Assembly (NCBI RefSeq): GCF_032854445.1
Contig: NC_088298.1
Location: forward strand, 10,897,504-10,961,503
Source of the DNA: Liolophura sinensis
Taxonomy: Eukaryota; Mollusca; Polyplacophora; Chitonida; Chitonidae
DNA length: 64,000 nucleotides
Reading direction: 5' to 3'
Shown: positions 1 to 64,000 of the stretch, piece by piece
How positions within the stretch are numbered: the first letter of the stretch is position 1
Layout: the number at the start of each line of letters is the position of its first letter
Notes under the pieces: generated by a model
What the model was told of the DNA's origin: nothing
The model's database searches: none
Seen by the model: only the letters and a program-made list of their open reading frames with translations
Position numbers and translations under genes: made by a program

Positions 1-360
1 AGTGAGTGCTTGGGGTTTAACATCATACTCAACAATTTTTCAGTCATATGACGACAAAGGAATCATTAGGGTGCATGTACGTGTAATGTGCCTCCTTGTT
101 GCAGGACGGATTTCCACCGCTCTTTTATTTAGTGCTGCTTCACTGAGACGACTTACCGAAGGCAAGTAAGACGCCCCGCCCGAGCCATTATACTGATACG
201 GGTCAACCTGTCGTTGCACTATCCCCTTCATTCTGAACGCCATGCGAGGAAGTTACAACTTCCTCTTTTAAAGTCTTAGGTGTGACTCGATCAAGGATTG
301 ATCCTGGATCTACCGGTCCCGAAGCGGACGCTCTACCAACTGTGCTATCCGGGCCGGTTG
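1..360 (-). mobile_element. SINE-B (tRNA-derived, (ACTC)n tail), running off the left edge
   Basis: Read on the minus strand, the element starts near 360 with a tRNA-like head: A box TAGCACAGTTGG and B-box-like GGATCAATCC. It ends in a CACT/ACTC tail (AGTGAGTG at base 1). Further copies lie at 21103-21435, 35262-35560, 41172-41365 and 51190-51480, so the family is interspersed. The small frames inside it are not genes. Confidence 0.8.
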
Positions 361-512
361 TTCTTAATTTGACTTTGGAGACAAAACTGCATTGGTTGGA
401 TTTACTGATTTCAGGGTTTCACAAAAAGTGTAATTTTATCAGTCTACACCAAATAATGCCATCAAAACATGCTTGAATAAATACCTTGCAAACCTGTGAA
501 ATGGTTGAAGAA
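357..512 (+). mobile_element. Inverted-repeat element family C, partial
   Basis: A 156-base stretch that includes TTTGGAGACAAAACTGCATTGG and TAATTTTATCAGTCTACACC in separate parts and ends GGTTGAAGAAT. It matches the elements at 19674-19872, 37984-38168 and 59106-59321. The left end is fused to SINE-B. Confidence 0.55.
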
Positions 513-733
513 TGACAGTACATGAATAAGGGTAGTGGGAAGTCCCTGACTCGCACTTGACATGTAGATTTACATGGTATGTTTATGAAAGACAAACGTT
601 TATGAAAGACAAATTGAACATTGAAAGTGTGGTAAATCTGGATACTCACTCTCCATGTGTGCAAGGCCAAAATTATATTGAATTTCCACCTTGTTTGACA
701 GCAATTGAGAATTTTCTGTGGTGTATTTTGTAG

Positions 734-834
734 TGCTGTCCATGGGTTTCGGGGAGCAAGAGGCAAGGTTGGCCCTGAGGGCTACTAATGGTCAGGTGGA
801 CACAGCGATAACCCACATCATGAAGCGCAGAGAG
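734..834 (+). CDS. NUB1: NUB1 exon with UBA1
   Basis: The acceptor is TTTTGTAG before 734 and the donor is GAG|GTGAGG at 834/835. It encodes LSMGFGEQEARLALRATNG followed by QVDTAITHIMKRRE, a UBA fold with its MGF loop. The first two bases complete a codon from an exon left of the window. The following intron starts directly with a minisatellite. Confidence 0.85.
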
Positions 835-3800
835 GTGAGGTGTAAATCTGACGGGAGTGTGTGAGGTGTAAACACGGAGATGGGAGTGTGTGAGGTGTAA
901 ACACGGAGCTGGAGTGTGTGAAGTGTAAACATGGAGCTGTGAGTGTGTGAGGTGTAAATCTTGGGGGTGAGTGTTTGAAGTGTAACCATGAATATGAGAG
1001 TGGGTGAGGTGTAAATCAGGGACTGTGAATGTGTGAGGTGTAACCATGAAGATGAGAGTGTGTGAGGTGTAAACACTGATGAGAGTGTGTGAGGTGTAAA
1101 CACAAAGATGGGGGTGTATGAGTTGTAAACATGGAGCTGTGAGTGTATGAGGTGTAAATCTTGGGCTGTGAGTGTGTGAGGTGTAACTCTTGGGTGGTGA
1201 GTGTGTGAAGTGTAGCCATGAAGATGGGAGATTGTGAGGTGTAAATCAGGGACTGTGAATGTGTTAGGTGTAACCATGAAGATGAGAGTGTGTGATGTGT
1301 AAACACAGAGATGAGAGTGTGTGAAGTGTAAACACAGAGATGAGAGTGTGTGAGGTGTAACCATAAGAATCTAAGTGTATGAGGTGTAAATCTGGGACTG
1401 AATATGTGAGGTGTAACGATAGTGTTGAGATTGTGAGAGGTGTAAACAATTGGGAGTAAACACGGAACTGGGGAGTGTGTGAGGTGTAAACATGAGATGG
1501 AAGTGTGTGAGGTGTAAACACAGATGAAAGAGTGTGAGGTGTAAACACAGAGATCAGAGAGTGTGAGGTGTAAATCTGGGGCTGTGAATGTGTGAGGTGT
1601 AACAACAGTGTTGGGATTGTGTGAGGTGTGAACACAATTGGGAGTTAACACAGAACTGGGGAGTGTGTGAGGTGTAAATGTGGAGATGGGAGTGTGTGAG
1701 GTGTTAACACAGAGATGAGAGTGTGTGAGGTGTAAACACAGAGATGAGATGGTGTGAGGTGTAAACACAGAGATAAGAGCGTGTGAGGTGCAAAACAGAG
1801 TTTTGGGATTGTGTGAGGAGTGAACACAATTGGGAGTAAAAAACAGATAAACACAGATATGGGAGTGTGTGAGGTATAAACACAGAGATGAGAGAATGAG
1901 GTTCAAAACACAGAGTTCGGGGTGTGTGAGGTATAAACATGGAGATGGGAGTGTGTGAGGTGTAAACACAGGTGGAAGTGTGTGAGGTGTAAACACAGAA
2001 GTGGGAGTGTGTGAGGTGTAAACACAGAGATGGGAGTGTGTGAGGTGTAAACATGGATGAGAGAGTGTGAGGTGCAAACAGAGATGGGAGTGTGTGAGGT
2101 GTAAACACAGATGGGAGTATGTGAGTGTGTGAAGTGTAAACACAGATGGGAGTGTGTGAGGTGTAAACACAGAGATGGGAGTGTGTGAGGTGTAAACACA
2201 GAAATGGGAGTGTGTGAGGTGTAAACATGAGGAAGCTTTTATTTCCAAAGTAGTCAGCAATTTTTTTTAAATGTTGAATTTATTTTCAAAAAGGTGGTGT
2301 TTATTTCAAATTTTGTCTAGAAAGGGTGGACAGGAATTTCACCAATGAAGAAGAGATAGATTAGAGGATGAGGAAATGTACCCAACTTTTAGGATGAAGA
2401 TATTCAAAGAATTCAGAAGCATTTAAAAAAACGGGCAGTGACCTTTAGGACTTCACCTACAATGCGGTCCGTCAGTTTTTCCCCCAGCAACCGCGTAATA
2501 ATTTGGGAGAAGTGTATTACATTTACATGTAGCTACATTTTTACTAAATTTACAGGAAAAGGAGGCAAGAAAAAGAAAAGAGAAGGAAGAGCGAGAAAAA
2601 TTATCAGCTGGGAGAAAGCTAGGAAAAACTGCTGATGGTCAATGGTAAGAGCTTTAATACTGTTTTCAGTTTGTACATCTACACATTGCTGCAGGGCTGA
2701 TGCTTTATTTGATATGTCTGTCCATTATTGGACTGGTTAAATAAGGGCCACCAAGAAAATGAATTTTTAGTATTAGCTTTTCAAGACTGAAGCAACTGAA
2801 GCTGTCATTGGTGAGTTCCAGCAACATGGGATGTTGTACAGTTTTGTCTGATTCTAATGATATATCTAATATAAACGGATGTTCACATGATATGCAGATC
2901 ACATGACCAAGACAAGTGTCAATATGGGCGAAGGTTGATGGCTGTGCGGCGATGCCCAGATATTATAAGTCATATAGAGTGTTGAAACCCTTTTCCACAC
3001 GCAGATAAAGATTTTGTCCCTCCAGTATTTATATGTGTAAGTCTGAGCTAAGAAACACTAGCTGTGTCGACTGCAGAAAGCATCGGTAGAGTAGCGTGAC
3101 GTCACAGTGACGCGCCCTGGTATGCAGCATCACAAAGAAAAGTGACATCAGCCTGCAAAGTAATTAGATGTGCAGGATATAAATTTAGCGTCACAAATGA
3201 TGAGAAAAATGATGTTAGCCTGTGCAGTAATTCAGCTTCGCGGGGTATAAATCTCATATAACCCTTCTGGGCATGGCCTGCAGCTCTGACAAATGTATGT
3301 CAATATTTTAACCTGCCTCATCAGGCAATGGCAATTGAGAATCGCGGACAAAATATTGTACCTTTGGGTTGGGGCAGTATTGTACCTGTGGCCCGCTAAG
3401 ACTGATTAGGAGCATGAAATTGTATGTACATGCACTGTAAATTCTAAATTACAAATATGACTAGCAACGTATATCTCGCAATTTGAAAACATTATTCACA
3501 ATATTTTGAAAATATGTTGTTCAGTTAAGGTTGTAGACATAACTTCAAAGAAATGATAGAATAACCTGCTCAGATCAGATAACACTCCTCTCATTACATG
3601 GCAAAACATGCATTATGTTTGTAGACAAAATTGTCGACGATTTAGGGTATGTTGTGTACATGGGTGAAATTCCATATGCAGTAATAAGTTAATTTATGGC
3701 TAGTACTCACCCAAATCCTGTTTTCTGTTGTGTTTATATTCTCCCCATCATCTTAATTCTAGAACCAGTCCTGTTAGTTAACATGTCACTTAACATGTGC

Positions 3801-6800
3801 AGTATTTTTTGCGATGTATCAGAGGAATTGCGTATTGAGTTTGGTTGTTCCTGTACCAGTACATATGTGTGCCCTGAAAACGGCAGGGCTTGTTTACAAC
3901 ATGTGCATCTGTATAAACAATAGTTGCCTAAGGACATGTATATTATACCTGTTTATACCAGTATAGCTTTGATAAGTTGATAAACACTAACTAACCCATG
4001 AGCTTAACAGCATTTGTTTAACCATTTGTGAATGTGTATCATGGATTTGCGTAATCTTTTGTTTTATGTTGTATACATAATATGGTAAAACGTTTCTTAT
4101 TTAGTGATATTTTCACCCACTCTCGTGACCCACACTGTGTCCTTCTATGTAGGGTAAATGTTGACACTTTCAACATGTTGCTGTCAATGGGGTTCAAGAA
4201 GGGGGCCTCCAGAGAAGCTTTACGCCAAGCCAATAACAACTTATCTTCAGCCTTGGAGGTAAGCCTGTATGTACATCTATATGGTATAATGCACAGATGT
4301 ATACACATACACTGAAAACCTGTGTATGTGCCAAAGGGTAATGTGTACAAAAATGACAACTTCCATATGGTTTGTTTTCATAAATGTGTGTTCCTTCCAG
4401 TCTGTAAACCTGACCTATTTATACATGCACAGTGTGTGTGTGTGTGTGTGTGTGTCTGTGTGAAATGTCAGCAGGGCCCTGGTTGTTCAAAACTGGTTTA
4501 AGACTTAATACCAGATTTAAGGTTACCCCAAGTCTTCAATTTTGTACTTAGCCTAAAAAAAATTCTGTAACATTATATGAAATATGAACTAAAACTGCTG
4601 CTATGTACACTTTGACTTTGGAGAACAACATTAGCTGCTGAGTTTGGCTAAAATTTGAAATATTTAAAATGACTTAATAGCCAGTATTAGCTAATACACT
4701 TTGGAACAACTAGGTATACAATGTAATAAATCTCATTCATAAATGTACATGGATTATATACACTTGGCTTCCAAAGAAGTAAAAGTTCTCTTTTATCATT
4801 TCAAAAACCATTCACTGCCTCATGTTTCAAGTATGTTCTCGCCATGATATTGCTGAAATATTGCCGATGTGGCGTTAATCCATAATCATTCATTCATTCC
4901 AAAGACGTACAGACACATTACTGTTTGTGAATGTTTTTTCCTGTCCTAGAAGGTGATTAATCCTGTGTTTGAATCAGATTTGTTAGCTTGATATACATGT
5001 GTGTAGCCAGTAAGTGCTTTTTGCATGTAAGCCAGTGAGGCCCCTTTTGTAGGAGAAAGACAAATAGTCAAGTGTGATCAAATTCCCCCTCTCACTTCAG
5101 CATCTGACGGAAATGTGCAGGATGGGAGGGATTCTTTGAGTATATAGGCCGAAGCCTTGAGGGGTAACCTCCAACCGTGGATGGTCACCTGAGGCACTGC
5201 CCTCCCATCGTTTACTACCAACAGACTGTGCTCTGCCCTTTCCTAAGATAGGGATGCTGAGGTGTGCTTTGGCTTGTTTAGGCCATGGTACCGGATGTGA
5301 ATTCTCGTTTTATACATGCATGTCTCCTGACCGCATGATAGAATATGCATGGTTACCCCAAAAAGGGTTAAGGCCATGTGAATCTACATGTTTTGTGGAC
5401 AGAGAATATTCCTGAAATTCTGTGAAACATCTGTCATTTAACCACTTTATAAATAAACGTAACTAGCTGTATGTGTGTGGGTGCCTGCATGATGATAATT
5501 GCCCTGATCAGCCTGCATGTCACGAACAGCAGCTTTAGGATGGCAATCGCTTGAGGATCTGGGCCCAGTTTCATGAAGAGAGCTTCATGAAGACGACGTA
5601 ACGCCTACAGTACTGGTTGCCATTATAGCTAAGTGAGCAAAACGTTCAGAGTGCTTCGTGAAACCGGGCTCAGGCCCCTGATCAGTGATGTCAGATATTT
5701 GAATTCATCCGTTTTTATTTCAGCTACTAAGTGAGGAGGTGTGTCTGGTATCTGGTGAAGATCTGGTTTACTCTGGGCACTCCGGCCCCAGGATCACAAA
5801 GTGATCTTAGACTTTATAACTCAATATTTCTAATCGTTTTAAAATTGTTATTTTTTACGGGTCAAAATAACAAGGTTGCAAGGTCAAAATATTGCTTGAC
5901 AATGTAAATTCTGGGTAAATCTTTATATAACAAATTTAAGATAACAGAAGGGAACAGAAGATCGCTTCATGAAGGCCTGGAAACCACTGCCCATAAAATT
6001 AACTGACCACCGTCATATATTAACATAATTAAGTGAAAACTTCTAGACTTTGACATCAACATCAGTCAATCAATCAATCAGTCAATCAACATATGTATGT
6101 CTCCTGCAGGTGTTGCAGAATCACCCAGAGCTCCTCTCACTGCCAGACCCTGACCTTGATCTCAGTCAGGTCATCATCACTGACGACATGCTGAGCCAGG
6201 TGTGTGTGTGATACATTCATGCATGTACATAACCACATCTTAAAGAGTACAATCTAAACTTCACTTGGATGTCACGTTTAACTCACAGGTTTAAAGGTGG
6301 AAACATGCATACATTTAGTGTAGAAAACTGATATATCTGCTGAGAAGGACCAGCATTTCCATCAGTGGTTCAGGGGAAAAGATACTGGAGATATTCATCG
6401 TGTTTTATCTCTCGGTAGATTTTTTTTGTCAGTCATAGTCTGAGATGTATGTAATGTGACAAAGAAAATGGCACAAAATGGCCATCATATTTGTTCTGTT
6501 TTGTTCTATTCCACATGTTTGATACAAATGAATTTAAAAACATTGAGTAGATTTGTTTAAACGGTATCAAATACACATCCCAGACGTCAACACACTGAGC
6601 AGATGTTAAAACTTAAAAAATCCACATCGCAGGCTTAAACACACTGAGCAGATTTGAAGACATACAAAAAACACACCTGTACAGGCAATGCAGGTGAGTC
6701 TTTATAGGAATTTTAGAACATTTGCCCATGGAAGTTATATTGCCACAAGGCAAAGTAAATTAATCATTAGTTTAAATTTAGAAATTAGTATCACTGCGAT

Positions 6801-9501
6801 TTACATTATACAGTATAATGAAGATAGGTGATGTGCCCTCAATCTTCTGATGTCATATAAGTGAAATATTCTGGAGTATGGTGTAAAAGACCAATCAAGT
6901 ATAAATAACTCCAGTTCATGCTGTCCCCTCATTTCATGGCAGGTCACCAGCATGGGATTTGACCTGGATGTATCGCGCCAGGCTCTCCAGTGGTTTGGGG
7001 GCTCCGTCCAGCAGGCGATTGATGAGCTATTGAGGACGGGAGGAGTGCTGCTGGTGTCCTCCCCATCATCCTCATCCTCATCCTCGGGATCCTCCTCAGG
7101 ATCAGCCTCATCCTCGTCCTCACAACCAGGTATATATGTATATATGCCTATCAATGCATTAGACTGACTTATACTGCTACTTTGGTCCCATGAGAAACCA
7201 GGCAGTAGTGTTAAAATATGAAGGAAATCCTATGGAACAGAACTATAGCAGCAGGGCTCAAAATGATTTAAGATTAATAACACACTGTTTAATCCCTTGA
7301 AGTGAAGAGTCCTCAAAAACGAAAGCTTCGGGAGTATTTTCCTGATGTGACGTGATAGTATTTCTTATGTGATGATTAATCATGCAACTCAGTTGGTTAG
7401 CGCGTTAGTGTGGTGTAATGACCCAGGAGCCTCTCACCAATATGGTCGCTGTGAGTTCCAGTCCAGCTCATGCTGGCTGTACATGGGAAGGTCTGCTAAC
7501 AACCTATCGATGGTTGTGGGTTTCCCTGGGGTTCTGTCAGGTTTTCTCCCACCATAATGCCAGCCACCGTTGTATAAGTAAAATATTCTTGAGTATGGTG
7601 TAAAACACCAATCAAATAAATAAATAAATAAATGAGTCATGCAGATGTGAGTAAGATATTTGTACTTGAATGACTTCATGTGCATACAACATGATTTGTG
7701 GCTATACGCCAGTGATGGCTGACACCTAGCGTTCTTTCATGATGCCACAATGGGAAAAATTGGAAACTACAGAAAACTTTTGTTTCTGTATTATCCTCCA
7801 ATACTAACAACAGCAGTTTTAAAGCATTTTTTAATGTATTTTTTAACAATTTAGGAAAGCAATTCAGATTATCTTGATTCTTATAATTTAATCCTGCTTT
7901 TAAGGTCTTGACACTGGAGTAACTCTTTAATGATTCTGGGAAAAACATTCCTAATCACTGTTCTTCAGTAGACTCAAATATGATGGTGAAACCTTGCTTT
8001 TTGGGTACATTATCTCTGCAAATTAAAGTGTTGAGACATTTTTATATGCTCATCCTTAATGAAGGTCTGTCCCTTTGTCCATCCATAGATTTCGGGTACT
8101 GCCATGTCTATAGAACTGCTTCACTTAAAGAGTTACGTTACACACACCTAATGACTCCTCGTCATCACATGGCTAAAAAATTGTTAAGTACGACGTTAAA
8201 CCCCAAGCATTCATTCATTCATGTAGAAGTTGTTCATATTTTGCCTCTACCTCTAGAGCAGAGGTCTATTGAAAATGAGTCACATTGCTTTAGAACTTTA
8301 GAGTAAAGTTCAGCATTTTTCAAGTGTCACATTTTGCTTGTTTCTGAACAATTTGTCCCCCTTATAGAGTCGCATAAGAGTTTTTTTTGTGAACTTAAAT
8401 TCATTTTTTTCTGAAGAACTAAAGTGTTGACATCAAAAGTTTCATTTCAGGGCATTTATGTTCTTCTGAAAATGTATTTATATATACCAAACTTTAGATG
8501 AAATACAGTGTATTAATAGACCCTTTTTGTGATTTATTAGTGTTTGATGTCAACATGGTATTTTAAGAAATATATCACCTAATAGTTTGAAATTGTGTGG
8601 GTGACCCTGGATATTTTGATCTCCAGCACCAAGCCATGCAGAAACTATTCGTTACATGGTTACTCAGTGATAGAGTACGAAAAATATATGGTTTCAGTAA
8701 CCCTTATGATGCCAAGCCCAATATGAAGGTTACCTGACACCATATATTTCCATATCCGATCACTAAGTAACCATGTAATGAATTTATCCTGCAAGGACAC
8801 ATCAATTCAGTGCAGAAGATCGATGTGTAGGTGTACCAGAGATGTGACCATTGTATTCACAACCCAACAAAGGGAGATAACCTACTCAACAGACACATTT
8901 GCCCTTGTCAGCAGGATTCAAGAATATATCTGTACCCCACGTGACCGTTTTGTCTGATGCAGGATAAATGTATATACATGAACATGTAACGTATGGGTTT
9001 GATATTATATTCACTTGTATATTGAGGTTTCGAACATCATTTTTGAAGTAAGGCCTTGTTGAAAAATTCTCTTTGCCAATCTACAACCTTTTTGACCTTT
9101 AAAGCACTTTTTGGTGGAATTTATGCACACAGTTACTTTGAAAATGACTCTAAAATGATTTGTTTGTGTCACTGAAATGCAAGCTTCATAAAACTTTGCA
9201 AATTATTTCTTTACCCCTGATAGTTCTCTCTGAATGTTACAAATATCAGTTCCAGAGATGGTTGAAAAGGTTGAAGAATTAGGGTATGTCCTGGTGTGTC
9301 TTACAGAACATTGTTGTTTAAATATTCTCAGGGTCTTCATCACCTGTAAAATCCCCAGAACAGCTGAAGAGAGAACGAGAGGCCATTGAGACCATTATTC
9401 CTGATATCCCTGAAGACGAAGAAGATCATTTAGATGTCTCACTGGATGAGGAGTTCCAGGTTCTTCAGCAGTATAAGACATTACTTGAGAGCATCAGGTG
9501 A
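734..9501 (+). CDS. NUB1: NUB1-like protein (NEDD8 ultimate buster 1), 3' part of gene
   Basis: Six exons join in frame: 734-834, 2556-2644, 4153-4258, 6110-6199, 6943-7129, 9332-9501 (stop TGA 9499-9501), giving 246 codons; the family is about 600 residues, so the N-terminal part is left of the window. All junctions are AG/GT and phases match. The product has three UBA domains, each with an MGF or similar loop (exons 1, 3, 5), a charged Lys/Glu/Arg linker (exon 2), a Ser-rich stretch after UBA3 and an acidic tail ending LLESIR. This order is that of NUB1, a mainly nuclear adaptor that binds NEDD8 and FAT10 and hands them to the proteasome. The family call rests on remembered homology (ARLxLRAxxGxVDxAxTHI in UBA1), not on a search. 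Introns carry a 29-bp minisatellite, a SINE and inverted-repeat elements. Confidence 0.88.
838..2232 (+). repeat. 29-bp minisatellite starting at a NUB1 splice donor
   Basis: About 47 imperfect copies of a unit containing GTGTGAGGTGTAAACACAG AG-type sequence, with 25-33-base length variants. The first unit starts directly at the donor of exon 734-834 (GAG|GTGAGGTGTAAA). Each unit carries donor-like GTGAGG and GTGTAA. The frames of up to 414 residues on the minus strand are repeat artefacts rich in HTSHTP-type periodic peptides. Confidence 0.92.
2556..2644 (+). CDS. NUB1: NUB1 exon, charged linker
   Basis: The acceptor is TTTACAG before 2556 and the donor is TG|GTAAGA after 2644. It encodes EKEARKRKEKEEREK then LSAGRKLGKTADGQW, a probable charged helix linking UBA1 and UBA2. 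The split TG|G codon for Trp joins correctly to the exon at 4153. Confidence 0.85.
4153..4258 (+). CDS. NUB1: NUB1 exon with UBA2
   Basis: The acceptor is TATGTAG and the donor is GAG|GTAAGC. It encodes VNVDTFNMLLSMGFKKGAS followed by REALRQANNNLSSALE, a second UBA domain with an MGF loop. Confidence 0.88.
4432..4460. repeat. (TG)n microsatellite
   Basis: A run of TG dinucleotides in a NUB1 intron, next to the inverted-repeat element that follows. Confidence 0.9.
4478..4714. mobile_element. MITE-like element with TIRs
   Basis: The left end CCTGGTTGTTCAAAACTGG and the complement of the right end CCTAGTTGTTCCAAAGTG form terminal inverted repeats of about 14 bases. Inner sequence also mirrors (GACTTAATACCAG near the left, ACTTAATAGCCAG near the right). 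No coding capacity, about 237 bases. Confidence 0.6.
5561..5670. mobile_element. Short MITE-like inverted-repeat element
   Basis: The ends GGGCCCAGTTTCATGAAG and the complement of CTTCGTGAAACCGGGCT are inverted repeats around a roughly 75-base core. A related, diverged sequence occurs at about 48670-48800. Confidence 0.55.
5785..5980. mobile_element. MITE-like inverted-repeat element
   Basis: The left end GCCCCAGGATCACAAAGTGATC pairs with the right end GATCGCTTCATGAAGGCCTGG: the complement reads CCAGGCCTTCATGAAGCGATC. AT-rich core, no open frame of note. Confidence 0.5.
6110..6199 (+). CDS. NUB1: NUB1 exon, inter-UBA linker
   Basis: A 90-base phase-0 exon between CTCCTGCAG and CAG|GTGTGT. 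It encodes VLQNHPELLSLPDPDLDLSQ then VIITDDMLSQ, an acidic linker leading into UBA3. Confidence 0.85.
6853..6908 (+). mobile_element. SINE-A 3' end fragment
   Basis: Contains ATAAGTGAAATATTCTGGAG, a GTAAAA...ACCAATCAA motif and an AATAA tail, matching the 3' end of SINE-A. It sits about 35 bases before the UBA3 exon. Confidence 0.6.
6943..7129 (+). CDS. NUB1: NUB1 exon with UBA3 and Ser-rich stretch
   Basis: The acceptor is TCATGGCAG and the donor is CCAG|GTATAT. It encodes VTSMGFDLDVSRQALQWFGG then SVQQAIDELLRTGG, a third UBA domain, followed by about 25 residues that are nearly all Ser with Gly and Ala, from a TCC/TCA/TCG-rich stretch at about 7055-7120 that looks expandable. Confidence 0.88.
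7387..7636 (+). mobile_element. SINE-A (tRNA-derived, (AATA)n tail)
   Basis: The head ACTCAGTTGGTTAGCGCG is an A box and GAGTTCCAGTCCAGC is B-box-like. The 3' end is ACACCAATCAAATAAATAAA. Flanks repeat TCATGCA (7380-7386 and 7637-7643), a likely target duplication. The body is typical of the family: GGATGGTTGTGGGTTTCCC-like core and ATAAGTAAAATATTCTTGAG. Confidence 0.85.
8147..8222 (+). mobile_element. SINE-B 3' end fragment
   Basis: Contains CGTCATCACATGGCTAAAAA, TACGACGTTAAACCCCAAGC and an ATTC tail; this is the 3' end of SINE-B in plus orientation, in the NUB1 intron before the terminal exon. Confidence 0.6.
8648..8783. mobile_element. Long inverted repeat (MITE-like)
   Basis: The arms 8648-8706 and 8726-8783 are imperfect complements of about 58 bases: TTCGTTACATGGTTACTCAG in the left arm, and TTCATTACATGGTTACTTAG when the right arm is complemented. 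The loop is about 20 bases. The transcript would fold into a long hairpin. Confidence 0.7.
9332..9501 (+). CDS. NUB1: NUB1 terminal coding exon
   Basis: The acceptor is ATTCTCAG before 9332. It encodes a Lys/Glu segment, the acidic run IIPDIPEDEEDHLDVSLDEE, and ends FQVLQQYKTLLESIR before TGA at 9499-9501. The stop overlaps a donor-like CAG|GTGAAG, so read-through splicing is a minor alternative. The last part of this exon is repeated twice just downstream. Confidence 0.82.
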
Positions 9502-9717
9502 AGAGCTGGATCCGTATCCCTGAAGATGAAGATAATTTTGATGCTTCATAGGGCAAAGAATTCTAGGCTCCTCAGCAGTATAAAACATTACTTGAGAGCA
9601 TCAGGTGAAGAGCTGGATCCGTATCCCTGAAGATGAAGATCATTTTGATGCTTCACAGGGCAAAGAATTCTAGGCTCTTCAGAAGTATATATTAACTTTA
9701 CTTGAGAGCATCTTAAT
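9502..9717 (+). repeat. Two extra copies of the NUB1 terminal exon tail
   Basis: Two units of about 105-113 bases start with AGAGCTGGATCCGTATCCCTG, then GAAGATGAAGAT, a diverged inner part and CTTGAGAGCATC. They copy the last coding exon (ATCCCTGAAGACGAAGAAGA ... CTTGAGAGCATCAGGTGA). They lie after the stop, so in the 3' UTR or flank, and are diverged. Confidence 0.8.
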
Positions 9718-10302
9718 TTGAAGATTATTTTCTTAGTCCGAGTAATTAATAGGTAATGACTGTATTTGCCAACACGATTGTTTATTTAATACAACATGGA
9801 AAACAGTAAGCTAATGATGCTCTGTAACACTTAGACAAGAAAAGAAATTCTGAAATTGATAATGTGTAATTTTTCAGTATTAAATGTACGTGTAGATTTT
9901 GTTCCTTGTTCTGGTCATTTATCTGGTTCATGGTGAAGAGAGATTATATCAAATGTCGTGTTTAACTGTTATACACGTATCAGCCATGTTGTCAGTCCTT
10001 GGCAGCTGAAGCCCAGACAGATAAATAAATATATATGATTGTAATAATAATTAATGATGACAGCAGGTTTGTTTTTGTCTAACCAGAATTAAATACATTC
10101 AAATATCTTCATTCTAAGGTAGGCACAAGGTATCATATATTTCTAATGTTGAAAATTCCAGGTTGCTCATTCTTCGTTTTTGGTTTTTTTAACGTTTTTG
10201 GTTTTTGATGTTTTAATCATCAGAATAGATCTTCAAATAAATTTAATCAGTACCGTTAGTGTAAATTATTTTTTAGTTGACACCAAGTTTTTTTTTCTGC
10301 AC
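9718..10302. other. NUB1 3' flank, no feature
   Basis: AT-rich sequence with no exon-like open frame. It probably contains the NUB1 3' UTR end, but no poly(A) signal can be singled out among several AATAAA-like strings. Confidence 0.5.
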
Positions 10303-10425
10303 ATTCCTGGCAGACCTTTCCACATACGACCGGAAAGGAAGCCAGCATGAACTGGATTTGAACTCACGGCAGTCACATTAGTTCTGCTCTAGCACCCTCA
10401 CCATTAGGCCATGGAGGCCCCTTGG
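10303..10425 (-). mobile_element. SINE-A 5' half, diverged
   Basis: Contains TGGCAGACCTTTCCACATAC, GGAAGCCAGCATGAACTGGA, TTTGAACTCAC and a final GGAGGCCCC, the tRNA-side half of SINE-A in minus orientation; the tail half is missing. Confidence 0.65.
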
Positions 10426-10987
10426 TGTAAATGGCATCCAGTGATATTAATGTGGCCCTCAAAGCCCACCTTAGAATTCCAATATTTCAATTATGCATTT
10501 AATTCAAGTCTGATTTAATTACATGTCTGATGTGAAAAGCATCTGTAGAAGTTCCCGTGCCTGTCAATCGGTCAGTCAGTCCCCATTTACTGTTAATAAT
10601 GAAGGCTTCTGTCACCAGACATCTACTTACTGCCAGCTGCCAGATTTGTTGTGAATTTGCTTTTGTTCAACAAGGAAAAAACTAAGGAAAATGCACAATG
10701 CAAAACTAATTCTGTTTTAAAGTTACCTCTAATGTATCATGAATTTTTTTGGTGTGTTGAAAACTTTTCAACAGTTCTTGAAGCACGAGTTTGTCTGTAT
10801 ATGATTGAAGCATGAGTTTGTTTGTATATGACTGAGTATTTTGGTTCCGAAGGACAAACTTTGTATATCTAAAGTTTCAGAGGTGTACCTATTTTTGATG
10901 TACATATATAATATATGTTGTATGAATTTACTGCCATAGTATTAAAGTACTAAGTACACTGCTTTTAAAGACATTTATAGTTTCTTT

Positions 10988-11158
10988 TCTCATGCTGGCT
11001 TCCGCTCTGGCCGTAAGCGAGAAGGTCTGCCAACAACCTGTGGATGGCCGAGGGTTTCCCCGGGCTCTGCTTTCCTCCCACCATAAAGCTGGCCGATGTC
11101 GTATAAGTGAAATATTCTTGAGTACGGCGTAAAACACCAATCAAATAAATAAATAAAA
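10988..11158 (+). mobile_element. SINE-A, 5'-truncated, with target duplication
   Basis: Starts within the body (CATGCTGGCTTCCGCTCTGG) and ends in CAAATAAATAAATAA. Flanked by ATAGTTTCTTT at 10977-10987 and 11159-11169, an 11-base target site duplication. Confidence 0.85.
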
Positions 11159-11366
11159 ATAGTTTCTTTCAGTTAAGTTTTTCTTTAGTTTTCTGTTCTA
11201 AATCTTCAACAAATTTGACCAGTAAAGTATAAAGATGAACTTGAGATGGAAATTTGTACAAACATTTTATAACATGTCATTGATCCATTTACATGTAGGA
11301 TAGCAGATTTGTTGAGCATTTCAAGTACATAGTATGACTTATTCAGCTTAACGTCAAAAAGAGTTG

Positions 11367-11638
11367 CGCCTCCGTGGCTTCCTTGGTCAACGCGCTAGCG
11401 CAGAGTAATAACCCAAGAGCCTCTCACCAATGCGGTCGCTGTGAGTTCAAGTCCAGCTCATGCTGGCTTCCTCTCCGGCCGTACGCAGGAAGGTCTGTCA
11501 GCAACCTACGGATGGTCATAGGTTTCCACCAGGTTTTGCTAGGTTTTCTCCAACCATAATGCTGGCCGCCGTGGTATAAGTGAAGTATTCTTTAGTAGGG
11601 CGTACAACACCAATCAAATAAATCAAAACAAATCAAAA
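11367..11638 (+). mobile_element. SINE-A, near full length
   Basis: Head CGCCTCCGTGGCTTCCTTGG with a damaged A box, body and 3' end CACCAATCAAATAAATC followed by an irregular A-rich tail. Confidence 0.8.
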
Positions 11639-11639
11639 C

Positions 11640-11775
11640 GGTCTGCCAGCAACCTGTGAATGGTTATGGGTTTCCTGCAGGCTCTGCCAATTTCCCCTCC
11701 ATCATAATGCTGGCGATTGTCGTATCAGTGAAATATTGTTGAGTATGGCGTAAAATAACAAGTAAAAACAACCTC
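11640..11775 (+). mobile_element. SINE-A 3' half
   Basis: Starts at GGTCTGCCAGCAACCTGTG directly after the tail of the preceding SINE and runs to GGCGTAAAATAACAAG. Two SINE-A units are thus head to tail. Confidence 0.7.
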
Positions 11776-12102
11776 AAAAAATCTCAAATGTCTATAACAA
11801 GGTGGATGAATCTCCTGACTTTGTATGGTTTCAGTTTCTTTCAGTGTTATTATTAGGTAATTGTGAAGTGCTTTGCACATTATAGAATATTATACGAATT
11901 CATGTTGTGTTGAAATGAGATGACACATTGCTCCTCACCAGCAGGACTAGTGCTTCCTGCTAGTAAGATGACCCATTGCTACTGAAAACAGCACAATCCA
12001 TTGCTCCTGTCCTGTAGGAACATTGCTCCTTGTTAGCAGGATAACTCATAGCTCCTGACCAGTAGGGCCATTTCCCCTTGCGAGCAGGATAACTCATAGA
12101 TT

Positions 12103-12885
12103 CTGAAAACAGGATAACCCATTGGTCCTGACAGCAGGATAAACCCATTCTCCTGACAGCAGGATAACCCCTTGCTCCTGACAGCAGGATAAACCCATGT
12201 TCCTGACAGCAGGATAACCCCTTGCTCCTGACAGCAGGATAAACCCATGCTCCTGACAGCAGGATAACCCCTTGCTCCTGACAGCAGGATAAACCCATGT
12301 TCCTGACAGCAGGATAACCTCTTGCTCCTGACAGCAGGATAAACCCATGCTCCTGACAGCAGGATAACCCCATGCTCCTGACAGCAGGATAACCCCTTGC
12401 TCCTGACAGCAGGATAAACCCACGCTTCTGACAGCAGGATAAACCCTTGCTCCTGACAGCAATATAAACCCATGTTCCTGACAGCAGGATAACCCCTTGC
12501 TCCTGACAGCAGGATAACCCCTTGCTCCTGACAGCTGGATAGCACCTGGCTTATGACAGGAGGATAACCCCTTGCTCCTGACAACTGGATGGGACCTTGC
12601 TCCTGACAGCAGGATAACCCCTTGCTCCTGACAGCAGGATAACAGCTTGCTCCTGACAGCAGGATAAACCCATGTTCCTGACAGCAGGATAACCCCTTGC
12701 TCCTGACAGCTGGATGGCACCTTGCTCCTGACAGCAGGATAACATCTTGCTCCTGACATCAGGATAACCCCTTGCTCCTGACAGCTGGATGGCACTTTGC
12801 TCCTGACAGCAGGATAACCCCTTGCTCCTGACAGCAGGATAACCCCTTGCTCCTGACAGCAGGATAATGCCTTGCTAATATCTAG
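12103..12885 (+). repeat. 25-bp minisatellite
   Basis: About 31 copies of CTCCTGACAGCAGGATAACC plus CCTTG. The unit of 25 is not a multiple of three, so a minus-strand frame cycles through all three phases and gives a 25-residue peptide period (CCQEQGVILLSGARG..). That explains the frames of up to 264 residues; there is no gene here. Flanking sequence 11940-12102 and 12886-12985 holds decayed units. Confidence 0.93.
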
Positions 12886-13246
12886 CACTTAGGATAACTT
12901 CTAGCTCGTGACTAGCAGAATAACCCGTTGCTCCTGATAGCAGTATAAATCCCTTGCTCTTGCGTAGCAGGATGACACATTGCTTCAGACCCAATTCAGG
13001 TAGCAATTAAATGTAAAGTCCCTCTTCATACTCCTTACAGCACATGGACCGCTGTTTACACCTGCTTTACTTCCCTGCCAGCACTAGACAAGCTTGACCT
13101 TTGGAAACCGAGCACATATGCTTGTTTAGGACTTGTGTCCTCACACAGAACTATTTGATCAGCATTGAGCAATATAATTATTTTAAGAGTTGGTTAGAAT
13201 CATGCTGTGCCTATTTCAGACAAAGATAATGCATGTGTATAAAGTA

Positions 13247-13425
13247 TTATTAGAAACAACGGTTAAGGCATAGATTTTATGTTTTCTGACCTCACTTCCT
13301 GCCTCAGCACCCTGACACAAGTTACACTGGCATTGTTCAAGACTTCTGTACAAATTGTCTTAGTGGTGGCAGTGATATGAGGCAAACAAAGAGAGTGGCG
13401 CGTGTACTGTAAGGAGTATGGTGCC
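13247..13425 (+). mobile_element. Dispersed repeat family D
   Basis: Shares TAGAAACAACG, CACTTCCTGCCTCA, TTGTTCAAGA(C/T)TTCTGTACAAA and GGTGGCAGTGA in the same order with 62097-62270. The nature of the element is not clear; no open frame is shared. Confidence 0.55.
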
Positions 13426-13564
13426 TCTTACCAATATTTGGACAAGTCTAACATCCTCATGTCCTAGTGCTTGAAGGACAAGTATCTTCATAACCATTAA
13501 ATATTAAATCAGTAGTCTTTGGCACACTAAATTTATCCACTGTGGCCATTGTTATATTATGAAA

Positions 13565-13670
13565 GGAAAATTCTAACGTGTCATAGACTAAATTATGAAA
13601 CAATGAATACAGGAACCAATTATGAAACAATGAATACAGAAACCAATTATGAAACAATGAATACGGAAAT
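13565..13670. repeat. Short 27-bp tandem repeat
   Basis: Three copies of a unit with AATTATGAAACAATGAATAC. Confidence 0.8.
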
Positions 13671-16495
13671 CTATTTGAACTTCTATATTTCTTCTTAAGG
13701 AACTCAAAACATGCACAAGTAAGAACGTATTTGTTTAGTTTGTGAGTGTTGACGAATTTTTACTTGCACGATAATGATCAGGTTTAGAGGTAGTGGAAAC
13801 CCAAGTGCCTGTCAAATAATACCCTAAACAATCTAAAATTTTGTACACAAAAGTGCATTTTTGGAGGCAAGTAAATGTCATACAATATTACTTTTAAGGC
13901 TGAAACTTTCATTTTCCCAGTATGATATCATCCTACCAACCAACACAAACCTCGAAATGCCTTCCCAAAGTCAATAGATCTTTCAGAATGTTGAAAAATC
14001 AGCAACTTGGTCATGGACAAAGTTTCAGGTTATTTAGAATAAGTAATGATACATTCTGACTTTAAGCAAACAGAATTTGCCATTAATGGCTGGCTGGCTG
14101 ACTGACTGGCTTACAATAGAGAATTGAACTCTATACTGAAACTCCTGTCCTGGGCACATTAGAGCGCCAAACAAGCTATATTCTGATTACACAGCTACAA
14201 ACTCAGTCATCCATAATACAGCAGATTGATCTGTCTCAGTGGCTCTAATACTACTTTTGCAATGTTAAAGACATTCTAACTTTCTTAAAGCATAATTAAT
14301 GCAGGATTTTTTTTAAGCTATATACTACAAACAAAGTAAATTTAAAGGCACATATTTTAATATGTACATCTAACCAATAACAGAGAACTCTGGAATGCTA
14401 AATTCACAGAAAGAGTTAAGCTAGTCATGAAGTGGGAGCTTTTAATAATGTGGTTATTATTGGCTTAATTTTTTTGCTCATAAATGGACATATATTTTAT
14501 CACAGGTAGACTGTTTTTTTTTTTGTAAATTAACTCCAACAGGTGAAAAAAGCATTGTGTCATGTGTAAATATATACCCTACTTTTTCTAAAATTTGGGA
14601 CCCTTTTTTTTCACTCATTTTAGCCAATATATATGTAATTGTAGCAGGAATATTGAGTTTCCTCTTTCTCACATGGTTAGACCGTCTAATGAAAAACTTA
14701 CTCATATCTTTACTTTTCCAAAAGGCTGGTAAAGAAGTGTAATATTCTGTTTTCAACACCATTAATATCTGTCCCAAATTTTAGAGGAATTAGAGTACGT
14801 GTAGTATACAGTCTAGATGATGTTCAAGCACTGATGCCAACATTCACAAAAGCAATACAAACATAAACAAATATAAATACAAAACAAAAACGAGAAATTC
14901 AATCCACTATGAAAACCGAAGAAACATTTCAATACATTTTTAGTCAATACGTAGCAAACCAGCTATAATACTGTAGCAAGGAGTAGCAAACAAGTATGAC
15001 AAACAATACTGTTAGTACACAGGTGACATTCTTATGTCAACTTAAGAGGTTAAGAAAACGTAAAAACCACGTAAACTTCAGGGGCAAGAGTATGAAAAGT
15101 TAGTTTTAAATATGATCTTCAGTATTATGTTTTTTTTGATTTTTCTTTAAAGGAGAAAAGAAGATTTGGACATAATTTGTGCGTGGTGAGTTTTTGGAAA
15201 CACCTCTTGTTATATATTGTTTTGCATAATAAAGTCCTAAATGAGGACATGACATGTGTCTTAATACATTTGTTTGCACTCAAATTTGGTGTAGCCTACT
15301 TTCAAATATGTTATACATATTTATTTTTTGATATATTTTTTAAAATATTTTTTTCACACTTCAGATTTAATACATGTGTTTAGATATAAACAACAAATTT
15401 ACATTGAAATAAATTTACATCATAAATTAAATAAATCACATCATACCTTCATTTAAAACATTATTATGTGAAAGCGAAATGTCCCCAAAAAACCCACTGT
15501 ACAAAAATTATTTTCAAAAATTTTTTTTATGTCCTTTTAGAAAAGATTGAAAAAAAAAAACACAATTTAAGATCACATTTACAAATAATTTTAGCATTAT
15601 TTTTATGGTTTCTGTAAAATTAGGGACAACATATTTACCCACTTAAGCTGTCTTTGGCTGTGGGGAAACAGGGCAATACATTTAAGCACACAACTGTATA
15701 TACCCGTAACTAAAAACCTACCGTGATTGTAAACAAAACCAAACTAAAAAACTGTATATTTTTTTATAACACACCAAAAAACAAGAAAATAAAACACGAA
15801 AATGTTGTGTATTTGTACATGTATGTACAGGCACTGTTAAGTTAAGTATAAAGGTTGCAAATACTATAAATACACAAATAATACTTTTAGTAAGTACTTA
15901 ATATTAAACCACTTTAAACTACTCTAACACTTACATGTACTAAGTTCCCCGAATCAACTAAACAAGTACATCTGATTGTTTACATCTTTAGTGTCAGACA
16001 TGATAGATGACGCTCTTCTTTGCTTCCTCATAACCTTCGTCCTCATCAAATATCACTCTCAAGCTGACAATTCTCCACATCCCATCTCACAGTATGAGCT
16101 ATGTGTATAACGTGGGATGCACTATCTGTATAATGTGGGATGCACTATCTGTATAATGTGGGATGCGCTATCTGTATAATGTACAATGCATCATTGATCA
16201 TGAAGGCAAGTACTGAGTAAGAATAAATGTCATCATACAGTTCAATATGTACATGTACAGTAAACCTCTCCCTTATTACAACCGGGCCTGTTGTCGGGGA
16301 CAAATCTACCTACCGTGTTGTAAGTGGTGCATGTTACATGAAGTTTACATGAAATAAATTATACATATTTAAAAACTGACACAACGAGGCTGCATGGCAC
16401 CTGTATGCCAAATCAGAAATATAGCATGGCTTTCAACGACATGTTACATGATAATCAAGCCTGTATATGTATAGATGTGTGCTCAAACACCTCAG
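13671..16495. other. AT-rich intergenic stretch, no gene seen
   Basis: Between the NUB1 and desaturase 3' ends. Strongly AT-rich with A and T homopolymers. The short frames have no family-like composition. A four-copy 23-bp repeat (CTGTATAATGTGGGATGC) lies at 16090-16185. Confidence 0.6.
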
Positions 16496-16772
16496 CGGGG
16501 CCTCCGTGGCTCAGTCGGTTGGCGCGCTAGCGCAGCGTAATGACCCAGGAGCCTCTCACCAATGCGGTCGCTGTGAGTTCAAGTCCAGCTCATGCTGGCT
16601 TCCTCTCCGGCCGTAAGTGGGAAGGTCTTCCAGCAACCTGCGGATGGTCGTGGGTTTCCATCGGGCTCTGCCCGGTTTCCACCCACCATAATGCTGGCCG
16701 CCGTCGTATAAGTGAAATATAAATAGAGTATGGCGTAAAACACCAATCAAAAAAAAAAAAAAAAAAAAAAAA
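16496..16772 (+). mobile_element. SINE-A, full length, with target duplication
   Basis: Well-preserved copy: head GGGGCCTCCGTGGCTCAGTC (A box TGGCTCAGTCGG), GAGTTCAAGTCCAGC B box, and a pure A tail. Flanked by TCAAACACCTCAG at 16483-16495 and 16773-16785. It lies just past the desaturase 3' end. Confidence 0.92.
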
Positions 16773-17054
16773 TCAAACACCTCAGTAAAAAATTTTTGAT
16801 TGCTAAAATTTCAAATAACATTTTTTTCCTTTTTTTTTAAACATGGGTGTTATTGGCCACTACTTGGCCCATGCTGAATATTTCATGTACATGATGTATG
16901 AAAAAAAATTCAGCTCCCAGCCGAAAACAAAATTCATCTGTGACAAAAATAGCTGTTGGTAATGGTCAAGACCATCTATGTCCACGAGTTGGCATTTATA
17001 AATACTGAGTGTAGAGAACACAGACGTGTTCTGTGGTTATCTGTCAGCCTGTCA

Positions 17055-17109
17055 TCATCCCAGGTGGTAGTACGCATCATACCAGATCTGACCCGACTTA
17101 CGCAATGAC
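17055..17109 (-). CDS. Desaturase exon 10: C-terminus
   Basis: A 55-base exon after CTTTGTAG encoding [18 protein letters not shown] and ending in TGA followed by a second in-frame TGA. The tail matches the FADS ending SLKKSGxLWLDAYLHK. Confidence 0.9.
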
Positions 17110-17418
17110 CTACAAAGACAAAACATCAAAAATAAGTCAATGTTTAATTTCAAAGTTACTGCTTTAAGGAAATGCATCTGCAGACTCCCTATTATCCCTA
17201 TTCTATTCATTTATCAGAAATACAGTCAAATTGTGACACAGATCAAGACTATGATATTCTATATCTTCTCTATTTAAACGCTTTAGATTTGCATTTCCAC
17301 TGATAAGCCTCACGAAAAAGAGTACTGTGGTAAATTCAACATATCGGTTTTATTTAAATAAAACTGAAGTATTGCATCATTTGTGACATATTATACATAT
17401 AATACATGCATAATATAT

Positions 17419-17465
<47 letters not shown>

Positions 17466-20400
17466 TATATTATACATTATATTATATATAATGTTAAATA
17501 TTTCAGTAAGACGTCATGACAAATAAACAATGGGGTGGTTTTTGTTTTATTTCTAATAATATGGATTATACTTATTTCTTTATTTATTTCATTGGCGTTT
17601 TACGCCGCACTCAAGAATATTTCACATATACGACAGCAGCCAGCATTAAGGTGGGAGGAAACCGGGAATATGGATATAAATCTGACGGATATCTAAGCTG
17701 TTCAGAAAGAGAAACTGGAGAAAATTAGAAATATGAGGGAAACCCATGAAGCAACAACTTGGTGTTTGTCTGAAGCTGGGGCCAGGAGGACGTGGATTTC
17801 ACTAATATATATTTTACCTAAAGTTGACATCCAAAGTATAATTACACAGCCTTTATTTTCTCATGAAAGTGCTTTTTTACCTACCATACTTCAAGTGAAA
17901 TACAGTAATAGTCAAAGATTTCAGCATCCTGCAGAGGTCAACACATAACCAATATGCCAATGAGAACCTCCACGGCCAAAATATACTAAATTTCAACAAC
18001 AAAATACATAGAAATACCCGATTTCCACACACAGAAGCTAAGTTGGGAATTTAGGATGTATAACTTGACATTTTTACTGTCACAACTTCAGGAGATCCAT
18101 AAAGGGCATGTATTACGTCTTTAGTCTGACGAATTCTGCAGGTCACATAACACAGGACATATTTGCTACCAGCCCCCCAAAAAAAATTCAAGACCTGTTT
18201 TCCTGTGGTTTTGTATTTTACAGATACTGTTTGAACAGCAGGCCAAATTTTGTCACCCACCACCTGATATTCTGGTTTGTTTTTTGCAACTAGTAGGCTG
18301 CCATTTTGATCCCTCAAAAGCAGATTTTTGGCCTCAGATAAAAGTGCATTTAAACGGTTATTTATGTTTCAACGTCAAATCCTCAAAACTAACCTGATGA
18401 TGTCTGCAAATGCTGTCAGCATAGGTTTGCTCTGGTAATCTAAGTTATACTTCTTACACAGGGACTGGACAAGTGGCGCCACCTTGTGGTAATTGTGGCG
18501 AGGCATTGTGGGAAATAAACTGAAACAAGGAAAGCAGGTATAGCATTAGATGGCTCACTTTAGAGATACAGAATCAACTCTGATTGGCTGGTGTGAGAGA
18601 TAGGCATCTTCAGGCTAGGCATGGTGTAAGCTGAATTTAAGCCTGTGCAAGCCTGTAGAGTTCAACCCTGGAAATCCTATATCCACTCTCAGCCAATCAG
18701 CATTGATTCTGTATCCCTTCAGATCTTCTCGAGGTTCACTCAAACTCAAAATGTGTTTTGTCATCAAAACTATGTGAATTCAGGCAGCCATCAATGCTTT
18801 ATGCAATCAAATTACCATGACATTTCAAGTTGACTGAATTTGTGGCTAAAATGAGGTGTAAAGAGCCAAATGAATTAACACAGCCAGTAAATGAATGCAG
18901 TTTTCTTTCTGTTTAAGCGATCTTTGTGATCATTCATTTTAAGCTATTCTACATGAGTCAGGGCATTCATACTTACTGGTGCTCTATCTGGTAGTTGAGA
19001 TGTCCTGTGAACCAATCGTTGAACAGCCCTGGGTTGACATTACACGTGGACACAAGCTGAGAGCTCACCCAATCCCGATTCATCTCCGTGTCAATCTCCA
19101 TGGGTATGTGATTCATCTGAGTCACCCAGGTAAACCAATGGCTCTCCAGAAACCTATCCAACCATGGAGAGATTGATTGATTTATTCATTTATTTACTCA
19201 TGGAGAGGTTGATAATACTGTAATATAAAGAGCCAGTCCAACATTAAAAGCAGTGTTTATACTTGTAAAAACTTTTTCTGACATCAGATTACCTAAACAC
19301 TACATGGTTCACAAACAGCTACAATGTTCATAAAGCCAACCATATATTTCAATCTTTTTAGTCTCTTTAACTCGTTAGTCCATTTAACTTGTTAGTCCAT
19401 TTAACTCATTAGTCCATTTAACTCGTTATAAACAGTATATGTAGATATACTTCGCCTCACTTCGTACAGGCGTGCTAAAAAATGTAAAAAAAGTTAACCA
19501 AAGTAATTATACGCATAGTTTTCAGATATGATGATATGTAATAATTGATATATGATGAGCCTTACTTCATGCTTTAACTTTCTTTCAGTTTACACCTGTA
19601 TGCCAAATGAATGCTATAGCTCGTTTACTTCAATGGGGCACACCTATTGTCTTGAGAATGTATTCTATATCTGAATTATTCAACCTTTTTGCACATAAAA
19701 AACTTCAGTGTGATTTATGCACCTTTTGAGTTTGATTTTGAAGACAAAACTACATTGGCTGGTTTGGTCAATGTGTTTCACAAAAACGTAATTTTATCGG
19801 TCTACACAGAATAATACTATCAGAATATACCTGAATACACACCTTGAAAACATGTAAAAAGGCTGAAGAACAACAGTTCAAGTGTAAAGGAGTAAATACA
19901 ATCATCAGAAGAAAAACGGTGAAAACCCCAGCAGACTTACCTGGTAAACATGTACAGCCCAAAAGCTGACCAGCCCCCGAGCAGACTCACCTGGTAAACA
20001 TGTACAGCCCAAAAGCTGACCAGCCCCCCTGGCAGACTCACCTGGTAAACATGTACAGCCCAAAAGCTGATCAGCCCCCCCAGCAGACTCACCTGGTAAA
20101 CATGTACAGCCCAAAAGCTGACCAGCCCCCCCAGCAAAACATGTATGGCCCAACAGCTGACCAGCCCCCCAGCAGACTTACCTGGTAAACATGTACAGCC
20201 CAAAAGCTGACCAGCCCCCCAGCAGACCCAAATGGTAAACATGTACAGCCCAAAAGCTGACCAGCCCCCCAGCAGACTCACCTGGTAAACATGTACAGCC
20301 CAAAAGCTGACCAGCCCCCGAACAGACTCACCTGGCAAACATGTACAGCCCAAAAGCTGACCAGCCCCCCAGCAGACTCACCTGGTAAACATGTACAGCC

Positions 20401-23400
20401 CAAAAGCTGACCAGCCCCCGAGCAGACTCACCTGGTAAACATGTACAGCCCAAAAGCTGACCAGCCCCCCAGCAGACTCACCTGGTAAACATGTATGGCC
20501 CAACAGTTGACCAGCCCCCGAGCAGACTCACCTGGTAAACATGCACAGACCAAAAGCTGACCAGCCCCCCAGCAGACTCACCTGGTAAGCATGTACAGCC
20601 CAAAAGCTGACCAGCCCCCCAGCAGACTCACCTGGGAAACATGTACAGCCCAAAAGCTGACCACCCCCCAACCGACTCACCTGGTAAACATGTACAGCCC
20701 AAAAGCTGATCAGTCCCCCAGCAGACTCACCTGGTAAACATGTACAGACCAAAAGCTGACCAGCCCCCCAGCAGTGGACCAAACATAGAGAAGAATCGAA
20801 CGAAGAACCCCACAACCAAGGCAAGATCCTTAGAAAGAAAAGCACAAAAAATTGCATTTTCAGAGGCAAATAAAGGTCATGAAATAGTACTTTGAGAGTT
20901 GAAAATTACATTGTTTTCAGTATTTTACTGTACTTTACCATCCAGACAAACCTGAATTACTGAAATCAATAGAACTATCACAATCAGGCAAAATCAGAAA
21001 CTTCACCATGGAGGAAACTTTAGATCAAATACACGTACAGGTTGTGACTGATTTTCGTTTCATAAAATTATCAAGTATATTCTCTACTAGTTCATGATTT
21101 CGTGAGTGAGTGAGTGAGTGAGTGAGTGCTTGGGGTTTAACATCGTACTCAACAATTTTTCAGTCATATGACGACGAAGGAATCCTTATAGTGTATGTAA
21201 TGTGCCTCCTTGTCGCAGGATGGATTCCCACCACTCTTTTATCTAGTGCTGCTTCACTAAGATGACTTACCGAAGGCATGTACTACTTACCCCGCCTGAG
21301 CCATTATACTGATACGGGTCAACCAGTCATTTCACTATCCCCTTCATGCTGAATGCCAAGCAAGGAAGTTACAACTTTGTTTTTTGAAGTCTTAGGTGCG
21401 ACTCGGCCCAGGATTGATCCTGGATCTACTGCTCCCAAAAGGTCACATGTATTTGACAGCTGTTCTGGGGTTTCCTCATTACTAAGATTAACATGTAATT
21501 ACGTGTACCCCAGGATGGTTATGGTTTTGGCACTACCTGTCTGTCTTTCTCCATGTCTGAAATTTGCGGGGAAAATGTTATGCGCAGACTTGGACGAAAT
21601 TTGTGCACAGGTTGGCCTTGGGCCAAGAGCATGAAGTACTAATATTTTATGGGTGATCCAAATTTTCAAACAATTCTTCGCAATTTCTACATAGAACAGA
21701 AATGCAGAGCTTTGTCCCTTTGTCTGCATTAAATTGAAACATTTTAATGAATGTTTATTGACTCTCAGAGTGCCTGCTAGTTTGATTTATTCTAAACATG
21801 CTAGATGTAAGAGAATATATAACAGTGCTCTATGTCTTGTAATTATGTAAGCGAGTTACTGACAACATTTTGGTTCTGTAATGTTTTAGAACAATTTTAA
21901 ATATTTTCATCTCCCTATAAACTGTTAGTTTGTGACCTCAAAAACTCAATACTTTAAACCCCAAGCACTCACTCACTCACTCAAAAACTCAATGATGTTT
22001 ACTCACCAGCCAGTCTTTCCTTTTGAATACAAAATATGTCACCTCCAGATGGAAATATATTGGTAACAACAGCGGAGGTCCAACTGGAAATAAAACAAAA
22101 AGAGAGAAAATAAATGGTCATTTACAACAGAAAAAGTATTTACAATACATACCTGACAGAAATAAAGTATAAGTTTAACATTTGTTGCTTAAGAAATGTT
22201 TGCAACACAAAACAAGCATCAATGAAGTATTCAAATGCAAATTATTCAGAATTTATTCATTTATTTGACTGGCAATTTACGCCATACTCAACAAGGTGAG
22301 TAAGGTGTCCACTGACAACTTACATGTACCAAGCGATAAGTACACGTACTTACTTTAAACTTGTCAGGAGACATATTATGGGATATTTAAACTTGCATGT
22401 ATAAAGGCAGAAGTAAATGTGTGTATTTATGACTTGTCAGGGAAGATGAATTCATGTGTAACAAATCTGGAAGTATTCATGGGTAAGTTATCAAGGAAGA
22501 GGTACATGTACATGTATTTATTTGTAACCTGTCAGAGAACATGGATTGATGTGTAACAAATGGGGAAGTATTCATGGGTAAGTTATCAAGGAAGAGGTAC
22601 ATGTACATGTATTTATTTGTAACCTGTCAGAGAACATGGATTGATGTGTAACAAATGGGGAAGTATGCACGGGTAAGTTATCAAGGAAGAGGTACATGTA
22701 CATGTATTTATTTGTAACCTGTCAGAGAACATGGATTGATGTGTAACAAATGGGGAAGTATGCAAGGGTAAGTTATCAAGGAAGAGGTACATGTACATGT
22801 ATTTATTTGTAACCTGTCAGAGAACATGGATTGATGTGTAACAAATGAGGAAGTATTCATGGGTAAGTTATCAAGGAAGAGGTACATGTACATGTATTTA
22901 TTTGTAACCTGTCAGTGAACATGGATTGATGTGTAACAAATGAGGAAGTATTCATGGGTAAGTTATCAAGGAAGAGGTACATGTACATGTATTTATTTGT
23001 AACCTGTCAGAGAACATGGATTGATGTGTAACAAATGGGGAAGTACCCATGGGTAAGTTATCAAGGAAGAGGTACATGTACATGTATTTATTTGTAACCT
23101 GTCAGAGAACATGGAGTAATATGTAACAAATGGAAATTATCCATCGAAATTAATCAAGAAAGAGAATCACGTATTTATTTGTAACTTGCCAGGGAAGATG
23201 TATCAATATAAAGGAGTATTCATGTATAACTTACCAAGGAAAAAATATTTATGCTGCCAGTTGTAAGGCATGACACCCTTTTGTTTTTCTCCCCAACTTT
23301 TGGGCATTGAGTTGCCCAAGAGAAACAAATAAGCTAACTGAACATCTGGGTCTTTTCGTATCACATTTGGCTTAGCGTGATGTTGAAAGTGACGAAAATT

Positions 23401-26400
23401 CCACCAGTGAGATGAAGCTCCCTGGAACAGATTATAAACTTGTAGTTACAAAATTGATACATACGACACCTTCAAATATCCATGATGATAACTGTAGCGT
23501 ACAGGGTTATCTATTTTCAAGAAAGTTCACTTTTTATTTGTGACATTGCACAGTCCAATGTATTTTAACGTATTTTTTCACATTTTATGATCCCGATATT
23601 TACGGAGTGATATAGCTATGTCTATAAGAACAGCCATTCAATAGATAATGGTACAGGTACATTTGTGCTTGGTGAGATGTAAGTGAGATAAACACTTAGT
23701 TGTCTTGGAAGATATTTTTTCATCAGTTGAATTGTTCTAAAACAAGTTATAGGTTGTTTTTTTTTTTTATCCACAGTAATAAATTTCAAGGGATCATATT
23801 TTTTTTACCGTCAAATGAAACAAAATTAGAAGAAAAGTTTGAAGTATTAGGTATTGATTGCTTTGCCTACATACACACATATATATTTTTACACCATTTC
23901 CCACTGAAAAATCATAACAACACTGTCTGAATTTACTTCATATCTATTGCCTTCTGAGTAATTATTTTTTCAAAAGTTCTGGATTTATCTCTGATTGGGA
24001 AAACTGCTTGACGGATAAAAACTACCCATTTTTATCACTCACCTTAAGAAAGCCTACAGTAACATGATGACCTATGCGATTTAGAGTGGAATTTTTAAAG
24101 ACGGAGAAATGACCCAAGTCATGCTGTAACCATCCTGCTTGTGCCTGAAAAAACACAGAGAAAGAACTTGCCTGAGAAAACCTGTGTAAAACATTGTACA
24201 GAAAACATGTATAAAACAGTCAGAGGAGATATAATCAGTCATTCAATAGGATTGTTAATCTGGAACAGATTTTCAGTTACATAATAGATCTATGCCTTCA
24301 CACACATGCACAGCGAATGTAGCAATAATGAAGCTAACAGGTGTTTTGTTCAACTCAAAGCACTCTACCTGCTGATTTAATATGAAAAAACAAACGTGTC
24401 TACCACAATAGAATATTTCACTTATACAACGGCGGCCAGCATTATGGTGGGCGGAAACCGGGCAAAGCCCGGGGGAAACCCACGACCATCCGCAGGTTGC
24501 TGACAGACCTTCCCACATATGGCCGGAGAGGAAGCCAGCATGAGCTGGACTTGAACTGACAGCGACCGCATTGGTGAGAGACTCCTGGGTCATTATGCTG
24601 CGCTAGCGCGCTAACCAACTGAGTCACGGAGGCCCCTGGTGGCATTTAAAATGTTACTCTGTTGTCGGAGACATGCATGTACAACGGGCAAATTGAAGGA
24701 TACATGAAAAGGCACATGTACTATAAAAATAAGAGTATGGCTTTGAGGACAATGAAAAAAAAAAAGATATTCCAAAAAACAAAATGAGATTTAAAATTCA
24801 TTTTGCTGCACATTTACTAATAACCAATACTTTTCTATGTACATTTTCTGTCAGTGGTAGGGAACAATCTGAAATGAGGTCATGGATGGACATACTGGGA
24901 GTACAGAGCCAGCTTAGAGTTCTAATTCAGGCTCTTTCCACTGTAATTTGTTTTGACAGCTATCACCACTGATGTCACAACACCAGGCTCCTTAATATCC
25001 AGGTTTACCCCTGAGGCCTCAGAAACATTATAGCCGTTTTTACACCCCAAGAAGAAAGCTGTGAAGCTTTTTTGTACTTTTATATATCAGGACACATCAT
25101 AAACTCTGTATTATCTTTTAAGAGCAAGATGTGAATAAACTTAAATGAGCAGTGTATTGTAATTTGATGTCTGTATACTAGTCACAAGAAAACAATCAAT
25201 CTTCATTTACATACAGATAACTGTTTGGTCATATCAAAACAGATCTGCAAGTGTATACCACTGGGATGACATAAAACCTAAAAATGGCTATCAATCTGTG
25301 AACAACTGAAATGACAACATTTTCTGATGGCAATGGGCAAATGAAGTCTGGAGCTTAGAAAACATACGAAAATATAATTCAAGTTGAGGTCAAGTCAATG
25401 CAAATGGCAGTTGACTGACAGTGTCATACCTGTGCTGTAGCCAATAAAATGCCTGCTGTAACCCATGGTAACCAGCCACCTCCATAGCACCATATCAGTA
25501 CCATGGCAACTGCCTCAAAACCAAGGATGGAAACAAAATGAGCTAGTGTAAACCACTTATTGCATTTGTACAAGCCCATTTTCTCTGTCAGCTGACGTAA
25601 CTGTCGAAATTCCAGAGTGAGTTTATCCTACAAAAGCAAGGGCAAAATTAGAATCATTTGTACACTATTTCACTTTGTTATACTTTTCACCGGGAGAAAT
25701 GTATATTAAGTACATAATTAAAGACCAACTTAAGCATCATTTTCAAAATAATTGTAGGCATAAATACCACTCAAAAAACTGACGCTTTAGAGGTTAAAAA
25801 GGTTGAAGATTTTAAGTATGTTATTTAAATATTTCATAAATTTTATTTACAATAATTTTCATTAAATGTAAAAAATGTTAAACAAAAAAAGATTATTTTT
25901 GCACCGCTTCTCTACATCACGGTTAATTCATTTATGAATATATTTATTTATATCCATCGAACACTCTTTCACAAATGAGCTATCAAGCCAATCCACCCCC
26001 ACCCCCCCCCCCCCATTTTCCTGACAGTTATTGATATATTCCTGCAACAACTCACCTCCTCTGGGTTTACTACTTCCCCTATTAACAAAGGCTTGAGGAA
26101 TTTAGAGACATAATCTTTGTCATTGTGAAATGCTGTCCATGCATCCTGTTGCAAAAAGAAAATAAAGACTGCTTTTTTAAACAAATTATAATTTTAAAAT
26201 ATTATGACTCATCCTCTATAAACAAAACATATGACATATATAAAACATATGACATATATATATGATATGACTGTAACTGACATGTTATGACCATTGTATG
26301 AAATGGAACTTGGTTTGTTCACTCACATGACAGAATGGCAAGCACATGACGAGGTAAAAAGGATAATGGCTTGGTATGCGGAAATGAACACCAATGTCTT

Positions 26401-29035
26401 AGTTCTGAGAAATACTGATATAAATAAGCAAAAATTACAGTATGTCGGACAATAGAACAACCTGCATATAATTGTGAGCATCAAAAAAATGTTTCTTTGG
26501 ACTTATGAGGTCATGAAACAAACATATAATGTATTAACTCCCTTGTTATATTTTCACCTCCATGTCTGTAAAAAGGTAAATTCTCAGGTGTCTACAATCA
26601 CAAATATAGATTTATGGTAGATTTATTCATACCACGGATGGACCCTCTACTGTAATTTCTAAACTGGTATCGATCGAACAAAGAGCCTTTTCTTTAAATG
26701 CCACTTCCTGGTTAAATGCGGAAAATACTAAGAGTGCTTAAGGCATACATAAACCTAGCCTAACGTATCTCTTTTATACAACGTCTAATTTATCAGGCTG
26801 GTATAAATGTCAGATAACCTTAAAGGAACCAGTTGTTAAATAACTGGATGATTTACCTTCACATTGTCATCTGTGGTGGAGTATAAAATCTCACAGTGTA
26901 AGAGAAACGCTTTTGCTTTAATGAAAGGATGGGTTTCTCGGCTTTTATCATTTTCACTTAACTGGGTTATGGCCATGTGACACACACAAACCCATTTACT
27001 ACCTTTATCAGCTTGATCAGACTTGGCCTCAAGTATTGGTCAGACTTGGCGTCCAGCACTGGTCAAACTTGGCGTCCAGTGCTGGTCAGACTTGGTGTCC
27101 AGTACTGGTCAGACTTGGTGTCCAGTACTGGTCAGACTTGGCGTCCTGTACTGGTCAGAATTAGCGTCCAGTACTGGTCAGACTTGGCGTCCTGTACTGG
27201 TCAGACTTGGCGTCCAGTACTGGTCAGACTTGACGTCCAGTACTGGTCAGACTCGGTGTCCAGTACTGGTCAGACTTGGTTCCAGTACATCTTACACTGC
27301 CAGGGGCATCAATGCAAACGTAAATCATACAGGTACTATTTATATTTATTTATTTGATTGGTGTTTTACGCCGTACTCAAGAATATTTCACTTATACGAC
27401 AGCGGCCAACATTATGGTGGGTAGAAACCGGGTAAAGCCCAGGGGAAACCCACGACCATCCGCAGGTTGCTGGAGGACCTTCTCACTTACAGCCGGAGAG
27501 GAAGCCAGCATAAGCTGGACTTGAACTCACAGCGATCGCATTGGTGAGAGGCTCCTGGGTCATTACGCTGCGCTAGCGCGCTAACCAACTGAGCCACAGA
27601 GGCCCCTTCATACAGGTACATAGGCTGTAGTTAACAACCGTAGTGTTTAGCAAGACATGCCAGTTTTATTTATTTTCTGGGGCGTTTTTTGGTGCAAATT
27701 TGCATAGTTCAAAACAAATTTATACAGTAACACTTAGGATCGTTCTTGATTCTATGTTGTGTAGCCAGAAATACTAAACAATTTCACTTGTTAAATTCCA
27801 CTTGTGTGTTGACATTGATTTTTACCAAATTTTACAAAAGGAAAGTCACATTACCAAATGAAACTATTCAGACTTTGAAAGCCTATAAAACACTATATAT
27901 ATTACTCATGTTATAGTATCCCAAACATGATTTTAACATGAGAGGTGAATTGGTGTTTGAGGCTTCAGGGTACTATTTCACGGGTAATATGTAGACAGTT
28001 TGGAATGTCAACACTCTGTATATTACTCGTGTTACAGTACCCCCACACAAGATTTTAACATGAGAGGTGAATTGGTGTTTGCGGTTTCAGGGTACTGTTT
28101 CACGGGTAATATGTAGACAGTTTGGAATGTCAACACTCTGTATATTACTCGTGTTATAGTACCCCCACACAAGATTTTAACATGAGAGGTGAATTGGTGT
28201 TTGAGGCTTCAGGGTACTGTTTCACGGGTAATATGTAGACAGTATGGAATGTCAACGCTCTAAATATTACTCGTGTTATAGTACCCCCAAAAAACATTTT
28301 AACATAAGAGGTGAATTGGTGTTTGAGGCTTCAGGGTACTATGTCACGGGTAATATGTAGACAGTTTGGAATGGCAACGCTCTATATATTACTTGTGATG
28401 TAGGACTCCAAATAAAATATTAAAAAGGAAGATAAATTGTTTTTTGAGGCTTCAATAAGGCGACTATTATAGATACACTAACACTCGGGGCAAAAAGATT
28501 TCTCTTCTAGCATTTGGTATCGTCTGGTTCCTTACTCAGAGCTATATCACGATACTGCCGCCACATTTTGCGGCTAAGTATGCCGTAGTTCACAAAGTCA
28601 AACGAGTCACTGGCTAAGTAACAGGCCAAAAGTGTAACACCACATATGCTGGTACCAAATCATCAACACTAGATAATGCATGGCGATATAACTTATAAGA
28701 CTGATGTCATAACTGGTGTCAAATCAATAACTTTTCAAGCTATGTTAAAAACAACAACTTTTATCAAGTAATTAACTGATTAAGTTTTCAATTGTTGATT
28801 GTTGTTGACGTGGTTACAAGGAACACAACAGGTGCTTTACCGTCGCATCCTGTCCGGCGAAATGACTTATGAGTTTGGCGCCTCCTGGGTGTTTTCGGCA
28901 CCAATTTGTGATGTTATAAACTTTTTCGTTGATGATCAACCATTTTTTGTCCTTTTCGCATCGTCTGCTGACCTCTTCGCGAGTGAAATACCGATATTTT
29001 TTCGGAATATCGCTTTCCACCTCTCCTTCGCACAT
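17055..29035 (-). CDS. Front-end fatty acid desaturase with N-terminal cytochrome b5 domain
   Basis: Ten exons on the minus strand join in frame to 434 aa: 28841-29035, 26056-26145, 25430-25627, 24043-24144, 23235-23421, 22007-22083, 20731-20828, 18977-19153, 18394-18519, 17055-17109 (stop complement 17055-17057). All junctions are canonical and phases agree; the summed length is 1305 bases. The protein has a cytochrome b5 domain with HPGG at residues 49-52, His boxes HDLGH (169-173), HFQHH (206-210) and QIEHH (371-375), several hydrophobic membrane segments, and ends [15 protein letters not shown] in place of HxxHH is the mark of front-end desaturases (FADS1/FADS2 group, delta-5/6/8), ER membrane enzymes that add double bases between an existing one and the carboxyl end of polyunsaturated acyl chains. 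The exact regioselectivity cannot be read from sequence. The gene converges with NUB1. Confidence 0.93.
17424..17480. repeat. (TA)n microsatellite
   Basis: About 19 TA units followed by TATTATATTA-type decay, a few hundred bases inside the desaturase last intron. Confidence 0.9.
17576..17668 (-). mobile_element. SINE-A 3' end fragment
   Basis: Contains TTTATTTCATTGGCGTTTTA, CGCCGCACTCAAGAATATTT and GTGGGAGGAAACCGGG in minus orientation, in the last desaturase intron. Confidence 0.75.
18394..18519 (-). CDS. Desaturase exon 9
   Basis: A 126-base exon after GTTTCAG. It completes QIEHH and continues [20 protein letters not shown], ending MLTAFADII with AG left over before GTTAGT. Confidence 0.92.
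18563..18717. mobile_element. MITE-like element, family F
   Basis: The left end GATACAGAATCAACTCTGATTGGCTGG and the complement of the right end GATACAGAATCAATGCTGATTGGCTG (each read here in parts under 27 bases) are inverted repeats of about 25 bases. A second copy is at 54843-55018. No coding capacity. Confidence 0.75.
18977..19153 (-). CDS. Desaturase exon 8: start of His box 3
   Basis: A 177-base exon encoding [20 protein letters not shown] and ending [15 protein letters not shown] with CA left over before GTAAGT. The split CA|T codon supplies the final His of QIEHH. Confidence 0.92.
19674..19872. mobile_element. Inverted-repeat element family C
   Basis: Starts AATTATTCAACCTTTTTGCA and ends AAAAAGGCTGAAGAAC, with the shared core GAAGACAAAACTACATTGG and TAATTTTATCGGTCTACAC. 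About 199 bases in the intron after desaturase exon 7. Confidence 0.7.
19935..20790 (-). repeat. 51-bp array of desaturase exon 7 tail plus splice donor
   Basis: About 16 copies of a 50-51-base unit. On the minus strand each unit reads GGCTGGTCAGCTTTTGGGCT, then GTACATGTTTACCAG|GTGAGT, then CTGCTGGGG. The rightmost unit is the true 3' end of exon 7 (20731-20828). Most copies keep AG|GTGAGT or AG|GTAAGT; those near 20222 and 20131 are damaged. As 51 is 17 codons, use of a more distal donor could add multiples of 17 residues where units are exactly 51 bases. Confidence 0.93.
20731..20828 (-). CDS. Desaturase exon 7: membrane segment with repeated donor
   Basis: A 98-base exon after CTTTCTAAG encoding [19 protein letters not shown] then [14 protein letters not shown]. 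The first donor is CCAG|GTGAGT at 20731/20730. The last 51 bases, including the donor, are repeated in tandem across the next 800 bases of intron, so the true end of this exon is a choice among many matching donors. The first donor gives the family's usual length and joins in frame to exon 8. Confidence 0.85.
21103..21435 (-). mobile_element. SINE-B, near full length
   Basis: Minus-orientation copy with (GTGA)n at 21103-21127, then CTTGGGGTTTAACATCGTAC and TTTCAGTCATATGACGACG, ending at the tRNA side around GACTCGGCCCAGGATTGATC. Clearly related to 1-360. Confidence 0.85.
21951..21984 (+). mobile_element. SINE-B tail fragment
   Basis: TTTAAACCCCAAGCACTCAC followed by ACTC repeats; the 3' end of SINE-B only, just downstream of desaturase exon 6's donor. 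Confidence 0.6.
22007..22083 (-). CDS. Desaturase exon 6: membrane segment
   Basis: A 77-base exon after TTTCCAG encoding [15 protein letters not shown] then [11 protein letters not shown], a hydrophobic segment that matches the FADS consensus GPPLLIPMYF. The donor is CTG|GTGAGT. Confidence 0.88.
22440..23180 (-). repeat. 95-bp tandem array after desaturase exon 5
   Basis: Seven near-identical units plus decayed ends. On the plus strand the unit contains GGGTAAGTTATCAAGGAAGA, GGTACATGTACATGTATTTA and TTTGTAACCTGTCAGAGAAC. On the minus strand the unit part CTTCCTTGATAACTTACCC followed by ATGAATACTTCC resembles the exon 5 end and donor, TTTCCTTG|GTAAGTTATAC followed by ATGAATACTCC, at 23210-23245. 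Confidence 0.9.
23235..23421 (-). CDS. Desaturase exon 5: His box 2
   Basis: A 187-base exon containing [16 protein letters not shown] (second His box HFQHH) and [14 protein letters not shown], ending [12 protein letters not shown] with one leftover base before CTTG|GTAAGT. The intron that follows holds a 95-bp tandem array resembling this donor region. Confidence 0.92.
24043..24144 (-). CDS. Desaturase exon 4: His box 1
   Basis: A 102-base phase-0 exon encoding [18 protein letters not shown] and ending [15 protein letters not shown] is the first di-iron His box. The donor is AAG|GTGAGT. Confidence 0.92.
24408..24636 (-). mobile_element. SINE-A lacking its 3' end
   Basis: Runs from GAATATTTCACTTATACAAC to the tRNA head complement AACTGAGTCACGGAGGCCCC. 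The terminal CAATCAAATAAA part is absent. It lies between desaturase exons 3 and 4. Confidence 0.85.
25430..25627 (-). CDS. Desaturase exon 3: first membrane segments
   Basis: A 198-base exon encoding residues 96-161. It starts [20 protein letters not shown] and ends with a hydrophobic run around [18 protein letters not shown]. The donor is ACAG|GTATGA. Confidence 0.9.
26056..26145 (-). CDS. Desaturase exon 2: end of cytochrome b5 domain
   Basis: A 90-base phase-0 exon between TTGCAACAG and GAG|GTGAGT. It encodes [20 protein letters not shown] then [10 protein letters not shown]; the second heme-side His (AFHND) and [10 protein letters not shown] match the FADS group. Confidence 0.9.
27015..27292 (+). 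repeat. 23-bp minisatellite
   Basis: About 12 copies of TACTGGTCAGACTTGGCGTC plus CAG in desaturase intron 1. The open frames here are repeat artefacts ([12 protein letters not shown]-type period). Confidence 0.92.
27337..27607 (-). mobile_element. SINE-A, full length, with target duplication
   Basis: Complete minus-orientation copy from the TTTATTTATTTGATTGG tail end to the head complement GAGCCACAGAGGCCCC. Flanked by TCATACAGGTAC at 27325-27336 and 27608-27619. Confidence 0.92.
27897..28455. repeat. About 122-bp tandem repeat, 4.5 copies
   Basis: Units start near 27897, 28019, 28142, 28264 and 28386. Each contains CATGAGAGGTGAATTGGTGT and CACGGGTAATATGTAGACAG. Located in desaturase intron 1. 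Confidence 0.9.
28841..29035 (-). CDS. Desaturase exon 1: start and cytochrome b5 domain
   Basis: The start ATG is the complement of 29033-29035 and the donor is GACG|GTAAAG. It encodes residues 1-65 and includes the heme-binding HPGG (49-52) inside [19 protein letters not shown] short acidic leader comes before the b5 fold, as is usual for this family; 5' UTR exons were not identified. Confidence 0.9.
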
Positions 29036-29650
29036 GTTTCTTTCCTTCCTCCTTCCGCTGAAGATCCAGCCGGCGTACCGTTACAGGCTCGAACACAGTT
29101 CAAATTTCGCCTGCGTTAATACTATACAGAGTTTATTAGAGACCGCGACGGCCATGAAAAGGTGAAGGCCGTTTGTATTGACATGACGCGATCACCTTGG
29201 CAACTACAGGTACACCACACGTGAGAAACCATGAGCAGCACAATGCAGACTTCGGTTGAGTGGTCCACAACTAAAGGCCAAGCTTCTGTGAGACTTGTAA
29301 AACGTCTTTGTATGACCTCCAACATGTTTCATAACATGTTACACAACTAGATAGTACATTTCTTCATGAGATGTATTTGTATATTTCATTTTGGTTTAAC
29401 ACCGAACTCAAGAGTTTACTTATACGGTAATATACCTGTAGGGCCACAGTGAAGCCTGAAGGTCAGTTTTATTATTGTGGAGGTAATCAGTGACTGGGGT
29501 AAACCTCTGATCATCGGCAATTAATTAAGGTACCAACTTACATTGCAAACTTAATTAGAGTCTTGATGTCACATTTTTGTGCTAAAGTTCCAAAATTTCT
29601 CATAAGTTCTCCTTAATTTGTTTAGTTTATTTTCAAACCCAGCTGAAAGT
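29036..29650. other. Desaturase 5' flank
   Basis: Upstream of the desaturase start on the minus strand. Relatively GC-richer than its surroundings up to about 29290 (several CpGs), which fits a 5' UTR or promoter, but no TATA box or initiator can be assigned with confidence. Confidence 0.35.
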
Positions 29651-29860
29651 ATTTATTTATTTGATTGATGTTTTCGCTGCTCTCAAGAATGCATGTTTTT
29701 CATTTATACAATAGCAGCCAGTATTAAGGTGGGATGAAGCCAGGCAGAGCCAGGGCGAAACCAACGACCATTCACAGGTTGTTGGAAGAGCTTCCCATGT
29801 ACTGCCGAAGAGGAAGCCAGTATGAGATGGACTTGAACTTACAGCGACTGCATTGGTGAG
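29651..29860 (-). mobile_element. SINE-A, diverged, first unit of a tandem pair
   Basis: Diverged minus-orientation copy from ATTTATTTATTTGATTGATG to CGACTGCATTGGTGAG, lacking the tRNA head. The next SINE-A begins at the very next base. Confidence 0.8.
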
Positions 29861-30126
29861 ATTTGATTGGTGTTTTACGCCGTACTCAAGAATATTTCAC
29901 TTATACGACAGCGGCCAGCATTATGGTGGAAGGAAACCGCAGAGCCCGGGGGAAAACCCACGACCATCCGCAGGTTGTTGGTAGACCTTCCCACGTACGG
30001 CCGGAGAGGACGCCAGCATGAGCTGGACTTGAACTCACAGCGACTGCATTGGTGAGAGGCTCCTGGGTCATTGTGCCACGCTGACATGCTTACCCCTCCA
30101 CCATAGAGCCCCCCCCCCCCCCCCCC
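29861..30126 (-). mobile_element. SINE-A, second unit of a tandem pair, ending in poly(C)
   Basis: Less diverged copy starting ATTTGATTGGTGTTTTACGC without an (AATA)n tail; its tRNA-head side ends in a run of about 18 C at 30108-30126 in place of GAGGCCCC. Confidence 0.8.
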
Positions 30127-31636
30127 TTTCACGTCTAGAAGTAATTTTGAGTTTCTGGTGTGATTTTAAACACCATCCAAAGTTCAGTGTTTTTGTTATT
30201 GGCAGATAGATATCAACCGCCAAGCAGTACCACAGTGTGCTTCATAATAACTTTGTCATAAAAGTCTAGTCAAAATTACTTCCAGATTTCATCTCTCTCC
30301 TATAAATTCGTTTATTGGTTGGTGTCTCAAACTGTAATCAAGAATTTTCCACAACAGTTGTACATGTAATACGTAGAAAAAAACATGCAGTGCCCAGAGG
30401 TAACCAGAGTGCCCAGAGGTAACCATGCAATGCCCAAAGGTAACCATGCAGTGCCCAGAGGCAATCAGAGTGCCCTAAATAAATCTTTCTCAGATTCCTG
30501 ACAAATCTCCTCACTTAAAGCTGCAGCCAAACCACCATGGTCTGCATCTCTTATAGATACATGCAGTTCAACATGAATCTAACAAGTCTGTAATGCTATG
30601 GAACAATATAAATCACACTCCAATAAAGTATCATTCGTGTAATTAAAAAACACAGAAAAGTTATAAAGACTTAAATATATTTTTATTGACAGTTTTTAAT
30701 AAACTGAATGGACTGATATTGATGGAGTTTTTATTTAATCATTTTTTCTCTCTAAAACATATGCATGTATATGACTGTGGCTGAAAGTATATGTAAATGA
30801 CAAGGTACTGAGGATGAATAATGAAAAATATAATGAATTTCCATGGCTCTATAACAGTTTAATCGTAACCCAATGATACTCTTTCACTGGATGATATGGC
30901 ACTCCAAAAAGATCACATAAAAAGTTAATAAAGGAGCTCACTTCAACTGTATCTGCTTTTTAATAGTGAGAAAAGGAAAAGTAAAATGGTGTCAGCTATA
31001 CCCAAACTAAAAAAACCATGAACTAAACCAAAACAGAGGGGATTATTTTTAACACCACACATCCTTGAACAAGACAAGGTAAATGCCATTTGTTTTTCAA
31101 CCCTGAAGACTTAACAAACTTGAAAAATAAAACAAATAACAGAGCACTCTAAATACTGGTACATGTACCTCAGACAATTTTATGCATATAACATGCAAAA
31201 AAATATCAACTAAACCTAATGCACTAAGTCAAAACATGCAGCCTTTGAACTTAACTCTGGGAAACACAAATAATGCTTGTGGGACATTTTGAAAAGTATT
31301 TTGATCTGGAATATGCACTTGCTTGTATTCTTTGTAAATTCAACAAGAGTAATCAAGACAGTGACTTTTACATGTAGTTCTAGGAAAGAACACGTTTACA
31401 TTACAAGCTGAATGACCCAGTCACACATACGTGTCACAGGCGTACTGAAGACAACATTGTCTAATTCGGGGGAAAGAATGAAAGCCCCTTCATCACTATA
31501 CATTGCCAGCGTCTTAGATTACAAATTGGAGATAACAAATCACATGTAGGTTTGTCTTCCATACGCATGGACCAAAAATACTTTACATGTTGAATAAATT
31601 TAAGAATTTTCACTGCTGGAAGATGTCTTCTTATAT
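30127..31636. other. Intergenic stretch, no gene seen
   Basis: AT-rich, between desaturase 5' end and NPHP3 3' end. A four-copy repeat of about 21-25 bases (GTGCCCAGAGGTAACCATGC) is at 30388-30475. No exon-like frame. Confidence 0.5.
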
Positions 31637-31648
31637 AAGAGGTCTGTA

Positions 31649-31846
31649 TTTATTTATTTATTTGATTGGTGTTTTACGCTGTACTCAAGAATATTTCACT
31701 TATATGACGGCTGCCAGCATTGCGGTGGGAGGAAATCGGGCAGAGCCCGGGGGGAAACACCTGACCATCTGCAGAATGCTGGCAGTCCTTCCCACTTAGG
31801 GCAGGAATGGAAGCCAGCGTCAGCTGGACTTGAACTCACAGCGACA
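31649..31846 (-). mobile_element. SINE-A, 5'-truncated, with 12-base target duplication
   Basis: From the tail TTTATTTATTTATTTGATTGG to GAACTCACAGCGAC; the tRNA head is missing. Flanked by AAGAGGTCTGTA at 31637-31648 and 31847-31858. This is the form expected of an incomplete target-primed insertion. Confidence 0.92.
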
Positions 31847-32409
31847 AAGAGGTCTGTAGATTGTTCTGTTATGTAACAAAGAGGGCATAAATTCTGTGTA
31901 CAGAGATATATAAAAACAAAAACCGTAAAAGTTACACATATAAAATGAAACATGGATACCATTGTTTAATAGATGTAACCGAAACCTTCCAATGTAAAAA
32001 AAAAAAACATGTTTACAACTCTAATGATATATGATATGACACAATGAACAATGTTACAAATGTCGGCTTGTAGAAACAAAATCTATCACATTTTACAAAT
32101 CACATGTTTGGTGATGCGCACACAACCAGCATGTTCATTTCATTGCCTTTGTAACTTTTACACGTGATTTCAAATTACACCCAGCACAACTCTTTAAACA
32201 CTTACATATGAAATTCAGTATCCTGTACTCATGCATGGACTTTAATTTTCCACACATATTTGTTTAATGTTTGTCAAACGAGACAATATTTCACACAATT
32301 ATTCCCAAATACACGAAATTATAACAAACAAAAACTTCTGTGAATTCACTTTCGCATCAGTTTATCCATTCCTCCCTGCTCTGCATCAGACGAATCTGAA
32401 TTAGTATCG

Positions 32410-32725
32410 ACCATGCTGCCTTCATTAATACAGATAACCCTAACACGGCCTTCATTTATACAGATAAACCTAACACAGCCTTCATTGATACAGATGTCCC
32501 TAACACGTCCATCATTTACACAGACAACCGTAACATGGCCATCATTTATACAGATAACCCTAACACGGCCTTCATTTATACAGATAACCCTAACACGGCC
32601 TTCATTTATACAGATAACCCTAACAGGGCCCTCGTTTATACAGATAACCCTAACACCCTTCAATGATAGGGATATCCCTAACAGGGCCCTCGTTTATACA
32701 GATAACCCTAACATGGCCATTATGT
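32410..32725. repeat. 30-bp minisatellite with telomere-like core
   Basis: About ten copies of CTTCATTTATACAGATAACC plus CTAACACGGC. The unit holds TAACCCTAAC, which looks like a telomere motif only within a longer unit. Frames on both strands are artefacts. Confidence 0.92.
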
Positions 32726-34060
32726 TCCTTCAGATAACCACTTATGGTGAAAAGTCACATCATGTGCTCCACCAGTTCAAACTGAATCACATTTGATCGC
32801 CACTGGTCAGCTCCGCAAGTACAGACAGCAACCCCCCTTCCCCCCTAAAAATGCCTAATGCTTTTAAGCTTTAAGCTCTAGAAGTCATTCGTTCTACTCA
32901 TTCGGCGACACCAATTTTATTTTGTGTTGGGTTATTTTTATGGGAGAGATTTGAAAACAAATTTGAAAATCCACTTGTTAGTTTGTCTGATCCAAATATT
33001 TTATATAATTTTCCTGTTTTTCAAGGCTTGCTAATCACTTAAATATGTCTTTAATATGAACAATAGCTGGGACAAGCCACAATTCCCACAAATTAGATGA
33101 GATTTCAGTTTTATTTCTATATTTATTATCTCCGACATTGACAAAAAGATTCATTCTGCCCATAAAACAGAACTTTATATCGGTGTGGCCTTGGTAAACT
33201 TTTTCTACTCTTTGGTGGGTCAAATGTTTTACATTCTTTCTTAAAGAAGGGCTATCCACATTGTCATGAGGGGCCCGAGAGATGACATTGCTTTAAGCCA
33301 GGTATCACAGCTGTTGTGAATTTACATTTGCTTTTCTATCATCCTGGATTTCTTGCTTTTTTACTATGTGGAAACAGAAAGATTTTAAGAATTTGTAACC
33401 TAGGAAACAAAATAAATCTACCCATGTCAGTTTGAGGGTGTGAAAGTTTCTCCAACTAAAAGTGTGAAGAAAATGTTGAGAAAGAGCACGTGTCTAGAGA
33501 TACCTCTACATGTAGCCTGCCTGACAAAAGACACAAATTAGGCTTATCCCCATTTTACTATAAAAAAAAAACAACATAATAGCATCGCTACACTTTGCGT
33601 AAAATCATGTGAAGTCCTGAAAGAGCTTAAATTCATGTAGCATTTTTGTGAATTTAACTTGCACTTTAACCGTTAAAACAAATAACATACACGCAAGTAA
33701 TTTTACAGCTATGAATCTCACAACAATTTCCAAATTCTATCAATTCAAAGCACTCAAACCACCCATACATGTACATGTGCGCACTTTTTTCAACTAGCAC
33801 TAATTCAAACACCATAATGAGAAAATAAAAATTAACATGTACATGCTAAATAGAAAAGTGTGAAATATGGCGTAAAAAAAAATGCATTTATATACCAATG
33901 ACCTTCAATAGAAATTCTGAAATCTTGAAAATATGACCATCAGTTTCTATTCGCATAACACTTAACATATGAAAAAGGCACACATGTTCAGCAGTTCGAT
34001 ATCACTTAATATCCAGATCAGATTCAATCCCCTTTAAGAGTTTAACTTCATAATTTACAT
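32726..34060. other. NPHP3 3' flank, no gene seen
   Basis: AT-rich sequence downstream of the NPHP3 stop. It presumably holds the 3' UTR. The single-copy frames have no recognisable family features. Confidence 0.5.
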
Positions 34061-34092
34061 ATATATATGATATATATATATATATATATATA
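34060..34092. repeat. (TA)n microsatellite
   Basis: A run of AT units about 90 bases past the NPHP3 stop codon on the minus strand, so probably in its 3' UTR. Confidence 0.85.
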
Positions 34093-34181
34093 ACAGCGTG
34101 AGATTCATGAGAAGTCTGATTCCACATCAGCACTAGATCCGGTTTTTGGATGGACCTCGGGCCACCCAGAGACAGCCTTTG

Positions 34182-37100
34182 CTACGCCTGGAGGATATTC
34201 TTGACTGTGGAGTTTGTATCATCACTAGAACTGCAGCGTAGCATGTTTTTCCCCGCATAACTTGAGTCTCGGTCCTTAATCTCTGTGGCACGCTTGTAGA
34301 ATTTGGCAGCAGTTTCGTAGTCACGCTGCAAAACACAATTGAGCAAAGCATGAGGCAACTGAGATCAAACTTACGAATAAACTGATGTACATGAACTTAA
34401 AATTCATTTTGAGATTGATTTGATTGGTGTTTTACGCCGTACTTAAGACATCTTGAGACTGATTTGATTGGTGTTTTACGCGGTACTCAAGACATCTTGA
34501 GACTGATTTGATTGGTGTTTTACGCCGTACTCAAGACATCTTGAGAATGATTTGATTGGCGTTTTACGCCGTACTCAAGGCATCTTGAGATTGAATAAGC
34601 TTTAAGGGAAAATGCTGGGGGAATTATTAACAGGTAGATCTTCCCACCTGGACCCAAACACATCACATTTTTAATTTTATTTACAAGATTTGGGCTTTGG
34701 AAATATTGAAAACCATAAAAAATGCTCCGTAGAAAAAAATTTGTCTAACCTGTTCATATTTCATCACAGCCAAGTTTCGTAACGTTTCAGCGACTCGTGG
34801 GTGATGACTCCCAAAACTATCCTCGTAAATGTGAAGAGCTCGCTCATAGAGAGGTTCGGCTTCAGCATAATTGTTCTGAAAAAATACGAAAAGTAATTTA
34901 CAGTATGATTTATTGTTACATAGAAGAATACTGTCACATTTGATGGAGCATGCTGGTGGAGTTAGTTCACCTTACTGTCACATCTGATGGAGCATGTTGG
35001 TGGAGTTAGTTCACCTCACTGTCACATCTGATGGAGCATGCTGGTGGAGTTAGTTCACCTCACTGTCACATCTGATGGAGCATGCTGGTGGAGTTAGTTC
35101 ACTTCACTGTCACATCTGATGGAGCATGCTGGTGGAGTTAATTCACCTCATTTGTCATGTCCATGTCACATTTTATGAGGTGTGTTGTTTGTGCAAGTAT
35201 CCAATTTCTAAGGGTATTGCTTTTGCAGGAGATCATTTTGATTTTTTTATTTGACTGGTCTTTTATGTATGTATGTATGCTTTGGGTTGTACACCATAGT
35301 TAACAATTTTTCAATCATATGACGACGAGGTGTAACTAAGGGTGTGTGTAAATATATTCTGTCGTCTTGTGGCAGGATGAGTCCATGCCACCAAAGTGCT
35401 GCCGCCACTGAAGTGTCATGCTGAAGACACCCCCCATGACGTCCCATCCAGTCACATTATACTGACATCGGGCCAACCGGATCTGTTTCCTTTCTCTAAC
35501 CTATCACTGCTGAGCACAAAGCAAGGCAACAAACACTAAAGTGTTTTAAAGAGTTTAGTATGATCAGGGACAGTCTTTTAGGTTGTATTCATTAATGTTT
35601 TCACTTATATTAAATTACATTTTTGGCCAGAACTCCTCGAGTAAACCACCACTCTACTAGGCACATAAACCAGTGAATGAAAATGGGACAAACAAAATTT
35701 CTTACCTTTTGTAGAATATGACAAAAATGCACAAGGTGAGTGCAGCTAATGAAACACAACTTTGGTCACTTTCATTTGGCTAGGTGAATTTGATAGGTTG
35801 ATATGACAAGTCACTATGATAAGGTGAATTTGATAAGACGCTATGACATGGTGAATTTGACAAGTCACTATGACAAGGTGAATTTGACAAGTCACTATGA
35901 CAAGGTGAATTTGACAAGTCGCTATGACATGGTGAATTTGATAAGTCACTATGACAATCGATATGACAAGGTGAATTTGACAAGTCACTATGACAAGGTG
36001 AATTTGACTAGTCACTATGACAAGGTGAATTTGACAAGTCGCTATGACATGGTGAATTTGACAAGTCGCTATGACAAGGTGAATTTGACAAGTTGCTATG
36101 ACATGGTGAATTTGATAAGTCACTATGACAAGGTGAATTTGATAAGTCACTATGACAATCACTATGACAAGGTGAATTTGACAAGTCACTATGACAAGGT
36201 GAATTTGACAAATCGCTATGACATGGTGAATTTGACAGGTCACTATGATAAGATGAATTTGATAAGTTGCTATGACAAGGTGAATTTGATAAGTCGCTAC
36301 GACAAGGTGAATTTGATAAGTCGCTATGACATGGTGAATTTGATAAGTCACTATGACAATCGATATGACAAGGTGAATTTGACAAGTCACTATGACAAGG
36401 TGAATTTGACAAGTCTCTATGACATGGTGAATTTGACAAGTCGCTGCGCCAAGGTGAATTTGACAAGTCGCTATGACAAGGTGAATTTGACAAGTCGCTA
36501 TGACAAGGTGAATTTGACAAGTCGCTACGACATGGTGAATTTGACAAGTCGCTATGACAAGGTGAATTTGCCAAGTCACTATGACATGGTGAATTTGACA
36601 AGTCGCTATGACAAGGTGAATTTGACAAGTCGCTATGATAAGGTGAATTTGACAAGTCGCTACAACATGGTGAATTTGACAAGTCGCTACGACATGGTGA
36701 ATTTGACAGGTCACTATGATAAGATGAATTTGATAAGTTGCTATGACAAGGTGAATTTGATAAGTCGCTACGACAAGGTGAATTTGACAAGTCGCTATGA
36801 CATGGTGAATTTGACAAGTCGCTATGATAAGGTGAATTTGATAAGTCGCTATGACATGGTGAATTTGATAAGTTGCTATGACATGGTGAATTTGACAAGT
36901 GGCTACGCCAAGGTGAATTTGACAAGTCGCTATGACAAGGTGAATTTGACAAGTCGCTACGCCAAGGTGAATTTGACAAGTCGCTATGACATGGTGATTT
37001 TGACAAGTCGCTACGACAAGGTGAATTTGACAAGTCGCTATGACAAGGTGAATCTGACAAGTCGCTACGACATGGTGAATTTGACAAGTCGCTATGACAA

Positions 37101-40100
37101 GGTGAATTTGACAAGTCGCTATGACATGGTGAATTTGATAAGTCGCTATGACAAGGTGAATTTGACAAGTCGCTATGATAAGGTGAATTTGACAAGTCGC
37201 TACGACATGGTGAATTTGACAAGTCGCTACGACATGGTGAATTTGACAAGTCACTACGACATGGTGAATTTGACAAGTCGCTATGACATGGTGAATTTGA
37301 CAAGTCACTATGACAAGGTGAATTTGACAAGTCACTATGACAAAGTGAATTTGACAAGTCGCTATGATAAGGTGAATTTGACAAGCTGCTATGACAAGGT
37401 GAATTTGACAAGTCGCTATGACAAGTCGCTATAACAAATCCTGTGAAATCAGCTTAAAACCATATATAGTCATATGGGCTGATCAAATGTGGCAAAAGAA
37501 AAGCTCTAGCCGTATATGCACGCAAGGGTCCGAGCAGACCATGAACCAAAAAGAAGGGTGTGATGTGAAGAAAATTTACCTGTTGAGAAAACAGCACAGC
37601 TGGGTTAACGAGGACTGTAGCCACAGCAATGTGTTGACTGTCAAGGTGTGATTATAATGAGATCTTACCTGTTGAGAATACATCACAGCCAGGTTAACGA
37701 GAGCTCTAGCCACAGTAGGATGTTAACTATCAAAGCGTGATTATGAGAACTTACCTGTTGAGAATACAGCACTGCCAGGTTAACGAGGGCTGTAGCCACA
37801 GCTGGGTGTTGACTGCCAAAACACTTCTCCCTGATTTCAACTGCTTGTCTGTACAGCGGGATTGCCTCTGCCAGGTTACCCTGCACACAAACCAAAACAG
37901 AAATAGGTAGCAATGAAGTGATGTACATTGGTTTGCTTGCTATAGAATTTAACTCCTCTGATTCCTAAACCTTCTCGCATATGAAAGAACAACTTTCAGC
38001 TCAATTTACGCACCTTTTTCACCGGATTTTGAGGACAAAGCTACACCATTTGGATAGGCTGATTTCAGGGCTCAGCAAAAAATATAATTTTATCAGTCTA
38101 CGACTAATGCCTCCAGAATGTGCTTAAATAAACACCTTGCAAACATGCGCTAAGGTTGAAGAATTACAGAACTTCCAATGTTATACAAGTCACCATGTCA
38201 CCTCACGTCACTTCAAACGGTGGCCCCAAAATACCTATTATCACCCAAGTTACAGTGCTTCCTCAGTGAAGCCAGGACATCATGTCATCTCAAACGGTGG
38301 CACCAAAATACCCATTATCACCCAATTTACAGTGCTTCCTCAGTGAAGCCAGGATTATTCATGCACACAATGTCAAAGGCATCAAGCTTTGACATTTTTT
38401 TATCATTCCTGATGTGACAGTTACAGAAAAAATCTCCCTATTAAGGAAGCTGTGAACAAGGGATATTGGTCTTCTTTCAGAAATCAAGATAGAAGGCGGT
38501 AATTTCACTGTTTTAAGTGTAAACAGCTTTCAGTTACAGGTCCAGGTACTTATACCATACACCCCACCTCTTCTTCACAATGACACCCAACCGGCCATAG
38601 TGGAGGCAATCTCCCACGCTAAAATTACCGTGCCAAACTTTCAGCAGCCGATATTCCCAAAAGAGGGATGTTTTACAAAATTTACCAATACACATACACA
38701 GGCCTTGTCCTAAGCTATAATGCAGGGGAAAAGCAAACCCTTTCTTGACTCACCTGCTTCTTGTAGAGCATGGCCAGGTGTTTGATGATGGAGGCTACAC
38801 TGGGGTGGTCTGGACTCAGGTACTGAAATACAGCAACAACATACAGTTACATGTCCATTTCTCAACATGTTTCAAATAACACAGAATCCTTTCAGTTTCT
38901 GAAAAATTTTTTAAATTCATTTAAACAGGAGAGGCATGTGGCAAGAAATGAACGGCAAGAAAAAGGACCCCTCCTGGCATTAAGCTGTTAAAGTCATATC
39001 CTTGATGAGGTGAAAAACTGTACTTCTATCAATGGAGATAAAAATAAATTTCAGCATATCAAATCTATGTAAAAATGTAGTTTTGCATTTCACACAGAGT
39101 AACATCTCAGTAAGTTAAAAAATGTAAAATGTCCTTATTCCATAATGATTTTTGCTTGGTTAACAGACACAATACTGAAGTTAGTGGTGAAGGACCTAAA
39201 ATTTTGCCCCAAAAAGGGAATATTGTGCCACTAAATCATGGGCGAAACATAAGATCATTTACTGTGTGTTAAAATACAGATGAATCATCAAACACAAATG
39301 GTTGTGCGGATGGTCGTGGGTTTCCCCCACGCTCTGCCCGGTTTCCACCCACCATAATACTGGCCGCCGTCGTGTAAGTGAAATATTCTTGACTATGGCG
39401 TAAAACACCAATCAAATAAATAAATAAAACATTTATCGACCTAGGGTGAAGACTTTGGGGTCCAATGGACTTCAGTCCTGGCAAGTTACACTAGGGACTG
39501 TATTATTAGTTTAAGTATTCAGTGACTTGTGTACAAAATTTTAAACCATTGTATTGAGAAATAAGTGAGAAATGTAGTGTTTTACCACACCAATCAAATA
39601 AATAAATAAAAATAAATAACACAAATGGTTGTGAATTTTCAGACTGTATAACAAGACTGGCCCAGACCTGGTTACGGATGTGGAGTGCTCTCTCGTAGAG
39701 TGGTACGGCCTTGTCGTACTGTTTGCGGTCGTTGTAGAGAGCGGCGAGGTTGTTAAGGGACTGAGCCAGGTCTGGGTGTTCCTCTCCCAGGAGTACTTCA
39801 CGGATCTCTAATGAACGCTTGAAGAAAGCTTCAGCAGAACTGAAACATAAGTCCATTCATGTACATATCATAGCAGTGACACTGCCCACAGACTCTGGCC
39901 ACATTATGTTCTTCCCATTACTGTTCCTATATCACCTGTTAATCTTGATTTTCATTGGTATATTAGACAGTTTAAAATGTCCACGTACACTTGTAAAGCT
40001 CTAAAGTACACCACGCCCACTAGATAATCACATCGTGGGCTTAAATAATGTATAATCTGCACAGCTGACTTCGGGTGCCATCATTTTCTTTTGTAACGTT

Positions 40101-43100
40101 GTATTCCATGGCGGGTTATTATGACATCATACCACTATATCAGTGCTGTCATCAGTGAACAGCGTGACTTTTTGTATCTAAGCTTTGCATATGTATACAC
40201 AAGAATTGCTTTGTGTGTGTTTAATATTGTGGGAACAAAATTTAAATCTGCATGATGAGAAGGGTATACAGGGATTTGAACCCTAAGTGTGTTATTTTAA
40301 GACCGAGCCCCTTTGCCACTTCGCAACACAAGGACAACTTATATTCTGGAATTATCACATACCATTTTCGAAATATTGGTATATTTAACACGATCGTCCT
40401 CACTAATTTAAAATTTTGACATTTACATGTAGCACCAATGTAAATCTGTACAAAGTAGGTTATAGAAATACCAAGTAGCACCATATACATACTCACTTCA
40501 TGTAAATACTCTGCAACAACCCTTCGCTCAAGTAATGCAACACCTTCCGATACCCACCCAGTATTTTTTATTCGGTTGGTTTCGCTCTTTTAATTCAGAA
40601 CACCTGCTGTTTTCATTCAGAACACCTGCTGTTTTCATTTAGAACACCTGTTGTTTTCATTCAGAACACCTGCTGTTTTCATTCAGAACACCTGTTGTTT
40701 TCATTCAGAACACCTGCTGTTTTCATTTAGAACACCTGTTGTTTTCATTCAGAACACCTGCTGTTTTCATTTAGAACACCTGCAGTTTTCATTCAGAACA
40801 CCAGCTCTTTTCAATCAGAGCACCGGCTGTTTTCATTCAGAACACCGGTTGTTTTCATTTAGAACACCAGCTGTTTTCATTTAGAACACATGCAGATACA
40901 CATTCCATGTTCTTCTACCAATTCTGACATTGACACAACACATTTCAGGATACAATGTACTCAATGTATGGTACTCTGTAGGTTCTAGCATTTCCACACC
41001 AGACTTCATCATACTCACTCTATGTTATTCTGTAGGTAATACAGCACTCCTAGCTCATTCAGGGTTCTCGCTAACTCTGGAGATTCAGGAACCATAGCCA
41101 ACTCTTCCGTGTTTACTGCCTGACGTCTCAGCGGAGTTATTCCCCTTGAATGCCCCTAGTTAAAGAAGAGTGAGTTAGTGTTTGGGGTTTAACGTTGTGC
41201 TCAACAATTTTTCAGTCATATGACGACGAAGTAATCCGTAAGGTGTATGTAATGTACCTCCTTGTTGCAGGACGAATTTCCACCGCTCCTTTATCTAGTG
41301 GATGCTTCACTGAGACTACTTACCGAAGGCAAGTAAGCCTCCCCGCCCGCGCTATCCGGGCCGGAAGTTGAAGAAGAAATACACATGTATATAAGTTTAG
41401 ACTGATTGACTGATTGAGAGGAGCGTAACGCTGTGGAACTGAACATTTCACTCAGACAACAGCAGTCTGCTTGACTACTTGACTTATTTGTTTGTGGCTT
41501 CATGCAATGCTCAGGAATTTTTTGCTTTATGTACAAGGGAAGTCAGTTCTTACTCCGAGCCACAAGTAGTGAGAGGTGGAGATGGCACAAATCCCCTGCC
41601 CAAGGGTAGGTTTGAACACATACCTCAGGTGCCTAGGGAAAGGCATTGCAGCAACCTGCGGATGGTCGTGGATTTCCGCCGGGCTCTGCTCGGTTTCCTA
41701 GGTGTGATGTGCGTCTTTGTCATTACTATTACCGTACCACTGTCCTATATGTACGATGTGTATCTTTGTTACACTGGGCGCAGGAGTGAATAAATGACTT
41801 GGTTTTGGACAGGTTTTAATCTGCAGAGAGAGTCTTAATCTGCACAGCATACTTGTGACAGGCAAGACATGTACGATGAACTTCACGAAAGACTACCAAA
41901 ATGACCCACTAATACCCACTATTTATTGCCACCAACAGTTTAAACTAATCATGGAGAATAGATTCTCAAAGATTCCTTGTCCGAGGCTGAGAATGAACCA
42001 ATATTTTAAATTCACTCCAGCATTGCAGGTAAAACATTTTTTTTTTAAACACACCACTGAATTTGAATTGTAAAAGTCTCACTGTCTATACATTTTACAT
42101 TTTTAGAACATTTACTTATTTGGTTGATGCCTAATGCTGTACTCATGAATTTTTCATTTATACAAAGCCTTTAACAACTTGGCAATGAGCCAATATCATA
42201 TTTGTGAAAGAATATATATTCTTTAAACATAGAGTGTTAAGCCAGGTACAAAGTGGGCAGATTTTTTTGCTTTCAGGGACAACTTAATCGCTGGTGAAAT
42301 AAGCTGACTATACTCAAGGATAGTTGCAGACACACTAGGAAGATTTTTCCGTTGGTATTGGTCAGTAGCTTCTGTCATGTGACCTCGTAAATCATGTCAC
42401 AAAAACAAAATATTACAGGTCAGCACAATTCCTTGTTGTTTGTTTGGCCAGCTCACTTGTCTTGATCGCCGAAATTTGCTGGAGTGGACGCACTAGGCAG
42501 ACAGAGTGACATAGACAGCGTATTTCTTCACTAGTACCCGACATGTTTGATATCACTGAATTTCAGAGCAAACAAGATCGCCTGCAAAAGACACCAGTGC
42601 ATCCACCATAGACATAATTCACAAACTATGCCTGTAGAGCAAAAAAATCCACGTAATACATGTATGTCCCTGGCTTTACGGTGTGTGACTTACTGATCCC
42701 ACTCTTGGTGTTCTTGTTTTCTTTCGGATTGACATCGCTCTCTTCCTCAACGGTTCTGCGATGTCATGCCTAAGGTAAAATATTACAGACAAATAGTGAA
42801 CAGCACTGTCATGCAAATGAGCATGTCACTAAGGCATTGAAACATTAATGACATTTTACACGTGATAGGATTCGCCGTGTTTATATGTCCTAGATATTAA
42901 AACATGATATTGGCATTACGGCCAATTTAGTGTCATGCAGTGTCCACTGACAAAATCACTTACTGAGGATCGTTGAATTAAATTTCAGTGGAATGTTGAA
43001 ATCCTTAGATATTTCCTGAACACCACTGAAAATATTTGTTCGAAGAAATTTTTACCCGTGTTGCTATTTTGTCCCATACTTTTCCTATTTCTAGGAATCT

Positions 43101-44619
43101 CCTCATTTGCATGTACAGTAATCTGTGGAATCGTCATACCCAGAGAGTAAGCATCTGTGGCACTATATCTAAATCTGTATATACAGTTTATATTTTTAGC
43201 CCAATGAAATGAAAGTCTACTTGACTGATGCCTGCTAAACTTGTTCTCATTCAAACTGACTTACTAACATGGCAGACGCAACAAATACCTAGTGTTCTAA
43301 TTGGATACGGTAATGTGGTATTTTAACTGGTACTTGCTGTCTCTCAGATTATCTCTGATGAACAGCGATTAACTGTACTCACTTGTCTTGTTTCTGGTAA
43401 AGCACCGCCAAGGCCTCCAGCTCTTTCGCCACCATCTGATGTTCACTGCTGTAAGCGTTCTCATAGATCTCCAGCGCCTGCTTGTATAATGCCTCTGCCG
43501 TGGAAAATTTCCCGCCTTGTGCGTGCAGCCCTGCTAGCTGGTGCAAGGATCGCGCCACTGCTGGGTGGTCAGGATCCAGGGCAGTCTCTCGCAGCTCAAG
43601 AGCACGCTGTAAAGCCGGCAGAGCCTATAGAAATACAGCAACAACAACAACAACATAAGGATGAGAAATACTTGGCAAGCCCTTTCAGGGGTGGTTTTCC
43701 AAAAACATGAAGGCGCATAATGCAAGTACACACATCCATGTATGTATCATGCCACTAGATTTATTTGTTTGATTGGTTTTTTTACGCCGTACTCAAGAAT
43801 ATTTCACTTACATACGATGGCGGCCAGCATTATTATGGGTGGAAATAGTGAAGTAATTCATGTTTTATAATGAAGTAAGTCTGGCTTTATAATGAAGTAA
43901 GCCTGGTTTTATAATGAAGCAAATCCTGTTTTATAATGAAGCAAACCTTGTTTCATAATGAAGTAAGCCTGGTTTTATAATGAAGTAAGCCTTGTTTTAT
44001 AATAAAGTAAACCTCATTTTATAATGAGCAAATCCTGTTTTATAATGAAGCAAACCTTGTTTCATAATGAAGTAAGCCTGGTTTTATAATGAAGCAAACC
44101 TTGTTTTATAATGAAGTAAGCCTTGTTTTATAATGACAGATAAACAAGTGAGAGTATATAGCCGTACAAAAAAAAATCCAACAATGGGATAAAAATAAAA
44201 CTGAAAATCACCTTTTAATTTTGTCCCACCTTAATATTTTTATATGATTTTTCTGGTTTTTCAAATCATGTGAATAAGCTTTCAACAAGAAAAAAATTCC
44301 ACATTTTTTCATGCACCCTGACAGTGGAAAAAAGATTTATTCTGCCCATAAAACAACAATATAAACTTGTGTGTCCTAACCAACCATAAAACTGACAACC
44401 AACCACAGCACAAGCTTTCACTCACCTGAGTGAGAAGTGCCAAGTCTTTCAGAAATCTCCCCAGTGTCTCATTCATGTCTGCAATCCTGGGTAAAGTGAC
44501 AATTCCATCAAACTGACCGACATCTGTAATAGACAAAATCTTGTTCAAAAAAGGTTACAATAAAAAAATAGTCAGCATCTGTACAACAATCACTAAAAAC
44601 TATATCCACAACATTGTAT

Positions 44620-44683
<64 letters not shown>

Positions 44684-45778
44684 TTTAAATTTTAAAATGA
44701 AGTCTCTATGATTGATGTCCACAAAATTTGTTCTCATTCAAACTTGCTTATTTGGCTGGCTAACCAGCCAAGTAAAATATTTAGATTTCTAACTGGATAA
44801 TGTAACTGTATATTTAAACTGGTACATGTAGTTAAGATTGGTTAGATTATCACACGGTTACAGAAGAGCTTATTCTAAGCTTTAACAGTAGCTTTATCAT
44901 CCTTGGCCACAGCGACAATATATAAACCAGTTCTAAAGTTCATGTAAGGGGGCTTGCATTTATCATTTCATTTCATTTCACTGGTGTTTTACGCCGTACG
45001 CCGTATTATGGTGGGTGGAAACCGGGCACAGCCTAGGGAAAACCCACGACCATCTGCAGATTGCTGACAAACCTTCCCTTGTACGGCCGGAGAGGAAGCC
45101 CGCATGAGCTGGACTTGAACTCACAGCGACCGCATTGGTGAGAGACTCCTGGGTCATAACGCTGCACTAGCGCGCTAACCAACTGAGCCACGGAGGCCCC
45201 CGCTTGTATTTATCAAATACATGTAACTTAAACCTTAAGTTAAAAACTGCTCAAGCGCGCAAAAAGCCAAACTCATATTGTGACTGGTACATTGTTCTGC
45301 AGTAAGAAATCAGTGAACAAAGTTTTAACTTCCTAGAGCAAAGCATTACAATTTTAGCTGTGTTAAGTCTTGAGAAGTTTGATTAATACGGGTCCACATG
45401 TAATTATTTACATTTTAACACTGGGAGTCAAAATTGCAAATAATTGTAAGTATTACACTACACCAAATCTAATCCCATCTGAATTTCCGCACCCAAAAAT
45501 TAAGGACCATTTTGGAATTTTAAGCATTATCTTAAAAGTCAAATACAAATTTTTGATATTAGTACCAGGTGCAAAAACTTGAAATGAAATGATATGGCCG
45601 ACATTGTGTGGATGTAATGCATGGCTTGTTCTCATGTATAACATGTCTAACAACGTATATGTCAGGTCAGTACTCACACTGTTCTGTTTTCTTGGTGAAC
45701 TCCAAATACTGGTAAGCCATGGAGACTTTATCTGCATCAACAAACTGCCAGTAGCCCAGCAGCTCTGCACAGCGCCCC
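34182..45778 (-). CDS. NPHP3: NPHP3 TPR-repeat exons and C-terminus
   Basis: Ten exons from 45678-45778 to 34182-34325 encode TPR units in tandem. Clear units: [120 protein letters not shown]. Two units are encoded by 126-base phase-0 exons (37755-37880 and 34750-34875), one 42-residue TPR each. The C-terminus is Ser-rich and ends VKNILQA before TAG at 34182-34184. TPRs mediate protein binding; in vertebrates this end contacts inversin and other ciliary partners. Confidence 0.9.
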
Positions 45779-48700
45779 CTATTGAACACAAAAACAAGGG
45801 AAATAATTACATAAGTAAATGTAAGTGATAACTAAGACAGTGATGCCAAATTTGTTTCACTATGAAGGAAACAAAAAAACTTCCTCTTTTTTACTATTGG
45901 GAAAAACTGGGGTGTGTTTAGCCCTGTTTGGGGGTGGACAAGGAGTTGTTGTTCAGCTGTCTCTTGATAAATCTATGTCAGAGTGACCAATATTGCAATC
46001 CTGGGAGTCAAAGGGACTACATGAAGAAGGCTCTGATCATCAACAATGCTATTAATCAAAAAGTTGAACAGCCTTTCAATGTTTTCTCCTGATTGAATAA
46101 CAAATGAACGCTCGCTTAATCAAATCATATAAACAGTTTACAAACATGAAATTCATTCCTTAATGAACGAATATGTTTAATGATGTTACAATGTACACTG
46201 AAACGTTGCAAAGAAATAAATCATAAGTTGTTATCCACATAGAAATTCTGAGAAGTTTACAAACAGATTAGATGACAAATGTACCTGGCGTAGAGTCTCT
46301 GGAAGACACACAGATTGAGAATGGCACGGTGTAACATCTCTTTGTTCCCAGTCTGCTTGATCAGTCTGGGAAGTTCATCTGCCACACGACATGTCACTTT
46401 CCCAGGCCTACAACGACAACAAACCAAGTGTGATAACTGCATGCATCACACAAACACATTCCAAACACAGCAGAAATATTCCTGAAATATTTGCCACGTT
46501 TGTTGGGCATATTAAAACTCGACTAACCTTCTAACAAGGGTAATGCTCTAATGTTTTTATTAGGATGAGTTTTTTGTTATTTTTCTCTCCAAGATCTGTT
46601 TTCAATCCATTTCTTTTTCATTCGTTACAATCAAAAAAAAAAAAAAAAAAAAAAAAAAGAACAACAGACTCCTCTACTGACCAGCCATATTTTTTGTTGT
46701 AGGGTCGGGTTAAGCCCATCAAGGATTTCATTTTAATAATGGCCCAGGTCAGGACTTTTGTTCAAAGTGCCCATGAAGACCATTACACACTTTTTGCAAT
46801 TTATTCTAAAACTACAATCCATACAATAATTTAGCCCACATTGTATGCATGCTATTGTCCAAAGGAAGCCTACCGCATATTACCATATAAAATGTGTAGG
46901 TACGTATGCCTACGGTCTTATGTCGTACCAGATAAAGCATACAACACATGAATGTGTAAATTTGAATGAATGAATGAATGATTAACGGCACTTCGAAGGC
47001 CTGATTCTACTCACCATAGGAAACTAGAGAAATACTGTATGAGATCTTGAATGGCTTCTGAGCACTCTGCCTCATCGGCTTCTGTGAAGAGGATCTCCCG
47101 ACATGCCTGGTAGGCCTCAGGGTGGGCAAATGTCAGCACACCTGAGCGCATTGTCATGATGAGCCGGTCCATTAGTGCGTCCTCCAGGGGTGCCAGGTAG
47201 TTCCACTGTAAGCCCGGAATCAAGTCCCGTAGCTCACGCTCACTGATCCCGTTTCGCGACAGTATGGCATACCTCAGAATCTGGACATGGAAATCGATAA
47301 TAATAACCAAGTAATGGAATTATTTATTTGCTTATTTATTTGACACGGATTTGATGCTGTACTCAAGAATTAATTTTTTTTTTTTTTTGATTGATGTTCC
47401 GCAGGTTGCTGGAAGACCTTTCCACGTACGGCAGGAGAGGAAGTCAGCATGAGCTGGACTTGAACTCACAGCGAACGCATTAGTGAGTGGCTCCTGAGTC
47501 ATTACGCTGCGCTAGCCAACTGAGATATATCATTTTTTTTATGTGTGCTCCCTTTTGACGCAGGTAGCAGAGTATGTATAGTCCAGAGCTGACATATCCT
47601 TGTAAAACAGCCAGTTCTCACCTTTTTGTGTATGGCTTTGTTGTCTGAGGTGGCAAACTCCTGCAGGATAACCTGAAGAACATTCTTGTACAGCGTCACC
47701 GTGTCCATGGCAGTGAGGATCTGATCCAGGATCTTACCCATCCTATCACGGTCGCCAAAACGACACCTGAAAATAAATGCAAACAGTCGATTGACTGACT
47801 GACAAAAGCTTCTACATGTATGTGTTCTTAAATGGCTTTACAAAAATACAGCTTCTTTAATGGCTTATTTTAAATGGTAGGATTTGTTACGACATGTAGA
47901 ATTCAATAAAATCAATTAAGTTTTAAGTGCTATTCAATTTCAGTAGAATGGTACAGACATTGTGAAAAGATGTTTTGTCATATTTAACATAAACTCGCAT
48001 GCAGTAAGTTGTTGATATAAATTGTACAGTACAAGTATGAATGTGGCCATAACTGCCACATACAAGTCCAAGTCACAGGAACCAACATTTTTTTCCGATT
48101 TCAATTCAAAAAAAAAAAAAAAAACTTCAACAAGAGAATCTGCGAAATTGGAGTATCAGACATATCAACTATGATTTGGATGCAAATTTCATCACTTAAA
48201 GCTGATAAATCAAGAATGACATCTGGCAAAAAATAATTGTTTCTTGTGTGAACCTCATTACTGCCGACATCACATAATCTTACCTGTACATGGGAAGGTC
48301 TGCAAGCAACCTGCGGATGGTCGTGGGTTTCCCCCGGACTCTGCCCGGTTTCCTCCCACCATAATACTGGCCGCCATCGTATAAGTGAAATATTCTTGAG
48401 TACGGCGTAAAACACCAATCAAAAAAATAAATAAACATGATCTTACCCTGATATTGCACGTGACAGCACAAGGACGTAAAGTGGATTGCAGGTCCCCGGG
48501 GTTCGGCAGTGTGTCAGGATTTTACATTCCTCCTCCGCATCTAAATCCACGTCGTCAACAGCTAGCTCCGCCCTTAACAACTCCTTCACGTTCTTGTTGC
48601 TAAGAGGCTCAAGTTGAAGAGTTGGCCAAGACCTGAATTAGGGATGAAGACCATTACAATCAGATTTCCCGACCCAGTTTCATGAGGCCCACTCAATGTT

Positions 48701-51700
48701 AAGAATCCCTTAGCTAAGTGCACTTCACACATGTACATCTTCTGAAAATCTTAGTTAATTCATGCTGACTTGACTAAATGTGATTCATTAAACTGAAGCC
48801 AGAACCTCAAGAAATGCCCATCCAGATCGCTTCTCAATGAAGTCCACAGCTAGCGTACTGTAACTTTTCAACCTTTTTGCATCTTTGCAAGGTGTTTATT
48901 CAAGTATATTATGAGTGTACTGGCCATAAGTGGGAAGGTCTGTGGATGGTTGTGGGTTTCCCCCGGGCTCTGCCCGGTTTCCTCCCACCATAATGCTGGC
49001 CGCCGTCGTGTAAGTGAAATATTCTTGAGTACGGCGTAAAACACCAATGAAATAAATAAAATTATACTTTTGTGAAGCCCTGAAACTGGCTAATCAAAAA
49101 AATATTGTTCTGTCTCCAAATCAAATTCAAAATGTGCATAAGCTACTCTTTCAGATGTGAAAATGTTGAGGAAGTAAGGTACGTACATATGCACAAAGTT
49201 CAAATGCTCCAAGTGAAGTGATACTGAAGATAGAGGAGGTGTAACACAGGTTTAAACCCATGATATGAATATGGTTAAGGAAGGTTACCAATGGTGGTTT
49301 CCAGTACTGGCCTTATTGTCACAACTTACTTTTTTTCATCTGTAAATATCAAAATGAAATGTAGTTAGTGTTGTAATTGCTAAACTCTTCTGATGCTTAC
49401 CTCCAGGACTGAGGGCACGTGTCCTCATCCACGGATACTATTACACGGATATCCACTGGTAATGGATCCAGTAACCACTTCAGGTGCTGCTCACCATTCT
49501 GTACAGTGTAAAATACAATGAAAACATGTCAAACTGTCAGGAACGACACTGGTAAAATGAGAAACTGATTAAAAAAAAAATATAAATGAAGTAAAATAAA
49601 TAAACAATGGGACTGAATGTCTGTGATTTGAGGTTAGTGTTCTGTGGTTTACATTGCAGGACAGATCTGGCTGTTCTAATACATGGGGACCTGTCAAACA
49701 CCTGGCAGTAGGACCTTGATGCCATTTTATTGATGTCAAACTTTTTTTTTGTTTGGTTTCCCAGCTCACCATTCTGACGTCACAATAAATCAGGACAATG
49801 TTACAGTAGACATCACAGAGGTTGCGCCACAATCGCAATTTTTTGATGTAACAATGACACAAGGTCCTGCTTCACACTAGTTCCACCTCATGGGATTAAA
49901 AAATATGCCGCCTTTTTTATTTCTGCTTTCTACTAAAGTATGTGGGGACAAAATCATGAAAAAAAAACACTTGACATTCATAGATTTACAAAGTCAAAAG
50001 CAGCGGAAATTTGATTTCTATTTAGGTTGAGAGGGGGAACATAATATATTTGTTCATATGACTGGACACTTCAAAAGATTTTGCCTTACCTGAAATCTAT
50101 CAATGGAATCCAAGATGAGAATAGCGCCCCCTGGTGTCTTGGAGGAGACTTTCTCCAGCCAGCGAGGGAACTCTTCCATCAACCTGCTGGGGTCACAGGT
50201 CAAGGCTGGTGGAGAGGACACATGCTGCATCAGCTGGTCAAACACGCAACATGAAAACTACATGACCACACTGGACCAATCAGATTATAAACACTGTTCA
50301 CCAATTTAAATGGTGAATCAGAGAGGCTTAGCACTGTCACGTACACGCTCCCCAGCTGGTTTGGTCTCTGTGACATACATGTGTATGCACTGTACACATG
50401 TGATTCCCGTGTTTGTGAAAACAGGTGTCAGATGCCATACACATTAGCACGGACATGAACATCTGGTGAGGTAATCTTAATTTATACTACCATTAATTGT
50501 AATGAAACCATTCTCATACCATTTGTCACTTAGTCAAAACTGAATCAAATTTCAGATTTAAGTATCACTAATAAAGCTGAATTTACTGAAAATCAAAACT
50601 GGCACTGTAGCATATACATCTGAAAATTACGACAGAAACAGCAAAACAGCTTGGTGTGTGAATGCAACTACATGTTCAAATTTTGGATACAATCAAGACA
50701 GCATATGATAACCAAGAACTTCATTTACAGGCGGAGTTCAGGGATTAGAGCAGCCAACCCACATTTACCCCAGAGTCTCAACCAAAAGGAGGAAGGGAAG
50801 GGGGGGGGGGGGGGTGCCTTGGGTGAAGGTAACTATGCCTACCTGAGCTGTTAGTCGCCTCATCATCACTATAGGATCCCCACTGACCGAAAATTCTTGA
50901 CCCACAAAATGATACATCAATAAACCATTGGCATTTCGCTCCTGCTGTAGCTGAATCCTGAAATGAAACAAGGATCCCGTTTATACTTTAATATTTAACT
51001 TTTATGCATGAGGTACCCGTGCAATTCTGTGATTGTGAACCAAAGGTGCACCAGATACTAATGGAAATGCATTCTTTGAGCGGCATTTAGAAGCTTCTAG
51101 GTGGCAATACATTCCAAACTGCTTATGTATAAGTATTTATTTATTTATTGTTGAGAGTCTTTCAGTATAGATTGTGTCATATGATTTGCTAATGGTGTTA
51201 TGTACGCCTACTTATGTACACTTGGGTTTTCACGTCGTACTCAACTATATGATGAGGACTAATTCAGCGTGTGTACGTACACTATGTCATCTTGTGGCAG
51301 GGCGAGTCCATGCTGTCAAAACGCCACTGAAGTATCATGCCGAAGACACCAGACACTGATACCTCATCCAGTCACAACCAGTCCTGTTTCCTTCGACTAA
51401 CCTCTCAGTGCTGAGTGTCAAGCAAGGTAGCAACAAGTGTCATTTTTGAAGTCTTTGGTATGTCCAGAATTAAGTTTGGTTCCAAAACTTATGTGTAACA
51501 TAACAAACTGGTGTCTTTATAAAATATAAAATTACAGCCACATTTTTCTCAGCTTGTTTTTGCAGCCTCACTATGAAATACACTACTGCATACCTACCAT
51601 TGTGCTAACAACAACGACTTGCCAGAGCCGGGAGCCCCTGAGACTAACAATGGAGGTAAAGGTCCTGCTGCAGACACGTGATTGTTCAGACGCTCATAAT

Positions 51701-54700
51701 ACTGCCACAGAAAGAAAAAATCCACACAGGGATACAAGATTTAGGCATATAATCCATATGAAAACATAGAGCAATGATAAACTCAGGGGATTCTTTGGAT
51801 GCAGACTTGGGAGAAATGTTATTAATCCTAAAATTAAATCCAACTACATACAACATTTAAATCAAAGGTTGCTATGAATCATTAACATTTTGCTAAAAAA
51901 TTGCATTATTAACAGGTAATAAATATTACTTTTGGAGCATTATTAACAGGTAACAAATATTACTTTTGGAGCATTATTAACAGGTAATAAATATTACTTT
52001 TGTTGCATTATTAACAGGTAATAAATATTACTTTTGGTGCATTATAAACAGGTAATAAATATTACTTTTGTTGCATTATTAACAGGTAATAAATATTACT
52101 TCTGGAGCTAAAAACTTAATTTTTCAGATAGGATATAATCTGATCTTTCAAACAAACCTCAAACCTCAAAACAATTCATCGCTCAAAATGGAAAACCTTG
52201 GCCATGGGTGAAATTTTAAAGGAGAAGAAAATTTTAAAAATGGCACTGTAGGCAGAAAAGGGCACATTTTTTCTATCTGGTGGTGCCTGCCGCCTAATTT
52301 TGCGATTTTTCCTCGCCATACACGTAAAGACTGAAAACAGCAAAGCTGGCATAAATCCCTGAGTCCATTGCATCCTCCATCATATAACACCCTGTAATTT
52401 ATGCTGGGGGTGTGTTGCCTCTCAGCCAATGGGAGTCGTTAAAACTGCCAGCTTGTTCGTATAAACTCGGAACCTACGTCTAACATTTCGGTTTCCCGAT
52501 CGTCAAGCGGAAAACGAACTCTACTGTTTGCTACCTTCTGGGTACAAGAGTTCTACCAGAAACATACAAACTGCACTTCGACTGTTTCTGACGGAAATTC
52601 TCCTCCTAACACAGAAGATTTCAGGACTAGTTCTTGCAAAATGGAGTCTCCCACAGCGGAATTTGGCACTTAATATGTACCTCCAGTTATCAACTTGAGG
52701 TACATATTAGAACATTTTTTATGGCATGCACATGCGAGGAAATGCATACTCTTTTAAATGGTATTTGTTTGATACTTAAGTTTCCTTCTCCTTTAAGTCA
52801 TTTAAGGTAAATAGTGTCACTGTACGTTCTTTTTACAATTTTCGGTATGTGTATACCAAATTGAATGTACACCATTTCCACACCTTATCAACACCCACCT
52901 TTTCAAACCCAAGTTGGCAGCTTGACTTGACGGCATAACTTAACGCTTCCAACTGTTCGTAATCACAGTGAACATCCCATAATGCACCACCACACAGTTC
53001 CTCGGGATTATCAGACTCGGAATAAGACGAGTAAGAATCAGTTTTGTCCTTCTTCATATCAATACCAAGTTCCTGCAATCAGAAATAAAGAATACTGAGG
53101 CATTACAGGGATATACAGGATATTTGGCAAAAAAAATCAATCCACGCAATTCAAATCAAATTTTTTCTATTATCTTAGACAAATAATCCGCTGTCACAAA
53201 ATATCAGGCTTGTCTGTGCGCATGTGGCCATTCAAAATCAGACAAAAAGGTTCAAAATATACTAAAGTCAGCAGTGTGATGACTGAAAGTTTGATCTGTC
53301 ATAGTGCATATATCTGAAAATCGAATGTAACTGATACATATACATGTATAAAACATCCGGGAAAAAAAAGAACAAAAAGACTCACAATTTTGAGAATTTT
53401 CTCCAGCTCTGTGAACGCCAGTTCAGCGCCCTTGTTTGGAGATGGGTAGCTGTCAATGACCTTGGCACTCCCACTTCCCCGGACTCGACTCTTCAGGTCT
53501 TTGGCCTCACCTTGACTAGGCTTACATCTAATTGTTAAACCATAAAGGATTTCAACACACCATGTTAGAGTAAATCATTCCAACAGCCTCATAACTCAGA
53601 CCCCTTTATTTATTTATTTATTTATTTGACTTTTTATGTGTTTTATGCTGTACTCAACAATATTTCACTCTCAGACCCTTTAAGACCAGTTCTATTTTTG
53701 TTTAGTACCGAAGCATGCACAATCTTGAGTCCACACCAACACATATTTATTCAAAAAGCTATTTCCACCAAGCACTAAACACATCAGAAGCAAAGTTTAG
53801 TCTGTGAAAATGGAAACAGTAATTTTTCTTAAGAACGATGTCAAAATATGTACAGATAGAAAATTTACGGAGTCATTGAATGGCACCATGGTGACATCAT
53901 ATTATTAATGTCGGCGTGTTATATGAACCATATGCTGCACAATTCCCACGACAGTAAAACAATATATGGGACATTTATAATAATGAAGGAATAATCATCT
54001 GTCGATTCTACTAAAGTGTCAGTAACCCTGTTAAAGATCGGGCCCCAGATCAAATCACACGACTAAGTATACCAAAACACTGGCTGTATATATAACATGT
54101 ACAAGGGACCCTGATCTGCTCATTCTGCTGTTGTTAGTGTTAGTAACCCTGTTAAAGATCAGGCCCCCAGATCAAATCACACGACTAAGTATACCAAAAC
54201 ACTGGCTGTATATATAACATGTACAAGGGACCCTCATCTGCTCATTCCGCTAAAGTGTTAGTAACCCTGTTAAAGATCGGGCCCTAGATCAAATCACACG
54301 ATTAAGTATACCAAAACACTGGCACACACAAAGCAAGCACTCTGCTGAGGCTTAAAATCAGGAGAACTGTCCGATTTCTGGAGAAGAGCCATTGGAATAC
54401 ACCATGTTAAAACTGTAGGGATATACAAGTATACACTGAAAATAAGCAGCAGGACAAGAAACAATGTCCTGCACCAAACTGTTTGATAAAGGACAAAACT
54501 TTTTTAATGTGTGTAGCTGGAAGATAGTTGCCATTATGTCCTGCAACAACTGTAGTATTTCCAGGCTTGATGTAACCAGGTCAGTTACGTGTCATACTTA
54601 AATCCTTACCCTTTGTAAGCAGGATCCCTAAAGCAGAAGACAGCGGGCCTTGATCCAGGGTTATCTAAATGACCAGAGGAATACTCCAACCCGGAAAATC

Positions 54701-57700
54701 TGCAAGGGGGGCAAAAATAAAATAAAAAATATCAGTTTATATAATTAGTAATGAAAAGGATGGAAAATGAATAGATAACAGAAAAATGGAACAGCTAAAA
54801 CTTGTTGCTATGATTTATTTAGTTAATTAATTGGTGTTTAAAGAGATACAGAAGCGATTTTGACAGGCTGGTGTGAGAGATAGGCAGGTCAAGGCTATGC
54901 CTTGCCTAAGCTGAATCTTAGGTACGGTACATTTATTCAAGCATGACCAAAGGCTGCAAAATTTAATCCAGGAAATCCAATCTTCAATGTCAGCCAATCA
55001 GCATTGATGATTTATCCCTTTAAGCCATGCTCCAGAATAATTCAGCTATTGTTGAATATGTCAAGCCTACATACCTGTTGGTGTGTTCCCAAGGAAGGCC
55101 AAAAAGATGGTACATTTCTCCACCTGGCGAACTCTTGCAGCAGTTAGGCGATTCATGAACTGGAAGAAACAAGCCTTATGTTTACACAAAACCTAAGAAA
55201 TAATTTCACAGCAAATTAAAACCTATATCTAACTGTATTTTATTTTATATTTGTACTTTCAAACCTGAAAGGATTAATATACATGTTTTATGCTGTACTG
55301 AAGATTGTTTCACTCATACAACAGTGGCCAGCCTTATGATGGGAAGAAACCGGGCAGAGCCTGGAGGAAAACCCACAACCATCTGCAGGTTGCTGCCAGA
55401 CGTTCCCATAAACGACCAGAGATAAAGCCAGCAATATACCTTTTTAATAATGAGCTATCAATCTATGCAATCATCTAAGAACTAATAGCACAGCATGTCC
55501 ATAAACTACAATCACAATCATGTATCTGCTTTAGTCAGATTTGGTCACACACAGGGACTAAGAAGGGCATTAGTTCACTTCAGGGACTGAGAAGGGCATT
55601 AGTTCACTTCAGGGATCGAGAAGGGCATTAGTTCACTTCAGGGACTGAGAGGGGCATTAGTTCACATCCTGGGACTGAGAAGGGCATTAGTTCACTCCGG
55701 GGACTGAGAAGGGCATTAGTTCACTTCAGGGACTGAGAAGGGCATTAGCTCACTTCAGGGACTGAGAAGGGCGTTAGTTCACTCCAGGGACAGAGAAGGG
55801 CATTAGTTCACTCCAGGGACTGACAAGGACATTAGTTCATGCCAGGGGCCAAGAAGGGCATTAGTTCACTCCAGGGACTGAGAAGGGCATTAGCTCACTC
55901 CAGGGACTGAAAAGGGCATTAGTTCACGCCAGGGACTGAGAAGGGCGTTAGTGCACGCCAGGGACTGACAAGGGCATTAGTTAACTCCAGGGACTAGAAG
56001 GGCATTAGTTCACTCCAGGGACTGAGAAGGGCATTAGTTCATTCCAGGGACTGAGAAGGGCATTAGTTCACTCCAGGGACTGATAAGGGCATTAGTTCAC
56101 TCCTGGGGCTAAGAAGGGCATTAGTTCACTCCTGGGACTGAGAGGGGCATTAGTTCACTCCAGGGACTGATAAGGGCATTAGTTCACTCCAGGGGCTAAG
56201 AAGGGCATTAGTTCACTCCAGGGACTGATAAGGGCATTAGTTCACTTCAGGGACCGAGAAGGGCATTAGTTCACTCCTGGGACTGATAAGGGCATTAGTT
56301 CACTCCAGGGGCTAAGAAGGGCATTAGTTCACTCCAGGGACTGATAAGGGCATTAGTTCATTCCAGGGACTGAGAAGCAGTGTTTGTAGTGGGGTCAAAA
56401 AAAAAATCCTACTTTTGTCGAGGTTTGCAATCTGCTTGTCAGATTAGACGAGTAGTACGGCCCGAGCCCATGCGTGACCTCATAACCCTCCTTGGAGTCA
56501 GAAAATGAAAATTTTGCCGCGATTTTAGAGTCCGGGAACATCTGTGCAAACAGAGTCGAGGTGCATGCTGCTGCGTGAGGAGATATACCATGTGCCTCCA
56601 GGTGATGCAAATAAATAATTTCCGCATCTCTCGCCAGCTCTTCAGTGCCCCGGGCCTCTGCATTCTTGGCAGCAGCAGCTGCAAAAGCATGCACAATACT
56701 CCCACGGCATCCCGCAGTCGTCTTCGCCTTCTGATGCTTACCGGTAGCACTATGCTTACTAAGCGCCTTTTCGCCCTCCTTCAAACAAACATTGGACTTG
56801 CAGAATCGGCATGTAACATTAAAATTGTCATTCCTAAGGATCCAATCTCCATTCGGGTCGCTGGTTTCCAATAATTTCTCCGTAAAGTGTAACACCATCT
56901 TGGCAAGACTTTGGAAATGGCGCGATTGTAATCTCGTGGCCTCTCGAGATTTTCCGCGAATTTACGGGTGATCGGTTCCAACAGCTGTACTTACTCCCTC
57001 CGCTGCATTATTTGGACATACAGACTGCGGATGGGGTGTGCTCAATTACTGCAAGGCCGGAACAAGCCTGACTTTGGTACATTGGACGCGGCGGGTGTAT
57101 TTTCAGTAAGTGAACTGTTTAAAGTTTTGGCGACTGACGTGTCTGCTGAACTCGGCCTCGCAAAAATCATCCCTTGAATTTCTCAAAGATTACAGTAAAA
57201 TAAATCTTTCTACATGACAAAATTCTTCTGCACAACAAACGGCAAAATCCGACGAATTTCGGCGAATACGGGTTAAAATTAATGAAAATCCTGCTTTTTC
57301 CGTCAAAACTGTGAAAATCTGACTTTTGTCGGATAATCCGACGCGGTACAAACACTGGAGAAGGGCATTAGTTCACTCCAGGGGCTAAGAAGGGCATTAG
57401 TTCACTTCAGGGACTGATAAGGACATTAGTTCACTCCAGGGGCTAAGAAGGGCATTAGTTCACTCCAGGGACTGATAAGGGCATTAGTTCACTTCAGGGA
57501 CTGAGAAGGGTATTAGTTCACTCCAGGGACTGAGAAGGGCGTTAGTTCACTCCAGGGGCTAAGAAGGGCATTAGTTCACTTCAGGGACTGATAAGGGCAT
57601 TAGTTCACTCCAGGGACTGATAAGGGCATTAGTTCACTCCACGGGCTAAGAAGGGCATTAGTTCACTCCAGGGACTGATAAGGACATTAGTTCACTCCAG

Positions 57701-60700
57701 GGGCTAAGAAGGGCATTAGTTCACTTCAGGGACCGAGAAGGGCATTAGTTCACTCCAGGGACTGATAAGGGCATTAGTTCACTCCAGGGACTGATAAGGA
57801 CATTAGTTCACTCCAGGGGCTAAGAAGGGCATTAGTTCACTCCAGGGACTGATAAGGGCATTAGTTCACTCCAGGGACTGAGAAGGGCGTTAGTTCACTC
57901 CAGGGGCTAAGAAGGGCATTAGTTCACTTCAGGGACTGATAAGGGCATTAGTTCACTCCAGGGACTGATAAGGGCATTAGTTCACTACAGGGGCTAAGAA
58001 GGGCATTAATTCACTGCAGGGACTGATAAGGGCATTAGTTCACTCCAGGGGCTAAGAAGGGCATTAGTTCACTCCTGGGGCTAAGAAGGGCATTAGTTCA
58101 CTTCAGGGACCGAGAAGGGCATTAGTTCACTTCAGGGACCGAGAAGGGCATTAGTTCACTCCAGGGACTGATAAGGACATTAGTTCACTCCAGGGGCTAA
58201 GAAGGGCATTAGTTCACTCCAGGGACTGATAAGGGCATTAGTTCACTCCAGGGACTGAGAAGGGCGTTAGTTCACTCCAGAGGCTAAGAAGGGCATTAGT
58301 TCACTTCAGGGACTGATAAGGGCATTAGTTCACTCCAGGGACTGATAAGGGCATTAGTTCACTCCACGGGCTAAGAATGGCATTAGTTCACTCCAGGGAC
58401 TGATAAGGGCATTAGTTCACTCCAGGGGCTAAGAAGGGCATTAGTTCACTCCTGGAGCTAAGAAGGGCATTAGTTCACTTCAGGGACCGAGAAGGGCATT
58501 AGTTCACTCCAGGGACTGATAAGGGCATTAGTTCACTCCAGGGGCTGAGAAGGGCATTAGTTCACTCCAGGGGCTGAGAGGGGCATTAGCTCACTCCAGG
58601 GACTGAGAAGGGCATTAGTTCACTCCAGGGACTGAGAGGGGCGTTAGTTCACTCCTGGGGCTGAGAAGGGCATTGGTTCACTCTAAAGACTCTAATCCTC
58701 TCTCACCCATATACCCAAATAAAAAGTCTTAGAAATGAAAAAAATTTTGGAGTATGGTATTAAACAGCAGTCACACAAATTAATATTTCGTGAAAAGTAC
58801 ATACATTTACATACATTTACCTGTACATAACAGACTTACTTCAGCATTAATGGAGTGGTGCTCATTAAAGGGCATATGGACAGTTACCAGCGTCCTTCCT
58901 TCACGTTCACAAAGCTGCTCTAACCTCACACAGACACTCTGGGAAGAGTTGGAAAACTCGTTAATAAATTTCAGAAATTAACATATGGTCAACTAAAACG
59001 TCCACAATATGTGAAGAAAACAAAAAATTTTGTTATACCGTAATTGATATGAATGCCATATCACTTAATGAGATCAAAAGTATGAATAATCAATATATTT
59101 ACTGTAATTCTTCAACCTTTTCCCATATTTGCAAGGTGTTTATTCATGCATATCTTGAAGTCATTATTCTGTGTAGTCTGATACAATTATACTTTTTGTG
59201 GGACCCTGAAACTGGTCAACGCAGCCAATGTACATGTAGTTTTGTCTCCAAAATCAAAGTAAAAATGTGCATAAATTGCACTGAAAATTGCTCTTTCATC
59301 TGCAAAAAAGGTTGAATAATTGGGTAGTTAGAGACTCTGATATGTATACGTGGATTTATCAGATATAAAGTGAAAGACAGCACCTGACTAATGTTTATGT
59401 CCACTGAAAGTCTACCATTTAAAGAGTCTTAAACCAGCATTTCTTTTTTTTTAGATTTCTGTCAACCCAGTAAAAGTTTAGTGAAACCTCGCCTTGACAC
59501 AGCTTCAGTACGCCTCTATTATCGAGAGCAAGGTGATGTCATGTTTACTCCAGCTCTCTAACGTCAGTTATTTCCGTATTATAGTCTAAGCAGTAGCCTA
59601 TGACAGATAAAAGTTATGGAATTTGGCAATGAATGCCCAAGTGATAAATATGGTTTTCTTGGAAACTGGACATACTGGAAGAATATTTCTTCTACTTTGG
59701 ACCGAAAAACCAACAAAAATTTGACAAAACTGTTATTCGCGACATAATTTGTGATAAGGTCGTTGAATACTACACGACTTGTAAATGAACTGATTTTACA
59801 CCTGTGGTGATCCGTAAATACTACAGACCTCCCCCACAACAGTTTGTGAAATGGCCCTTCAGCTACACCGAACTCAATGTCAAGATGATGCGTATGCCAT
59901 GGTTTCTGTGTTATCATATGTCACATCATGGAATGAATGGGCAAAGGCTACATCACAGCTTAGGCCACGCAATATGACAGCAACGCGTTTTATCGAATAA
60001 AATTCTCAAGATGGCTGCCTCGACTCACACCAGTCATGTGTGCAGTATTGCCATTTTGTTTCTACTTGTCATTCGGTGAAATCTCATTAAAATAATCAAG
60101 TATAACACTTCTTAGAAAGCTTGAGTATCCTGCTTTCAACTAAAATACATTTCAGCCAGGTGATGCATTTTCCTTTAACAGGGTGAATGTCTTATCAAGA
60201 CTTTTTCGCATTATCTACACTGTCACAGGTCTTAAAAATTCTGATAGAAAACACTCCAATTCAGCAGTTGGAATTTGTTGTGGCATTGCTTCCGTATGAA
60301 TACACCATGCATTCCATGGCCTGCTCACACTTAAAATGTTAAGCATCCGCAGTCAAAGAGAAATAATCCTGTATTATATTCCATTTATTATTTATTTATT
60401 TGATTGGTGTTTTACGCCGTACTCAAGAATATTTCACTTATATTATGGCGGCCAGCATTATGGTGGGAGGAAACCGAGCAGAGCCCGGGGGATACCGACG
60501 ACCATCCGCAGGTTGCTGGAGACCTTCTCACTTACGGTCGGAGAGGAAGCCGGCATGAGCTGGACTTGAACTCACAGCGACTGCATTGGTGAGAGGCTCC
60601 TGGGTCATTATGCTGCGCTAGCGCACTAACCAACTAAGCCACAGAGCCCCCGTATTGTGTTCAAATGATACACAGCTTAAATACTGTTTTATTTACAGTT

Positions 60701-63475
60701 TTTTTTATTTTATTTGCTACTTTGACAACTGCTTTATTTAATAAGCTGTGGTGTGATTTTAACATTTTGGTCATAAATACATGGATGGAATCGATCGCAT
60801 AAATTCTGCTAATAACTCTGTCCAACCTCCTCCAGAGCCTGACATCCGAAATATCACAGCCTCTGCAGGTTGGTAATCACCGACACAATGGTGACACACT
60901 ACAATAAAACATTACAACATTACAGTTGATTTATTTATTTGATTGGTGTTTTACGCCATACTGAAGAATATTTCACTTATACGACAGCGGCCAGCATCAT
61001 GGTGGGTGGAAACCAGGCAGAGCCCGGGGGAAACCCACGGCCATCCGCAGGTTGCTGGCAGACCTTCACAAGTACGGCCGGAGAGGAAGCCAGCATGAGC
61101 TGGACTTGAACATCACAGTTGACAACGATACACTATTGATGTTACCTGTATGCAACAGATAAGAGTTTTGAGGTAGATTGCAAGTCTTACCTTTTCCATA
61201 ATCTCGACCTCAGTCCTCATGTCTCTGGGGGCGGAAATGTACAGACGGATCAGATTAGAGGTCACGTGCTCAGGAATGCTGGGTAATACCTGGGTCAGCT
61301 TGGCCAAGGCCGAACTCCAATCCTCTGAGAAAAAACATCCGAAGCCAAAATCAATGAAGATACAATGAATGTAATTGTTGCTGGGGACGACATTATAAGC
61401 TTGTTACCATTTCCATGTAGCCTCGTACATATACTGCATTCTTCAAAAAAGAAGACAAAAACAATGAATGAATACGGATGAACTGCATTTGAACCGGAGG
61501 CTGCTAGGTTGTATCTGCATTGGGCCAAGTACTAAAGTGAAAAAGAAAGAATAGTTATTTATTTATTTATTTGATTGGTGTTTTACGCCACACTCAAGAA
61601 TATTTCACTTATACGATGGCGGCCAGAATTATGGTGGGAGGAAACCGGGCAGAGCCCGGGGGAAACCCACAACCATCCGCAGGTTGCTGGAAGACCTTCC
61701 CACTTACGGCCGGAGAGGAAGCCAGCATGAGCTGGACTTGAACTCACAGCCACCACATTGGTGAGAGACTCCTGGGACATTACGCTGTGCTAGCGCGCTA
61801 ACCAACTGAGCCATGGAGGCCCCAAGAAAGAATAAGTTGTCTTCAGATCCCAGTGCTATTTCACGATACCTTTGATTTACCGCTGATAGTATAGTAGTAC
61901 ACAGAACAAAACATTGCTGCAAATTAGCTTCGTGTTGGCTTGTTTTTTTTGTTTTTACCTTAGTGAAGCTAAGCTAGTCATGTTAGATAAGACTCACTCT
62001 ACACAATTTCCATCATTAAAAAATCGGCATAAAAGAAAATACTGCTCATCACTAAAATCTACTGGTAGGCCAGATCACATGTTACAAATTAGTACTGTTA
62101 GAAACAACGACTGAGGCAATATTTCTGTGTTTTATGACATCACTTCCTGCCTCATCACCATGATCCAGTGACCTCGGTGTTGTTCAAGATTTCTGTACAA
62201 AATTTACCAGTGGTGGCAGTGAAGCGAAGGCGGAAAGCGATGCAAGTGCTGTACAGAGTATGTTCGCCAAGAAGACTGTTTAAAGTCTTGTACAATACTC
62301 AAAATGGCTGCCAGACCATGCGGCCAGTCCAAAATCACGAAGTAGTTTAATAACAACACTTGGTACTGTTACTTCACTTTCAGATTATTACTTGACCTGC
62401 AGATGTGGGATTTTTAACTTGACCTTCAGATGTGGGATTTATTACTTGACCTTCAGTTGTGGGATTTATTACTTGACCTTCAGACATGGGATTTATTACT
62501 TGACCTTCCGACATGGGATTTATTACTTGACCTTCAGATGTGGGGTTTATTACTTGACCTTCAGATGTGGGATTTATTACTTCACCTTCAGATGTGGGGT
62601 TTATTACTTGACCTTCAGATGTGGGGTTTATTACTTGACCTTCTGATGTGGGATTTATTACTTCACCTTCAGATGTGGGATTTATTACTTGATCTTCTGA
62701 AGTGGGATTTATTACTTCACCTTCTGATGTGGGATTTATTACTTCACCTTCAGATATTACTTGACCTTCAGATATGGGATTTATTACTTGACCTTCAGAT
62801 GTGGGATTTATTACTTGACCTTCAGATGTGGGAATTATTACTTGACCTTCAGATGTGGGAATTATTAGTGTGTGGTCATCAATAAATGTGACATTGGTCA
62901 AATGGCAACGAGAGCATCACCAACCACTCACTGTCACCAAGTAGTGAGGGTGGTTGAATCTACAAATTTCCTGTCCAAGGTTGGTCTTGAAACTGCAATT
63001 CCTGTGCCACGCACCTCATGTGGCACTCGCCGTACAAACAGACTACAAACCAGCTCCCTGGCATGATAGTTGCAGAGGTTTGTCAGGTACCTGGCAAAAA
63101 AGTCAGTGTTTAAGAGTAGGCACCCTAGTTTACTCCACCAATAAAGCACTGACATGTAAGCGCAAAAATTCTTGGCTGAGGGTCACATATACAGGTAATA
63201 CCAAGGGACAAGTTTTGAACTGACATCATTCCATGGGGTTTTTTTCCTCAAATTTGTAATGACTACGCTTTAGAACAGAAAGACTCTTGCCAGAAATACA
63301 TTTCTTTAATCCATTGTATATATACCTTTATTGACATTTGTAAACGGTCCCTCCATCTCCATCATGCTGTGCGCAAATTCCGGGCCCCTGAACATGGGTT
63401 GATGTAGCTGCATTGTGCTGCCAAATGAGGGTTCACTTTCCAGGGCAGTCCACCAATCACCAGGATTTCCACTGT
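34182..63475 (-). CDS. NPHP3: Nephrocystin-3 (NPHP3), all but the N-terminus
   Basis: Twenty-five minus-strand exons join in frame: 63326-63475, 61191-61324, 58840-58938, 55075-55133, 54610-54699, 53386-53515, 52899-53072, 51598-51701, 50843-50957, 50090-50233, 49401-49498, 48447-48632, 47622-47766, 47015-47280, 46285-46407, 45678-45778, 44426-44523, 43383-43624, 42694-42769, 41019-41155, 39668-39839, 38754-38822, 37755-37880, 34750-34875, 34182-34325. They give 1101 aa, against about 1330 in vertebrates, so the first 230 or so residues are right of the window. Features in order: a conserved [16 protein letters not shown] block, P-loop GAPGSGKS, an NTPase region, helical region, and about 9-10 TPR units with the NPHP3-type ALYxxxxxYxxAxPLYERAL pattern. 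NPHP3 is a ciliary inversin-compartment protein. The start of exon 55075-55133 is the least certain boundary (55159 is another acceptor but breaks phase). Confidence 0.93.
34414..34592 (-). repeat. Tandem array of the SINE-A 3' terminus
   Basis: Four 44-53-base units, each TTTGATTGGTGTTTTACGCC, GTACTCAAGA, then CATCTTGAGACTGA. The first part is the last 30 bases of SINE-A; the last part is not SINE. Lies in the last NPHP3 intron. Confidence 0.88.
34930..35155. repeat. 44-bp tandem repeat
   Basis: Five copies of CTGTCACATCTGATGGAGCA, TGCTGGTGGAGTTAGTTCAC, CTCA in an NPHP3 intron, starting about 55 bases upstream of the acceptor of exon 34750-34875. Confidence 0.9.
35262..35560 (-). mobile_element. 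SINE-B variant, diverged
   Basis: Contains GTATGTATGTATGCTTTGGG, AACAATTTTTCAATCATATG and CCAGTCACATTATACTGAC, following the order of SINE-B but with a GTAT tail and a different middle (CATGCTGAAGACACC). A relative lies at 51190-51480. Confidence 0.7.
35785..37435. repeat. 27-bp minisatellite, about 61 copies
   Basis: Unit GACAAGTCGCTATGACAAGG plus TGAATTT. Since 27 is divisible by three and no unit frame has a stop, both strands stay open for 460-543 codons. Unit variation is mainly CAC/CGC, AAG/ATG and ACA/ATA, which changes amino acids, so there is no sign of coding constraint. It lies within an NPHP3 intron. Confidence 0.95.
37573..37737 (-). pseudogene. NPHP3: Two extra copies of an NPHP3 TPR exon tail plus donor
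   Basis: Copies at about 37575-37660 and 37664-37737 match the last 75 or so bases and the donor of exon 37755-37880: plus-strand TTACCTGTTGAGAA(T/A)ACA, GTTAACGAG and TGTAGCCACAG recur in the same order every 90 bases. Both keep the CAG|GTAA donor but lack the acceptor and the first 40 or so bases of the exon, and carry substitutions. Confidence 0.88.
37984..38168. mobile_element. Inverted-repeat element family C
   Basis: Shares GCACCTTTTTCACCGGATTTTG, GAGGACAAAGCTAC, TAATTTTATCAGTCTAC and the end AAGGTTGAAGAATTACA (each under 23 bases) with 19674-19872. Confidence 0.65.
38175..38355. repeat. Two-copy tandem repeat of about 86 bp
   Basis: Both units contain TCAAACGGTGGCACCAAAAT-like sequence, TTATCACCCAA and CAGTGCTTCCTCAGTGAAGC. 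Confidence 0.85.
39307..39617 (+). mobile_element. Retrotransposed chimera: truncated SINE-A plus a second unit with SINE-like end
   Basis: The 311-base insert is bounded by perfect 16-base duplications AACACAAATGGTTGTG at 39291-39306 and 39618-39633. It begins inside SINE-A (CGGATGGTCGTGGGTTTCCC), reaches the normal SINE 3' end with AAATAAATAAA by 39428, continues through about 145 bases of unrelated sequence, and ends in a second SINE-like terminus CACCAATCAAATAAATAAA at 39588-39617. The right duplication ends 34 bases past the donor of NPHP3 exon 39668-39839. Confidence 0.85.
40590..40890 (+). repeat. 22-bp minisatellite
   Basis: About 13 copies of CATTCAGAACACCTGCTGTT plus TT in the intron after NPHP3 exon 41019-41155. 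Confidence 0.92.
41172..41365 (-). mobile_element. SINE-B, internally deleted
   Basis: From GTGTTTGGGGTTTAACGTTG through CAGTCATATGACGACGAAG to CCGCCCGCGCTATCCGGGCC. The middle tRNA-side part is missing: CCCGCCCG joins directly to GCTATCCGGGCC. Confidence 0.8.
41640..41702 (+). mobile_element. SINE-A internal fragment
   Basis: GCAGCAACCTGCGGATGGTC and GGGCTCTGCTCGGTTTCC match the SINE-A core; both ends are missing. Confidence 0.65.
43760..43847 (-). mobile_element. SINE-A 3' fragment
   Basis: TTATTTGTTTGATTGGTTTT through GCCGTACTCAAGAATATTTC to GGCGGCCAGCATTATTATG, followed directly by a 22-bp minisatellite. Confidence 0.75.
43848..44145 (+). repeat. 22-bp minisatellite
   Basis: About 13 copies of GTTTTATAATGAAGTAAGCC plus TG, in the NPHP3 intron between exons 43383-43624 and 44426-44523. 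Confidence 0.92.
44622..44680. repeat. (TA)n microsatellite
   Basis: About 28 TA units in an NPHP3 intron. Confidence 0.92.
44966..45201 (-). mobile_element. SINE-A, internally shortened, with target duplication
   Basis: Tail TTTCATTTCATTTCACTGG, then GCCGTACGCCGTATTATGGT (an internal deletion near the 3' end), and a complete head ending CACGGAGGCCCC. Flanked by GCTTGCATTTATCA (44952-44965) and GCTTGTATTTATCA (45202-45215). Confidence 0.87.
46285..50957 (-). CDS. NPHP3: NPHP3 NTPase core and helical region exons (seven)
   Basis: Exons 50843-50957 ([20 protein letters not shown]), 50090-50233 (ends [14 protein letters not shown], Walker B-like hhhhDSID), 49401-49498 ([20 protein letters not shown]), 48447-48632 ([38 protein letters not shown]), 47622-47766, 47015-47280 ([20 protein letters not shown], winged-helix-like) and 46285-46407. 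This is the STAND/NACHT-type arrangement of NPHP3. A SINE lies only a few bases into the intron after exon 48447-48632. Confidence 0.88.
46632..46658. repeat. Poly(A) run
   Basis: About 26 consecutive A in an NPHP3 intron with no element clearly attached. Confidence 0.85.
47322..47526 (-). mobile_element. SINE-A, degraded and internally deleted
   Basis: TATTTGCTTATTTATTTGAC and CTGTACTCAAGAATTAATTT at the tail side, then GTTCCGCAGGTTGCTGGAAG and AGCATGAGCTGGACTTGAAC, ending at CTAGCCAACTGAG. It lies 95 bases from the donor of exon 47622-47766. Confidence 0.75.
48285..48439 (+). mobile_element. SINE-A inserted at an NPHP3 splice donor
   Basis: 5'-truncated copy from TGTACATGGGAAGGTCTGC to CAATCAAAAAAATAAATAAA. 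Its flanks repeat ATCTTACC at 48277-48284 and 48440-48447. The right copy is the donor of NPHP3 exon 48447-48632 (minus strand GG|GTAAGAT), so the SINE tail starts 8 bases into the intron and a spare donor copy lies beyond the SINE. Confidence 0.82.
48861..49175. mobile_element. Family C element split by a SINE-A
   Basis: The left part 48861-48920 (TTTTCAACCTTTTTGCATC; GCAAGGTGTTTATTCAAGTA) and the right part 49062-49175 (ATTATACTTTTGTGAAGCCC; CAAAATGTGCATAAG; ATGTTGAGGAAG) are the two halves of the element seen intact at 59106-59321. Confidence 0.82.
48921..49061 (+). mobile_element. SINE-A, 5'-truncated, inside a family C element
   Basis: From GGCCATAAGTGGGAAGGTCT to CACCAATGAAATAAATAAA. 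The position matches the point where the intact family C copy reads GTCTGATACAATTATAC, so the order of insertion is clear. Confidence 0.85.
51190..51480 (-). mobile_element. SINE-B variant, diverged
   Basis: Contains CACTTGGGTTTTCACGTCGT, ACTCAACTATATGATGAGG, GCCGAAGACACCAGACACTG and CTCAGTGCTGAGTGTCAAGC, as in 35262-35560. Confidence 0.6.
51598..51701 (-). CDS. NPHP3: NPHP3 P-loop exon
   Basis: The acceptor is CTGTGGCAG and the donor is ATG|GTAGGT. It encodes [20 protein letters not shown] then [23 protein letters not shown] is an intact Walker A motif (GxxGxGKS), so nucleotide binding is likely kept. The last Trp codon is split and completed by the exon at 50957. Confidence 0.92.
51893..52110. 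repeat. 34-36-bp tandem repeat
   Basis: Six copies of TTATTAACAGGTAATAAATA, TTACTTTTGGAGCA in the intron before the P-loop exon. Each unit contains CAGGTAAT, a donor-like string on the strand opposite to the gene. Confidence 0.9.
52899..55133 (-). CDS. NPHP3: NPHP3 linker exons (four)
   Basis: Exon 55075-55133 encodes [19 protein letters not shown]; 54610-54699 encodes [20 protein letters not shown] then [10 protein letters not shown]; 53386-53515 encodes [20 protein letters not shown]; 52899-53072 encodes an acidic Ser/Asp/Glu-rich stretch and ends [17 protein letters not shown]. Phases agree throughout. The acidic part ([13 protein letters not shown]) is probably disordered. Confidence 0.85.
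53598..53680 (-). mobile_element. SINE-A 3' end fragment, diverged
   Basis: (TTTA)n then TTTATGCTGTACTCAACAAT and ATTTCACT. Confidence 0.6.
54010..54335. repeat. About 113-bp tandem repeat, three copies
   Basis: Units share GTAACCCTGTTAAAGATC, CAGATCAAATCACACGA and ATACCAAAACACTGGC in the same order. Confidence 0.9.
54843..55018. mobile_element. MITE-like element, family F
   Basis: Starts GAGATACAGAAGCGATTTTG and ends CAGCCAATCAGCATTGATGA then TTTATCCC; the core shares GGCTGGTGTGAGAGATAGGCA (in two parts) with 18563-18717. Flanked by TTTAA on the left and CTTTAA on the right, compatible with a TTA/TAA target. Confidence 0.72.
55275..55440 (-). mobile_element. SINE-A, diverged, no head
   Basis: TTTTATGCTGTACTGAAG, CAGTGGCCAGCCTTATGATG, GAAACCGGGCAGAGCCTGG and CATCTGCAGGTTGCTGCCAG match the SINE-A body in minus orientation at a lower identity than other copies. 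Confidence 0.75.
56378..57357 (-). mobile_element. 980-bp hAT-like DNA transposon, internally deleted
   Basis: Terminal inverted repeats CAGTGTTTGTA at 56378 and, complemented, at 57357 are perfect for 11 bases. They fit the hAT end rule (A at 2, G at 5). A 6-base duplication GAGAAG flanks it (56372-56377 and 57358-57363), though the host repeat makes the length uncertain. A second motif, ACTTTTGTCG, occurs just inside both ends in direct orientation. Coding capacity is limited to the transposase N-terminus on the minus strand. Confidence 0.85.
56395..56898 (-). pseudogene. hAT-like transposase N-terminal fragment with BED-type zinc finger
   Basis: A 167-codon frame in the transposon. Residues 31-56 hold C-x2-C-x15-H-x5-H ([15 protein letters not shown].., SKHSATGKH), a BED-like DNA-binding finger. 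Further on, [20 protein letters not shown] followed by [13 protein letters not shown] resembles the segment after the finger in animal hAT-like transposases. The frame ends in the terminal repeat; the RNase H-like catalytic domain is missing, so it cannot be an active transposase. It might still encode a DNA-binding domain. Confidence 0.68.
58840..63475 (-). CDS. NPHP3: NPHP3 N-terminal exons in window (three)
   Basis: Exon 63326-63475 encodes [17 protein letters not shown] and [18 protein letters not shown]; exon 61191-61324 encodes [20 protein letters not shown] and [20 protein letters not shown]; exon 58840-58938 encodes [20 protein letters not shown] then [13 protein letters not shown]. 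These match the NPHP3 region before the NTPase domain. The codon before 63475 is split, so a further upstream exon is required. Confidence 0.88.
59106..59321. mobile_element. Intact inverted-repeat element, family C (MITE-like)
   Basis: The 216-base element starts AATTCTTCAACCTTTT and its complemented end reads AATTATTCAACCTTTT (15 of 16 bases). Other copies are at 357-512, 19674-19872, 37984-38168 and 48861-49175. No coding capacity. Confidence 0.8.
60383..60652 (-). mobile_element. SINE-A, full length
   Basis: From TTATTTATTTATTTGATTGG to ACTAAGCCACAGAGCCCCC. Imperfect flanking duplication GTATTATATTC / GTATTGTGTTC. Confidence 0.88.
60930..61110 (-). mobile_element. SINE-A, 5'-truncated, with target duplication
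   Basis: From TTTATTTATTTGATTGGTG to CATGAGCTGGACTTGAA. Flanks CATTACAGTTGA (60918-60929) and CATCACAGTTGA (61111-61122). It ends about 80 bases from the donor of exon 61191-61324. Confidence 0.88.
61554..61823 (-). mobile_element. SINE-A, full length, with target duplication
   Basis: From the (TTTA)n tail to the head complement AACTGAGCCATGGAGGCCCC. Flanked by AAGAAAGAATA at 61543-61553 and 61824-61834. Confidence 0.92.
62097..62270 (+). mobile_element. Dispersed repeat family D
   Basis: Second copy of the sequence at 13247-13425, same orientation, in the intron between NPHP3 exons 61191-61324 and 63326-63475. Confidence 0.55.
62378..62872. repeat. 27-bp minisatellite
   Basis: About 18 copies of ACTTGACCTTCAGATGTGGG plus ATTTATT. 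As the unit is a multiple of three, both strands carry artefact frames (INPTSEGQV period on the minus strand, 173 codons). Confidence 0.93.
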
Positions 63476-63545
63476 CTGAAACATGGATGGTTAAAACCTG
63501 GTCAGAAAACAAGTGCAATGTATGTACATGAATGCAAAACACTTA

Positions 63546-64000
63546 CATTTAACCATGCTTAGTCTGTCCTGTTTTCTCCACAACTGGTAGTTAAATTGAA
63601 TCATTTCAAATGGCACTGATTTAGTCTGTCCTTTGATTTTCTCCACAACTGGTTCTTAAATTGAATCATTTCAAATGACACTGATTTAGTCTGTCCTTTG
63701 ATTTTCTCCACAACTGGTTCTTAAATTGAATCATTTCAAATGACACTGATTTAGTCTGTCCTTTGATTTTCTCCACAACTGGTTCTTAAATTGAATCATT
63801 TCAAATGGCACTGATTTAGTCTGTCCTTTGATTTTCTCCACAACTGGTCATCAAATTGAATCATTTCAAATGGAACTGATTTAGTCTGACCTTTGATTTT
63901 CTCCACAACTGGTTCTTAAATTGAATCATTTCAAATGGCACTGATTTAGTCTGTCCTTTGATTTTCTCCACAACTGGTCATCAAATTGAATCATTTCAAA
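63546..64000. repeat. 65-bp tandem repeat running off the right edge
   Basis: Seven units of CTGATTTAGTCTGTCCTTTG, ATTTTCTCCACAACTGGTTC, TTAAATTGAATCATTTCAAA, TGGCA. It begins about 70 bases upstream of the acceptor of NPHP3 exon 63326-63475. Confidence 0.92.

Follow-up and report, generated by a model that had tools for sequence, protein, structure and literature searches.

In Liolophura sinensis, a gene for a front-end fatty acyl desaturase (FADS-type) carries a minisatellite that begins inside exon 7, takes in the splice donor of that exon and continues through about half of intron 7. The exon's own donor is followed by 14 near-identical copies, none of which leaves the reading frame open, and several other, unrelated genes of this genome are built in the same way. 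The arrangement is probably best explained by abundant minisatellites that overrun splice donors, with the exon's own donor working and the copies being tolerated as decoys.

The repeated donor of desaturase exon 7

The sequence studied is a window of 64,000 nt on NC_088298.1, from a genome of 609 Mb. The gene model, made from the window sequence, has an intact open reading frame and GT-AG at all nine introns. Its protein contains the Pfam domains FA_desaturase (6.9e-37) and, at the N-terminus, Cyt-b5 (4.2e-21). Front-end desaturases are defined by three histidine boxes with Q opening the third; here the N-terminal cytochrome b5 domain has HPGG at residue 49, and the boxes HDLGH, HFQHH and QIEHH are at residues 169, 206 and 371. 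The features of the gene and its array are as follows.

17055..29035, minus strand: front-end fatty acyl desaturase gene, 10 coding exons, 434 aa
29035-28841, 26145-26056, 25627-25430, 24144-24043, 23421-23235, minus strand: exons 1-5
22083-22007, 20828-20731, 19153-18977, 18519-18394, 17109-17055, minus strand: exons 6-10
20731..20828, minus strand: exon 7, 98 nt, start phase 0, end phase 2 (..TTT ACC AG/)
20730-19154, minus strand: intron 7, phase 2
18977..19153, minus strand: exon 8, acceptor partner of intron 7, containing QIEH of the third histidine box
19926..20774, minus strand: minisatellite, 17 unit bodies, mostly 50 bp
20731..20774, minus strand: exonic part of the first unit, the last 44 nt of exon 7 (14 residues plus AG)
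20725..20730, minus strand: donor 1, exon 7's own (GTGAGT)
19935..20680, minus strand: the 14 distal donors, each giving a premature stop
20680, 20631, 20581, 20531, 20481, 20431, 20381, minus strand: first intron base of distal donors 1-7
20331, 20281, 20181, 20092, 20041, 19990, 19940, minus strand: first intron base of distal donors 8-14

The sequence-only reading of this DNA had described a tandem array of the exon 7 tail together with its donor, and this array is real. TRF on the window gives 19926-20774 with period 50, 17.2 copies, 89% matches and a score of 1393, and the unit is GTRAGT preceded by the last 44 nt of exon 7. The unit length of 51 bp (17 codons) that had been claimed must be corrected, because 12 of the 16 segments are 50 nt long when each cut is placed at a donor, with the substituted donor standing in for it in one unit. 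Only two segments are 51 nt and one is 49 nt, and the remaining segment of 89 nt contains two unit bodies. CAG/GTRAGT is present in 15 of the 17 unit bodies, the exon's own included; of the two bodies with no intact donor, one has it substituted and the other deleted. The repetition of the exon 7 donor region is not due to chance: when 60 nt spanning the donor are compared with the following 3 kb, the score is 54, whereas shuffles reach 11.6 +/- 1.6. A 17-mer from the unit occurs 12 times in the array and at one further site in the 609-Mb genome, and blastn (E up to 1e-3) finds nothing similar to the window at that outside site.

The run of near-identical donors proposed earlier was likewise confirmed, all 15 being strong, with U1 duplex energies of -12.4 to -12.5 compared with -5.5 to -11.5 at the donors of the eight remaining introns. 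All 15 are also the best-matching donors of the desaturase gene.

Since intron 7 is in phase 2, reading past donor 1 gives AG/G-TGA and stops at once, the in-frame TGA beginning at intron base 2. A premature stop follows with 14 of 14 distal donors, after residue 316 and ahead of the third histidine box at 371. The added length is divisible by three for four of the 14, and not one adds an in-frame open extension. The rule is general in that a phase-2 donor AG/GTRAGT carries its own stop codon, so duplicating such a donor cannot lengthen the protein. Judged by reading frame, use of a distal donor in the desaturase gene may give decay transcripts or a truncated protein.

Recurrence in the window and in the genome

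A second exon tail repeated with its donor is found in the same window, in an NPHP3-like gene, and an array in intron 5 of the desaturase gene was considered as a possible third, decayed case.

37576..37820, minus strand: NPHP3-like TPR exon-tail and donor repeat, ~2.8 copies of 86-89 bp
37880-37755, minus strand: NPHP3-like exon (Pfam TPR_12, 5.4e-12)
37754, 37668, 37579, minus strand: donors of the NPHP3-like array, both distal ones giving a premature stop
22413..23133, minus strand: intron-5 array of the desaturase gene, 95 bp

Neither of the two distal NPHP3-like donors gives an in-frame open extension. The intron-5 array resembles the donor region of exon 5 (z 6.3) and was rejected as a third case because its units have no donor on the strand of the gene. 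Arrays are not enriched at the known junctions in the window (2 of 22 compared with 4.2 expected by rotation, P(2 or fewer) 0.23).

A search of the whole genome for three perfect donors in a row, at intervals of 34-64 bp, gives 1,159 matches (500+659) compared with 291 (214+77) in a backward-read control, the comparison being one of hits and not of arrays. With units of 49-51 bp there are 42+33 matches and 4+4 in the control, and these matches form 13 arrays, that of the desaturase included. By extrapolation there would be ~200 to ~600 arrays with perfect donors 34-64 bp apart in the genome, not all of them at exons. The tandem-donor introns occur in all three intron phases and with several unit lengths; in a CIAO3-like gene up to 67 AGGTRAG donors lie downstream.

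Among 30 arrays examined, 11 start at an exon end recognised by homology, the desaturase array included (7 of the 18 arrays sampled from C1, and 4 of the 13 with units of 49-51 bp). The other 19 have no significant exon match at the start, and the arrays with a demonstrated exon origin are therefore a minority. Several of the exons were spotted by eye first and searched for homology afterwards, and the open suffixes of L042 and L053 were added by eye because the longest-ORF rule had missed the true exon. In each of the ten anchored arrays besides the desaturase, a 60-nt stretch spanning the exon's own donor is matched further down the array, at z 13 to 44 relative to shuffles. In eight of the ten this match takes in exon letters, and there the exon part by itself gives z 7 to 23. 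Three arrays were left out of the 11: L050, which has a phase-2-exon-like end and a negative homolog search, L057, with a weak deoC match (0.0058) and no PDB match, and L067, with a weak Cofilin_ADF match (0.0043). The exon-end regions of L057 and L067 match their arrays with z 17.6 and 23.9.

Origin and role of the copied donors

The minisatellite was presumably born at the junction of exon 7 with intron 7, spanning both, in a desaturase gene that is intact, and then spread into the intron, a spread that would have copied 44 nt of exon along with the donor. The full-length enzyme would require splicing at the exon-proximal donor at 20730, and the 14 downstream copies would then be decoys inside intron 7. 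A decoy, if used, would lead to a stop at once (AG/G TGA) and hence to a protein lacking the third histidine box or to a target of NMD. The desaturase array would exemplify a pattern that runs through the whole of a minisatellite-dense genome, and its extra donors would drift as the rest of the unit does.

The conservation of the copies is consistent with such neutrality. In the desaturase array non-consensus letters amount to 0.56 per donor column and 0.56 elsewhere, and in six arrays the donor 7-mers are about average, with intact fractions of 0.38-0.84 and ranks of 8 to 30 among 38-64 windows. No extra conservation of the decoy donors compared with the rest of the unit was detected in these two tests. 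The test outside the desaturase gene is biased toward intact donors because the arrays were picked by three intact ones in a row, and even so their donors show no clear advantage in conservation.

When equal sites were made to compete in classic experiments, the intron-proximal 5' site was often favoured. Such a preference would be ruinous in the desaturase gene, and therefore something must favour donor 1. The exon 7 donor is the strongest of the nine in the gene, which could reflect selection to outcompete the decoys or only concerted evolution.

The tandem donors might instead be functional decoys, a rheostat in which splicing coupled to NMD tunes desaturase output and array length sets the dose. 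The premature stop with every distal donor and the strength of the array donors agree with this, and in human ABCA7 the length of a VNTR at an exon boundary is reported to alter skipping of the next exon (PMC5954066). Nevertheless we consider it unlikely, given that the donors are conserved no more than the rest of the unit, that unrelated genes have the same layout and that arrays are not enriched at the known junctions in the window; in ABCA7, as far as the available text of that report goes, use of the repeat-unit donor is independent of length. Slightly less probable still is the wider version, a large class of tandem-donor introns whose array length determines what fraction of transcripts is spliced unproductively and lost, giving heritable dose control in many unrelated genes at once.

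An inflated or misjoined assembly is very improbable. Long exact repeats are present, with 91 nt common to two blocks, but the units differ by 6.4% on average and arrays of this type turn up in other genes on long contigs. We give marginally less credence to recursive splicing, in which CCAG/GTGAGT would be a joined acceptor and donor and the intron would be removed stepwise with the mRNA unchanged. AG/GT is kept in register in fifteen copies, but the pyrimidine fraction before the array AGs is 0.53-0.59 compared with 0.59-0.88 at the nine true acceptors of the gene. Finally, the sequence-only reading had distal donors inserting in-frame 17-residue blocks into the membrane domain, and although 51-bp units exist and some distal extensions are multiples of three, every distal donor lies beyond the in-frame TGA, so that such isoforms are ruled out by frame and could be rescued only through RNA editing or readthrough.

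Tolerated decoys beside a working first donor thus remain the preferred reading. Most work on how the spliceosome picks one of several equal 5' splice sites has relied on engineered duplications. Here one genome supplies natural tandem-donor introns, from which a first-donor rule and the cost of decoys should be readable in ordinary long-read RNA.

Comparison with known systems

Our literature search found no paper linking desaturase, minisatellite and splice donor, none on a VNTR repeat unit with a splice donor site at an exon-intron boundary, and none on a tandem repeat in an intron of a mollusc fatty acyl desaturase. A report on competing 5' splice sites (PMC8724738) is, in its available part, not decisive here. 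Intron gain through tandem duplication of AGGT-bearing segments has been described (PMC4974935). Tandem copies of a segment with AG/GT are common to that system and the desaturase array, but from what its accessible text describes the two differ, since the desaturase copies sit in the existing intron 7 and make no new coding intron.

Human IFI6 and ABCA7 are precedents. The IFI6 (6-16) minisatellite has a 12-bp unit and is in frame. It has multiple splice donor sites according to the title of Turri et al. 1995 (cited in PMC2572611 and PMC4526556), and two downstream repeat units are reported to serve as donors, giving three mRNAs (PMC4526556). As in the desaturase gene, a minisatellite supplies multiple splice donors; in IFI6, however, distal donors are used and the unit is in frame, whereas use of those of the desaturase would never be in frame.

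The VNTR in intron 18 of human ABCA7 has a 25-bp unit starting at GT, and the excerpts available report length polymorphism together with splicing shown experimentally, retention of a single unit being about 2% (PMC5954066). The cryptic-donor product is out of frame, bears a premature termination codon and increases when NMD is blocked (PMC5954066). The available description mentions no exon tail in the repeat, whereas the desaturase unit includes 44 nt of exon, and the length effect it reports is skipping of the next exon. As an exon-boundary VNTR, the desaturase array holds the exon's own donor in its first copy and usable-looking donors in later units. In both genes the repeat abuts the exon, whose own donor supplies the first GT of the array. 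In ABCA7 downstream units can act as cryptic donors, and those of the desaturase may do so too, in which case a premature stop would again result.

Donor repetition at desaturase exon 7

A minisatellite at the exon 7/intron 7 border of a front-end fatty acyl desaturase gene (FADS) repeats the exon tail with its splice donor, and a tetratricopeptide (TPR) exon supplies an independent second instance of this anatomy within the window.

29035 to 17055, minus strand: desaturase gene, complete, 10 exons, 434 aa, nine GT-AG introns
20828-20731, minus strand: exon 7 of the desaturase gene, 98 nt
20774 down to 19926, minus strand: FADS minisatellite, unit composed of the last 44 nt of exon 7 plus the donor
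37576-37820, minus strand: NPHP3-like TPR exon tail plus donor, about 2.8 copies in units of 86-89 bp

In the desaturase protein a domain search found both cytochrome b5 and FA_desaturase domains, and the HPGG, HDLGH, HFQHH and QIEHH motifs are all present. The array comprises 17 unit bodies including exon 7's own copy, and CAG/GTRAGT (slash, splice site) is kept in 15 of them, substituted in one and deleted in one. This bears out the repeat of exon tail and donor described in the sequence-only reading, but its 51-bp unit must be corrected to 50 bp because 12 of the 16 segments measure 50 nt and only two 51 nt (one is 49 nt and one, holding two bodies, 89 nt). Predicted duplex energies with the U1 end sequence are -12.4 to -12.5 for the donor of exon 7 and the copies of it, and -5.5 to -11.5 for the other eight desaturase donors. 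Both strands of the window contain 23 [ACG]AGGTRAGT sites, 15 of them inside the FADS array; three of the eight outside are donors of exon models built in this analysis. Weaker GT sites also exist within the units and are excluded from the donor count.

Intron 7 interrupts a codon in phase 2 (exon 7 closes with ACC AG/) and read-through gives AGG TGA, with the stop starting at intron base 2; any phase-2 AG/GTRAGT donor always reads Arg-stop as a matter of general arithmetic. All 14 distal donors, the copies downstream in intron 7, lie beyond this TGA, including four that would lengthen the exon by a multiple of three, and the proposed in-frame blocks of 17 residues are therefore impossible. 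A distal-donor product would terminate after residue 316 and thus lose the third histidine box at 371. Nonsense-mediated decay (NMD) of such transcripts would be expected, since introns 8 and 9 remain downstream of the premature stop.

Arrays elsewhere in the window

The TPR exon scores above the Pfam cut-off for TPR_12, and the name NPHP3-like is tentative because the match to the NPHP3 model fell short of that model's threshold. A local similarity test covered the TPR donor together with the nine donors and nine acceptors of the desaturase gene. Downstream copies were strong for the exon-7 and TPR donors (z 26.7 and 25.2) and weaker for that of exon 5 (z 6.3); faint upstream copies were found at the TPR (z 3.2) and exon-3 (z 2.6) donors, and no acceptor had a copy above z 1.4. 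Desaturase intron 5 holds a 95-bp x 7.6 array (22413-23133) resembling the exon-5 donor region, with units lacking a donor on the gene strand; it is possibly an old array with decayed donors.

Other repeats were also observed. Two arrays with the same 29-bp unit (55552-56377 and 57358-58683) lie about 980 bp apart, and a 188-aa ORF, zinc-finger-like by eye, starts right after the first; the layout resembles a single array interrupted by a mobile element. An array of 27-bp units, about 1.6 kb long (35802-37437), is open in several frames across 480-560 codons without coding evidence, and is a trap for gene finders. Similar ORFs (a 24-residue sequence and frame variants) recur on both strands at 16500-16720, 24390-24600, 27330-27550, 29860-30060 and other places, and they look as though a single SINE-like interspersed element had given rise to all of them.

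Tandem-donor arrays across the genome

In the 609-Mb assembly, runs of three perfect donors at a spacing of 34-64 bp were matched at least 1,159 times versus at least 291 for a backward-read control; both counts are lower bounds and simple repeats were skipped. The matches listed, the first ones of the total, fall in 18 arrays within 0-19 Mb of one contig (C1), and all 18 were examined. A search for 49-51 bp units gave 75 matches versus 8 for the control; all 75 were listed and were grouped by eye into 13 arrays including the FADS array; 11 of these were examined with short flanks only. One array is common to both sets, giving 30 distinct arrays, of which 11 are anchored, meaning that they start where an exon identified through homology ends (7/18 in the C1 set, 4/13 in the 49-51 bp set). 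The other 19 lack a significant match that would show an exon at their start; two of them have weak matches (deoC 0.0058; Cofilin_ADF 0.0043).

Table. Anchored arrays with their homology matches; the matches identify families, and any more specific gene name is a putative assignment.
BTAF1/Mot1-like: C1 set, PDB match 2.6e-18
alpha-L-fucosidase: C1 set, 1.2e-10
CIAO3-like: C1 set, Fe_hyd_lg_C 1.8e-12
RPC1: C1 set, 4.7e-8
ABCC: C1 set, 9.2e-16
choline transporter: C1 set, 1.1e-13
BMS1/Tsr1: C1 set, 3.5e-12
FADS desaturase: 49-51 bp set, array in the window
PDE: 49-51 bp set, 1e-20
PRKCSH-like: 49-51 bp set, 4e-13
RRP44/DIS3: 49-51 bp set, 1.4e-5

Apart from FADS, there are ten anchored genes, and in every one the stretch around the exon's own donor (30 nt of exon, 30 nt of intron) matches the sequence beyond (z 13.4-43.7 versus shuffles). 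The match includes at least 15 nt of exon tail in eight of them, where the exon part alone gives z 7.1-23.3. The remaining two are fucosidase, with an exon-part z of 0, and PRKCSH-like, with an exon-part z of 2.1; there copying starts at or near the donor, so that the donor and following intron are repeated and not the exon tail. The exon end precedes the stretch reported by TRF by about 260 nt in fucosidase and about 140 nt in BMS1. In the CIAO3-like intron (locus L048, 3044-6819) a 40-bp unit occurs about 94 times and 67 strong donors follow that of the exon itself; an ORF that is presumably the next CIAO3 exon begins about 130 nt past the array.

Counted up to the array end, 160 of the 162 distal AGGTRAG donors in the seven C1 genes lead to a premature stop; one in the CIAO3-like gene is open yet out of frame (+40) and one in fucosidase would be in frame (+75, 25 residues). 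Both distal donors of the NPHP3-like array also produce a stop, and with these and the 14 of FADS the figure is 176 of 178. PDE, DIS3 and PRKCSH-like were covered in part; of the 29 donors counted there, 26 lead to a stop and three are open but shifted. Such shares are expected from ordinary intron sequence and no selection is claimed from them.

Probable neutral origin and known systems

The donor 7-mer is kept about as well as other unit 7-mers in six of the seven anchored C1 arrays (intact in 0.38-0.84 versus means of 0.46-0.67; ranks 28/48, 23/38, 16/40, 30/52, 16/64 and 8/59); the seventh array, L053, already lacks the donor motif in its consensus. Non-consensus letters in the FADS array amount to 0.56 both at donor columns and elsewhere. 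A selection of 24 arrays from the TRF output, covering about 19% of the window, is not enriched for known junctions, with 2 of 22 inside arrays versus 4.2 by random rotation. The anchored share, 11/30, resembles the 3/8 of strong motifs outside the FADS array that are exon-model donors, both numbers being small. The simplest account is therefore a high birth rate of minisatellites, striking donors no more than anything else, together with tolerance of the copies.

Splicing at exon 7 most likely uses the exon-proximal donor, which would be chosen through exon definition of the 98-nt exon, and the downstream copies would leave with intron 7. This is supported by analogy with the ABCA7 VNTR, where the exon donor is the first GT of the array, one unit is retained in about 2%, and transcripts with a premature stop increase under NMD block, their share being independent of VNTR length (PMC5954066). 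The same study indicates that a long ABCA7 array can increase skipping of the next exon (PMC5954066), and by this analogy exon 8 is the place where array-driven skipping might show. Within partial literature coverage, no paper was found that treats arrays of this type as a class spread through a genome. Human IFI6, as cited in PMC2572611 and PMC4526556, and ABCA7 (PMC5954066) are known exon-boundary minisatellites with repeated donors, and the FADS array is thus a further case of an already known type.
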